This document shows, one piece after another, positions 1 through 64,000 of a stretch of DNA of 64,000 nucleotides. The position numbers and the translations under genes were made by a program. Under the pieces are notes generated by a model, which was given only the letters and a program-made list of their open reading frames with translations, did not search any database and was not told the origin of the DNA. The DNA comes from Straminergon stramineum (taxonomy: Eukaryota > Streptophyta > Bryopsida > Hypnales > Calliergonaceae): positions 11,224,501 to 11,288,500 of the forward strand of contig OY987273.1 of assembly GCA_963920665.1 (NCBI GenBank), given 5' to 3'. The first letter of the stretch is position 1; each line of letters begins with the position of its first letter.

Positions 1-1400
1 AGGAACCTCCAACCCCGCAGCTAGTGATAAAAAAAATGGTACTCTAATTCAATCAAGATGAATTAGAAGACTTACTCTTTTCTACAAAATTTCAAAACAA
101 TTAATTTAGCCTTGAAACTAGAATGTGCTATAGTTGTGCATTTTTCTTGATCAATTTCTAAGGAGCAAAGAAGACCTCTCGATGCCAAGAGGAGCCCCCA
201 ACCCTACATGAAGTGATCAAAAACAAATTGTACTCTAATTCAATGAAGATGAACTAAAGGACTTGCTCTTTTCCACAAAAATAAAAATAAAAATAAAAAT
301 AAAAATTTTAGCTTTGCAACTAGAATGCACTATAGTTGTATTTTTTTCTTGATCACTTTCTAGGGGTGGAAGAAGACCTCTTGGCACCGAGAGGAACCCC
401 CACCCCCGCAACCTGTGATAAAAAAAAATTGTAGCTTTTCAACTAGAATGTGCTCCAACTATGCTTGTGCAAGGTTTGGGTGTTTGCTTCTTGATTAACT
501 TCTAGGCAAGGACGGGGTCCTCTTGGCGCCGAGAGGAACCCTTGAGCCGTAGGAAAAAGAAATTTTTATTTTTTATTTTTTTTGTGGCTAATTGGGGTCC
601 ATCAAAGGGCAAGCCATGCCAAGTCTCCCCCCCCCCTCCCCCCCCCCCCCTTTATTGGTGATGAGACAAATTTTCCATACAATTGGTAAGTACTATTTTT
701 TATGTCCAAGTGTAAAAATGGTGAAGTGCATATTTTTAACTCTTTCATTTAGCTCTTGAAGACTTGTTCATGACTTTGTGTATATGAGATTTTTTAAAAT
801 TTTGGCTTAAAACTTAGATTCAATTTGGTTGTGCTTGTGCAAGAGTTGATTGTCTTTTGATCACATGTTGGGTTGTTCAAGGGAGCTCTTGGTGTCAATG
901 GGATCTCAACCACATATGTAGTGATCAAGAAAAAATAAAATTTGTACTCTGCCTCTTTTTTTCAACTCTTGATCGTAGCATTTGGTTATTCTTTTGATCA
1001 CCTAGATTTACATTCAAGGGACCTTCTAGTATCAATGGAAGCTAAAGGCCCGAGCTTTAGTAGTCTTGAATTGAACTAGAGGTTCTTTAATTTTTTTGAG
1101 CCAAATCAATTTAGAACTTATGGTCTTTTGCTTTGAGCTATTGGTTATTTTTTTAATCACCTAGTGAGATCTAGGTTTGAGATCCAAGTACTTTGTGGCG
1201 TCGATGGGAGCTAGGGGCCTGAGCTTCTATAACCTCAAAATCAAATTATTATGATGCCAATTCAGTTTCAACTCAGATCCCTCATAAGTAGAATTAGGTT
1301 TTGTTTTGATTGACTAGCTTTGGATTTGGAGAACTTGTGGTGTCAATAGAAGCCAAGAGCTCTAAGCCAATGTTTTCAAAATCAAAATATGGGGTATTGA
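1..1400. repeat. Degenerate tandem array of ~140-200 bp units
   Basis: Units start at about 1, 190, 392 and 534, each opening with an AGGAACC/AGGAGCC-like box followed by a purine-rich GTGATAAAAAA or GTGATCAAAAA stretch, a CAACTAGAATG box, a CTTGATCA box and a closing CTCTTGGCGCCGAG-type box. Further, poorer units (near 880, 1010, 1190 and 1330) keep the 'CTTGGTGTCAATGGGA' and 'TTTTGATCACCTAG' boxes. The array runs off the left edge of the window. I see no ORF consistent with all units, so this is probably satellite-like or a decayed minisatellite within a larger repeat. Confidence 0.7.
628..652. repeat. Cytosine homopolymer tract
   Basis: A run of C broken by a single T inside the tandem array. 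It is a low-complexity tract, prone to slippage and to sequencing error; the length should not be trusted. Confidence 0.8.
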
Positions 1401-1524
1401 ATTTAAAATAATAATTTTGATGCTAATTCATTTTCAAACTATTTGTTCTCATTTATAACTTTAGCTTGTACCTTATAATTACAAGGCTATTGATTTGGGC
1501 TAGAGGCTTGGATCGCACTATTGA

Positions 1525-1660
1525 CACTAGAAGAAAACAGTGTCCAAATTAACTAACAGTGTCTAAATTGACAGAAAATTGACAAATTTTTCCAAATCAA
1601 CTACTAAAAATCAACTTAAAATATCCTAATGGACACTGCTCCCTTGTAATATGAGGACAC
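1525..1660 (+). mobile_element. CACTA (EnSpm)-type transposon end, fragment
   Basis: The stretch begins CACTAGAAGAAAA, the terminal form typical of plant CACTA elements. It carries the subterminal direct repeat CAGTGTCCAAATTAA / CAGTGTCTAAATTGA, and an inverted GGACACTG lies near 1633. No transposase and no second CTAGTG terminus were found within the next few kilobases, so this is a solitary end or a short decayed non-autonomous copy. Confidence 0.5.
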
Positions 1661-4600
1661 CCTCATAAAATTGTAGAAAATTAACTTTGTAACTTTTATC
1701 TCCAACCTTTGAATGAGACCCTATTTTATATCTTGTCTTTATATTTCATTATATCATCTTGTTGTGATGATCATAGTGAGATCAACGTTGCAATGGAGCT
1801 TGACAACGCTTGAATATGAGTTTGTGCATGGATATAAAGATGGTTCTTGCATATTCTATGTCTTCATTACAAATAAGTAGGGAGAAGAACATGTCTCTGA
1901 TGTAAAGAAATGTAAATTGGTCCTCTATAGAATGAAAAAAATAGGAAAAGAACATTTTCAATGCCACTTTGAATTCTATTTTTGAGTTGTAACATATCCA
2001 GAATTCAAAGTTCCTTGTTTGTAATGGAAACCATTGTCTATTTTCTTGGACAACTAAAATATCTCATCATAATAAATATGACTGAGATTGGTATATATTT
2101 GTGGATTCCATTATCTTAGAGACAAAAATGTATATTGGCATTGTCATGCATATTAAACATGACATCAACAAGTATGTGTAGTTTGCTTTACTTATTATCT
2201 TTGTTTTACTATTTGAATGTCTTTTAGAATTTTATAGATCTATCTAAAATGATTTGCTCTTGTCACTAGACATATTGAAAATTCATTACAACTAGCTTGA
2301 TACACACCTTATACAAGGTCTACAAATATGGAGTTCTGCGTTTGGATAAATTCTCAAAACATCTCAATCCCTTTGAGATGTGACAATGTCAAAAAAACTT
2401 GAGGAAGAGTTAGTACACATATCAACAAAGGTCTTCATTTCTTATGTAAATTTCACCCTAATCTTGTACAACATTTCCTTTTTGTGATTTTGGAATTTGC
2501 CCTAGTGCCTTATCCTTCTTGTTTGTTTCAATTCAATATTGTAGTACAAGATTGCTATTGCATTTGATGCAATAGTGTGGTTGTACAAGGAAAATACACT
2601 AGAGGAGGACCAATTCGAAGAAGGTGCTTTGCAATTTTTCTATGTGACAGTTGTAGAATCAAAGAATGGAACATCATCGGTTGATGGTAGTGGCCATTCT
2701 TAATCCATGTCTACATCTTCTATGTGATTCTATTTCTATTTACATTGCACTTGTTGGATTTTCTTTTCTCATATATTGCACCTTGTTTTATGTACTTCTA
2801 CTGTGACCACTTTGTATAGCCAAAATTGTTATGTTCTAAACTTCCCCTTCCTATTGAAATTTGTTGGTTATGGATGAAATTCTACTCAATGTATTATAGT
2901 GTTGCAAAATGTGAAGATAATTTTAGTATACAAATCCCAATTTTTCATTACTCCAAAGTCCACGATCATAGGTCCCTCATCAAATTTCAACCCATAATAC
3001 TTGTAGGCTCATAGGTTCACAAGCTCACAGGCTCATGCTTATAGGCTCACAGAATAGCAACCCTATTTGACCAATCACTAAAGAACTTCATCCACATTAA
3101 AATCAAACTTCATCCAACCTTTTCTCACTTAAAATTAAAGTATTTCTTAAATGAAAATAGATTCTTGAATCTTTATATGATTCCCTAATTGATTCTTAAT
3201 TTAAATAATTCCTTAAAGATTCTTTAGAAATTATTTTTAATTATCTTCTAATCTAACTTAAATCAAACTTTCTATTCTAAAATTATTATTTTTAGGATTT
3301 TATGTTTTAAAAATGAAAACTCAAAAACTACCTTCCTGAAAAGGTAAGATACTAAAAAACTAAATTCCTAATGGAAAAGTTATTAATGAATGAAATTTGT
3401 TTTAAGAGTCTAACTAATTAAATTTCGTTCATTAATTATTCTTAGTCTAAACAAACAGTTATAATTTCTAAATTCTTCCAAGATTCTAAGATTCCTTTGT
3501 TTGATTCTTTTGGATGAAAATATCAATTTTTCATCTAAATTTCAAATAAAGTTCATCTAATTGTAAATGGTTAAATTTTTTCTTATTTTCTAAATTAAAA
3601 TCTAATTCAAAATTTTTTAATGTTAATTTTCTTTTCTAATTTTCCTAAAGTTTTCTATAATTTATTCTATTAAGTAAAATTTTATCAAATTGAAATTTAA
3701 AGAGCAAAATATGAAGAATTTTAATATACCTTTTCGATGAAGGAGTCAATCGTATTGTCCTCAAGGATCATGAGATGTATGGTTTCATAGTAACCTACTC
3801 CTTTCTCCTCCATTTTTGCTAATCCATCATGCGATTTGAAATTAATCTTTGTTCATTGTTGTATTTTTATTTCAATTTTGCTTTTCTTGGTAATAGTTAT
3901 GGGATTTTATTAATTTTGGTTGTATTTAAAGCAATTCCTAATTAATTAGAAATTATTTTAATACCTCAAAACCTTTTAAATCCGCTAAGTCAAATCAAAT
4001 CTAATAAATTCTAATTATTTTGTAATTTCCTAATCATCCAAAAGATATTAGTTGGCGTTTTGTCTTTATCTATTTGTCTTCTTAAGCCTAATAAAACAAA
4101 ACTTAACCAAAGCCTAGCCTTCTAATTCATATAAGAATCCTAATTAATGACTAACCAACAATTTGATGAATAGTAACGAGAATAAAATTTCAAATAAAAT
4201 CCAAAAGATTCATACCTTATTAATTGCTTGGATTCTTTTTTCTCTTCTCCTTCCTTTCGTCTCCGTCCTTTCTCTTCAACTCTTCAACTCTCTCATTTGT
4301 TGTTTTGCATTTTGTGTTCTTAAGAGTTGGTGAGAGTGATGTGAGTTGATGATGAGTGCTTAACTAAAATTTTAGAATATTAGCACTTCTTTTTAAATTT
4401 CCAAACAATTGTGAAACTCATCTTAAATTTAGTATTTGAGTTGTCCTTCTTCATAGTATCAATAGCTGATTTTTCTTCCTAGTGTTTGGTTGAGTTGGAC
4501 TCTCCTTTTAATGTTCAGTCACTGGTCCCCTTTTGTAGTCTCTAGGTTGAGCTGGGCTCACCTGCACAGCCCATGTTTGTTTCCCAATTGTCTCTGGGTT

Positions 4601-7439
4601 GAACTGGGCTCCCTTCTTAGTGTTCACTCATTGGTTCCCTTCATAGTCTTTGGATTGCCACATGTCATGTTGTGACTAGCCGTCGGCCCAGCCCTTGTCT
4701 TAGCAAGTCACCTTTTGAACCGGCACCTCGATCGTCACCTTAGATCGGCCCGGTTGATCTCCCGTACTTTAATTCTTTGTCTGCTCACCCTGTATTGGAT
4801 TCTTGGGTGGACCACAATCCCTTGCTTAATCATTGATTTTCTAAAACTTCACTTACTATTCTAATTTTAACTAATTAATTTTTAACTAAACTAATCGATT
4901 TTGGGGGGTTTGGGATTTTTTTCAACTTCTTAAATTCTAAACTAACAATCTAATTTTGGGGATTTGGGGAATAAATTTAAACTAAGAAAATCAAAGTGTT
5001 CTAATCTAATTGGGACTCTCTTTTTGGAATAATTTTAATAACTCTAACTAAAGGAAAAACTAATCTAAGTTTCGGGTTTTTTCTAACTACTACTAAGGAT
5101 TTTCTCAAGGGCTCAAACTAAAGAGTTTTGACTATTTCTTTCTAATTTTTTCACGAAATCAAATGACCCAAATTACTTCCATATGAAAGGACATTTTTCA
5201 AGCATACAAAGAAAAGTTTCTCTAAAAGCATCAATTTTGGAAATTCCAAAGTCAAAGCTTCATCATGCAAGGGTAACCCCAGGTATACACAGTGTCAATG
5301 GTCAAAGATTAGTATTTTGAAAGTTCAATCTTTAAAAGAGGTACACATGACAATGCTTAAATTGAACATTAAAGACTAATTTCTCAAAATTTCAAAGTAT
5401 CCAAGATTTAATCACTAAAGGATGTACGCATAACAACATTTAAACTGAACTTTAGCAATTAAAGTCCCAACCTCCATTATACAACGAATTTTGGATAAGA
5501 TTGGTTTAATAAACTTTTGGCAAAGTCAAGCTTCGCCGCCTTAAGTCTATTAACACCAAATTATGTTGTAATGAGTACAAATTGTTAGTATTTAAGAAAT
5601 CTTAAACGAAATTAGAGTTTGGAGGTCTATCCCTTCTAAAACTCTCACAAATCAAAGAAAATGGACGCTTAGCCTCGAAAACTCAAAGAAATCAAATGAA
5701 AATCTCTTTGAAGGGACCCTCTCATCTTTCAAAGTGTATAAATCAAAAGATAGAATGAAAATTAGATTGGATCTTGACCTGGATCAGTGCTCTTACTACG
5801 CCAATAGCATACGAAAAACAAAAGCAAAGTTTCGTTATGAGAATGAGGGTACCAACAACCTTGAAGGAAGGGCCTTTTATACTTGTCCTAGGCCCTCCCT
5901 AGTAAGTTTTTAGTAGAAAAACATTTACTTTCGACCTCTAGATATTTTCTAAACTACTCTAATGTATTTCCAAAATAATCTTTGTTTAATGGAAGAATTC
6001 TCTAGAACCCTCTCCATTTCGCTAATAAATCTTGACTAAATCAAATCCAAGATATTTTTCCAAAGATATTTTGAAAATAACCCTAATTAACCTAGATATT
6101 TTGCTAATTAACCCAAATTATTTCTAAATTATCTTTCTTTAAACCAAAGATGGCTTGTTATGCAAAAAAAAAGATCTTACCCGAATCCAATCTTCAATTT
6201 TCCTGAAGATATTTGCGAAATTAACTTTGAATTACTACTAATTACTCTAAAAAAATCAAACCTACTACTAGATCATTCCTATATTCTAGGGAACAACTCC
6301 AAATTGAAAAACAATTGCGCCATTATGTTTAGAAGATCCAAATTAGACTTGAGGACTCCCACCCCTTTCTTCCAAGTCGTTTGTAAGTGTAAAATCAACC
6401 TATGATAACTTCAAAGAAAAGTGAAAATTCTAACTTTTGGAATTTGTTTCTTTTGAGGAAATTGTTTGACTAAGGTCACTCAAAAGGTTTGTGGGAGTAA
6501 AAAAAGATCCCTCATTCACAACATTTTGATATTGTTAGCTCTTGGTATGTTGGTCAACTCGTCGCCAAGTTATAAATTTTTCAAAAGTTCAATGTAATTG
6601 ATGATTTTGGTACTTTAGAATGTCAAAATGTCTTCAAATTTTGTGGGGCACATCATTAGCATACAAAATCCTATCCTAATTATTAGTGGGATTCTATCGC
6701 AACATGGGTAATTTCTAGGAATTTACGACCATGTTTAAAGGTAGTTGACTTCCTATGGAGTCATCATGATTATTTTGAAAAAATCCGAAACTTTTTTGAT
6801 ACCTTCTAAGAAACTCCCAAAACCAAAGAACAACATTACATTTCACTTTGTTTTATTCATAGGGAAGCTAAAATTAGCAATTCCCTTTTAATTTCCATGT
6901 GAAAGAGAAATCATTCTTATATTGGGGAATGTTGAGACAACCACTTCTAATGTTGGCTCCTAGCATGCTTTTAAGCTAAAAACACCTTTCTTCATGCTTT
7001 GGTCACTTTCCCTTCACCTTATTTGCAGTTTGGTTTATTCTTCGACAAATTACCTGCAAATTAATATTTCCCAATCCAAATTCTTTACGAATTGGATGGT
7101 GAGCTATACTAGACTTTCTAGACGTAAAATAGACTTAGCTAGTTTTTCACATGCATTTGCAAGATTTAGTTTAGTATGGACAACTACTACGATTGGCTAA
7201 CATTCAGACCCTTAATTCTCTTGGAGATACTTAATTGACCTCTCAGACTCTCAACTAGGTACTAGAAGTAGGTAATTGGAGTGATTTAAATACTCTGTAC
7301 TTCTAGGATGATCCCTCAATACATTGGTAGGGACTTCTACCAAATACCACTCAAATACTCTTTTCATGTCTTTTTGCATATAAATACGCTAAAAACCTAA
7401 TAAAAAATTTTAAAAAATCTTGAATTTCAAGTGCCAACT
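1661..7439. other. AT-rich intergenic DNA, no recognisable gene
   Basis: Both strands were read for long open frames and known motifs. Only short frames with strongly AT-biased composition appear, and none resembles a protein family I know. A two-unit tandem repeat of about 109 bp lies at 4489-4665 (boxes GGTTGAGTTGGACTC / GGTTGAACTGGGCTC, each followed by TCACTGGTTCCC-like sequence), the only locally GC-richer patch here. The rest is probably old, unrecognisable repeat. Confidence 0.55.
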
Positions 7440-8704
7440 TGAGGGCTCACACAGACCTGGACAAAAACGGACTCAGAGGATGATGAAAATTTGCCCCTAC
7501 CAGTGGCACACAAGATTTAGACCCATGCATCCGTTAGGATGACTCTAGTGAATGCACCTAGTAGGGCACCAATGACTCAAGGCGGTAGTAGTTTGAAGAA
7601 GGCAAGGAAGGTGACGTAATTAGGATGATTTTAGTTAGTTAGGATTTGAAATTTTTAGTTCTGGGATGGGTTACCAAACATGAGCCTGGGTTTTGGATTT
7701 TTAGGGTCCACTTGCACTTTCTCAATTTCTCGGAAGGTCATTAGGTGGACACCTTGATTTCAAGGTGGCTTTTTGCCTTTGGGATTTTGATATTAAAGGG
7801 TAGGCAGGTCTGTTGCCCTCCCATTTCATCCTAGTACTTTCAATTATTTATTTTGTTCTCTTTCTTTAATCTAAGCCACCAAGTGGACATTCTGGTTCCA
7901 ACTTTATGCACAGAGTTTGGCGTGTGTGTTTGTATAAGTGCTGAGGTGTAAGAGGGAGTGAGAAAGGAGGAATCCAAATCTAGGGGGACTGGATTAGATT
8001 GGAGGGAACGTTTGTGACAAAGTTTAGGCTTATGAATGAGAACTTGCATGGGGTGCCTTTAAATTACCGGAACGGTAATCCAATAAAGAGTGGTGTGGAT
8101 GTGGGTGTGGAATCCAATGTAATTATGTGTGGAGATAAACAACCGCTAGAGGAACCCCCCTTCTTACTAGAAGGTTTGCCAATTATAGGATCAGTCTAAA
8201 AAACGACAAACAATCCCCTATCAGTTTTGAGTGTCTTTGGTCTATCGTTGTAGTGGAAGAGGTTGGAAATGGCCCTGAATGACTTGTTTTCCGGATTGAC
8301 CATACGAGAAGTTGTGAGGGTGTTTTCCCCATCTAATCTACTACAACATATGGTTATGAGAGTTTGTGTAGGTAGTGAGAGAGGAGAGTGTGAGGAATAC
8401 AAGTCGTGAGTCCCTACTCCTCTAAAAGATCAAAAGTGGACCCTCTGAGGGTAAAACAAAGGAATAGAAAACCAGTGTTTTGGAGAAGACAAAACCGAAA
8501 TCTGGGAGAGGCCGGATCTAGATTGAATTCCGAATAGACAGAATTTCTAGAAAAGAGAGTAAGGGTTGGATGGAGTGAGTAAGGAGGAAATCTAGACACC
8601 TTAGCTTGTAACAACATACTAGAATCCCCTGGGACGATATTTCGAGTCATTTTACAATGCACTTGTGTTGTAAGGCTACTTATGCCTAGACCATGTGTAC
8701 GACA
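7440..8704 (+). mobile_element. 5'-truncated copy 1 of the TG...CA element
   Basis: This stretch matches, in the same orientation, the last third of the element at 38535-42048: the end of its ORF (charged Glu/Asp tail, then a Lys/Arg-rich stop region), the 'GCCACCAAGTGGACA' box, the 'GTGAGTCCCTACYCCT' box and the terminal 'CCTGGGACGATATTTCGAGT' box, finishing at CGACA. The 5' two thirds are missing. The left edge is approximate because similarity fades gradually. Confidence 0.7.
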
Positions 8705-9567
8705 CCTAGATATTTCCAAAATTCATGGTATTCTAAAAGTACCCAATGACATCCAACGCTTATTTGCCCCACATCTTTAGTAATACTCCATACCTTGGAT
8801 GCATATCTATTCAATTAGACATGTAAATACTGGGCTTGCGCACATGGGCGAGGATGAGCCCTGAGTTCAACATCGCATAGAAAAAGGTGGGCACTACCCT
8901 ATATCTTGGGTTGCTAGGGTATGCTTCCCTCGCACAACACTTGGCTAAGGTTTTTCTGCAAGTTCAAAGCCTAAGGTAAAACAAACAAACTATTCAATAT
9001 TTTTAAAGGTCGTTATTAGTGTTATTTTTATGAATTGAAATCATCACCTCTTTCTATGTCTCTTGTGTCAAACTGAATTACTAGGAGCAAATTTAGTTGG
9101 AGCTTAGGAGAGCTTGGGATAGTTTAAATTTTGTGACTACTTTTCTTAGTATTTTTTTTTCCTATTATTGTTTTTGAAAGTTGTAGTACACATTATGCAA
9201 GATATGTCTTCAATTTTGGAAATTCAATTTTGTATTAAGTAAAAGATTTCCAAGGCCTTACCCATTTTAGGTTTCGAGTACAAATGTTTTTGGAAATTAA
9301 TTTGGGAGAGTTTTTTAAGTCAATAAGGAGCCCTCTTTTGTTGCTCAAGTTGTATCCACCTATGGCAATGAGAAACTCTTTGAATTATAAATCTAGGGCT
9401 TGGGAGGTATTGAATTCTAGTAGTGGAAATTCAATGGGGTTCAATTTTCTTTTGTTATTGTTGCTTGCCTCAGAGAAGAAACCAATGTTTTTTGCATCTT
9501 TTGCGTAGAGCTTAGGCAATCAACACATTGTTACTACATAGGAGTATCATAGAGATCTACTAAGGAA
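8705..9567. other. Non-coding stretch before the Harbinger remnant
   Basis: AT-rich DNA with no supported gene. Its right part probably contains the 5' end of the PIF/Harbinger element whose transposase remnant starts at 9568, but I could not identify a terminal inverted repeat or a TAA/TTA duplication with confidence. Confidence 0.45.
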
Positions 9568-10475
9568 ATGCACCACAACAAATTGAAGAAATTTTATAAG
9601 ATGAGTTTTAGTGCATTTGACAATTTGTTGAATATATTGACTTCTTTCTTGAAAAGTAGGTGTGTGAATGAAGTGAGGCTATAAATGGAAATCAAAAGAA
9701 TTGTAACATGTGTAATTTATACACTTGCATATGATTATAGTCTAGAGCACATGGTAGATTGTTTTAAGATTGGAGCTTCAACCATTAGAAGATATATTGA
9801 CATTGTTTGTGACATACTCACAAATAGAGACAAATTATTTAGCCACTACATTAGCGTTCCACGTGAAATTCACCTTCAAAGCATCATCTCATATTTTGAA
9901 GAATTGATGATTTTGTCCAACAGATGTGGAGCAATTGATGGGATACACATACCATTATTAGGAAATCTAAGTAGAAGAGTCTTATTAGCAACTAGTGATC
10001 TTTTCAATAGAAGAAAATCCACTCCATTTTATTACAAGTGGTTTGTGATTTTTAAATGATTTTCTAGAATGTGTGTACTAGCCAATCCATAGGAGTGAAT
10101 AATGGCGGCCAATTTCAAGTGTCTAGCTTATACAAGAATTTGAGAATAGAAAAGATTTTGTAAGAACTGATGGTTTTGATTAGAGATGTTAGATGTACTC
10201 CTTATTTCATTGGAGATGTTGCTTATTCCATTTGCACCTACTTGATGAAGAATTGGAAGGTTCCTAGTGATTTGTAGAAAAAAGTTCTGACAAGTTTATG
10301 AAATCCAGAAGTGTTATGATTGAACAAGTGTGTGGCATATTGAAAAATAGAAGCATACTTTTGAAGACTTTTAATTCTAGAATTGATAGAGTTGCTACAA
10401 TTATAGTAGCTTGTTGTTGGTTACACAACAATTGTGAGATGTTAAACGAGTGAAAGCCTCATGTGGCTTATGAAA
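9568..10475 (+). pseudogene. PIF/Harbinger transposase (DDE_Tnp_4-like), decayed
   Basis: The frame from 9568 first reads a helical N-terminal segment with KFYKMSFSAFDNLL, typical of the start of Harbinger nucleases. A TAA follows at 9682, then the frame resumes (9685-10059) through a helix-turn-helix-like stretch (FKIGASTIRRYID) to CGAIDGIHIPL. That last block matches the first catalytic Asp block (GAIDGTHI) of the PIF/Harbinger DDE domain. Downstream, past stops and shifts, YFIGDVAYSICTYLMKNW matches the second Asp block (GDxAYPL...). The third acidic residue cannot be placed. Several stops make it non-functional. In the family this nuclease works with a Myb/SANT DNA-binding partner, and a decayed one lies convergently at 10880-11624. 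Confidence 0.75.
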
Positions 10476-10879
10476 GTTTGTGAAGAGATCCACTTGTTAT
10501 ATTTGAGAATGTAAGATTACTTTTGGTTAGCGAGGAAGAATAAAAAAAATGTTAGGGAGAAATACTTATACAAAAATTGTTCACGCAAAAGATAATAGAA
10601 ATTCCTAATGATAAATAAATACAATGACATTTCATGTACTTTGAATTTGAATACATGTATACATGTAATTATAATTAAATAGAAAAATATATTGAATTCA
10701 ACGTAATGGAAGTTGGAACAAATGTAGTCAAAATCAAACCAAATCAAATTCCATATAAAATTTGAAATAAAATTTTAATGTCCTAAATCCCTAACACACA
10801 TAAGATGCAACATCTATTTAGAACTACTTCAAGAATCTTTGACTTTCAAAGCTTCTATAAACAAAGCTGCCATCTATAA

Positions 10880-11624
10880 TTACTTCTTCAACACCATCTT
10901 CCTACCCTCTTTCTCATTGTTTATCAAGTTCTCTATGATTGCAACTTCGTCTTTTCTACATCTAAAATTTCCTTGGAAAAATTGGTAATGGCCGAGGCAA
11001 ATGATTCATCTCCTTCACCCAATTTCTTCTTTCCAATACTCTTGTTCATTTGTCCTTCATATCCTGATTGATTAACTACCTTTGTGTATGGTAATTGTGA
11101 AGAAGAAGCACCTGCAATGGGGAAGGTGGAAGAGTACTAGGCAAGGTGCTCTCATCATCATCAGGCAAAATGTAAATCTCAAAATACTATAAACAAATTC
11201 CTTGATCAACACCATGAGGCACATTGTTGGTTCTAGCAATACCATTAAAAATATTGTCAAAAATACCAAACCATTGTGTCCAAGTAGAAAGGGGGGCTCT
11301 AGTTTCTTCTTATTTTTCCTTCTCCTAGTACATTGTCTTCATTTTGCCCCATTTGTTACAAGTTTGCTACCAAGTTCTTTGAGTCTCTTCTAGGAAATGA
11401 GTATTGAGTTGCCTCACAAAGAACTTCCAATTTGCTTGCTTGAAGGGCTTATGGTTGTACTCTTGATATTTTTCTTCACACATGACTACAAGAAACCTCA
11501 AAGTCTCCTCCTTCCATTACTTCACATTTGAGGTACCACAAAAACTTCTATCTTGAATCCCCAAAGAACTATGACCCCCTTCATCAAGAAGCATTAGAGC
11601 TAGTACCACCTTAGGAACCTCCAT
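10880..11624 (-). pseudogene. Myb/SANT-like (Myb_DNA-bind_3 type) partner of Harbinger, decayed
   Basis: Reading leftwards from an ATG at 11624, a short acidic leader is followed (about 11520-11310) by WKEETLRFLVVMCEEKY, then FKQANWKFFVRQLN, then TCNKWGKMKTMY. These three Trp/aromatic-anchored helices match the plant Myb/SANT-like (PF12776-type) fold, including the NKW..MK..Y signature. In-frame TAA/TAG codons interrupt it at least four times. The C-terminal part near 10990 (DESFASAITNFSKEILDVEK) resembles the helical tail common in these proteins. Lying opposite the transposase at 9568-10475, it completes the two-gene layout of PIF/Harbinger transposons. Confidence 0.65.
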
Positions 11625-13177
11625 AATGTTAACCAAAAAAATGAAAACCCTAGCTTACTTGAATGGAAACAAGCTCTCTAATGTAGGAGACACTTTGAAG
11701 CTCTATGTGAGAATGAAGGTGGTTGCTAGGAGGTTGTTAGTTTTGACAATGCTAACTTTTTTCTTTTCCATTGTACCCTACGTACAAAACTCTTTATAAC
11801 TCTGTTGTCAAGGTTCAAGTCATACATTTTGTTAGCCCTATACTATGAGGGTTGGCTCAAGCAAACTCATACTAGTGATTCAAGAACTAGATTATGGATT
11901 TTAGTGCAATAAGCTACCTAGTTTATAGAATTTAGTACAATATCCTACCTTCAAGACAAACATGCATCAACTTTAACTACCTTGAGACCCTAGGTAAGCA
12001 ACTACTGTCAAAATAAAATTTATTTATGAAAACTTCAAATGCATAATAAACTACTTTAAGCATTTATGATTATAAAATAAAAGATTTCCTGTAAAAGTGT
12101 TTTGAAAGAGAAATTCAAAAATATAACATTTAATAAATATAGGTATGTATTTTATAAGTTATAATGAATAATAAGTAAATAATAAGTCAAGTCATAAATA
12201 TAGGTGTGCTCATCTAGAGGCTAGGCCATAATTTTAAAATAATTTATAATTATAAAATAACAGAACATAAAATAAAATAAAATTTATTTTATTGTTTCAA
12301 TGAATGTAGATGTTTTAAGGGAGATATAATAGACAACTACATAAAACTATAAAAGGCTGCGTTAGAAGTCGTTTGAATTTAGTGTTGCCGCATGAACTTT
12401 TGAGAAGTTGTGTCATAAAGCTGTTTGAAGTTTAGGGTTGCCGCCAAAAATTTTCCAACTTGAATTTTTGCCACGAAAAGTTTTGAGAGCTAGGTCTTGA
12501 ACGCCGCCTCTTTCCTTTAGTCCTCACTTGGTTTCTTTTCCTCTTTCAAACCCTGGCAAGAACATAGTCTTGTTTCAAACATTTCCATAGCTTTCTTTAA
12601 GAAATTCAATTGCTCGCATTGTTGCTATTGGAATCAAACACAGAAAGAATAGCGCAAACCAACACCAAAGTAATGAGAAGAGAAAGAGTGCCCAAGGACG
12701 GTATTGTGCATGCAAATGTGTTTGCGTGCGGTATTTTGTTGTTGTTGTTGGAGATTGCTCAATCCAAGGCTCAGTCTTCTAGTATACAAAATACATTGTG
12801 AATAGTGATTTCATTTCTTTACACCTATTTGCTATGTGTTGAATGCAAAATGAAAGTGTGGAAATAGATGAGTTGTTTGTGACATGAATCTAACTGTAGG
12901 ATGTATAGCATCAAGCTACCTTATACTAGGCTACCGAAATCACCTATATAAATTCATTTTCATATAGATTTACTTAGGCTTTGCTCGTCAGTTTCAATGT
13001 TATGATCGATAATGCATGAATCAAATGTCAATTTTCCTAATTTAGTAGAATTCTGCAACTTAGGCTTGAAACATAAATTAACACCAATCCAATCTAATTT
13101 TTACAGCTAAGATTCAATGATTGAGACACTTTTTTTGAATCACACCTATTTAATAATACAGTGGCAAAGCTATGAGA
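11625..13177. other. Non-coding AT-rich stretch
   Basis: No gene is supported. The interval 12000-12330 is extremely AT-rich. At 12360-12520 a loosely repeated segment (GTTTGAATTTAGTGTTGCCGC, then GTTTGAAGTTTAGGGTTGCCGC) forms a poor two-unit direct repeat. The right end of the Harbinger element should fall near 11700-11800 but was not resolved. Confidence 0.45.
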
Positions 13178-14287
13178 AAATTTGTCCTACGCGCAGTGGA
13201 GTGTAAGTACCATTACAACACCAAAACGTCATGAAATGACTCGAAATATTGTCCCAAGGGATTGTAGACTGTTGTTGCAAGCTGAGATTATCCGTATCAC
13301 CAACTTAAGCTCTCTCTTTACTTCTTTTCTCTGTTTTCCGGATCACTACCTTTTCGGAATCCAATCCGGATCCGCTCCTTTTTGGAATCCAGATCCATCT
13401 CTTCTCACACACACATTGGTTTTTGCTACCTCTGTTTTATCCTCACAGGGTCCGCCTTTGATCTTGTAGAGGGGTAGGGACTCACCACTCGAATTCCTCA
13501 CACTCTCTTCTCTCTCTAAACTACATAAAACACACTTAGACCAAATGTTGCACTAGATCAGACCAAGAAACACTCTCACAACTTCCTGGATGGCCAATCT
13601 GGAAGGCAGGTCACTTAGAGCCATAACAAGTCTTCTCTACTACAACAACAGATCAACAAAAATCAAAACCAATGGGGATTGTTAGTTGTTCACTACATTG
13701 ATCCTAGGGTTTGGTAGACCTTCCGGGGAGAATAGGATGGGGATTTTTCCTCTAACGGTTGCTTATCTCCACACGGAACTCTCCCTGGTGTTCCGAACTT
13801 GCACCCATGCCACTCCTTGCCGGATTTCCATTCCAGTATTTGAAAGGCATCATGCACAAGACCGTATTCACAAGCCTAAATTACGTCACAAACGTTCCTT
13901 TCCAAATTAGATCCAGTCACCTCAGATCCGCATTCCTCCTTTCCTCCTCTCTCTTCTACTTCAATGCCTTCACAAACAAACACAAGAAAGATGGATATAC
14001 AACAAATTAATTCCTGAATGTCCACTTGGTGGCTCAGATTAGAGAAAGGATGACAAGATAACAACTATGAGCACTAGGATGGAATGAGAGGGCAACAAAC
14101 CTACCCCTCATTTAAAAAACCCCAAAAATCCAAAGCCAAAAATCCACCCGGAAATCCAAGTGACCAATTACAGACTTTCCGAGAAACCTGGAAAGTTAGA
14201 TCCTAAAAATCTAGAACTCAAGCCCACACCTGGGAACTCGGATCAGATTCAAAATTCAAATCCTAACTAACTGCAATCCAAACTACT

Positions 14288-16575
14288 TCGTCTTTCGCGC
14301 CTTCTTCTAACTACTCTTGCCTTGACTTGTTGGTGCCTGAATGGATGCCCTCAAAGTTGCTTTCGGAGTTGCCTTCACTGGAGTTGTTCTCAATGCTGCC
14401 CGGGTTTGGATCTTCTAGATTTCCGAGGGCAAGTCTTCCTCTTCCATGTCCTCCTCCTCTGATCCATATTGGTACTCCTCTTCTTCAAATTTCTCAATCT
14501 AAGTGACCTTTCTCTTGTCTTTTTCTCTTGGAGAGGTCTCATCCAACACGATGGTGGTCTTCTCCTACCTTAGTTGAGGTTACTGCATGTGTTCCAAGCT
14601 TTGCGGATGAGTCCGGGCCGGATTCATTAGTCCTCCAATCTGGTCCATTAGGTCACTCTGGATAAGCAACTAGGGTGTCTGAAGGGTTTCCTTTTCAGGA
14701 AGACGGATCATTGGAATTGGTGGTGATATGGTAACTTTTGGTGGCGCCAACTCTCGTGCTGTGTCTGGCCGCTTGGTTGGCTTCCGAACTATCTTCACGC
14801 TCCCCCGGATGGTCTTCTCCAACTGAGTTGAGAAGGGCTCGGTTGAATGCTGGAGAGTCTCCCTAGGGACTTTCGGTCTAGCCAGAAGTGGCAGTGATAT
14901 CGTTAATTTCACTAGAGTTTCCATGTCAAAGTGGATTTTTGGAAAGTGGGAAAAAATCCATGACACAGTCCGGATCAATCCGCCCCAAAAATTGGCGCAT
15001 CTCCTTCAGCACCGAATCCATCCTTGATGAGAAGTCGACTAGGATTCGAACTACCTTGGATCCAGTCAGATGTCCTTCCTCTATTGGTTGGTTCTGGACG
15101 AGGGAGGCCTTGACGACGAGCTCCGCAGGTCTATCCACCAGACCAGATAGGTTCTTGACAAGCTATAGAGCTTCCTTCTCCCTCTACTTTGCTATAGCTA
15201 ACTCCCCTTCTATCCAACCCAACCTAGCTTGAAGGTCAATCTTCTCCTTCCGTCCTTGCTCTTCCGGATTTGGAAGTTTCTTCATGGCGTCGAGTATATC
15301 CTCTGGCTCGACCTTCAACTCCTCGTTGATCCTTTTGAGAAGATCTGCCAAGGTCTCGTGGTACTCCTTTGCTTACAGCACCTAGTTGAATTCGGTTTTG
15401 AAGAACCTGGAAATGTCTTCCTCTGGCTTTTCCAGAACCTTTTCTAGAACAGGGAATTTCTCACGTTATGCTAGATCGATAGATTTCCTTCGTCTTCGAT
15501 CTACGAGCTGCTCCTCCTCTTCTAGCTCTTATTCTTCTTCAAATGCCGGCTCCTCTGCCTCCACTTTGTTCGTGAGGCCGTAATGCAAGCTTGTGGATCC
15601 GGTGTTATACTCTACCATTTCTGCATCACTCAAAAGTTCCGCATAGTGGTAGAGGTGGAACAGGTAAGGATCAATTGGGCTAGTCTTAGCCTTTCCTACA
15701 TTGGCAACAAGCTTGGAGACTACTGTTCTAATGACTTTTCCCTAGTTGACCGGTCTACCCTCCATTGCACCAAATATGGTGTTGGCTACCGTAACCATAA
15801 CCCGGGTAGGCTTTTCCGGATACAAGATTGGAATAAGAAACTCTAAGACCTACTTCTGCTTCCCATCTGGACAATCACTAATGGCATACCTTTCTTTAGA
15901 ATGGTCTGCATTCCTGAAATTTCCTACCATGAACTTATCTGTCCAGGAGGCTAATTCGAATCCCTTCCTAGGGAACCCGTATATATTGCCTAAACCTCAT
16001 CTGTCCAGGTTCCAGGTCGTCCTCTCACTGTTAGCTCATATTCATTAGATGAGAATGACCTCCTGCGGAAGACCGCGAGTTCCCACAAGTTCTAAGACTG
16101 TGGGAACTTGGCCACAGCAGCTCACTGACGTAGTCAGGCGACGACCACGTTGGATAATAATAATAAATTCATTTTTAAATATTTTTTTTGAAAAAAAATT
16201 TTAATTTTTTAATATTTTTTATTTTGTTTTTTAATTTTTTAATAATTTTTTTTAATTTTTTAATTTTTTTAATTTTTTAATAATTTTTTAATAATTTTAA
16301 ATTCTGGCCAGCCCTGGTTGGTTCCCAGCCTTGGGAACTGGCCTGAAACGGCCCTCCAGGGCAGCTGAATCTCATCTAATGTGATTCAAAGCTCCTATGA
16401 TGAGCTCTTGAATCATCCGATCATTCTTTATAGTCCATGGCCTAAGAAACAGACCAATATCCCCTATCATGCTTAGGTCGTCTTCTAATTGTGACCGGTC
16501 TCTCAGCCTTTCCGGAATGGTCGGACAAACCATTTGTGCAATAACTAAGGGTTTCTGGATATCTCCCTCCGCCAT
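14288..16575 (-). pseudogene. Gag-like ORF of TG...CA element copy 2, broken
   Basis: The ORF starts with ATG at 16575 (MAEGDIQKPLV) and can be followed against the homologous ORF at 38956-40944. It begins with a globular segment, then comes an acidic stretch, a long coiled coil containing EKEALQLVKNL-like heptads, and a Pro/Thr/Lys-rich basic tail. Copy 2 is split by a 335-bp insertion (16045-16381) right after DRMIQELIIGALNH, and by several stops. The globular segment with its 'VNWGKVI' block vaguely recalls plant transposon proteins of the PF20167 kind; that resemblance is weak. Confidence 0.55.
16045..16381. mobile_element. Short inverted-repeat insertion (MITE-like) inside copy 2
   Basis: The stretch is absent from the homologous position of the copy at 38535-42048. 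It is bounded by an inverted TTAGATGAGA / TCTCATCTAA pair. Inside, GC-rich hairpin shoulders (GTTCCCACAAG...TGTGGGAAC and GGTTCCCAGCCTTGGGAAC) flank a 150-bp T/A-only core built on ATTTTTTAAT steps. It carries no coding sequence. Confidence 0.6.
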
Positions 16576-17099
16576 CGAGAACTAGAACTAGGTGAACTGC
16601 TAAAACAATCACTAACTCACCACTCTTTCACTCAACTATACGAGCGCAAAACCACTACGGAAGAAAGAGGGAGGAGAAATGGGAGTGGTGGGGTTAAGTA
16701 CCCATCATCCTATTGACCGTTCCTAGTAGTAGACCGTTTACCCGTAACGGTTCCCTAGATTCCTAGACTGAAACTCTAGGCTATAGGCTATCGCTATCCG
16801 GTTTTTTAGTATCCTAATCCGTCCTAGATCCTTCTACAGAACAACTGGATCATCCTCTCAACTATAGTGCGATGTTTAGGCTAAGAGGATTCTAATTCTG
16901 TTTACCTATTGGAAATTTTGAAAAATTCTATAATATTATAAACCTATTTTATACTAATTCGGTGGATTCCGAGTTTTTGTCTTGCAACAGAATTGATTGA
17001 GTCCAACCAAGTGCATGTGTTGGGCAGATGAGTTATTAGTAATGTGAGTCTTTGTAATCAATTATCTATCTATAAGAACTAATATCCTAGCCTCTACCT

Positions 17100-17107
17100 T
17101 ATATGAG
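17100..17107. repeat. Left target-site duplication of giant hAT
   Basis: TATATGAG directly abuts the CAGGG terminus. The octamer outside the right terminus at 34738-34745 is TAGATGAG, 7 of 8 identical. Eight-base duplications are characteristic of the hAT superfamily. Confidence 0.7.
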
Positions 17108-17149
17108 CAGGGTTGACGAAAGTGAGCGTCCCAAGCAAAATCATGTCCA

Positions 17150-17266
17150 AGAATCGGCCGTTTGGCCGCCTGGACTTCGCGGATGCTGCATCTCCGGTGG
17201 GTAAAAAATGCCGTCCACAAATTTACCCTGGGTAAATGCGGTTGGGCGGACGGGCGGTCGCTAGTT
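17150..17266. promoter_or_regulatory. Left subterminal GACGG-type array and palindrome
   Basis: The array contains the dyads CGGCCGTTTGGCCG and TTTACCCTGGGTAAA (17222-17236), then GGGCGGACGGGCGG. Subterminal repeats of this kind bind the transposase in characterised hAT elements (Ac is the model). Here binding is inferred from position and symmetry only. Confidence 0.55.
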
Positions 17267-17726
17267 TTTAATACAAAGCTTGAAGTAAACCTTGATTCCT
17301 TGAATGCTTTTTACAATAACATATGGAGTTATGGACTACCGTTTGTAGTGTACTCAACCAAAAAAATTGTACACTATAATTGCAATTATGAATTATCAAA
17401 GGAAAGGATTAAAAAAAAAATTCAAAATTCTCTTCCCCTTGAAAACTACCAAATCTATGATTCTATGACAATCATGAAGTCCAAATTGTTGCATTATATA
17501 TGTATCCTGCAATGTATCATGCTTCATACAAAGAAAGAGGAACACAATCAATTTTGGGGGGACTTCTTCTTGGTTTTGCAATTAAAAAAAAATAATCATA
17601 TATTTACAACATCAATAAGGAAACTCCAAGTCTCCAATTGCAATGAAAGCTTCAGACAATCAATTGACATTACATGCTCGATGTATCATAAGCACCTAAA
17701 CACCTAAGCCTACATCCCTTGAATCT

Positions 17727-20700
17727 TTAAGGCTTGTAATCACTATCTCCTTTCACCTCAACCCCGCTACTATCACATCTAGTTCCCCATCGGTCGTCTT
17801 CATCGCTAGATGTCTCTTCCATGTCGTTTGATGAAGATTGTACAATTTTCACTCCTTTTTGTACTTGTATAGATGTGAATGATCTCATTGATCTACCGAT
17901 CTTCTCCATTTTGGCTCTTAATATAGCCTTACCAATGCCTTCCTTAAGGCTAGGGATTGTTTTCATTTTCTTTTTTGAAGAAACTTGATAGGTATCAAGT
18001 GGGGTTCTACCCACATTCGGTCTCTTGCTTGGAGAGGTAGCAAAGGGTTGCATTATTCTTTTTTTATGAGCTTTAATGGAGTCTTCACCCTGTGATGTCT
18101 CTGCTTTTGGCGGTCCTTGAATAATTAACTGCATTGCATTCAAAAACTGCGATGTGTGGCTTAATGATTTCAAGGAATGGCGTGGTGGATGGCCTCGATG
18201 TTGAATAAACATTAAAGCCAATGTCTCATCCTTATCATCATCATTGGTACATGATAAAATGGTTCGACTTGGATTGCCTCCGGAACCCATCTCTTTCGTA
18301 GGAGACAAATGTCTATTTCCAAGCCGTGATTTCCTTGAACCATCCAATGTCGTGGCATCGCTTTTAAATAGTGCACGTGGAGGAGTGCTACGTGGTGGTT
18401 CGGGAGAATCTTCCATGAGGTGCATTTTGTCAACACCATTGTTGACAAAAATTGGGTTGCTTGACTCCATCGAACATGCTTCAACATTGTCTTGTACTTC
18501 GTGTAGTTTGGCATTTCCAATATTTGCTTCCCCACATTTCTTGCTTGCCGATACCACTATTGACGCAACAATTGCATTGGACACGTTCACCTCACATCCT
18601 CCTTTGTCTTCATGTTGGTCATTTTTTTCTACCGCCATTATCGGGGATGGAGCATTGGAAATGGGAATCACTTCATCCTTTTCAAAACTCCCATCATTCA
18701 CAACCGTTGTCCTATTAGTCACCCTTATCTCTACATATGTATCCTCTATGTTTGGTAGAAGATTTCTACTATTCATGAATCTCGTCCATTCACAAATCTA
18801 GCTATCGAAGGTACATCATCATCAAGCCCCCAATCATCCTCATCTGATCGAAACTCATACATGTCTCCATCCACGACTCCGAAGTCTTCATTGTTTTGAT
18901 TAGGAGTCTCAAACATTTCTTCATCAGAATTGTGCATATTATAATTCACAGCATTTCTATCATCAAATACAGATTCATCATCCTCGTCTTTTGAGATAGG
19001 CCCTTTCAAAACTTCGGACTCCACGTTGTCATGGTACCACTTCTTTTCATCCTTCTCCTTCGATGAAGCTATGACTATGGAATTGGTGTATACATACACC
19101 AAATCGGTTGCTCTCTGTGGCCTCAACTTGTTTCGAGATTTGTTGTGAACAAAAGAGTAGCTACTCCAATTTCATTCACATGAAGACGATGACACCAGTT
19201 GGGCCAAAATCCTCTTTGCAATTGGAGCAATGAGCTTGCCACATGCACCCTCAAAATCCCACCAAGCATGTGCCGACAATTTCTGCTCAATCGGATCCAA
19301 CATGTCATGGAACAGAGGATCTCGATGTCGAAATGCTACAAATTCCTTCACTACGTCAGGATAAGTTCTCGGTTGACATATTTTCTTAATAACGCCCTTG
19401 CATGCATCTGTTGCATCTTGATCGTCAGCTAGTTCTTTATTGTGAAGAAGGTAAGGGTTCAAAAGAGCTCCTGCATAATGTAGATCGGTTTCTACCATTT
19501 CATGTCGCTTACCAAACGCCTTTTCGATAGGAATGGCTAAGTCCAAGGACAAACCAAAGGGCTCTTTTCGTAAAGAGAAGACATGCTTCTCTAAATTCCT
19601 CATGATGTGCAACACCTTGCCCATGCATGGTGTCTTCGCATCCAAATCACGTAGACCAAATACCACAAGAGCCATCAATTCTCGGAAATTAGTGGCACGG
19701 GCCCAAAAATGCTCATCTAAAATTGTCTTCTTCACCTCCCAAGACTCTATACGAGATTTTGCGTTCTTCGTGTCCCGTAACTTGAGTACATATTCTACGC
19801 ATTGTAGATCCACCACACTTTGTTGCAATCCAACCTTGACCTTCAACAAACAAGAAATCATGAAGAAATTGGAGGCAAATCTTGTTTTCACCGACATCAA
19901 TAAGCTATTCTTCGTTTCATGCTTTTGAAATATAGCTAGCAGCATATGCCGCAATCTGAAGAACTTCACAACTATTTGGGCCTTTTCCACTAGCTCCTTC
20001 AGCCATTCTTGCTTCCCCCAATCTTGAAGCAACAAATTCAAGGCGTGCACCACACAACCTTGAAAGAAAATGTGCGGATATTTACTCGACACCATATTCC
20101 ATGCTGCCGGATTTACAGGAGCGTTGTCTGCAGTCACTTGCACAACATTTGTGGGGCCTACTTGTTCTATAAACTTTTCCAAGACAGAGGCCAAAAAAGG
20201 AGCATTCTTTTCGATTCCACTTGTATCCACCGATCCTAAAAATTGCTCACCTGCAGAAGATACAAGCATGGCATTTATCAATGGTCGATTGGTAACCAAG
20301 CTCCATCCATCAATAGATAATGTTGCTCCAAACTTCCGAATGCTATCTTCGGTCCGACTATGAAGCTTTGTCTTGATGTTAGTCTTTGCTTGGTCAAGCA
20401 ATTTATGGCGTAAATCATGATACAATGGTGGAGGGTAGGGCCCACAGTACTCGGCTGTTTTTTTCACTACTTCTTTAAATGCCGGATTTCGAGCTACGGC
20501 AAATGGTATGTTTGCCGCATAGAAGAAATTGGCCCACACTGCATTCAAATTGCGTTTTGCTACGGAATCAAAGCCATCCACTAGACTACTCTGTCTTTGA
20601 GGTCTACTACCTGATGCCCTTGGAGTGTAACGATCACTGGATGTTTTTGTAGTTCAGTTTACTTCGGATCCTACACCAACAAATTCTTCCGGTGCTGCGC

Positions 20701-21019
20701 ATGAGTCCTCTTGAGTAGAACACACCATATCCCTCTCATTTGAAAAATCGCTCCTGACCATACCCGTGCTACCAACATCTACATTGTCAATGGTCAGTCT
20801 CTGCAGAAATGCCCCATTAGATCGAAGAAATAGGATTCGAACATCCGGCGTCAATTGCTAACAAAGACTCACTCTTGTATCATGAACACCTGATGGGCCT
20901 TCATATTCTAAATGGCTCAACATACGGCTTATCTTCTTCGCAAACACCAAGTTGCAAGCTTTGCACTTTACCTTACCGGTTGATGGGGTACCATACCAAC
21001 CAGACCAATCCTTGCTCAT
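17727..21019 (-). pseudogene. hAT transposase (BED, DUF659, dimerisation domain, long tail), broken
   Basis: ATG at 21019 opens a BED-like zinc finger (CKAC at residues 19-22, His36, His46). The RNase-H-like core follows: SIDGWS (first Asp about residue 237), TADNAPVN (Asp about 298) and VVHALNLLLQDWGK, i.e. DUF659. The C-terminal dimerisation block is SSSSCE(stop)NWS then YSFVHNKSRNKL. The frame is open except for TAG 20858-20860, TGA 20654-20656 and TGA 19172-19174; the last falls exactly at the Arg of the universal CERNW motif. A frameshift at about 18780-18790 separates an acidic linker from the tail (17727-18776). The tail's basic block (KKRIMQPFATSPSKRPNVGR) is also conserved in the copy at 60224-63643. 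At about 1095 codons it is far longer than the usual 600-800 residues, because of that roughly 430-residue extension. Confidence 0.85.
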
Positions 21020-21334
21020 AGTAGCAAGGCACAAATTTTAATTCCATATATTGGAATCAAATTCAAAATGTAAAAACTAGATGAACAATGTACAAATATA
21101 ATAAAAAATGAGTGCACAAAGCCTTGAAAATCAAGGCCCTCCCATCCACTGAACTATACATTACCAAGCAAGGGACACAAAAATTGTAGCTCCTAGCCCT
21201 TGGAAATCTTAGCGTTCAGTTTTCAAGAGTGCTCTCAAATGACTACTTTCCTACAGTTATAGTCTCCCAAATTGGCTTGACCGTTGGAGACCATTTTTGA
21301 ATCTACAAAACATGCAATCCGACGTCAGCTGATT

Positions 21335-21476
21335 TCGCGGCGGATGGGAGGACGGGCGGATAGAAATTGTGGACGGGTGGACGAGAGGTCGGGTGGACAG
21401 CTAGTTTAGGGTAGACGGGAGCTCTAGCGGATGGCTGGTTTAGCGCGGACGGGCGGACGGGCAAGGTAGATCGCGT
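21335..21476. promoter_or_regulatory. GACGG-rich array upstream of hAT transposase
   Basis: About ten GGACGGG / GGCGGA / GGACGGGTGG steps sit 315-460 bp upstream of the transposase ATG (21019), in otherwise AT-rich DNA. Similar arrays lie upstream of the three other genes of the element and at its ends. It could be a promoter module or a set of transposase-binding sites; which one cannot be told from sequence. Confidence 0.5.
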
Positions 21477-21979
21477 TCAATGCTTCTAGAGAGGTGGGAA
21501 ATAATATGGATTTATGGATGGAATGAGGAGATTTTTAAAAATTATGGTTTTGTCAAAGGGTCTTATAATTTAAAATTTCTAGATCAGTGTGAAAATAACA
21601 TACTTCACAAAAAGGTGTCCTTCATAAATCATAATAGCATGAATTTAAAAGAAAGAAAAACAAATGATTCATTCAAAGATATATATTGATATTTGTATAT
21701 ATGTAGAACTTCAAAACAAATCAAAATTCATCATGAGTACAATGAATTACTAGTAGTACTCAACCCTTATAACATTCAAGCCACACTCGGTATACTTCTA
21801 TACTATTAAACATAATAAAATAAGGAAGGACTCTCTTATATTTAAGAACCACTACTCTCTCCTAAATCGTGAGATGGCCCCTCCTTAGCCAAAAGTCTTG
21901 CACTCATTCGTTGAGTATTTGGCCCAGGACTGTAGACAACACCTCCTCCGGATCTAACCTCCATGTCAACCGTTGAAAA
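21477..21979. other. Spacer between transposase upstream region and RING gene
   Basis: AT-rich DNA, presumably 3' untranslated sequence of the RING-H2 gene, which is transcribed leftwards towards it. A 69-residue open frame on the plus strand here has no features and is considered chance. Confidence 0.4.
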
Positions 21980-24900
21980 CTATCGTTTGGTTTCCGGAGA
22001 GTCGTTATCATCATCCTCTCTCTTCCGTTTTGAGCTTCGCTTTGGAGACAAATCTACTTCTTCAACCTTCAAGGCCCTCAACGCAACATCCACTCGATCT
22101 ACGAACACATTGACCTGTTCGTCATTAGTTTCGATGGGTAACCCTATTGGTCGAAAATCGTCCAATAGAAACCCCCTCCATTCAGCTATGATGTCACCTA
22201 TCCTCTTGTCAAATGCCCCAGCTACCTCCACAAATGAATGCTCTGTAGTTGTTTCCCCATCTATTTCCACAACAGCACGAGCTTTGGCAGCTTCTTCCAA
22301 CTTTGACAAGAAAAGGGTTCTACCAATCAAAGTGTGATTATAAGCCCCGTATTGCTCATTGAACTCTTGAGCATGCTCCACCTCTATCCAAGTGTTGTTT
22401 GGCCCTTTCTTCACTTCTTTGTTGGGAAAGCGAAAAAACTTATTGTGTTGCACACTCCAATGGCCCCCCGTGTTGCGACAAAACAATTCACGAGCCTCGC
22501 CATCTCCAATATCCCAGGCTCACAACTCCACCTCTCTATTGACGGTCATCCACATGAAAGGATCCACTGGCTTTCCAAACTCCTCATACAATCCATGTCG
22601 GCATTCAATTGAATCCCATGTGAGAGGTCGCCTCCAATGCAAGAAATTTTGGAACTGGTATGGCCCTTGATCAAGAGGAAGGGTCCATCGGTTGTATTCG
22701 TGGCCGGGGGGCATATCTTCCAAGATCCCAAGCATTTCATAGAATCGAGGGCTCAGAGGAGAAGGACACTCAGCACAAACCGAACGAATGAGTGATGCTT
22801 TCACGATGCATGTCACGTGAAAAGTGTGGCGACATTGGCCCATGGTTAGGGCTCCTTCAAGGCCAAAAGGACCTTGGCAAAGGCTACAATGACTCTTCAA
22901 GATTCCTGGGGCTGGATCGCAAGCATGCACTACTGTCTTCTCTTTCTCCTTGATGTGCGCTGAAAGCGTGTTGTAAGGGACCTACCCTTCCTCTACTTCC
23001 AAGGCCCAATCAATGTGTGCAACATTGTCCTTCTTTGCATGGTTCAACTGCTCAAACATGTCATCCATGTCCCCCCAACATGTAATTTCGGTGGAACCCC
23101 TTGGATGTTCATCAAACACTTTCTTGAACCGAAGCAAAGAGGTCTCCACGGCATTGCATTCTTCATCCGACTTCATTGCAAATTTCATAAGCCCTTTCAT
23201 TGCTCGAGATACTACAGAGGGTTTGTCTTGGAGTTTTTGTACCCATGCCAACCATCGAGACTCTAATCCACTCTTCAGCATGCATTCCTCCATGCCCATG
23301 ATTCTTTGAAATCGGTCCAACTCCAACTCAACAAGGATTTTCTCTTGAATTGCTTCATCTAATTTCAACTATAGCTCGTCCACCTCACTGCCTTTCGTTT
23401 GCATCGGAGCATCTTGCAATGTAAGGGAAACATTAGGAATGATGGTCCGTACTACCTCTTTACATTTCTTGTCATTCCCAACCTCATCCAAATTCAAGAT
23501 GATGGACGCCTCCACCGCTTTTGCCTTCTCAAAAGGGAGAGTTGATCGCTCTCTTGACTTTCTTGCACAAATGGAATGTTCACGGAGTCCGTGGTAGGCC
23601 TACCCCTCTTCAACTCTTGTACTTCGAGCTCCAATTCTTTGATGCGCTTTCTTTGAACGACCTTGTTACAACATTCTTGCTCCATGTTTTTTTGTGATAG
23701 CTGTAGCTTCATTTCCAAGTCCTCACACTTCATCTTCATCCAATGAATGTCTTCCTCTAAGGCCATCAAACTTTTTAAGTTCATCACGCCACCTTCAAGA
23801 TTGGTGCCACTTTCTCGGTGAAATTGCAAAAAGCCAAGGCACTAGTCAATAATTCAAGTGCCATTTTTGAAAATTCCTCTGCCACATCCCTAACCCAAGG
23901 AGTAATTTTAGCTACCATTTGAGTTGAAGTTCTCAATTTGTATGCAGTTTGTGAAATAGTACCTCAGCCACCTTCTCCTACGGGTTGACTAGAGCTACCT
24001 GCCTCATTTTCGGGATTAGAATGAAGATGTTGTTCTGCTAGTACTCGCCAATGACTACAACATTCTAACAACTTTTCCAATTGATTGGCAGTGGGTATGG
24101 AACAAAGAATCTCCAATTGTGCCGAGCTTAAAGTTGCCAAATGTGGATGCCCGACAAGTCTTGCGCTTAATATTTGTCTTGGGCTCAACCTTCGACTTGG
24201 GCTTACTTTTTGATGCGAACTCAATATTCAAATTGGGCTCAAGGTTTGGCTTCGCCTTGGCATCGTTGGCAACTGAGAAATCGGAGTTGCATATTCCACC
24301 AAGCTCTCAAGAGCTTTACTATCTATGTAATCCTGAATTCTAGCATTGGTCCTTGCAAATTGTTCCTCATTGACCTCTCCATCAGGCAAAAAAGGTGACC
24401 CACGTTCTTCCACCAGTGTTTCTTTGTTTGCAGCCATGTCTAGACCGCCCAAGGTTGTTTCATTCGTTGTAGTTTCCTTGCTTGGAGCCATGCTTTGTTC
24501 ACCTAATGTTATCACATTCGGTGTGGATGTGAAGCACGTTGGAGGAGTTGCAAAAACCTCTCCGTCCACACCTCCCGATGAGACATTGCTCACTTCCGTA
24601 CAAGGTTGAGCCACTTCTGCGGGCCTTAATTGTATTGCATCACCTAAAACCTCGGAGACATTTGTTGTATGCGTAGTAGTATTTTTTAATACTTTTGGGG
24701 TCTTCGTTGGTTCACTTGGTTTTGCCTGAGAATTGTACAGATCGGGAATGTCTTTTTGATTGGGTTGTAGTAAAAGTGGAGAATCCACCTTGGATGGATA
24801 AGTGCTCCAATCTACCTTGTGGTTTAAAATGAGTTCTGCATACACCATGGACGCCACACTGTAATTTATGCATCCCTTACTCCTTGGCTTGTCCCCAAAT

Positions 24901-25223
24901 AGCGTCCGCCACACCTCCTCTAATCAATGCACAAAATGCTTATTGTTGCAATTACGTGGCTTACAACAAAAACCATGTGTATGCACCACGTGGCAATCCT
25001 GAGGCCACAACTTGTCAATGTGGTACATTTTAACATACTTCTTGCATGTTTTGAAGGTCCAATATTCCCCTTCCTCTTCCTCTCAACCACTCTCCGCTTT
25101 GATGTTTGGGTCATCTAAAATCTCATAGTAAAGCCCATGAGGGGCCCCCTTCACTTTAGTCCCTTTCTTTTTTTCACCTCCTGAAGTCCTCCCGTCGTTG
25201 GTAGGAACACCTTGATCGGCCAT
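21980..25223 (-). pseudogene. Coiled-coil RING-H2 protein carried by giant hAT, broken
   Basis: ATG at 25223 (MADQGVPTNDG). Near 25050-24790 comes the domain shared with 28438-29534: TCKKYVKMYHIDKLW, a Cys/His stretch (CCKPRNC...HFVH), then INYSVASMVYAELILNHKVDW. A Ser/Thr-rich linker with repeated LSPRQ/LSARL steps follows, then a coiled coil (about 23800-23600), a helical region, and a RING-H2 finger at 22870-22760 (CSLC, 14 residues, CRHTFHVTC, 10 residues, CAEC). A conserved-looking 200-residue end finishes with KRSSKRKRE. RING-H2 fingers usually recruit E2 enzymes for ubiquitin transfer. Lesions: TGA at 25083, 24924, 24228, 23964 and 22520; TAG at 23369 and 22982; two frame changes (about 23830 and 23540). 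The frame changes could be unrecognised introns. No homologue is known to me. Confidence 0.7.
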
Positions 25224-25434
25224 GATAGATGATTTGAATTTTTGAGCCCTTTGAAAAATAGTACCACGGCACGTGAGTAATGTGAGATGTGTATAAATAA
25301 GTAACAACGTAAATCAGCAATAGTAACAAAAGCTCAAGGACCCCCACTCTCCACCTTGTAGGAGCAACTGACACATAAAGCAGTAGTAGCACATCCAACC
25401 TGGCGTCGAAGGAGAGTAGAAGTGAGAGCAAATG

Positions 25435-25670
25435 AGGAGGCCGTCCCCCCATAAACCCGTCCGCCCCGAAGCGAACATGGACCTACGGTCCGCCGCCGCA
25501 AACGATCGCCGACCACTTCGGTGGCAGTCAAGCAGCTATCCATCCGCTTCGGACCGCGACCAAACCTCCCCTCCGCCACTCCCGACTATGGGCCGCTCCC
25601 AGACCATCCCGTCCACTCAAGCCGTCCGCCGTCGCCGACCAACCAGACGCAACACTATTCACCTCGCTGG
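25435..25670. promoter_or_regulatory. CCGTCCGCC-rich array upstream of the RING-H2 gene
   Basis: The array lies 210-450 bp upstream of the start at 25223. It contains CCGTCCGCCCCG, TACGGTCCGCCGCC, GATCGCCGACC, CCGTCCACTC and GCCGTCCGCCGTCGCC. The GC content jumps from about 35% to over 60%. Open frames running across it are by-products of composition, not genes. Confidence 0.5.
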
Positions 25671-27460
25671 GGACCCATCTGACCTCAGTCCACGAGCAGT
25701 CCTAAAGCATTGAATTTTGAGAAGGATCAATTCATGTACCGAAAAAACCTCTTCAATGCTAGAAGTATCGAATGTAGTATTAATGTAAGAAAAGGTAATT
25801 CCAGATATTCCTTCCTACATTTAAACATGCTCTCCAAACCCTATACCCTAAACCCTAAACCCTAACCCTCTAAAAAAAATCAAAATTATACAACCCTCAA
25901 TTGTACATACTGAATTTATAGCATTGCATGAATTTTCAACATTATTGATGCAATGTGTGGAATATGTTTTACCTATGAGGCTATGATTCCTTTGTAGTTT
26001 GGAATGCAACCATGACAATATAATGTAGATGTAGACCTTACTTAGTTTGTCAATTGTCATGTACTCGTGTTAGTATGTTACTCATGTAGATTTCAATTTT
26101 TCTTAAGATTTAGGACTTGAATTATCACTTTATTATGAGCCATTAAATACATGTGGATCATTCAATTATAACTTGGAGTGTGTCTTCAATTTTTGCTATT
26201 GAATGTATTCATAGTTTAGAACACCAATATGAATATACTAAAAGAAATTATATTATCTCATTATTCTATTATAACATTTATCGAATGTATAGGATGGTGC
26301 TAAAATGATTCAAGCATTTTAATGTAATGTGAAATGTTGTGGACAAGATTAAAGTAAGCATTTATACAACAAAATGAATTGAAAATTCATATCATACACA
26401 CTTTGACACTTATACCTATGTATACTTGTGTGCATCCTAAATTGTAAACCAATCATAAATTTATCACAACCCCAAAATATTAGAGCTTAGGTAATGTACA
26501 ATGTGATTGACCTTCAAATATGATGAGTCTTCAATTACAAGAAATTAGAAATGGTCATACTTCAATGATTACAAGTGTGTTTCATCTCAAAACTTTATTT
26601 CGAATAATAATATAGAGAGGTTCATAATATCATATCTTTTAAATTATAAATTTACATTATTGATTGAATTGCTTATGTAGTTATGTAGGCCTAGGATTTT
26701 GTAAAATCTTGAACCCCTAAAGCCTTCATGCTTTTTTTCCCATCAAATATCACTCAAAACTGCCATTTTGAATGCAAAGAGACAAAAATCTTTAAAATTG
26801 ATTTTTGGGCATATTTAACCAGAGGAATTTATACTAGACTAGTATAAAAATGTGTGAGTAATCTTGTCATCTTGAAAACTTTGAGTACATACATTGCATG
26901 GTATTTGCATTTAAAATAAGCCCCCAATTTTTTTTCTTCCATCTTGCCATATTAGATTTGTTGGGCGTCTCATTTTCTTCACTTTAGATTTTTGGCACTA
27001 ATGAATTTCATTTTAGAATATCTTGTGTTGAAAAATTTAACTCTTAAGTGAAGACTGAAGAATCTTGAACCAAAAATTTAGAAATAAATCATTTAATTGA
27101 GATCACATATCATAAGAGTCCAGTATAAGAGTGTAGGGCCTTTGGGAGTTTAGGGATTAATTATTTTCCTTGAAAGGCATGAAAAAGAATAATAAATTGA
27201 ACCCTGAAGGCTTTTGTTACAATCTGAACATTGAATTTCTTTTGCTATTAGTCAAAAAGTATTGTTGACATCACAAACTTGTACAAAAGCACCAATGTAA
27301 AACAAAATTTCTTTACACACTAATTTGAATTCTTTATTTACAAATCAAATGATTTTCCAAACAAGAGACTTTGGGATGTCACTTTTGATAGTTGTATCAA
27401 TTTAAGACCTCATGACATAACATATTAAAAATAATTTCTCTACTTTTCTTAATTCACCAT
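25671..27460. other. AT-rich spacer of the giant hAT
   Basis: No gene is supported on either strand. It contains the telomere-like tract at 25838-25869; otherwise it is AT-rich with no repeat of note. Confidence 0.5.
25838..25869. repeat. Interstitial telomere-like repeat (CCCTAAA)
   Basis: About four units of CCCTAAA with one variant (CCCTATA) and one short unit (CCCTAA). This is the plant telomeric heptamer on its C-rich strand. The tract is short and internal. Such tracts also occur as telo-boxes in plant promoters, but it lies about 600 bp from the nearest gene start. Confidence 0.7.
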
Positions 27461-27464
27461 GTAA

Positions 27465-28100
27465 TGCAATCTTTGCCTGTTGCCCTGTCTGTCCACCCAT
27501 CTCCACAAAGTTCAAAACACCTCTCCCGCCCGTCCACCCAACCACCAATTCAGAAATTGAAAAACTCCTCCCTCCCGAAGTCCCGCCCACCTCTCCCCTC
27601 CCATGCTCCTCTCCGTGCACCCGTCTGCCCGTCCGCCGTAAACCTAATACCAACTCCCAAACTCAAAAACGCCCTCCTCCCTCCCTCCCGCCCACCCGCC
27701 CATCCATTGTAAAGGAAACACGAATTCCGAAAGTCAAGAATGCCTCCCTCCCTCGGTCCCATGCTCCCTCCCACGCTCCTCTCCATCCGCCCGTCCGCGC
27801 TTCTGTAGTCACTATCCGAGCTTTTGCAGTCCCCGTCCACACGTCCCCATTCCCCGTCCCTAGTCCCCGTCCCCGTCCGCGCTGCTCCGTCCGCTGCTTG
27901 TCGGTGACCATGCGATCCAACGGACAATGGTTTCAGACCGCCCGATCTGTCCATCCACCTTCGTGCCATCCGATGCGGATGGTAGCGTCCGCATACCCTA
28001 AAGCACTGACCGCATAAATGCCGGCACGGTCGGCTCATTTCTTCACAATCGTTTCCCTTCCGGAGTGGGTGATCCAGTGCCTTCGGGAATCTGCGCGCCC
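27465..28100. promoter_or_regulatory. Long CCGTCC-rich array upstream of the Gly/Ser/Tyr gene
   Basis: About 600 bp of repeated CCCGCCCGTCC, CCGTCCGCC, CTCCCTCCCGCCC and CCCCGTCCCC steps end roughly 340 bp before the ATG at 28438. It is the largest of the arrays. Frames of 80-160 residues run through it on both strands but consist of low-complexity Arg/Gly or Pro/Ser runs, so I do not regard them as genes. Confidence 0.5.
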
Positions 28101-28437
28101 CTTCCGGCTTGGTGCGTGAACAATTGTGTTCATATTAACTTTTTTTTATCACATATAGGTTTGAGTGATTAGGGGGCTGCCCCAACTTATAAGTCTTTAA
28201 TTTTATGGACTTCATTTAGTGTTCTTAATTACTTGAACCATGTTTGAGTTGATTGGGTTGTCAGAAACTCAAGGTGTTCAAGTATACGGTTGATTTGGTT
28301 GTCAGTAATAGTAGGTGCAATTTGTTTTAATCCAAATTCTTTTTTTTCATTAGATACATTTAGCCAAAGCGAGCAGAAATTGTATTTAAACTTTGTAATC
28401 CTTTCGGTTCATTATTAATTGAGGTTTGGAGGTTATC

Positions 28438-29534
28438 ATGTCGCGCGGAAGTGGTGGAGGAAGTAAGAAGGGGAAATCGCAAGAGATGGATTGGAAAGAG
28501 TGGGGAGATGTAACTTGCGTTGGGAAGAAGGGATGGGAAAAGGAGCCAAGAAAGTATGGAACTACACAACATGCAAGAAGTATGTCAAAATGATGCACCT
28601 CTCCAAACTATGGTCACGTGATCGCGCAGAGGTGCAAGTTCATCGTTGGGAAGGACAAATGTCCACATGTAAGAGCGAACATTTTGTTTGCCACTACAAG
28701 GAGATAACATCTACATCAAGTTTACCAAGCTCTAAGCCAAACGTCATGAACTATTCAAACATGGCTATGATTTGGGTGAAGATAGTACTCCATAAAGAAG
28801 TAGATTGGCGCACAGTTGTAGGGTGCAATGTCAAGAATTTAACTCGCGAGGAAGCCATAATTCCTACTAACTGGGTTGGACCAAGCGATTGCATGCCGGA
28901 GTGGTCCAATCGAGGCTATGGAGGACTTCCTTTGGTCGTCTTGAAGGATGTTGAAGATGATTGGTCAGATGAAGATGATGTTGATGATGATCCAACACCC
29001 GTGACATTTGGTGAGAGACACGAACGTCAAGAAGATTGGGAAGACATTGAGTACCAACAACAAATGCAGGAGGCCATGTGCCGAAGCATGGAAGATCGGG
29101 GTCAGCAACATGATGGGTCCTACTACCATGACTATAATACACGTGGATCACAAGATGGGACAGGTGGTTCAAGTTATGGTAATGCCCCCCAAGTTGGCTC
29201 TCAAAGTATAGGAGGAAGCCATGGATCAACACACTATGGTCAGTATGGTGGTTCTAGCCAAGGAGGCTCTCAATAATACTCTGGATCGACTACACATGGT
29301 TCATATGGGCATCAGGGAGGCCCTTATTATGGTGGATCAAGTGAAAGAGGGTCCTAGGAAAGTGCTCCAATTCCTCCTCCAACCTTTGGAGGTCCTTCTT
29401 TTGAAAATGAATATGGACAAGGAGGTGCGTCAAGTGGATATGGTTACAACTATTTGGGTGGACCATATATTGGGGTATGTCCTTCAGGCCCAAATGACAA
29501 CAAGGATTCAAATTCGGATTCAAATTCAGAGTAA
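28438..29534 (+). pseudogene. Gly/Ser/Tyr-rich protein with the shared TCKKYVKM domain, broken
   Basis: ATG at 28438 opens MSRGSGGGSKKGKSQEMDW in one frame; near 28560 the homology moves to the next frame. That frame then reads TCKKYVKMMHLSKLW, a Cys/His segment (TCKSEHFVCHYKEI) and MNYSNMAMIWVKIVLHKEVDW, matching the N-terminal domain of the RING-H2 protein at 21980-25223. An acidic stretch (DDWSDEDDVDDDP) follows. The C-terminal part is dominated by Gly, Ser, Tyr and Gln (YGQYGGSSQGGSQ, YYGGSSERGS), of the prion-like or phase-separating sort, and ends DSNSDSNSE. TAA at 29274 and TAG at 29355 interrupt the frame; the final stop is TAA at 29532. Two related but distinct genes in one element suggest duplication of the N-terminal module. 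Function unknown. Confidence 0.65.
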
Positions 29535-29599
29535 AGTAGAATATGGTATTCTAGTCATCTTATGTTTGTTTTATTGTATGGTTCACTCATTGTAATGTA

Positions 29600-30580
29600 C
29601 ATAGACGGTAGAGTGCAGCAAATATAGTACAATGCTCTTGACGAGTTGTAATCACCTTTTTGTGATTTTGATAGAAATACATTGTATTTTTATATTTTAA
29701 TAAAGCGATATTTATGTCACGTAATTTATAGGATTTAATACCATTGATACATGACTATGGGTTAATGGATATTTGTGAAAATGAAAAATGTATTGGACCA
29801 CTTTCTTCAATATTTTCATTCCAATCATTCAATGTGAATAGGTGAATTGAAAATGCAAAGGATGTCCCAAATATACAATAGAGGTTTGTAGAATAGCGAG
29901 AACCACCATTTTAGTTCCATTTGCTATTAGAAATTGAATTGTAAACCCTAGAAGTTCGAAGGCTTTTTTCCATCCAAGACCATTTAGTGATTTAGAATTG
30001 CCATTTCAATTACAAAGAACTAGAAAATGTAGGAACAATGTTTTTGGCATGTTGGATTGTACGATTTTGTACTATAGCAATTTATGAATGTATAGAAGCA
30101 ATTTTAAAAACTTAACGCACATAGATTGTAAGATATTTGCATTCAAGGTGACTGAAACAAATTATTTTGCTATTTGCTTGACTAGATTTTTGGCTTCTAA
30201 TTATCGAAACAATAAATATTTCCACTTGTGAGTACTATTTTATAATTTTGTATGTTGAAGACTTGAAGAATTTAGATGAGAGCATGAGAACATAGGAAGA
30301 AAAATTCCACCAAAAGATGTTTAGTTTTTATTCATAAGAAGATTGATAAGTTGAGTATATTCAAGATCGAAACTAGAACATTATTAATTTTAAGATAAAA
30401 TGATGTAAACATGAGAATCTCAATAGTAAGAGTATTTCAACAAGCAAACTTCACCGGCTATCCCTCTATAAATTTTTTTCATTTCCATGATAGATGATTT
30501 ACTTAATTCTTATTTTCATTTGAAACTGAAATGTTCAATATGATACATATATTTGGCTTAGAGATGTTCAAGAGAAATTA
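29600..30580. other. AT-rich spacer downstream of the Gly/Ser/Tyr gene
   Basis: Probable 3' flank of the preceding gene: a TTTTAATAAAG signal lies near 29696. The rest shows no coding potential or repeat structure. Confidence 0.45.
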
Positions 30581-30584
30581 AAAT

Positions 30585-30930
30585 CTCCGATCGTAGGGAC
30601 GGTTTGCCATCCGTCGGATCGGACGAGCTGGCGGTATCCATGAAAAGCCGGCTGTCGGATCTGGCAGACACCGATCGCTCGATCGTCCTACTGATCAGAG
30701 GCCGGCTCAAGGCGGTCGGATGACCGTCCGCACGGTCGAACGGAAGATCGTCCACAGAATCGGACGGCCAAGACAAGGCGGACGGCCATCTCGAGGTAGT
30801 CGAAATGTGCCCGGACCATCGGACGGCTGTAACAAGGCGGATGGAATGCCGTCCGCATGATTGGATGGTTGCAATGGGGCGAACGATCGGACGACCGCGA
30901 TGAGGCGGACGGCCCGTCCGCAATTACTTT
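30585..30930. promoter_or_regulatory. CGGACGG/CCGTCCG array upstream of the kinase gene
   Basis: The array carries alternating, partly inverted GATCGGACG, CCGTCCGCACGG, GGACGGCCA and CGGACGACC steps, ending about 170 bp before the ATG at 31101. Unlike the other arrays it is rich in dyads because both orientations of the motif are mixed. Confidence 0.5.
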
Positions 30931-31100
30931 TGCCTTGCCCTTTGCGTTTTGCAAGTGTGAAGTGGAGAGCTTGGTGGTTTGTCCTCCATTGGTTCCTCTC
31001 CTCGAGAAGGCGGAAGTCTTATTTGGGGGCCTCATTATTGCCATTTTTTGTAGCGAACTTCGAAGTTTTAGTTACAAATTTCACGTATAAAAAATTTATC

Positions 31101-32585
31101 ATGATGCCAAGATCAAAGAAGGCGGCAAGGGGAAAACAAGTCGTACAAGAGGTGGCAAGTAAGGAAATTCCATCCGATGCATGCAAAGCATTCATGACCG
31201 AATGCATTGCAAAATTCTATGAATCGGCAACCATTGTGTCTCTTGACACAAAATATGTAAGATATGGAGAGGAGTGTCCATCCAAATTCAAGGCAAACAT
31301 GATGCAAAGAATATTGGATGCCTTATATGTTCCGCAATGGCAACATGAGACAGAGAAGAGGGGTTTCAACAATTGTTTGGAGAACACGGTGCATGATGTA
31401 TTGTGGAACGCTAATGTGGTTCTCACAAAATACGGCAAACAACACCGTGCAAATGATGAAGGCTTTGAGCAAGTCATTCTCAAAGCTCAATTGTTTATTG
31501 GGCGTTGCGCCCCATATGCGAAGAGGCGTAATAGATGAGGGTCATTGGGTTGGTGGACTAGCGATGAGGGTCTTGCTGAATTGGATATGGATAGATGTCA
31601 TCTTATAGCGCTTCCGGACACCGCATGGGTGATTCCCCAAGATGGCTTAATCATGAGGGGAGGATATGCAACAATTGAGAGGGTGAGAATTGAAGGATGT
31701 CCAAGGATAGCTCCATCTTGGGAGTTCGCAACAAAGATATCCAACCACCACGGTATGCAGCCTCAGCTTGCAAAGTTGGAACATCTAAATGAATCAATGG
31801 CAATGAGGATTCCACATTCAGGAGTCATAGGGTTTGTTGCAGTTCATGCAAGAACAAATGAAGGGTACTTGTATTGGTGGAATGGTGGAACACTTTGGCA
31901 AATGTTGAACCTGGATAACGATTATCTAGACAACATATATGTTCGGTTATAGTATTCGAACCCAAAAGAGTCCGATGTGACTAAAGCTTTTCATCTCGCT
32001 CGGTTTCGGAAGAAGCGCACCAAGCTTGCTTGGGCATTGGTGCATATCATGAATGCGGTACATGTGTCTAGACATCTACACAATGATATTTCTCCATACA
32101 ACATCATGTTTCATTATCCTGATGATGAATCACGTGTCTACATTAGCATTTGCGATTGGGGCATGACTACTGTAGCTACCGAACTAATGAAATCCTTGTA
32201 TACGTTCACATCTACAAGTGAAATGAACGAAGCTTTAACAAGGAGGTGGTGGGTGGATCCAAGCATTGCATATTTGCATAGAAGAGATGCAAATGTAGAA
32301 ATCATTCCACATTTATCACGTGCATCGAAGGAATATGTGATTGGTAAAATAGCTCAAAGGATCAATAAACAATGCATGTCACAAAACTACAACAGATTGC
32401 AACGGGAAACAAATGCAATGGCTATGTTTAGCCACCACCAATTGGGAATTGTACTTCACCAATACTTGGACCGGCTTTGTCAAAGAGGTGATGGTCATCA
32501 GGGTGGTTTGGCCCACATCATCAATCGGTTCACTAGCCAATTCAATTCGCCTATGCCAGATGAACACTTCCGACATTCATATTAG
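31101..32585 (+). pseudogene. Protein kinase carried by giant hAT, two in-frame stops
   Basis: The frame runs 494 codons from ATGATG at 31101 and is open except for TGA 31536-31538 and TAG 31950-31952. The N-terminal 145 codons are basic then helical, without known motifs. The kinase fold follows: a Gly-rich loop RGGYATIERVRI (residues 186-197), the ATP-anchoring Lys in WEFATKI (about 212), a catalytic loop HNDISPYN (Asp329, Asn334) and a metal-binding ICDWGM (Asp352, DWG in place of DFG). All residues needed for catalysis are in the sequence. The HND loop and DWG are unlike common plant receptor or CDK-type kinases, so this may be a divergent lineage or a captured gene. Absence of frameshifts suggests recent inactivation. 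Substrates unknown. Confidence 0.75.
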
Positions 32586-32589
32586 TAAT

Positions 32590-33029
32590 ATAGTGCAAGA
32601 GTGTACTATATAGAGTTTTATAAATATTTGATAAATGTAGAACTTCGGATTTATGCATGTAGATTGTTTAGTATATATGCACCCCTAGAGTATGTCAATA
32701 TATGTGAAATTAGACATACATTTTGAATTTTTCAATGTATTTGAATTGTTTTTTAATGAATATCAATTTTTGACAAATCAAGAATATCTCTTGTTTGAGT
32801 GCAAAGTGCAATATTTCTTCTTGAATGTAGATGGCTATTTAGTTGACAAGCTTGTATGACAAATTGCATAATGTATGATGTGTGGGTGCAAAAGTTTCTG
32901 AGCCCGTTCAATTTCATTTGGAATAAGTCTTGGAAGAAGACCATTTCATTTATGATATGGAATTACTTGGACCTTCTTAGAAGTTGTGTTCCAACAATTC
33001 ATTGATATTTGAATGATCATGACAACCCG
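32590..33029. other. AT-rich downstream flank of the kinase gene
   Basis: No gene is seen. It is likely 3' untranslated or spacer DNA of the giant element, up to the inserted TTAA-flanked MITE. Confidence 0.45.
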
Positions 33030-33674
33030 TTAACCCCTAAATGCCCAAGGCACGTGATTCTGGTGTTTTGAAAACTTTGAAGTTAAGTAAAACCCAACCA
33101 AATTGCTATTATTAGTAGTTTGTATTTTTGGAGAATTCTTTTTGAAGTCTAGTTTTAGGATCAAAAAGCCGATCTAAAAAATAAAGGATTATGATTTTTC
33201 TATAGAAGATTTAGTGCAAGGATGCCCATTGCAATCTTGACTTCCCGTAGTTTTGAGGGCTCTTGAAAATGAGCCTCAAATACACCAGATCTTGGAGGCA
33301 AAATCACATTAGAAATTCATTTAAAAAAATTGTAGAATAGATTTTGAAGAATCGTAAATTGATTGAGGTTGTGCATGCTGGGCCTTGGAACCTCATATTT
33401 TTTTAGTGACCAACTTTTTAGAGTTGACATGCAAAAAGTGAATTGAAAAATTTTCATAATTTTTACACCCTCATGATCAAACATTATAATCTTTCAATTT
33501 GTAAGTGATATTGTTATGTTTTCTTTTCCTATGTGATCTCTAACATGTCTAGTTTGAATTTGTATGGTTACAATTCAAAAGAAATTGGTACAACTTATGA
33601 AAATGTTGACTTTTTGTTCAATTTAGATCAAATTTCAAGGAGCTCCAAACAAGCCTTGGGCATTTAGGGGTTAA
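33030..33674. mobile_element. piggyBac-like MITE 1 (TTAA-flanked), inside the giant hAT
   Basis: TTAA (33030-33033) is followed by CCCCTAAATGCCCAAGGC, and the exact inverted copy GCCTTGGGCATTTAGGGG ends at 33670 and is followed by TTAA (33671-33674). This gives a perfect 18-bp inverted repeat bounded by TTAA, the duplication used by piggyBac transposases. The 637-bp interior is AT-rich and non-coding. Two relatives are at 48496-49030 and 58096-59061. Confidence 0.65.
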
Positions 33675-34490
33675 AGCAATTGTGGTTTTATTGTTTTAGT
33701 GTGTATACTTATAATGAATCAACTATGAAGAGACGTAATTAGTAAATTCATCACAAATTTACAATGAAGGATTTTAAAGTAATTTATATAAATGATTTGT
33801 TTGAAAAAGGAAGTTGTATCTTATTCACATGAAATCTTTGGAAGCAAACATGAAGCATGTGACCGTATGTCCGTATTTTTGTTGGCATGTAATTTTGAGA
33901 TTAAATTGATATATATATATTTTTTTTTTAAGAGAATTTTCCAGTAGCAAATGATTTTATCAATTCAAACAAAATTCTAACGTGATTCATGAAGTGAAAT
34001 CAAAAAACAAAGAGAGTGATTCAATTTTAGTGTTTTTTCAAAAAGGTTGAGGACTTTAGTACTTTTACGGTACTTGGATTTTTAAAAGCCTTTGGGTTTC
34101 CAATGTAGACCCTCAATTTTTTTTCATTGCATTGTTTTCATAAAATGAACAAAGGAAAATAGGAAATTAAGCTCTAAATGAATGGGTTACAAAATGTATG
34201 TGTGTCCAATATTTTCCTAAACCCAAACCCATAATTAATTTGTTATTTTGAGTACTGGTTTTTTTATATATTTATTAAAAAAATCCTTTGAAATTCTATT
34301 GTAGCACTTGAAAATGAATTACGAAAATAAATGACTTTTCTCTTTACAAATTTGTAAAGTGCAATGTTCGTTTTGTTCATTGCTAAAGACTCCTAGAAAT
34401 GAGCATGAATTGTACCAAATTTCAAAAACAAAATCGCATTAGAAATTATCTTAGAATAAAAAAATAAAGATAGAGACTAAATTCAGGGAG
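33675..34490. other. AT-rich spacer of the giant hAT, right part
   Basis: No open frame or known motif. A short TA microsatellite with an A/T run lies at about 33909-33930. Confidence 0.45.
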
Positions 34491-34494
34491 TCTT

Positions 34495-34735
34495 AAGCGG
34501 TTAGACGGGTTGGCGGATGGGCTCCAGAGACTGCGGACGGGCTCCAGAATCTGCGGACAGGGTCGCAGATGGGCGGATGGGATGGCGGACGGCGGTGCGG
34601 ACAAGGTCGGGAACGGGAAATTACCCTAGGGTAAAAACGAAATTTTCCGAATGTCACAAGATGTCCGAGGGGGTCGCGGACGTGGACACCGGACATCCGG
34701 ATGCTGGCGGCTACGTCAAGATGTCCTGTCAGCCC
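34495..34735. promoter_or_regulatory. Right subterminal GACGG array and palindrome
   Basis: GGCGGATGG, GCGGACGGGC and GGACGGCGG steps are followed by the palindrome TTACCCTAGGGTAA (34621-34634) and then ATGTCC/GGACAT steps up to the terminus. It mirrors the left end both in content and in spacing of the palindrome from the terminus. Confidence 0.6.
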
Positions 34736-34737
34736 TG

Positions 34738-34745
34738 TAGATGAG
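34738..34745. repeat. Right target-site duplication of giant hAT
   Basis: TAGATGAG directly follows the CCCTG terminus. It differs from the left octamer TATATGAG at one base, as expected for an old insertion. Confidence 0.7.
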
Positions 34746-34929
34746 GTTACCAAAAGTAGCTAAATATCATTGTAGATATTTCGAAAAATTCTTGAGTACT
34801 TATTATATTATTTTTGCAACATCGATGTTCTGACCTTCCAATCATGGTAATATTCTTGATCAGTAGGAGGAACTTGTAGCTAACTTGTTAGATCAAGAGC
34901 GAGATGTGTGTAGTGACGTTCAATCCAAG

Positions 34930-35465
34930 GCTCAATCTTATAGTACTCCAACTTCATCAATCTTCGAATACGTTTATTTCATACTTTTCTTTGTTTTCAT
35001 TTAATTATTAGCATTTCTCTTTAGCGTTTTGTGGATATGGGAATATGATGCTAGTCAAGAATGCTTTGAGATGATGCTTAAATTCAAAGTTAAGAATATG
35101 TACAATCATGATTAGTTTGTGTATCGTTACTCACTTTGTTCTCCTGATTGATGCAACACAAGAACATCAGTCCCAAGAGCTGGTAAACCTTAAAGTATTG
35201 TTGATCTATGGTGATGCTTGATCTTGTAGCTAGTATTCCAATTTCATCTTGTTTGTTTTCATTCAACTATTAGCAATTCTCTTGATTATTTTGTAGATGT
35301 AGAAGTATGATGCTAGACAAGAATGCTTTGAGATGATGTTTAAATTCAAAGTTAAGAATATGTACAATCACGATTAGTTTGTGTAGCGTTATTCACTTTG
35401 TTTTCTTTATATTGATGCAACAATACAATAGGAGTCCTAAGAATTGATCAACCTTATAGTACTTA
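34930..35465. repeat. Two-unit tandem duplication, period about 262 bp
   Basis: GATGCTAGTCAAGAATGC at 35047 recurs as GATGCTAGACAAGAATGC at 35309. The neighbouring boxes (GATGATGCTTAAATTC, AGAATATGTACAATCA, GATTAGTTTGTGT, ATTGATGCAACA) recur at the same offset. The units are roughly 85-90% alike by eye and non-coding. A few more related words before 34990 hint at a third, poorer unit. Confidence 0.75.
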
Positions 35466-36405
35466 TCCTCATGGGGAAGAGCAGCTAAGATCAGTGCATT
35501 TGAGGTGGAGAAATCTGAAATTATCAACCACGTGATACTAGATTGATGGGCAAAAGAGCTGGAGTGCCTAAACTATAGCATTGGGATTGCCTGCCTCGGT
35601 GTTATTCATCAAGCTAGCTAGCATTGAAGTCTGAAGTTCTTCAGTCACACACGTGTGCTTAAAGGGGAGCATAAATTTGGTATATTAATATTTCTTTACC
35701 CTCCAAGAAGTAGAGTAAGTGCCATCAAATTTTTGTCTGTGAATGTCTTGTGTTGATTTTTGAGTATGCAAGTTCGAGTGTGTGATGGTGCATTGTAATT
35801 AAATTTGGATCAATCTTTGCTAACTATTAGGAACTGATTTAAATGATTAGGAGATTTCATGTATTAGTATCTTGTTTTGAAGTTCAGTGGAATCTCCTCA
35901 AAGATGGCAATTTATTATTAATTATCAGCTTTCAAAGAATTGTTACATATTCTGAAAGGTCTGTCATTCTACAATACATGTTGCCTTGTTGCCATATGAA
36001 GTCTTCAGTTGCCCTCAAAGTACTACTATAGCTAGTTCTATGCATGATTGGATCAATGAATGAAAAAGTGTTGAAATTGTGAGTTGAATATATATACTAC
36101 AATTTTCATAATTATTCAACTTTAGTGAATGTTTAGATCTATATAAACTTTAACTCAAATTTGTTGACATTTTGATATTGAGATTTTAAATATCAATCAA
36201 TACCTTATATAATAACTATATATGAATTAACAACAACTTTTCAGAATGTTGAAAGTAGATATATCCTAAATCAACCCTAGTCTCTTATGAACTAATATTA
36301 TGTCATATGTGGATGTATGTTTCAGAGTCCTTGTGTAATTATTTGTGAAGAGGTACAGCCAGTGGGTATTGAAGAAGATTTTCGATCAATCTCAAGCTGC
36401 AAGCT
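35466..36405. other. Non-coding stretch before the DDE element
   Basis: AT-rich, no supported gene. It likely contains the 5' end or leader of the element whose coding region starts at 36406, but no terminal inverted repeat was found. Confidence 0.45.
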
Positions 36406-38534
36406 ATGGAGCCTTCTTGGACAAAGTGTGCACACATGAATGGAGGCATTTCTTGTGGCTACCAAGAGTTTGAACCTTCTAACTATGATCCAATGCTATG
36501 TGATTGTTGTGAATGCCATCATCATTTCCATGTGCTTGTTGGAACATTGCCATATGAGCGTGGCTATTGTAGAACTTGTATTCTTGATTTTTGTCAATGT
36601 TTTTTACCTTCTATAGAAAATGCCAAAAAATGTGGTTGTTGTGGTTGTCACAAAAAATTTCATGAGAAAATTATAGAAAACAAGACTCCAATAGAGAGTA
36701 TTGGAGAAAAAGGTGAAATAGTTGGTGAGAAAAGATCATTTCCCCATAATGGTAGTGAGGATCAGATTTCATATCCATCTCCTAAGAGAATCAAATTGGA
36801 TGAGGGGGGATTGAAATCTACTTCCCTAGGGTCAAAATCTATGGATTCTATGTGCATTGCTTTGTCTAATGATGTTTCTATAGGTAAAAAATGTAGCATT
36901 CCTTCCAAACTACAAAAAAATTGGGAGAAATTACAAGTTTCTTGCCCATTTGATCAATTTAGAGAGTATTATCCAAAATTGAGTGAAAAGGGGAAAAAGA
37001 AAGGTTTGTGGGTGATCTATTGTGTTCCTTGTGATAGGGAATTTTCTCCTCAAACATGTGATAATCTCCAAAATCTCTCTAATCATTTAAAACCCAAGGG
37101 AGGATCAGAAAAAAGTGTGCATGAGCTTGCTTTTCTATCAAAAAGTAAAGCTCAAAAGGTTGCTAGGAACAAGCTCTCAAGGAGGCTTCAATAATTGAGA
37201 AAAGGAGGACTTGGATAGAAAAACACAGTAATGAAGGTATGCTCCATTATTTTGTCCTTTTATGCTGATTTCAAACATTTTTTTCTCTATTATTTTTGTC
37301 TTTTTATGCTGATTTCTATCATTTCATGCTTTGCTATTTTTGTCCATTTGTACTAATCATGTCATTTTGTTTAGAAAGATGATTTATTTATTAATGCAAG
37401 TGATTTCTTCAACAATTGATTTTTGAATTGGTAAATAGTTTTGTATGTGCATTTCTTGATATTTTATACTTACAATCATTAAATCATCTTATGTTTTAGG
37501 GGTTGAGGTGTTGGACAATCTTTCATGGTGATGCAAAGTTTGTGATTATGAAGTAAAGTTTGGAATTGTTGACACCATTGGGCAATATATTAATAGAAGA
37601 CAGCAAAATTGAGCTAAGAGAGTGAGTACTTCAATCAAGTCAAGTCAATCCACTATACAAGCTTGGATGTCAAAAGGCATTGCAGCTGGTAAGGCACAGT
37701 ATCCCACATATTATGTGCCTTCTATTTTTGATGTTCCTAAATCACATGTGGTTGCTCGTATAAAAAAATTATGTGTCATGGATTTTATAAGAATAATCTA
37801 AAAATTGGGGAAATTAAGTATGATATTTCATTATTAAAACATGATTTGCACAATGGTGAGGATTGGTACATTGATTCAAATTATAAAAACTCTTTTTTGA
37901 CTAAAAACAAAGAATTTATCAAAATAAAAGGAACATTTCAATATGTAAATTGTACATTTTTTTCATGTGACAAGTTCTCCTTAATTCCTAATATTCCAAA
38001 TTTTTGAAAATGAGTGATGACGCTGAAATCATCAACATAGATTCAAGGAGAGAGGAGTTGTATCTAAGTGAATCTTCAATATTTTCAAAGAAACAAATTA
38101 ATAGACTCATGTAGAGAATGGAAAAATAGATAGGAATTACAAATTGATGAAGTTTTCTTTTTAAAAACTATTCTTACTAGAGCACTCATGAGTAAAAATT
38201 ACTGGTCCACAAAATTGAGTTCTGTTATTAAAGAAAAAAAGTTACCTGAGATAGCTTAATTATTCCTTCGTGCATCAAATGTAGGTGCTTTTGAAGAGAG
38301 AAAAACTTTATATTATTTTATAATTGATATGGCTAAGAATTATTTAAGTATTCACAGAAATCATGGAAGAGAAAATGGAAAGTGATACCACCCTAGTACT
38401 CTTTGGATGTTTGAAGTCTTAGCTAGTATGGGGGGTTCTTCAGTCCACTCTTTCATGACTAAAAATCTATGTGGACTAGTTTTAAATACTACAACTGTTG
38501 ATTTCAAAAAAGATGGTTTTATTTATGGCATAGG
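36406..38534 (+). pseudogene. DDE transposase (P/THAP9-like appearance), 5' part, broken
   Basis: ATG at 36406 opens 262 residues with two copies of an unusual Cys/His motif, CDCCECHHHFH and CGCCGCHKKFH, framed by further Cys pairs. A BED-like finger follows (YCVPCDREF, later NHLKPK...VHELAF). The frame stops at 37194. Recognisable coding continues in patches: QSTIQAWMSKGIAAGKAQY near 37650, then from 38110 a nearly open frame (IDEVFFLKTILTRALMSKNY, HPSTLWMFEVLASMGGSSVH) with TAG, TAA and TGA interruptions. It runs straight into the insertion at 38535. Across the target duplication the same frame resumes at 42049. Family assignment rests on the 3' part. Confidence 0.6.
38530..38534. repeat. 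Target-site duplication ATAGG, left copy
   Basis: ATAGG precedes the element start TGTCGTGAGCC, and the identical pentamer follows its end at 42049-42053. Removing the element and one pentamer restores an uninterrupted reading frame (…YGIGIQEK…) in the host transposase, so the boundaries are secure. Confidence 0.9.
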
Positions 38535-41500
38535 TGTCGTGAGCCGTAATCCCGGGTTAATAGTAAACAGTTTATAATTATATAGAATTTTTCCAAAATT
38601 CTAAAAGGAAAATAGGATTAGAATCCTCTTAGCCTAAACATCTCCCTAAGGCCAAGAAGATGCTCTAGGTATTCCGTAACAGGATCCAGAACAGAACTGG
38701 ATTCTGGAAACCCGGATAGCGAGAGCCTATGGCCTAGAGTTCCGGTCTAGGAAAATAGAGATCCATTACGCGTAAACGGTCCACTTCAGGAATGGTCGGT
38801 AAGATAACGGGTACTTAACCCCGACACTCTCATTTGTTCTTCCTCTTTCTTCCACAACTGTTTTGTGCACGTATAGTTGAGAGAAAGAGTGGTGAGTTAG
38901 TGATCGCTTCAGGAGCTACTGATTGTCCAGATCTCGGTCTAGTCTTTAGTTTGCAATGGCAGAGGGGGATATCCGGAAACCATTGGTGACGGGGTGGATG
39001 GTTTGTTCAACCATTCTGGAAAGGTTGAGGGAGCGGTCACAACAAGAGGATGATCTGAGTGAGATAGGGTGTGTTGGCCTGTTCTTGAGGCCATGGACCA
39101 TAAATAATGATAGGATGATTTAGGAGCTTATTGTAGGTGCCTCGAACCAGTACAAGTTGACAGTGAGGGGGCGACCCGGAACATGGACTGACGAGGTCTC
39201 GGTCAAGGTTTACGGATTCCCCTAAAAGGGATCCAAATTAGCCTCCCGGACGGATAAGTTTGCAGTAGGAAAGTTTAGGAATGCAACCCATTTTGAGGAA
39301 GGGTATGCCATTAGCAACTATCTAGATGCAAGGCAGAAGCAGATCCTAGAATTTTTGATCCCTATCTTGTATCCAGAAAAGCCTACCCAAGTTACAGTTA
39401 CGGTAGCCAACACCATCTTTGGTGCTATGGAGGGTAGACCGGTCAACTGGGGCAAAGTGATTGGAGCAGTAGTCTCCAAGCTTGCCGCTAATGTCGGGAA
39501 GGCTAAGACCAGCCCCATTGGTCCTTGCCTATTCCACCTCTACCATCATGCATAACTTCTGAGTGATGTAGAAATGGTAGAGTATAATACCAGATCTACC
39601 ATCCTGCAATACGGCCTCATAGAGGAAGTAGAGGCAGAGCAGCAGCTAATTGAGGAGGAAGAGGATTCAGAAGAGGAGGAGCAACTCTTGGATTGGAGGC
39701 GGAGGAAATCCATTGATCCAACTTCACGAGGGAAGCTTCCAACTCAAGAGAAGATTCCAGCGGAAGCAGAAGGAGGCATATCCGGATTCTTCAAAACCAG
39801 GTTCAACTGGGTACTACAAGCTCAAGAGTACCACGAGAACCTAGTAGATCTACTCAAGAGGATCAACAAGGAGTTGAGGACGGAGCCGGAAGACATACTC
39901 AACGCTTTGAAGAAACTTCCGAATCCGAAAGCATTGGAGAGGAAGGAGAAGCAGATTGAAGGCCTAGAGAAGGAGAAGACGGACCTTCAAGCCAGGCTAA
40001 GCTGGGCTCAAGGGGAGTTGGCTGCAACAAAGCAAAGGGAGAAGGAAGCCCTACAATTGGTCAAGAACCTATTTGGGTTGGTGGACAAGTCGGCAGACCT
40101 GATCATGAAGGCCGCTCTCATGCAAAACTGACTTGTAGAAGAAGGACATCTTACTGGATCCAAGGCGATCCGGATCCTAGTAGACTTCTCATCAAGAATG
40201 GAGTCTACTTTGAAGGAGATGCGCCAATTGCTAGGACAGATTGATCTAGATCGTGTTATGGATTTCTCCAACTTTCCGGAAATCCACTTTGACATGGAGA
40301 CTCTGGTGAAATTGACATCATCAATGCCACTACCGGCTAGACCGGAAGTCCCTAGGGAGACTCTTCGGCATTCTACAAAGCCCTTTTCGACATAGCTCAA
40401 GAAGACAATCCGGGGAAGTGTGAAGACAACACGAGAACCAACCAAGCAGCCGAAAGCAACACAAGAGTTAGCGCCTCCAGAGGTTACGATCTCACCACCT
40501 GTCCCGACATTCCATCTTCCAGAGAAGGAGCCACTTCAGACACCTCGGTTACAAACCCGAGGTGAACTAGCAGATCAAATCAAAGGATTGTTGAATCCGG
40601 CCCGGACCCATCCGGAAGGTTTCGAGCACATGTTGCAACAACAACCGAGGAAGGAGAGGGACACCATTATTTTGGATGAGACATCTCCAGGAAAAGAAGA
40701 CAAGAGGGAGATCACTCAGATTAAAAAATTTGAGGAAGAAGAGTACTGGACCGGATCTGAAGATGAAGAGGAGGAGGACATCGAAGGGGAACACTCTCCT
40801 CCAGAAATCCGGAAGATCCAGACCCGGGCAGCATTGAGGATGACTACGGTAAAGGCAACTCCGAGAGCAACTCCAAGGTCATCCACCCGGGCACCAACAA
40901 GTCAAGGTAGAAGCAATCAGAAGAAGGCGCGAAAGGCGAAGTAGTTAGAATGTAGTTAGTTAGAATTAGAATTTTGAATTGGATCCGGATTTCCAGGTGT
41001 GGGACCTGGTTTCAAATTTATAGGATCTGACTTTTCCGAGTTTTTTGAGAAGTCTGTGATTGGTCACCTGGATTTCCAGGTGGCTTTTTGGCCTTTTGGG
41101 CTTTAGTTGTTTTGAGTTTTTAAATGAGGGGCAGGTTTGTTGCCTTCTCATTCCATCCTAGCATTATAATTTGTATTTGGTCATCTTTTCTTTAATCTGA
41201 GCCACCAAGTGGACAATCATGATTTGATCTATCATATATCCATCTTTCTGGTGTTGTCTTCTGAGTGTGTGTAAGTAAGACAGGAAGACGAAAGGAGGAA
41301 TCCAGATCTGAGGGGACTTGGATTTGATTTGTGAGGAACATTTGTGACATAGTCTAGGCTAGAAATTTTGGTCTTGAGCAAGTGCCTTTAAAACAGTGGA
41401 ACGGGAATCCAATTAGGAGTGACATGGGTGCGGGTCCGGAATACCAGGGAGGGTTCTGTGCAGAGATAAGCAACCGCCAATGGAAGAAATCCCCATACTA

Positions 41501-42048
41501 CTTACCGGAAGGTCAACCAAACCCTAGGATCAGTCTAGCAAACAACTTACAATCCCTATATCAGTTCCGGTTTCTGTTGGTTTGTCGTTGTAGTGGAAAA
41601 GTCTAGAGGCGGCTTTGTGTGACCTACTTTCCGGATTGGCCATCCGAAAAGTTGTGAGAGTGTTTCCGGTCCAATCTAGTGCAATAGTTGGTCTAAATGT
41701 GTGTTGTGAAGTTTAGAGAGAGAAGAGTGTGTGAGGAATATGAGTGGTGAGTCCCTACCCCTTTGTACAATCAAAGGCGGACCCTTTGAGGGTAAAACAG
41801 AGGTACCAAAAACCAGTGTTTGTGTGTGAAGAGACGGATCTGGATTCCGGGTAAGAGTAGATCCGGATTGGATTCCAGAAAGGTAGTAATCCGGAAAGAG
41901 AGAAAAGAGGTGAAGAGAGAGCTTAAGTTGGTAAAATGGATAATCTCGACTTGCAACAACAGTCTAGAATCCCCTGGGACGATATTTCGAGTTAGTTTAC
42001 ATGTTTTGGTGTTGTAAATGGTATTTACTGCCCGCTACGCATACGACA
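38535..42048 (+). mobile_element. TG...CA element, copy 3 (3514 bp, perfect 5-bp duplication)
   Basis: It begins TGTCGTGAGCC and ends GCATACGACA, a 6-base TGTCGT terminal inverted repeat, flanked by perfect ATAGG pentamers. One long ORF occupies 38956-40944. About 420 bp of leader and 1.1 kb of trailer surround it. The trailer contains a GCCACCAAGTGGACA box and a CCTGGGACGATATTTCGAG box shared with copies 1 and 2. No long direct repeats, tRNA-type primer site or reverse transcriptase are visible. Ends and duplication size fit an LTR retrotransposon, so a solo LTR with an internal ORF is one reading; a gag-only derivative is another. Confidence 0.75.
38956..40944 (+). pseudogene. Gag-like coiled-coil ORF of TG...CA element copy 3, broken
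   Basis: One frame of 663 codons starts at ATG 38956 (MAEGDIRKPLV). In-frame stops occur at about 39121, 39222, 39553, 40129 and 40393, with no frame change. Order: an N-terminal domain with VCSTILERLREQSQ; a globular block (YLDARQKQILEFLIP, GRPVNWGKVIGAVVSKLAA); an acidic run (EEEEDSEEEEQLLDW); a long coiled coil (KEKQIEGLEKEKTDLQARL, EKEALQLVKNLFG); and a Pro/Thr-rich then very basic tail (SNQKKARKAK). Copy 2 (14288-16575) encodes the same product, so the ORF was under selection before decay. No CCHC knuckle, protease or integrase was seen. Confidence 0.65.
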
Positions 42049-44440
42049 ATAGGCATTCAAGAGAAAACTTTTAAGTATATAGCTTCTATACTTGAAACTT
42101 GTAAAAAAGAATTAAATGTGGTTGGTCCAATACCTATAGAATGTAGTGAAGATGAAACTAAGACAATTCAATTGGCAACATGGAATCATAGATTAGATCA
42201 TATAGATGGATTTTGTGGTCTAAAATGTACTTCTACAAATTTAAAACATGTTTGTGAATTTGATCCTAAACCATCAATTGCCACATTTGATTCAATAAAA
42301 ATAGCTTTTGAAAATTATGAAATTGGGACTATATGTCGTGTATTGATTTGCAATCCACTTTTAAAAGGCATGCCTAGACTTACTTATAGTATCTTAACAA
42401 CATGTAATAAATTTGATTCTCAAGTTGTAGAAATACAATGGAATAAGATTAGAAATCTTCACAAAAAATACATTGAACCTGTGATTAGTCCATTGATTGG
42501 ACATGGGTCTAATGGAGATAGTAGACAAAGAAAATTGATGTTTGAGAGTGTATCAAGGAGAACCTATGGAATTGAGTCTCCTTCTTTTCTTATGAAATCT
42601 GAAATGATTGATAATCAACCCATGATCATGACTCAAGATCCACCTCATGTGGGAAAAAAATTGAGAAATCCTCTATTATCAAGTTTACAGAATCTCTTTT
42701 GGGGTAAGTACTTGGCTCACAAAAATCATCTATTGTCTATTGTTAGTATTTGAAGGTTTTTCCAAAGAACATGGCCTATTAGAAGATGACATCAATGTAA
42801 AAGATAAACAATATTTCCCTGCTCTGCAACGCTTGGCCTTCCCTAAAGTAAGGGCATGTTTGGAACACCTTGATAAAGGGATAGTGTATTCATGTAAGTA
42901 TTTGCAAGAGGATGTTAAAGGTACTATTCTTCACTTAGAGGTAATTTGGTCATTTCTTGAAATTTTCTATGGTAAACAATCTTTGCTTGATAAGGTCAAA
43001 TTGGCATCATTTGTTGTTCATATATTGTATTTAGATAGTGCATACATTCGTTACATTGGATTTGGACATTACCTAAAAAATAATTGGATGAGTAAGGAAT
43101 GTATGATAGATTGTATTATAGCATGTCATGCAAGTGTGTGTTACATCATGATGATGAGGGATTCTTTCCCACATCTCCCAATTGAATTAAGTAGGGTTGG
43201 ATCTAATTGTTGTGAAGATTATTTTTCACTTCTAGGTCAGCAAGTTCGTAATAAACACAATTTTTCTATTGGTGAAGTTGTTGAACGTACTTCACACATT
43301 GCTAGGGTGGAGAAGATTAAACATAAAAAGAATGGTCCTTTATTTGGTAATCCAAGACGTTGAAAAAATTTGTGGTTAGAAGGAAATTCATGTGCTACTA
43401 ATTCAAATGTTGATTTTTTGGATTATAGTTGTGTAACAAATACTAATCTTCAGGAAGCATGGAAAGTTGGTTTCTCAATGGCAAAGGACAAGGCAAAATA
43501 TGTTGAAATGGAAGAGGTATTACAATCTAGTGGTAAGTGGGATGACCCATGGGTTTCTTCTTTTAATGCTTTTGTTCAAGATATTGCAACATTGGTTGAT
43601 GAGGAAATAGAAGATGAGGAAAGTCATGAATCACTAGAAAATGTTGTGCTTGATAATGTGTCTTTGATAAATGAAGTTGCAAATAATGTTAGGTTTACAG
43701 TGCTTGATGTAGAACAAGAGATTACAAGTGATGCATGTGATGCTAATATGAACAAAGTTAATTCATTTGTAGATGTTCCAAATAAAGGATTAGTATACAA
43801 AATGAGAGTTATTTCAGAGATGAATTTTCATGGACCTAATAAACTTCCCCTTGATAGATTGAGGCGTATCCAACATGTCAATGTTAAGAATAACTTTTCT
43901 TTAGGATCTAAAAGTGACAATGCTAATCTTGGATTGTTTGATGATATTGCAATTAAAATGGTAGATGGTAACAACAATACTACATAGTATTTGGCTAGAG
44001 TTCAAAAATTAGTCGAAGTAATTGAAAAGAAAAAAATAGATTATGTCCGTGCTATTCCTTTTGATGAACCCGATATTAGTGTCTTGCCTAGATACTACAA
44101 ACATGTAGTTGGTTATGATTATGAATATGGTGGTTTTCGTGGTGAAGAGGCTGATTTAGTGAGATTAGATCATGTTATATGTTTGGTATCTCTAACATTT
44201 GATGAAGGTACTGGATTCCATATCTTGTCAAAAGAAGATAAGAGAACACTTGATAGCTTTATTAAGGAATGCACCAATAGTTTGAAGAAGAAAAATTCAA
44301 GTGTTGGTTCATCAAAGAAGAATAAAGATGTTGCTAACATGATGGTGAAAACAACAAAGAAGAATGGAGTTGATAGGATGGCAATGAAGACTAGATTAGG
44401 GAGGCTTGCAACAAAATTTCAATTTGTACAATCAAAATAA
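42049..44440 (+). pseudogene. DDE transposase (P/THAP9-like appearance), 3' part
   Basis: From the target duplication the frame reads to ECSEDETKTIQLATWNHRL followed by GFCGL, comparable with the first acidic block (LDEMSI...W...G) of P-element/THAP9 transposases. DPPHVGKKLRNPLL matches their DxPHLxKxxRN block, and SRVGSNCCEDYFSLLGQ is placed like their (Q)DxLENFFxxIR block with the third acidic residue. A one-base frame change lies near 42740; TGA (43361-43363) and TAG (about 43985) interrupt the last 550 codons. The C-terminal part is acidic, then basic (KKNSSVGSSKKNK). The superfamily call is from block order and spacing only; it may be a separate lineage. Confidence 0.55.
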
Positions 44441-44529
44441 TTTCAATCACATAGATAGTGGTTTAGAAATTTGCCTAAAAATTTTGGTAGCAAAATCATA
44501 TTAATTATATGATGTATGTGGTTTGGAAT

Positions 44530-44595
44530 GGTAGTCTTAACTACCAACTAATCATAAGATCTAAATGGTAGTTTTAACTACCAACTAAATGTATA
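44530..44595. repeat. Paired GGTAGTYTTAACTACC palindromes
   Basis: ATGGTAGTCTTAACTACCAA and ATGGTAGTTTTAACTACCAA occur about 45 bp apart, each an imperfect palindrome. They lie about 90 bp past the end of the DDE transposase frame, where subterminal binding sites of that element would be expected. Confidence 0.5.
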
Positions 44596-45620
44596 CCTTT
44601 TTTTTTAATATGATATCTTATTTTAAAATATGAGTTATTATATTATGGCAGCCTAGCTTTTTCTTCAAAAAATTTATTAATGTTTTTTTTTTTCACTTAT
44701 GAAAATTACATAATTAGTTTGAAAATGGATTTATGATCCATGTACCCCTACATATTATAGTGGAGTTGCTTATTTGGGCTTGAGACAAAGTAGTATTAAC
44801 AAAAGTAGAAAATAAAAGATTTTGCAAGTTGTAAAGGATCATTGGGAGTACTATAACATAAAACTGACTAAATAGATGCTAATTCCAATGTGGAGAAAGT
44901 TGCAAATTGATTATCAAAATGTATTGGTTGTTATGGTCTTGACTAAAATTTAATTTTTTCAAGGATTTTTTCCAATGTACATTTAGCTACTATAAATTAT
45001 AAGTAGCAATGGAGTAAATTTTAGCTAGTTTTGTGGACGTTGACTAGTACTTTTAGGCCTTGATATCAACATTGCATGACAATAGCCTCATGTTTGTAGC
45101 TCTAATGGTCCACAACATTCATGGAGTCCAAAATTTCTCCCTCAACCCTTGTAACCTTAACAATCTATTGTGAAGGTGAATGCAACCAAGCGTTGGGCCT
45201 ATAATATCAAGAAGAGGCTTGGTGTAAGATATGGAATCATTTTTTCATGTGTTATCTATGACAATGGCAAGAAGAGGATCCTCCTCAATTGTTGCCCTAA
45301 TACGTGGTTGTGGTTGACAACTTGCTTTGGTGTTTTCTTTTTCAACTTCATCTATACTTCAAGCTTGCATTGTCACCATGGATCCTGTCTTGTGTATCCT
45401 AGGGAGGATGTAGCTACCATCATCACTTGACCATGCACTTCAAGTGTCTTCCCATATTTTGTGAGTGCATTTTTATTCTCCAAACTACATTTCGGTCTTG
45501 CCACAACGCGCTGTATTCCTTGCTCTTAGAATGCAGCGTCCATTAGGGTCAATAGTTGTGGCTTCCCTTCTTTTAAGATATCCTTCAGTCTTCAAATGTA
45601 TTGTTGTATGGAGGTGGGGG
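44596..45620. other. Non-coding stretch
   Basis: AT-rich to mixed sequence. A short frame at 45170-45430 has no recognisable motif and is not called. The right end of the DDE element should lie in this interval but no inverted repeat was identified. Confidence 0.4.
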
Positions 45621-45920
45621 CACTAGCATTAGCTAATGCTAAAAACTGTGTTGAATTTGTCAAAAACTACGATTTACTTAATAAAAACTATGTTGTACTC
45701 AACAAAAAAGTGTGGGTTGGATTTTGTTGAATTTTCCTTTCATAACACAAAATTCTACGTTTCAACATTTCTACACAGAATTTGACAAGTAAAATAGAGA
45801 ATTTTGTGTTAGAATGCAAAATTTTGGGTTACGAAGGGAGATCTCAACAAAATCCAACCCACACTTTTTTATTGAGTAAAATGTAGTTTTTGACAAATTC
45901 AACACAATTTTCTTCTAGTG
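45621..45920. mobile_element. CACTA-like inverted-repeat MITE, 300 bp
   Basis: The left end CACTAGC and right end CTTCTAGTG bracket long inverted arms. AACTGTGTTGAATTTGTCAA and AGTGTGGGTTGGATTTTGTT on the left recur inverted on the right as TTGACAAATTCAACACAATT and AACAAAATCCAACCCACACT. The left arm has an extra internal CTACGATTTACTT-type segment. The right terminus, read inwards, is CACTAGAAGAAAA, identical to the CACTA end at 1525. Flanking triplets differ (GGG / TAG), so a 3-bp duplication is not preserved. Confidence 0.7.
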
Positions 45921-47305
45921 TAGGGTTCCTACATTTGATTGCAAAGACAAGCATTATGTAGTCATATTGTGACAAAAAAGTAGAGAAAGGTGCCAACATT
46001 ATGTGTCTTGCAAGGTTCTATCTTCCTATGTGTATAAAGTGGTCATAGACTTCGCGTCGCTATCAAAGATTGCCACATGAAGTCTATGACCTCTTATACG
46101 CAGCATTCATGAATTGAAATAGAGTCACCTTATATACGGCATGTGTTTTCGATAACAAGATCATTGCTAGAGTTGCCACCCTCCATGGAAGATTGATTGC
46201 CTTTGTATACTTATTTGTTGACCTCATTAGAGAGTTGGTCCACTTTAGGTAAGATTTCACTTGATGGAACATATGAAGGCCTCGCATCCAACTTTGATGA
46301 TTGTAATAGTTGTTTATCACCTAAGGAAATTTGTAGGAAACACTCATAAATTTTTTCCTCTTTCCCATTTTCATATTGTATTGTCATGAATTTATGATGC
46401 TCTTGTTGGAGATTGGATCCATGTTCTTTCTAATGTACATTGTTGTCCATTCATTTTTGTTCTCAAGGTCATCGTTGTCTCCTAGAATGGCATATGGAAC
46501 CATCATGACCATGTTTATATGGGGCTTTTGCACAATTCTCATCACAGGCCTATGTCTAGGAAAATGTTGAGTAAGGCAAGATGCCTTAGAAGGTATATCA
46601 CTCAGTAGAGGTGGGATAGGCATTGCAGTTGCTCACGGCTCTCCCGCTAATACTCCAAATTGTTCTCCCTTGCTATGTTTTGCCTCGGTTGTGGCTTGGT
46701 TTTAGTCAGAGGCATATTAGTGACGTTCTAATTGGCAATTTGAGCAATAGTCAAGAATGAAGTTCCATAGGGAGGTTTGAATAGCCCCTTCTGTAGCAGC
46801 TCTCTCCACTTCTAAGTTCCAAAAGCTAGAACATGGATTGTCTCTACATGGGGAATATCGTGGCTTAGGATTGTAGCCTTGTATAATGAAGTAACTTCTT
46901 CTATGATCTTTGTTGGCTTTTGAAATTAGTATGGCATTTGTATCCCTACTACAGTCTCCTCTTATCACTTAGTGCATGCTTTATCAAAGATACTTGTACC
47001 TATCTTATTGCCTAGTAGGTTGTAATATTTATCCAAACATCCACTATCTTGGCATAAGACATACACCACTCATGTATGTAGTTATGACCTAAGGCATTCC
47101 AAAAGGAATCAGGAATATGGCTTCTTGTGTATGAGGTTAATATTGAAAACAATTCTCACTTAGATTGCTTAGTGGCGTTGAGCTATGATGTAGAGGAAAG
47201 TTCTCTCGTTCCATTTTAGGCATCAAGAAGATCTCCTCGCATAGCATGCAATGAATGTTAGTAGAAAAGTCTTGTGGCTACCCTTTAGGTCACTTTTATC
47301 TCAAG
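45921..47305. other. Mixed non-coding stretch
   Basis: Several frames of 60-85 residues occur on both strands, none with known motifs and none chaining into a longer frame. Composition is less AT-rich than the flanks, so this may be an old, unrecognised repeat or pseudogene. Confidence 0.4.
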
Positions 47306-48459
47306 TAGGATGTTAAATTGTGCCCACAAAAGTAGGCCTAGCAGAAGTGGCTTGATAAAATCCCCTACCTAGACCATTAGATCTGGACAAGTACGTAGGT
47401 TGCAAGACCATGACCTCAAAGGACCGTAACTCTACAAGACCCCAATCTTACAAGAACATGACCTCGACAAAAGTGGGGAGGATGACCACCACCCACATCC
47501 TTGCTAGGGTGGCAAATTAGGGTTCTAGGGTCTTCTTTTAAACTATGAACTAATTCACATATTCCACATTGTTTGTTTTCCCTCCTACCACCCCATATGT
47601 ATATAATGATTCTTTTTTCAATTCAAAACACAAATCATGAATGGCATTTAAAGAGAAGTGAGGTAAATGTGATGTCATGCCATGTCATTGTGGGCCCATT
47701 TGAAATGGATGATTTAATGTCTTGCAAAGAAAGATAACATCCTAAGAATTTTTTCTAGTTTTACTAAAACATCATTGTTTGACACAATTTAAACAACATT
47801 TTTTGAAGTTCAAAAAGGACATATAAAATTTAGTCCATGTTTGTTTCCTACCCTTGAACTTTATGACAATTTCAATGTTCTAAGGGTCTTGCACAAAATG
47901 GACACTTCAACCATTTTAGGGTCATCAAAAATTTCATTTGGAAGGGGACTGAATTTTATATGTCCTATTTGAACTTCAAAAAATGTTGTTTGAAATGTGA
48001 CAAAAATGATGTTTTAGTAAAACTTGAAAAAATTCTTAGGATGTTATCTTTCTTTATAGGATGTTAAATCATCCATTGCAAATTAGTCCACGTTGATGTG
48101 GCATGATGTCACATTTATCTCACTTTTCTTCAAAATCCGTTTATGCTTTGTGTTTTGAATTGAAAAGACAATTCTTTATATGGGGTGGTAGGAGGGAAAA
48201 TAAACAATGTGGGATATGTGAATTTGTTCATAGTTCAAAAGAAGACCCTGGAACCCTAACCCACTGCCTTAAACCCTAAAACCACCGCCCTAGGATGGAC
48301 ATGGGTGGTTGAAGTCCTCTTTACTTTCATTAGGGTCGCAATCCTGTAGGGTCGTGGTCTTGTGACCTGCACACTCGATTGGGTTTGATGGTCCAAGTCG
48401 GGGATTGTGTCAAGCCACATTAGTTGGGCCCCCTATCTTGGGCAAGATTTAACGTCCTA
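47306..48459. mobile_element. 1.15-kb foldback (long inverted-repeat) element
   Basis: Left arm 47306-47845 and right arm 47930-48459 are inverted copies. Paired boxes include TAGGATGTTAAATTGTGCCC / GGGCAAGATTTAACGTCCTA, CCCTCCTACCACCCCATAT / ATATGGGGTGGTAGGAGGG and ATGTTATCTTTCTT / AAGAAAGATAACAT. The central box GGACATATAAAATT lies against AATTTTATATGTCC. Only about 85 bp of spacer separates the arms. There is no coding sequence. It resembles a Foldback/MULE-type or Tc-like MITE; no clear target duplication was found. A transcript would form a hairpin of over 500 bp. Confidence 0.8.
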
Positions 48460-48495
48460 CCTTCATTGTAGAACTGCAATCTAACATTTTTGCAA

Positions 48496-49030
48496 TTAAC
48501 CTTTAGAAGGATTGAGGCACATTTCAGACAAAAGTTCTTTAAAAATGCACTTTTTAGGGCATTGAAAAAAAAATGCAGAAATAACCTTTTAAGAAAAATT
48601 CAAGTGTAAGAATTTGGATTATACCATTATGAGAATTTTTGCAAAAGAAACTTGGAAACTTTGATTGTATAGATTGAAAATTATAGTGTTTAAATTTAGA
48701 AGAATTTTTTTTTCCTTTACCTTGTTTGGAAGGGTCAACAAACTTTAACTCCTAGAGTAAGTTTTTTGCACTATACATGGTGTTGTTTTTATAGTTGCAT
48801 CCTATCACATGTTAGATATATACTTGATACATTTAGAAGTATTAAGAAAGAATTCTATATATGTTGCTTGAAGTTGCTTGAAAAGTTCAAGGCAACATAA
48901 CTTTTGATCAAGGCATCCAATTGTTCATAGCATGTAGCAAAATTTCATAAACATCTGACTAAAATGGATTGTACAATTATCCAAGATTTTTGGCGTACAT
49001 TGAACAACCATTTGGTCTTTTAGGGGTTAA
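48496..49030. mobile_element. piggyBac-like MITE 3 (TTAA-flanked), degenerate
   Basis: TTAA plus CCTTTAGAAGG at 48496 and CTTTTAGGGG plus TTAA at 49021-49030 form an imperfect inverted pair (about 11 of 15 bases including TTAA). The 527-bp interior is AT-rich and non-coding. Its size and end pattern match the two better copies, but this one is uncertain on its own. Confidence 0.4.
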
Positions 49031-50230
49031 TTAAGCATCATGGGGCCATGTGATGGGTCTTATATGAAGAAAAGAGAAAAAGGAACTCTACTTGCTAGTT
49101 TTGTTTGAACTACCATATATAATATTCATTGATGTAGAGGTTGCCAAGGTGGCTATAGTGTAGCTAGATAGAATGTGAGATGATTGTTTAGACATAAAAG
49201 AAGCTCTAAATATCCTTGCCAAAGTTCTTGTATAACTATTTTACAAAGCATCTGCTACCTTGGCTACCATTATTTATCATCTAACATGCCCTACCAAGAT
49301 ACCCAACTAGTCCTATTTGACAACTATGTCAATATGCACACCAACCACCCCTCATCCCTAAATCCAAGACCAAATTGAAGAATTACCTCATTGTCTAGAG
49401 TGGAAGCTACCCAAAAGATGGTATGGAGATAGAAGATGAGGGACATATTAGAAGTCAAAAGGAGAGCTACAAGAACATGAGGGAACTCCCAGGAATGCTT
49501 CTTGTTGGTTTGCTACTATATAAGGAAAACCAGTCTATGATAGGCAAATTGTCCATAAGATATCTAGAAAATAATCCATTCTACTCTTGCATCAACCTAT
49601 AACTATTTTTTTCTAGTAAATGATATTTGGGCTACATTAAGGGAGTCGACCCATTTCTGACCACTTAAGCAGATACACAAACTGTAAGAGAGGTTTCAAC
49701 AATGGGGAAATTTCCCCATGAACAAAAATAGAGTTCATAAGATTTCCATAATTTTTCAGATTTTTTTTCTCAAAAAATAATTACTAAGAATTCTTAAGCT
49801 GAAGATTTTGTTCTACCCATATTGGTCATATAGACCTTCCTATTTTTGACCAAAGGTTGGTTGCAAAATCCAACAAAGGCTGGGTCCAAATTTGAGAGTC
49901 TTGTAGCCAATTATAATGCACCACCATTACGTGGGAACTGTGCCAACATTAACTGTTGCTAATCACCTATTGATTGAAATTACTCCATCCTATGTTGCCA
50001 AACTGGGTCTGCACTTAGTAATGGGCCAACTCCCTTAGGTTGAATTGATCTCCATGATCAATGTCTTGGATGATAGCGATGGAGTAATTATTGACTACAA
50101 TAGGAACTTCAACCTTTTCAATGTAAACTCATCACAAGAAGTGACCTTTTTAAGCCTTCATGTTGTGACCATGTTAGAAAATAATTTGTTTGCTTTAGGT
50201 GAATAATATGACCATTATGGATATACAAGT
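49031..50230. other. Non-coding stretch between MITE 3 and the NERD-like gene
   Basis: No gene recognised. A loosely conserved frame near 49930-50110 (LLIEITPSYVAKLGL-like words) could be a remnant of a retroelement aspartic protease or similar, but it is too short to support. Confidence 0.35.
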
Positions 50231-51254
50231 ATAAATGAAGCTTTGCACTCTCCTTCGAACCCTTCTCTTTCTAAGCAGTTCAGCTCCTCGATATGCTTCT
50301 CTGCAGAACACTCTTCATTCAAACAAGAACTTGGATCGAGTTTACATTGCCCACTTGGTCTGCATTCGTCTCAAACACCTCGTTTGCCTATTTTCTTTGA
50401 AAATAATGTACCAGTATTACTCCGGGTCATGCATGCTGTGGTGGTAACCACAACGAGGCTTTTGATGCACACTCAGTTCCAGATAGAGCTTGCAACATGA
50501 GCTTTTGGTCATATGCAAATCATTCAGCCACTCATTCATCAAGCACCTTGTAGGGATCAAAGACAGGTATGACGTCTTGGTGACAATGGCCGGCGTTGAC
50601 CTAAATTACTGGACAAAAAGAGCTATTAGTGAAAAATCAAAGGCTAGTCACGTCTACTTTTGCTCATCCTTCTTTGCTCAGACTCATCTTTGAAACGACA
50701 CCAATCCAAAGGTGAAAAATCGGTACACGCAGCACCAACTGTCATGGAGCGTTCAAGCTGCTCTCATTGCAACTGTACACTTGTACAGCACAGTGCTGCC
50801 TTCAACAAACCCAAGTTGCCAAGACCCAGAAAATAAAGCTCATGGCATATGAGATATATTTATTGGAGTCTTCCGGATCTTCACTTGGACTTTCTGCAGA
50901 CTATACAAACTCTGGGTCAGACTATACAAACTCTGGGTCAATCCTGTGCCTCTCTAAGGATGAGTGCTGGCTGCCTCGACGACTCATAGGCATTCCGCTG
51001 CGAAAAAACTCTACTCTTCGCATGACTTGCAACCGTTCTACCTACATCGCCCATTCTGCAGCTGACCTACATGAATGGATTCCTGACGAGACTTTCCACT
51101 GAACTTCTTCTCGAATTCATATCATCCTACCAGCTGTACTGTACCGATTCTTCTCTCCAGTCACGCCCCAGTGATGTCACCTCGTCCAGTCCATTTCAGC
51201 AATAAATATGCCACAACAAAAAATTTACCCAAGGACCAGAACACTGGGCTTCTC
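50231..51254 (-). other. Probable 3' untranslated region of the NERD-like gene
   Basis: GC content rises here to the level of the adjacent host gene, in contrast to the AT-rich repeats further left, and stays continuous up to the stop at 51255. On the minus strand an AATAAA signal appears at about 50858-50863. A perfect 21-bp direct duplication (GACTATACAAACTCTGGGTCA) lies at 50899-50940. Plus-strand frames of 60-110 residues occur here but have no motifs. The extent is inferred from composition. Confidence 0.4.
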
Positions 51255-54200
51255 TCAACCGTGCCAGAACTCACACGCATCCCCTCTCTTGCAGTACCCC
51301 TTCGCATAGAACCTACATGGCACATCTTTCTTTGATCCTCTCGGTACCCTTACACTTCGGGACCCATCACGAACCGCCGCAGCATCATGGTCGCGACCAG
51401 AGCTGCTCCGACTGTACGAGTTCTTTCCGCTCTCACTTCCTCCCCAGCTGCTCCCATCTGTACCTTTTCGAGAAGAGCCCCACGTATCCGCCTCTGCACG
51501 TGACCGAGAACCACTCCATTCATCAACTCGTCCTGCACCCAAAGGAGCGCCACTATAGCTGCTTTGACCTCTCGCCCAATTACGACCTCGCTCCACCGTG
51601 TCACGAGAATCCCAATCGGCACCACCCACCGCTTGAACCTGCTCTGCCCGACTTGCAGAATGTTCCGAGTCACCGCCACTCCAACTTGAACCACCCCAAT
51701 GGATTGGAGACTCACCCACTACGACGTCTCTTGACTTGCTCCTAGGCGCTGCCCACAACTCCTCCTTGAACCTCCCGGCCAGTGCATCCGTCAGCAGCAC
51801 TGAGTTCTCTTGCACCTGACCCGTCTTCCAGATTGTCAGGTTCACAGGGAACAATCCCGTCGTGCTCCACTTCCTCAACTGTTCCATCGTGAAAGGGCCT
51901 TGCGACATCCCTGTCGGATCATGGTAGTGCCACAGCTTCTCCTTCTCTAATGCAGTCAAGTTCGGCAAACTTGGACTCGCCGCACAAAAACCGGACGCAG
52001 AGCTGCTCATAGTAGTCAAAGGAACGGCATCCCCTCTAGTACTTCCCCATTCGGATCTGGCCTGTCCAAATACTGGAGTGGAGCCGGCTCTGGCTTCTCC
52101 ACGACCATATTTCAGATCACCCGGCTCCGCAGTCCATTGATCCATGTCGCTCCGTCCACCATTGCCGTTCCAGTTGAATCCGTCACCCCGGGTGCGATCC
52201 CTCTCCCACTCCTTGTCCCAATTTCGAGGCCTATCCCTTTCATCGTTGTTAAGCAACTTCCCATCCAAGCCAAAAGCAGACTCCCGACCTAATCCTATCT
52301 TCTCGCTACTCCGCCCTCCCTCATATCCAACGCGACCGTAACCTCTGCTGCGTCCTGTCTCTTCCCAAGATGATTTCGATCTCTGATTGTCAAAATCTCC
52401 TTTCCTGCCTAAATAAACAGACTCCTCCAGTTTGGAACCGTCCCAGTTACTCGGACCACTTCCGGTACCCTTTTCCCAACCACCTCTTGGGGAAACCTTC
52501 GTCCGAAACTTCCGACTACCTCCTGCGACACAAAAAGCACTATCAGCTAGAGCTTCCTAATTGCAACTCTACCTGGGTACAAGGTGAATGACCCTCCTGT
52601 AAACAGACTCCAACCCTGAGTCGATTCTCTTAAGTAAATCGCTTATTTCATTCTTCTAGACCCTCCCAAGATGATGAACAATACCTTGAAGCGGTGAAAT
52701 GTCGTTCACATCTGACTCATATCCAGGATCCATGTGTGGGTCTGCTGTCACTTCGGGCCTAGCCTGAAGCTTCGCTGCACGAAAGGCTGGACTGCCCAAG
52801 TCTTGTAGTTTTTCCACGCACTCCCTCAACGTAAGCCGAAGTTCTAGGTCAAGGCAAAACATAGCCCAAGCACACACCCTAAAATGAACCTCTAAGCTTG
52901 CCATACCTCACATTAATCCAAAAAAGTTTGCCCAGCTTGACTTTATCACCAATTCCAGTCGAAATGCAATGCCTCCTTCAACTGCTTCATATAGTACGTG
53001 TCTTCTTAAAATACTGAAATCATATCCTCAACTCCTTGATATTCATTATTTATAACATGAACAATCATATGAGTAATCATGCAGCCGATCAAAAAGGATA
53101 TTCCTTCTTTCGTCCCTTCTCGCTGGCACGATCCCGAAGATTGATAAGACGTTGCCTCTCGTTCTCAAACCACTAAGGTCCACACACATCACGTTCAGTG
53201 TTAAATGGTACAACTTTCCGAAGCAAATAAGAACCATCTTTCATCCATGATACTGGTTGAAGCTACTACCCATAACATCCAGGTACGAAACATCTCCAAG
53301 CACCTCAGCCCACGCCTCCGCCTCGAGAGATGATATTCTTACAGCGTCCAAAAAACTGCCTACTGCATCTCAAACTATTCAACGTCCTTCTGTTCCTCCA
53401 ACTGCAACTTTCCAACCCGACTTGACCTCTACGTTCACCCAAATCCAATAGTCAGTAACTTACATCGTTCACTTTGGCCTCCCGCAGAGCGATAGCTTTC
53501 TCCTCCACTTGACCCTGAACAAGATGCAAATCACATTATGAAAGCAAGATAGCATCTCCAAAACTAGCAAGTGATCCTACACAACTAGAAATGAGAGACG
53601 TTTGCTACATAAATGAGTGAGCCCAGAATATATACCACTGTCAGCGCCTTGATGAACCCGCATTTGATGCTCTGACGCAATCGCTGGCATTCTTCCTACA
53701 ACAGAAACCAGGCAAACTCAATGGGGCGGTGCTCCAGCAATCCGAAGCTAAGCGCTGGGCACTACAAAACCAGTACTTAACAGCATGAACTGCGAAAAGT
53801 AAAGAAGACAAGTCTAAGAGGAGCAGATAACACGGAAGGTCGAGATGTTAACTATGGCGAAGGAACTTGTTTGAACAACAAACGCACACTACAACCTGCG
53901 GTCACTACATACTTCCACCAGAAAGTTAGTTGGAGAAGAAAACTTACCTCAGTGAAGTCTTGATTAGACACAAGGTCGACTGTTACGTCCTCTTTCTTCT
54001 GCAGGTTCAATATCTCCAACACTATATTCGTCATTTTCGTTCCTGCCTTGTAACTCTCCTCTCCAAATCGTGTTCCTGCAACCACAGAAGCAAGCAAGCA
54101 ATCTGCTTACTCTATGCCACACCCTAAACAAAGTTGAACTCAACTGGCAACACAGCTTGGCAATCAAAACTGGATACCACAACACCCTAAAAACAACACA

Positions 54201-57200
54201 CTGTCCTAACTAACCTGTCACCAGAACGAGTCTGTAGGTCGTCTCCGTCTTAGTCGATATTCCCGGAACTCGTATTCTCACAAACGTATCCACCACTTTA
54301 TTGTCAAACTCCGGATCCTCAAGCAGATCTCTCAGAAGTGCTCTCCGCAGGTATATCAAGTCAATGTTCTTAGGAGTGATGGCGGCGTATTCGCCGCTGT
54401 TTGGCCTCTCAAACTTCTCGTCTACGGGTCTCCGACCTCTTCGCCGCTCCTTTGGAACATTAGTGCCCAGTTTGTCATCGTTGCCGTCCATGCCAACCGC
54501 GTCTTCCTCAGTCATTGCATTGGGATCGCTCTGTACATCCTTGCTCTTGCTGCTATCTATGGAGCCCCTTGCTGGAAAGTGTACCTGCAAATGCTTGAAC
54601 ATCTCGAACTGCCCGACCGACTCCTTTCCAAATATGCTCTTCAGCCGATCGTCACAATTTATCTGGCTGCTTTTACGTGGGTCCTGCAGCTTGTGACGCT
54701 TGATGTAGCTCCACAGTAATTTGTTCACGGCAAACCTCGAAAGAGGCTTAGTTGGATCCTCATTCATGTGCTCTATAAAGTCCAGGAGCTCCTTGGATGC
54801 CCAGCTCTCAAACTTCTGAGACCTGAATACTTGCAGCAGCTCCTGGTGTCCCTCATATTCATCTTCTGGATTCATGTCCTCGTCCATTACATCGGAACCC
54901 ATGCGATTCTTGTTCGCTCTTCTCTTCGTCCCGGCAGCACCCACCGACTCAGAGTTGTCATGATCGGATTCATCTGTTCCTTTGTCGGACTCGTCATTCT
55001 CGGTGCGATCTTCTGATTCCGAACCACCGTGGTTCAGCATACTACCGTTCCCACCCACGGGCTTTCCATCCTTATCCAACTCAGGAACTACCAACGAAAG
55101 CCTCCTCTTAAGATCTTCCCAGTATTCCTTGAACAAGCATTCGTATGTTTCTTGGTCCTCGAAGTCCACCTCCACCTACACAATAACACGAACGCCCAAG
55201 TACCGCCTGGGCATTAGCACGGTACCTGGATGTACCACGCGAAAATGTACCACATGAACACATGAAATCTACCCCTTACTCTCCATAACATGTCTCCATG
55301 GTCGGGTAGTCCCCGAGGATAAACGTGTTGCCCTCCACAGAAAATCACTTTAACGAACCGTCCAGTGAACAAACAGCACAAAATACGAATAAAGCCCCAA
55401 CTCTTAACAGATTCATCGCCAAATTTTATTCGAGCCTGAGGCTCCTGGAACAGCTCCCAATTACCACGCTACCAACTTTCCCGTCATGAGAAAATAGTCA
55501 TCATACCCCATCCGCGTTAATGGTCTCGTTCCGTTCGATCATGCTCACTATCGGCAAACAGTCCTCGCACAAACCCTTCCGTTTGCGAAGCAAAAGAAAC
55601 TCTGCTTTGTCAATGCAGATTCCGCAGTAAGCCGTAGGACATGTATAACACTGAAAGCTGCCAGTCTTTGTACAAACGGAGCAGAAGTGCCATCCTGAGA
55701 AAGAAAAAGCCAGTCAACATCATCTACTGTCATGGAACTGTAGCAGCCACGGGAACATTGACGGGGTTAGGACCCGTGCACCCCGTCCAGACCTCCAAAG
55801 AGAGCACTAAGCTACTCCTACGGGCTCATGTCCATTTAGAGATTCGACACTCAGCGCTGCCAATAAATATGTCACATTAGCCTCGTATAAAATTCTAGTC
55901 TTGATCAAATGATGGCAACACAATGCCTACAAGGCTAACTAGAATAGTCAATGGTGCACCCCGAAACGATCAATTTCTCAGATTAGAGACTACTGGTTCG
56001 TATTCATAGGCGTCTCAATTGCCGATGATACTCCTGGTCCTTAAGACAAGCACACGACACAACATAAATTGAGTCAAGATAGGGGTGCCAAGAATCTGCA
56101 AGATTCGTGGACGCATACCGCATAGCCATGCCCCTTTCTTCTTGAAGAACGCGGCGTCGCGCCCTATGCAGCTCAAATGATACGCTTTCGGACAAGATCT
56201 GCAACCCAGTTGCAAACGCAATCGTCAGCCTTCGCACTTTCAGAAACACCAAAATCTAGGTTCTTCATTTAACTCATATTGACAAAACCATCGGTAGCAA
56301 TAGTCCTGGACACATTCATAACTGTCAACAACATCGTCTCCCAAATGCAATCGCACCACACCTGCGGTCACAGAGCACCAGATCTCCCCCGTCGAAGCAG
56401 ATGAAACAGACATCCTCCTCGTCTTTCTTCCTCTCATCCCCTGGAATCATCTTTCTGCTCAGCTTCCTCTGCCGTTCCGGCGACAACAGGTCTAGAGCAC
56501 GTTTCTTTTCGTTTTGCGATTCCTTGTATAGCTCGTCCTGCTGCTGCTCGCCTCTTCCGGTACCCAACAACCGCGCCTGCTCTTCTCTTTCCGAAGCTTC
56601 ATACAATTCCATATCCCGTTCTAACTCCGTACTCTCCGCTTTAAATGGGAAGCCTTCAGCAACAAGCTTCTTCGCATCCACCACTATGCCCCTGACCATG
56701 TTAGGACGGCTTCGGCTTCCAATTGATTCCTCGGTCCGGCCGGGAGGTTGCCCCAACTCACTGGAATCATTTGCAAAGTGCACGGCCTCAGGTTCTCGAT
56801 GCATGACGGCACGGGAAGACTCGTGCTCGTATCCCAACATGAAACTCGTGCTGCACGCGACCATAGTCACCAGTTTAGCCTCACCGTCGTGCAGGGACTG
56901 AGCCTCTTCCGCTTTCACGATGCGGAAGGCCGTCTCGTTGGACTGGACGTCTTCAGCGAATTTCAGTGCCTCTGGCTGCTCATTCATGCGAAGATTTGGT
57001 CCTGGAACTGCTCTTCCCACCACTTCAACTTTCGCGATGATTTCTTGCGGCACTTCGGAAACTTGAGCCGCTCGTAGATGTACGCAATTCAAAAGTGTGG
57101 GGCTTGCCACTTCGCCAGTCATCACTTCGCTCAGATTTTCTATCTCGAGATTTGGTATCTCATTCAGACCAGTCACATCCTCTTTTAAAAATGCAATTGC

Positions 57201-57602
57201 TCTGGGTGCTGCGATGTCAGCCGCTTGGATCTCGACCGGATCACTCTCAGTCGCGACTTCGGATTCACTTGCCGACTTGATAATTACGGTGCTCAACATA
57301 GTGTCTACCTTGGTAGAAACTTTCATGTCAAACTCGGGAGTGGCCGAGGCCATGGCAGTCGTCATCGGCCCCTTAACGACAAACCTGTTTCTTTTCGCTA
57401 ATTCGTCCCTCACATCCATGGAGTATACATCTTCCTCCTCAACTACTTCGCCGTTGTCGACTCCACCCACCAAAGCATTTTCACCGGTCATCACTTCTCT
57501 CGTGCCATCTTCTGAAACTAAGACTACAGCCCGCACTGCGTCATCGCCGTGCTTATCCATCGGCGAAGACGGTCCCTGTTCCACATGACTCCCGTTTTCC
57601 AT
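51255..57602 (-). CDS. NERD-like chromatin protein (PHD-SWIB-Plus3-GYF-CCCH)
   Basis: Ten coding exons join in frame to 1397 residues: 57602-56362, 56198-56119, 55694-55507, 55175-54215, 54075-53948, 53695-53636, 53514-53464, 53172-53102, 52830-52685, 52522-51255. Domains in order: PHD finger from about residue 395 (CFICFDGGDLVLCDR, then CPKAYHLSC and HFCSVCTKTG); SWIB/MDM2 about 630-703; Plus3 about 764-890 (GEYAAITPKNIDLIYLRR, VTG, SYKAGTKMTN); GYF about 1170-1225 (WHYHDPTGMSQGPF); and a CCCH finger ending the protein (CRFYAKGYCKRGDACEFWH). This exact order defines the plant NERD / zinc finger CCCH 19/44 family, which in Arabidopsis binds histone H3 and AGO2 and acts in RNA-directed DNA methylation. 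The start is the ATG opening MENGSHVEQG; a longer frame upstream begins with GTG. All splice sites are GT-AG except the AT-AC intron 52831-53101. It looks intact and is probably the only functional gene here. Confidence 0.92.
52831..53101 (-). other. U12-type AT-AC intron of the NERD-like gene
   Basis: On the minus strand the intron starts ATATCCTTTTT, the exact U12 (minor spliceosome) 5' consensus, and ends TTCGGCTTAC. A U12 branch-site match GCCTTGAC lies about 18 bases before the end. Joining GA to G makes the codon for Glu and gives KGRKKELRECVEKLQ, the sequence expected in this family. No GT-AG alternative keeps that frame. Confidence 0.85.
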
Positions 57603-58095
57603 ATTTTCGTCCCGCTGTCTTCCTTGCGGGAAAATCTGGAATGATAAAACCCTGCGGCACCCACGCACAGTTCCCGATCAAACTTCTAAAGTGACCATGC
57701 CATAAGGCGAGGGGCCCTCGCACCTACAGAGCCCGAGGTCCTAACCATCACGATGACTACAGTGCCCCTATCGAGCTAGCGGTGCAATGGCTCACGGGTG
57801 CAATTTCAGATAAGTTATAGATACGTCTAGAGCCCGCAACGCCAAGAGCCTTTCAGCTTGGTGGAGCACGTTTCGGTGTGCTTCAAGCATTTAGGGTTTC
57901 AAACTTTTGCCTATCAACAAACGGGGAGCTGGTGCCCGACGGCTGGGCCGGCCAGCTCGTGCAGCAACTCCAGCGGGGTACACTTTTGTCGGTCCGGGCA
58001 CTCAAAAAAATTCGTCCTCTCAAAATCTGTCTGCCCTCCCGCTCAAGTGCTCCCACGGTTTTCATATTCCCACCAGGATCTCTTCTCCTCTTCCG
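57603..58095 (-). promoter_or_regulatory. 5' flank of the NERD-like gene
   Basis: About 500 bp of GC-balanced sequence between the start codon and a TTAA-flanked MITE. It presumably holds the 5' untranslated region and core promoter. No TATA box is evident and further upstream non-coding exons cannot be excluded. Confidence 0.4.
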
Positions 58096-59061
58096 TTAAC
58101 CCCTCACCGCCAAAGGGGATCAAAAGTGTCCTCATGTCAAATTCAAAGTGTTGTAACTTTTGCATCCGATGTCCAAATTCAATCAAACTTGTTGAAAAAT
58201 TTGTGCTCTCTCCTCTAGTTCGTGTGGTAAAATTTTCAGATTAATCCAAGATGTATCGAATTTTTGGAAGCCAATGTAAGTTTACAAGTTCAATTTGAGT
58301 TCACCAAATTGCATTTGATGGCTTTAACTTCAGGGGCTTGTATCTCCTTCATCCAATGTTTGTTTTCAATAAAATTTGTTGGGTTGTATTCCCCTTGAAA
58401 TTTAGATATTGTGGTAGAATTTTCATGTCAATCCAAGTTGTTTTGAATGTCTAAGAGCAATTTGAAGTTCAAAATCCCGACATTTTAGGATTACAATGAA
58501 CTTCAGTGGCTTGTTTCTTCTTCATACAATGTTTGTTTTCAATAAAAACTTTTGGAAGAGTTGCGCTTACTGGTCTAGTTTGTGTGTTTAAAATTTCATA
58601 TTAATCCAAGAAGTTAAGAGTGATTGAGAAGCATTTTAGTAGATTGGGGTTTGTTTTTGATGTGTTTTTGGCAACTTTTCTTGCTATTTTTTGACATTTC
58701 AAATCCATTTTGCAAACAAAATAAGTCAATTGAATGATATTTTTTTTCATCTATGTGTTTTTATGCTGATTTTGAATCACTTTATAGTTTAAAGTTTCTT
58801 TGTTTGAGTAGAATTAGAAACCAAATTTCACCTCCAAATGTATTTTTAGGAAAATTTTAGCATCTTTTTTCAATAGTAAAACATTATAATCTTGCAATCT
58901 ATGTAGTCAAATGACACCAAATTTGATGCACATCATCTACAACAAGTGCACTACAAGATTGTATAGTTGAAATCTCTATAACTTAGTGAAAACTATATCT
59001 ATAACACTTCGAAAGAAATGTTGTTTTGAACTTGTTCAAGCCTTAGGCAGTGAGGGGTTAA
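58096..59061. mobile_element. piggyBac-like MITE 2 (TTAA-flanked), upstream of the NERD-like gene
   Basis: TTAA (58096-58099) is followed by CCCCTCACCGCCAAAGG, and CCTTAGGCAGTGAGGGG is followed by TTAA (59058-59061). The inverted ends match at 15 of 17 bases. The 958-bp interior is AT-rich, contains several loosely repeated CATCCAATGTTTGTTTTCAA-type words and encodes nothing recognisable. It sits about 500 bp upstream of the host gene start. Confidence 0.65.
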
Positions 59062-59484
59062 CCCATTAAGGTCTGGTCAACCACTTTAGGGGCGAAATTG
59101 TCACTTTTTCAAGGTAGGTAGAGTTTGATAAAGAATTTGGGGTTAGTTGAAAGGAGATGGGTCGTAGGGAATTTTGAAATGAACAAATTGGAACAAATTG
59201 CAGGAATTTCTATGCAAGCATGTGGTTTAGGGATTCAAAAATCAAATGAAATCCAAGTTGAAAATATGGAAATCAATGCAGAAATACAACCATAAAGGAA
59301 AAAGAACTAAGACAATGTATTTGTAAACAAGCCCTTCACTAACAAAAGGATGAGGCTAGGAGTTGAGAACTTGCAAGGAAACGCAAAATGAAGAATTTAA
59401 AAAAATTTAAATGGAATCCGACCATATGTAAATTGCCATGTAGCAATTGCCACATCATCATTAAATCATCACATGGTAAATGTC
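59062..59484. other. Non-coding gap between MITE 2 and hAT copy B
   Basis: AT-rich, no gene or repeat recognised. The last eight bases (59477-59484, TAAATGTC) would be the left target duplication of the hAT copy, but the right one is outside the window. Confidence 0.45.
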
Positions 59485-60223
59485 CAAGGTTGTCCTGGAT
59501 GTATGTCTATAGTGAAATCATGTCCAAAAATCGGATGCCCAATTTCAATGGACAAAGGTGACGTAGTCGAACGCTGCCTAGTCGCAATCCAGGGGGTAGA
59601 CGGGCACATGGGGTGAATGCATTTTGGGGGGGTTAAGCAAGGGTGATGCCCAATTGCTTGGAAAAAAAATGTACAGCTTGAATCGTGTCGAGAAAAAAAG
59701 GAAGTAAATGTGTTAAAAAATGCCATGAAGTATTATAGTCAACACATACAAAAATTGCATACTGGAAATTGCATACTCAATGTTGGCCTCCTTTGATACA
59801 AGTATGCAAGTGCCCAAATTGAAGGAGTTAAAAAACTCAAAACCTTATTGAAAGAAAGGCCACATAACCATCGGTCCAAAAAAAAAACATAGGGTGAGTG
59901 TGACATACTGACATTTGCAAATTTAAGTTTTGTTGCAAGGTTAGTTACTAATTTCATAGAATTCTATTGCTTTAGAAATTATCTTGTTTAATTTATTTAA
60001 AATTCATAACAAAAAATCACATAATGAACTGAATGAAAATTTCTTGAATGTTGTTCGAAAAACAAAAGATTTTCTTGAATGTCACTTGGAACAAAAACTA
60101 GACAAGTAATTCAAGTAAGGGAATTGGATAGTGTCATATATTTCTTCAAGATAAATTGAACAACTTGTACTACTAACATTTCTTAGCTCAATATCTCTTT
60201 GAATCAAAAGAATTTGAACACCT

Positions 60224-63200
60224 ATAAATGTCCTAGGTGCAAACCTCTTCCAAGATTAAATTCCTTAGGGTGGTAATCACTATCTCCTTTCACCTTTGCC
60301 CCACTATTGTAGTCTTTTGATTGAAATCCGTCATCATCATCCATTAACATGTTCTCTTCATTGTATGACGAAGGTGGTTCATTTCCCCCTCTTTCTTCTT
60401 ATACTTTTCTAGTTACAGAAGCTTTCTGCTTAGGCTTGTCCATCTTTTGCTCCCTCTTTGCTTGCAACAAGGTTTTCCCTACACGTTCTTGAAGGCAATC
60501 AACTGCTTTTCCTTTTCTGAAGGGAAGTTCCAAAATAGGCATACGCTTATCAAGTAGAGGTCTTCCTACATTTACTTTTTTATCTGGGGAGATGGCAAAT
60601 GGCTCCATTACTCGTTTGTTCTTAGGTTTAGGGGTTTCTTTCATCATTGTTTTTCCTGCCTTTCGCCCCTTTGTGGAAAATGCCTCTATTGCATTTGAGG
60701 ATTACAATTGAGGGTTAAAATTGAGGGTTAGATGACCTAATGGAAGATTGTGGTGAGCAACTTTCTTGCTTCTTGAGCATTGATGCCAATGTCTCATCTT
60801 CCTCACTATCAATGAATGAAGTAATGTTTAATCTTGAATTCTCCATACATCCGATTTTTCTCGAAATGTTGATAGCCTGTGGTCAACATTGAGAATTTTC
60901 TAAATCCAACAAAGTCATACTCGCATTCTTAAATAGGGAGCGTGGAGCTATTTGAGGATTGCTGCATGTTGGATGTTGCAAACTTGGCATGCTTTCCTTC
61001 AATCCCTTGGTCTTTGTGAAGCAAGTTTGGGCTTCTACATTCTATAGAACGAGAACCTACACTGCTCCCTATAACATTTACTTCAGGGTTCAAGGTACTT
61101 GGTTCCCAACTACTTTTGCTCCCCAATCCTCCTCCAAACTCCACGCTCATCTTCTCTACATTCATTTGTTCCCAGTCATTTAGTTCATCATTCTTTTCTA
61201 CTTGGGCTATTGCCATGGATGGAGACTTGCCACTTCCAATCCCTTCGTATGCTTCCGAAGTTCCACCATAGGTAGTTGTAGTCCCAATAGGAGCCACTCT
61301 TTGGACATTTGTATCCTCCTCATTTGTATTTAGGACATTAAAGCTGCTCAGAAATCTGCTTCCATCTACAAATCTTGCTATGGAAGGTACACCTTCGTCG
61401 TCATCGAGTGGAAAGTCATACTCGTCTCGATCATTGTTGCCCACGTCATCATCATACATATTTCCTCTCTCAAATGATTCACCTCCAAAATTGTACGTGT
61501 CACCATCCATATCCTCCTCTTCATCAAAGATCGAGTCGTCCTCACTTGCTTCGTGTCCATGTTCCTCATTTTCGTCAACATCAACACCTTCTTTGTCTTC
61601 ATCGTCTTCGCTACTCTCGTCTTCCGCCTCAACCCCCTTGGGTTCTAATAATTTTACATTTTCAAGGTACCACTTCTTTTCATCTTTCTCCTTTGATGCG
61701 GCCAAGACTCTTGAATTCGTGTACACATACACCAAATCCATGGCTCTTTTTGTTTTCAACTTGTTTTGAGATTTGTTGTGAACGAAAGAATAGCTACTCC
61801 AATTTCGTTTACATGAAGATGAGGATACTGGTTGGCCCAATATTCTCCTTGTAATTGGAGCAATTAGCTTCCTACAAGCACCTTCAAAATCCCACCAAGC
61901 GTGTGTAGATATTTTTGTTCACTTAGATCCAACATGTTGTGGAAAGGAGGCTCCTTATGTCGAAAAGCCATGAACTCCTTCACAACGTCTATATAGTCCC
62001 CACATTTACAAATTCGCATGAGAACACTTTTGCATGCATTGGTTGCGTGAAGATCATCAACTAGTTCTTCATCTTGAAGTAGGTAGGGATTCAAGAGAAC
62101 TCCTATGTAATAGAGATCGCTCTCCACCATTTCCCATCGGACTTGGAACACCTCTTTGAGTGGTTTGGCAAGCTTGGGGCTTAACCAAAAAGGCGCAATT
62201 TCTAAATCCCCCAGATGTTTTCGTATTTTTCTCATAATATGTAAAACCTTGCCTATGCATGGCATCTTTGCATCTAAATCACGTAGGCCATACACAATGA
62301 TGACCATCAAGTCAACAAAATTCGTGCAACACCTCCAAAACTATTCACTGTTTATTATCTTCTTCGTCTCTCGAGACTTCGTGTGACTTTTTGTTTTCTT
62401 GTCCTTCAATGTGTTCACGTATTGTTTTCAACGCGGATCTATCACACTTTGTTGGAGTGCTCATTTTACCTTCAACAAATGGTGAAGAACAAGGAAATTC
62501 GAGGCAAATCTTGTTTCCCCTAGCATCAACAAGATGAGGTCCTTTTGGTAAGTCCAAAATATTGCTAGTGACATGTGTTGCTTCTTGAAAAACATAAGAA
62601 TCGTGTGGGCTTTTTCCACTATGTGTGTCACCCAAGCTTGCTTTCCCCAATCTTTAAGCAACAAATTCAAGGCGTGCACCACACAACCTTAAAAAAAATG
62701 TGCGGATACTTCTCTATTATAATTCTATATGCTCTAGGGTTTACAGGAGCATTGTTCGTTGTGATTTGTATCACATTCTCTAGCCCCACCTTTTGTATGA
62801 ATTCATTCAAAATAGTCGCCAAATACTTTGCATTTTTTTCAAACCCACTTGTATCCACAAATCCCAAGAATTGCTCCTCCTCGAAAGACACGAGCATGGC
62901 ATTCACCAATGGCCGATTTGTAACCGAGCTCCATCCATCAATAGAGAAGGTTGTACTAAATTTTCTTATACTATCCTCGGTCCTCTTATGTAGCTTCACC
63001 TCAAGATCTACCTTTGCTTCGTCCAACAATTTTGTTCGGAGGGCAAGGTACAATGGCCGGTTGTATGACTTTTTGAACTCAGTTGTCTCCTTTACCACTT
63101 CTTTGAATGCCACAAATCGAGAAACTACAAATGGTAGTTTGCCAAATAGAAGAAATTAGCCCACATCCCATCCAAATTCCGTCTATCTACTTCTTCAAAA

Positions 63201-63643
63201 CCATCTATTAGCTGGCTTTGTCTTTGAGGCCTACTTGTAGAAGATGGTAGGGTTGGACATTGTCCACTTGATGTTTCAACATTATGATTTATCCTTGAAG
63301 ATGTACGACATATTTGTTTTAGCATTAGGCTTGAATCTTCCTGTGTTGAACGTGGTAAGTCCCTTCCATTTGAGATATTGCTAGTGACTCTAACTATGTT
63401 CTAGCCATCCACGTTGTTAAGGGTTGATCTTGGTGGGAACATCCCTTTACAAAGGCCAAAAAGACTCTGAATTGATGGTGTCAATTTGGACATAGGCTTA
63501 TTCCTTTGTCTCGAATACCGTCTTTGCCTTCATATCCTAGGTGACTGAACATGCGGCACTTCTTATTTGCAAACACCAAGTCACATGCCTTGCACTTTAC
63601 CACTTGATGGAACACTATACCAACCAGAAAAGTCCTTCTTCAT
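60224..63643 (-). pseudogene. hAT transposase of copy B, heavily decayed
   Basis: ATG at 63643 (MKKDFSGWY) starts a BED-like finger (CKAC...CRMFSHLGYEG) already out of frame through a small deletion. The core follows in pieces: LIDGFEEVDRRNLDGMWANF, SIDGWSSVTNRPLVNAM, TTNNAPVNPRAY (the DN pair is NN here, so the second catalytic Asp is lost), VHALNLLLKDWGKQ and YGLRDLDAKMPCIGKVLHIM. The dimerisation block SSSSCKRNWSSYSFVHNKS is intact, then an acidic linker and a basic tail (NKRVMEPFAISPDKKVNVGR) end in KGDSDYHP. Several frameshifts and stops. It is roughly 60-70% similar to the copy at 17727-21019 by eye, so the two are old, separate lineages of one family. Confidence 0.8.
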
Positions 63644-63936
63644 TGTGAAAAGCTTCCTTTAAGTTCAAGTTTCAATCCTATCTCAAGTTTCAATCAATCA
63701 ATCAAGTCACATATATGAAATATAATGAGTGTGTGAAGCCTTGGAAACCAAAGCCCCCCTGTCCACTAAACTATGCATTACCAAATAAGGGACACAAAAA
63801 TTGCAGCTCCTAGCCCTTAGAAATCTTAACATTCAATTTCTCAAGAGTGCTTGCAAATGTCTTCTTCCTTGTTCTTACATTTCTGAGGTGCTAAGTGCTC
63901 TATGGTTTGAAAGTTACCATTGAACAATTGCCAACA

Positions 63937-63965
63937 AACGGGCGGATGGCATGGACGGGTTGTCT
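63937..63965. promoter_or_regulatory. GACGG cluster upstream of copy B transposase
   Basis: ACGGGCGGATGGCATGGACGGG lies about 300 bp upstream of the ATG at 63643, the same relative place as the larger array of the giant hAT. It is shorter here, and the window ends soon after. Confidence 0.4.
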
Positions 63966-64000
63966 TCTTTAAAATTAGTTTTATAGTTCAAGGTGGCAAG

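Follow-up and report, generated by a model that had tools for sequence, protein, structure and literature searches.

The locus raised the question of whether the 17.6 kb between positions 17108 and 34737 form one mobile unit, and of what the genes inside might do for it. Plant hAT transposons are usually a few kilobases long and carry one gene. We analysed the locus within a window of 64,000 nucleotides from the moss Straminergon stramineum, that is, the whole stretch of DNA under study. Our main reading, to which we give a probability of roughly three in four, is that 17108-34737 is one inserted, now decayed large hAT DNA transposon with three accessory genes, acting by the mechanism proposed below.

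The two ends bear 10-bp terminal inverted repeats of the CAGGG type, CAGGGTTGAC at 17108-17117 (plus strand) and CAGGGCTGAC at 34728-34737 (minus strand, read inwards from 34737), which are identical at 9 of 10 positions. They are flanked by the octamers TATATGAG (17100-17107) and TAGATGAG (34738-34745), a putative target-site duplication with 7/8 identity; a duplication of 8 bp is what is expected for hAT. Among the 117 pairs of exact CAGGG/CCCTG ends that the window contains at a spacing of 300-40,000 bp, the pair 17108/34737 ranked first, with a score of 16 out of 18 and a runner-up at 13. By our estimate, a 9/10 repeat with a 7/8 octamer is expected to occur by chance in 64 kb if CAGGG is not required. 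The case for one unit rests on two other features, subterminal palindromes and a motif found across the element. Of the palindromes, TTACCC-T-GGGTAA (17223-17235) lies 115 bp in from the left end and TTACCC-TA-GGGTAA (34621-34634) 103 bp in from the right end. They were the only such sites in the 64 kb with at most one mismatch and a spacer of 0-8, and a relaxed scan (2 mismatches, spacer 1-2) added a single site at 50417. Ends, octamers and palindromes had all been described in the first-pass annotation and were all present, only its distance of 103-114 bp being slightly off for the left palindrome. Past the 10-bp repeat and the palindrome, the left and right ends were unlike (local score 23, equal to the shuffled maximum of 23), which led us to discard long terminal repeats. 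This dissimilarity, the mismatch in so short a repeat and the one-letter difference between the octamers were counted against a single unit.

Four genes lie between these ends, and they are those first proposed from the sequence: a hAT transposase, a RING-H2, a Gly/Ser/Tyr-rich (GSY) and a kinase gene. The transposase gene (17727-21019, minus strand) has a strong DUF659 match (Pfam, E 1.6e-36) and a weak match to the hAT dimerisation region that stays below cutoff in the 17.6-kb copy (E 0.12); by eye, it has a BED-like N-terminus, followed by a long C-terminal tail. It is broken by stops and frame changes, some of which could be introns. The RING-H2 gene (21980-25223, minus strand) contains several stops, and its RING finger scored E 1e-5, below the curated Pfam cutoff in this copy. 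The GSY gene (28438-29534, plus strand), with a frame change and stops, encodes an acidic middle and a Gly/Ser/Tyr-rich tail behind an N-terminal domain that it shares with the RING gene; its ORF had no Pfam match. The protein-kinase-like gene (31101-32585, plus strand) carries two in-frame stops, and its kinase domain likewise fell below the curated Pfam cutoff in this copy (E 8.5e-6). In-frame stops or frame changes affect 4/4 genes; we weighed this damage and the weak dimerisation match against the main reading. The transposase and RING genes point to the left, the GSY and kinase genes to the right. The RING and GSY N-termini are homologous (E 3e-19); reading their common domain as a zinc finger was not retained, the best zf-C3HC match (E 0.0054) being below cutoff and a hint only. 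Structure predictions were of low confidence, with a mean pLDDT of 35.0 for the GSY relative P0036 and of 42.9 for the kinase relative P0005.

A second, related hAT, more decayed, occupies 59485-64000. Its start was aligned at CAAGGTTGTC (8/10), its 5' end is homologous to that of the 17108 element, and its transposase retains a DUF659 match (E 6e-21). Only the 5' end and the transposase are present, as the window edge cuts the copy ahead of where accessory genes would begin. The transposase dN/dS was 0.23 over 485 codons, a value that we count, like the homologous 5' end, in favour of the main reading. The right end of 17108-34737 found no match in the 5' end of this second copy.

The motif found across the element is the 7-mer CGTCCGC. 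The window contains it 19 times, always within the element, over the span 17246-34676, while a local Markov model gave a mean of 0.9 and a maximum of 4 over 200 simulations. All except one (24903, in the RING gene) lie outside the gene bodies as drawn, and most sit in GC-rich patches, which are found at the two element ends and upstream of each of the four genes. The left-end patch (17108-17280; GC 0.53, CpG observed/expected 1.16) contains one motif and was missed by an unbiased island scan. CpG islands lie upstream of the transposase gene (21261-21520, two motifs), the RING gene (25321-25760, two), the GSY gene (27481-28140, five) and the kinase gene (30561-31020, five), and a further one makes up the right end (34481-34737, three). 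The unbiased scan returned ten island-like stretches, five inside the element, each with CGTCCGC, and five at 51.2-58.0 kb, none with it. By eye, the patches resemble degenerate tandem GGACGG repeats.

Composition set the patches apart from the rest of the element. The six patches had CpG observed/expected values of 1.06-1.43. Seven segments of gene or spacer within the element gave 0.13-0.67, and the flanks gave 0.41 (1-17107) and 0.35 (34738-51000). TpG/CpA was 0.77-1.03 in the patches versus 1.28-1.50 in those seven segments. The left flank is CpG-poor yet shows little TpG/CpA excess (1.07), and the 5' end of the second copy has lost CpGs (CpG observed/expected 0.73, TpG/CpA 1.35).

We propose that the transposase would cut and paste the whole 17.6 kb by way of the terminal repeats and palindromes, and that one or more element-encoded proteins may bind the motif clusters, candidates being the transposase and the domain that RING and GSY have in common. 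By analogy with VANC in the Arabidopsis VANDAL elements, such binding would leave the ends and promoters active and free of methylation, while host proteins of silencing or repair might be the targets of RING and kinase. This motif-directed protection from silencing is the step at which an alternative has to be weighed, namely that the patches arose as a GC-rich repeat multiplied in tandem, or through a GC-biased process. Their GGACGG-like appearance would fit this alternative, as would the lost CpGs of the second copy, which we counted against protection along with the left-flank TpG/CpA value. Against it stands the contrast within one copy, in which the seven neighbouring segments are CpG-depleted with raised TpG/CpA and the patches are not. 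We regard the alternative as possible, though on the less probable side; it bears on the protection step only.

Whatever maintains the patches, the anatomy of this one copy supports well a single 17.6-kb unit holding a transposase and three further genes: ends and palindromes each occur as one pair, and the motif is confined, within the window, to the element. The first-pass annotation had likewise argued for one mobile unit, and the ends, palindromes, motif and CpG patches of this copy lend it good support. A composite, built by nesting or juxtaposition, appears improbable to us. It would consist of an approximately 4-kb hAT at the left, separate RING, GSY and kinase elements, and a right end contributed by another insertion of the same family. 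Indeed, 17108-21520, with the transposase gene and its upstream patch, would alone make a normal-sized hAT, and the second copy displays only the transposase part before the window ends. The limited likeness of the two ends, restricted to repeat and palindrome, and a 22-bp inverted repeat inside the unit, a hint of a nested insertion, point the same way. A composite would however have to accommodate the 7/8 octamer match across the outer ends, a single motif in all patches that is absent elsewhere in the window, the domain common to RING and GSY and the outward orientation of the two gene pairs. Separate ends for each gene had been named from the outset as what would undo the single unit. We searched the interior for them and found no CAGGGYTGAC site with fewer than 2 mismatches (17 sites had exactly 2) and no palindrome, and separate small elements were rejected.

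The accessory genes belong to families that recur in public data, with 13 matches for the kinase, 22 for RING and 9 for GSY. Kinase and GSY matches were 53-92% identical, and 5 of the 9 GSY relatives were 357-367 amino acids long. One RING match was named, in a cluster of 107 sequences: M758_UG082900 of the moss Ceratodon purpureus, annotated as a hypothetical protein. This match pointed to a plant as the host, as did two ORFs of the window, one of GYF/CCCH and one of SWIB/Plus-3 type. Among solved structures, the kinase profile retrieved six weak kinase chains (best E 0.007) and the transposase none. No relatives were found in viral contigs scanned with kinase, RING and transposase, nor in prokaryote genome contigs scanned with RING. 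That RING and GSY are paralogous, and that the same patches recur across the element, suggests that the accessory genes are residents and not passengers. Three extra genes are present as first noted, but their description as cargo becomes doubtful. That the hAT merely captured host genes with no role in transposition is more improbable still than a composite: passages of PMC8903248 report that plant TIR transposons, hATs among them, capture genes, but they also define Pack elements as non-autonomous carriers of gene fragments, and here the accessory genes form recurring, divergent families with the same upstream patches as the element ends. A Pack-TYPE (Pack-hAT) identity was ruled out by the transposase gene inside the same ends.

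How does this unit compare with known systems? It resembles plant DUF659-type hATs, the relatives of Ac and Tam3, in its DUF659 core, short CAGGG repeats and putative 8-bp duplication (7/8 here), but differs in being 17.6 kb long, in its three additional genes and in its CpG-rich patches with the motif. We also considered an identity with the Lanisha elements, reportedly described in the Ceratodon genome paper. This was set aside; a passage of PMC12730594 calls them similar to EnSpm.

The enclosure of accessory genes by a pair of hAT ends, seen here in one copy, has precedents in fungi. According to passages of PMC12730594, the TET+ hAT7 transposons of rust fungi carry a TET/JBP dioxygenase gene beside the transposase, linked in the discussion to DNA methylation; they differ from our unit in their 7-bp target duplications, their accessory gene and their fungal host, and these passages mention no RING, GSY or kinase on a hAT. 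ToxhAT of wheat-pathogen fungi, as presented in parts of PMC6737239, is a 14.3-kb TIR-bounded unit of eight genes named for a neighbouring hAT-like transposase gene; it is alike as a multi-gene TIR-bounded unit, but its genes are unrelated to ours. A gene-carrying hAT would thus not be new in itself, and we trimmed the novelty first claimed accordingly. No comparable element appeared in open-licence PMC titles and abstract starts, among the matches listed, and the word 'hAT' is absent from the main text of a 2026 review of plant gene capture (PMC13317346).

The closest parallel for the motif is VANDAL21 of Arabidopsis, a multi-gene DNA transposon in whose noncoding regions a short motif forms clusters, for which passages of PMC5735166 report motif binding and demethylation by VANC. 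The likeness lies in the multi-gene plant DNA transposon and, putatively, in its noncoding motif clusters, as judged from the CGTCCGC sites of the window. VANDAL21 differs in belonging to the MULE superfamily and in its proteins, and motif binding and demethylation are conjectural for the 17.6-kb element. Pfam detected no MULE domain in the ORFs and relatives scanned, the transposase being of the DUF659 hAT type instead.

If confirmed, the main reading means that plant cut-and-paste hATs can be several-fold larger than usual, with a standing set of accessory genes, and it adds to VANDAL/VANC a second, independent candidate for a transposon whose ends and promoters seem to be motif-marked and kept CpG-rich by the element itself. 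A bolder reading, which we hold only tentatively and consider unlikely, is an undescribed lineage of giant autonomous hATs spread in bryophytes and encoding its own anti-silencing set: a RING-H2 E3-like protein and GSY with a shared motif-reading domain, and a kinase. These would keep the CpG islands of ends and promoters unmethylated, which would make the set an independent equivalent of VANC in a superfamily other than MULE. If M758_UG082900 also belonged to an element of this kind, transposon genes would be counted as host genes in moss gene lists, possibly in those of the sex chromosome.

The outer ends and flanking octamers that the first-pass annotation had claimed for the element, a putative 17.6-kb hAT transposon, were both present, the ends at 17108 and 34737. 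The left terminal inverted repeat (TIR) runs from 17108 as CAGGGTTGAC, the right one inwards from 34737 as CAGGGCTGAC, and the octamers outside them are TATATGAG on the left and TAGATGAG on the right. We estimate that, if CAGGG is not required, chance alone should supply the 64 kb with a TIR matching at 9/10 and an octamer matching at 7/8; on their own, the TIRs and octamers are therefore insufficient for the claim. We compared exact CAGGG-type ends, spaced 300-40,000 bp apart, over the whole window: among 117 end pairs, that of the element had the top score, 16/18 positions, the runner-up reaching 13. The subterminal palindromes were telling for the element ends, as TTACCC-(0-8)-GGGTAA, with at most one mismatch, occurred twice in the 64 kb, 115 bp inward of the left end and 103 bp inward of the right end. 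The two ends showed no likeness to each other outside the palindrome and the 10-bp TIR: their local score of 23 was also reached by the best of 300 shuffles. Inside the element, TIR-like sites were no better than two mismatches (17 with two), and a search for an additional palindrome found none.

All 19 occurrences of CGTCCGC in the window, counted on both strands, fell within 17246-34676. A local Markov model (200 runs) predicted a mean of 0.9 and a maximum of 4 in the element; outside it (41.8 kb), none was observed versus a mean of 0.7 expected. One copy lies at the left end and three at the right end, two are upstream of the transposase gene, two upstream of the RING-H2 (RING) gene, five upstream of the Gly/Ser/Tyr-rich (GSY) gene and five upstream of the kinase gene, and one is within the RING gene. 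The looser motif GCGGACGG, allowing one mismatch, had 43 of its 52 occurrences in the element. In the six GC-rich patches at both ends and upstream of the four genes, whose limits were set by eye, CpG obs/exp was 1.06-1.43 and TpG/CpA was 0.77-1.03, that is, without excess. In the same element copy, seven segments of gene or spacer sequence had values of 0.13-0.67 and 1.28-1.50; those for the flanks were 0.41 and 1.07 (1-17107) and 0.35 and 1.21 (34738-51000), and CpG obs/exp was 0.87 in the 51-58 kb gene region. An unbiased scan in 200-bp windows, which the left-end patch failed, returned ten island-like stretches, five in the element and five at 51.2-58.0 kb; the motif was carried by 5/5 of the former versus 0/5 of the latter. 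Telomere-like AAACCCTA repeats were seen at 25836-25864, directly upstream of the RING-gene CpG island.

One end pair, paired palindromes, motif patches at the ends and upstream of genes, and CpG retention in these patches are established. The 17.6 kb probably form one unit, a reading well supported by the anatomy of this single full copy. A second, more decayed hAT, belonging to the same family, begins at about 59485 and is interrupted by the window edge at 64000, its sequence stopping short of where accessory genes would begin. Its 5' end aligned with that of the element at the same offset (score 35, shuffled maximum 24; best block 19/20 bases), and the terminal decamers agreed at 8/10 positions. 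The transposases shared 61% identity over 485 codons with a dN/dS of 0.23 (dS 1.23), indicating from codon comparison that the transposase was under constraint as the two copies diverged. The part inside the window held no CGTCCGC, its 5' end had lost CpGs (obs/exp 0.73), and a GGCGGA/GGACGG patch was recognisable near the edge, at 63941-63957. We regard this copy as supporting, not decisive, evidence.

The hAT transposase gene, on the minus strand from 21019, matched DUF659 (E 1.6e-36), with a sub-threshold match for the dimerisation region. DGW, ADN, C-x-x-H and SSSCE, motifs typical of hAT transposases, are visible in its translation, and a long tail conserved in part in the second copy follows the core. 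The RING gene (minus strand) comprises an N-terminal domain common with the GSY gene, a RING-H2 finger slightly under Pfam cutoffs here and over them in relative P0015, and a conserved C-terminal part. The GSY gene (plus strand) begins with the common domain: GSY relative P0036 matched 134 residues of the RING-gene N-terminus (38%, E 3e-19), and the GSY profile matched that domain with an hhalign probability of 99.3. The kinase gene (plus strand) has kept its HND and DWG motifs. In-frame stops or frame changes disrupt all four genes of this copy; introns could account for some breaks, excluding stops in relative-aligned regions. A 22-bp perfect inverted repeat at 33030-33674, with arms about 600 bp apart, is possibly a nested MITE.

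Protein searches returned 13 kinase, 22 RING and 9 GSY relatives. Contigs of the kinase and GSY relatives were at most 3.2 kb, and 6/22 RING relatives lay on contigs of at least 17.8 kb. The moss Ceratodon purpureus has a RING-family relative, M758_UG082900 (49% identity, 80% query coverage), in a cluster of 107 sequences and, going by the gene name, presumably on the U sex chromosome. This one named relative makes a moss the probable host of the window. Of the nine GSY relatives, five consisted of a single open frame of 357-367 aa, so intact family members apparently exist.

As to mechanism, the transposase would recognise the TIR, the palindrome and the motif array, a motif-binding protein from the element would keep the patches unmethylated, and the RING and kinase proteins might act on host factors. 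The closest system for which such a mechanism has been worked out is VANDAL21/VANC21: arrays of a 9-bp motif in the noncoding regions of VANDAL21 are bound by VANC21, which removes methylation (PMC5735166; PMC13317346). Because VANDAL21 belongs to the MULEs and encodes different proteins, the element is not a VANDAL/VANC member; by analogy, it possibly works in a similar way. The novelty first proposed for a gene-bearing hAT stands in part. Fungal precedent is published: TET+ hAT7 is a hAT bearing an accessory gene (PMC12730594). A weaker precedent is ToxhAT, a 14.3-kb composite with eight genes and 74-bp TIRs, reported as lacking target duplications and named for a neighbouring hAT-like transposase (PMC6737239). 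In plants, hAT gene capture is reported for the non-autonomous Pack elements (PMC8903248), and none of the matches listed among open-licence texts described a plant hAT with several genes.

Two inverted arms of about 3.5 kb each flank the element, at 13234-16943 and 38570-41997, 75-87% alike in the reported pieces; a third, partial copy lies near 7860-8680. Five ORFs in the flanking-arm regions gave no Pfam match over a cutoff. By eye, ORF series at 41968-44440 and 9685-10059 resemble other DNA-transposase remnants; the three ORFs scanned (9685-10059, 42665-43363 and 43364-43987) had no Pfam match. On the minus strand, 51255-57677 is probably a host gene or genes: GYF and CCCH domains occur in one ORF there, SWIB and Plus-3 domains in another.
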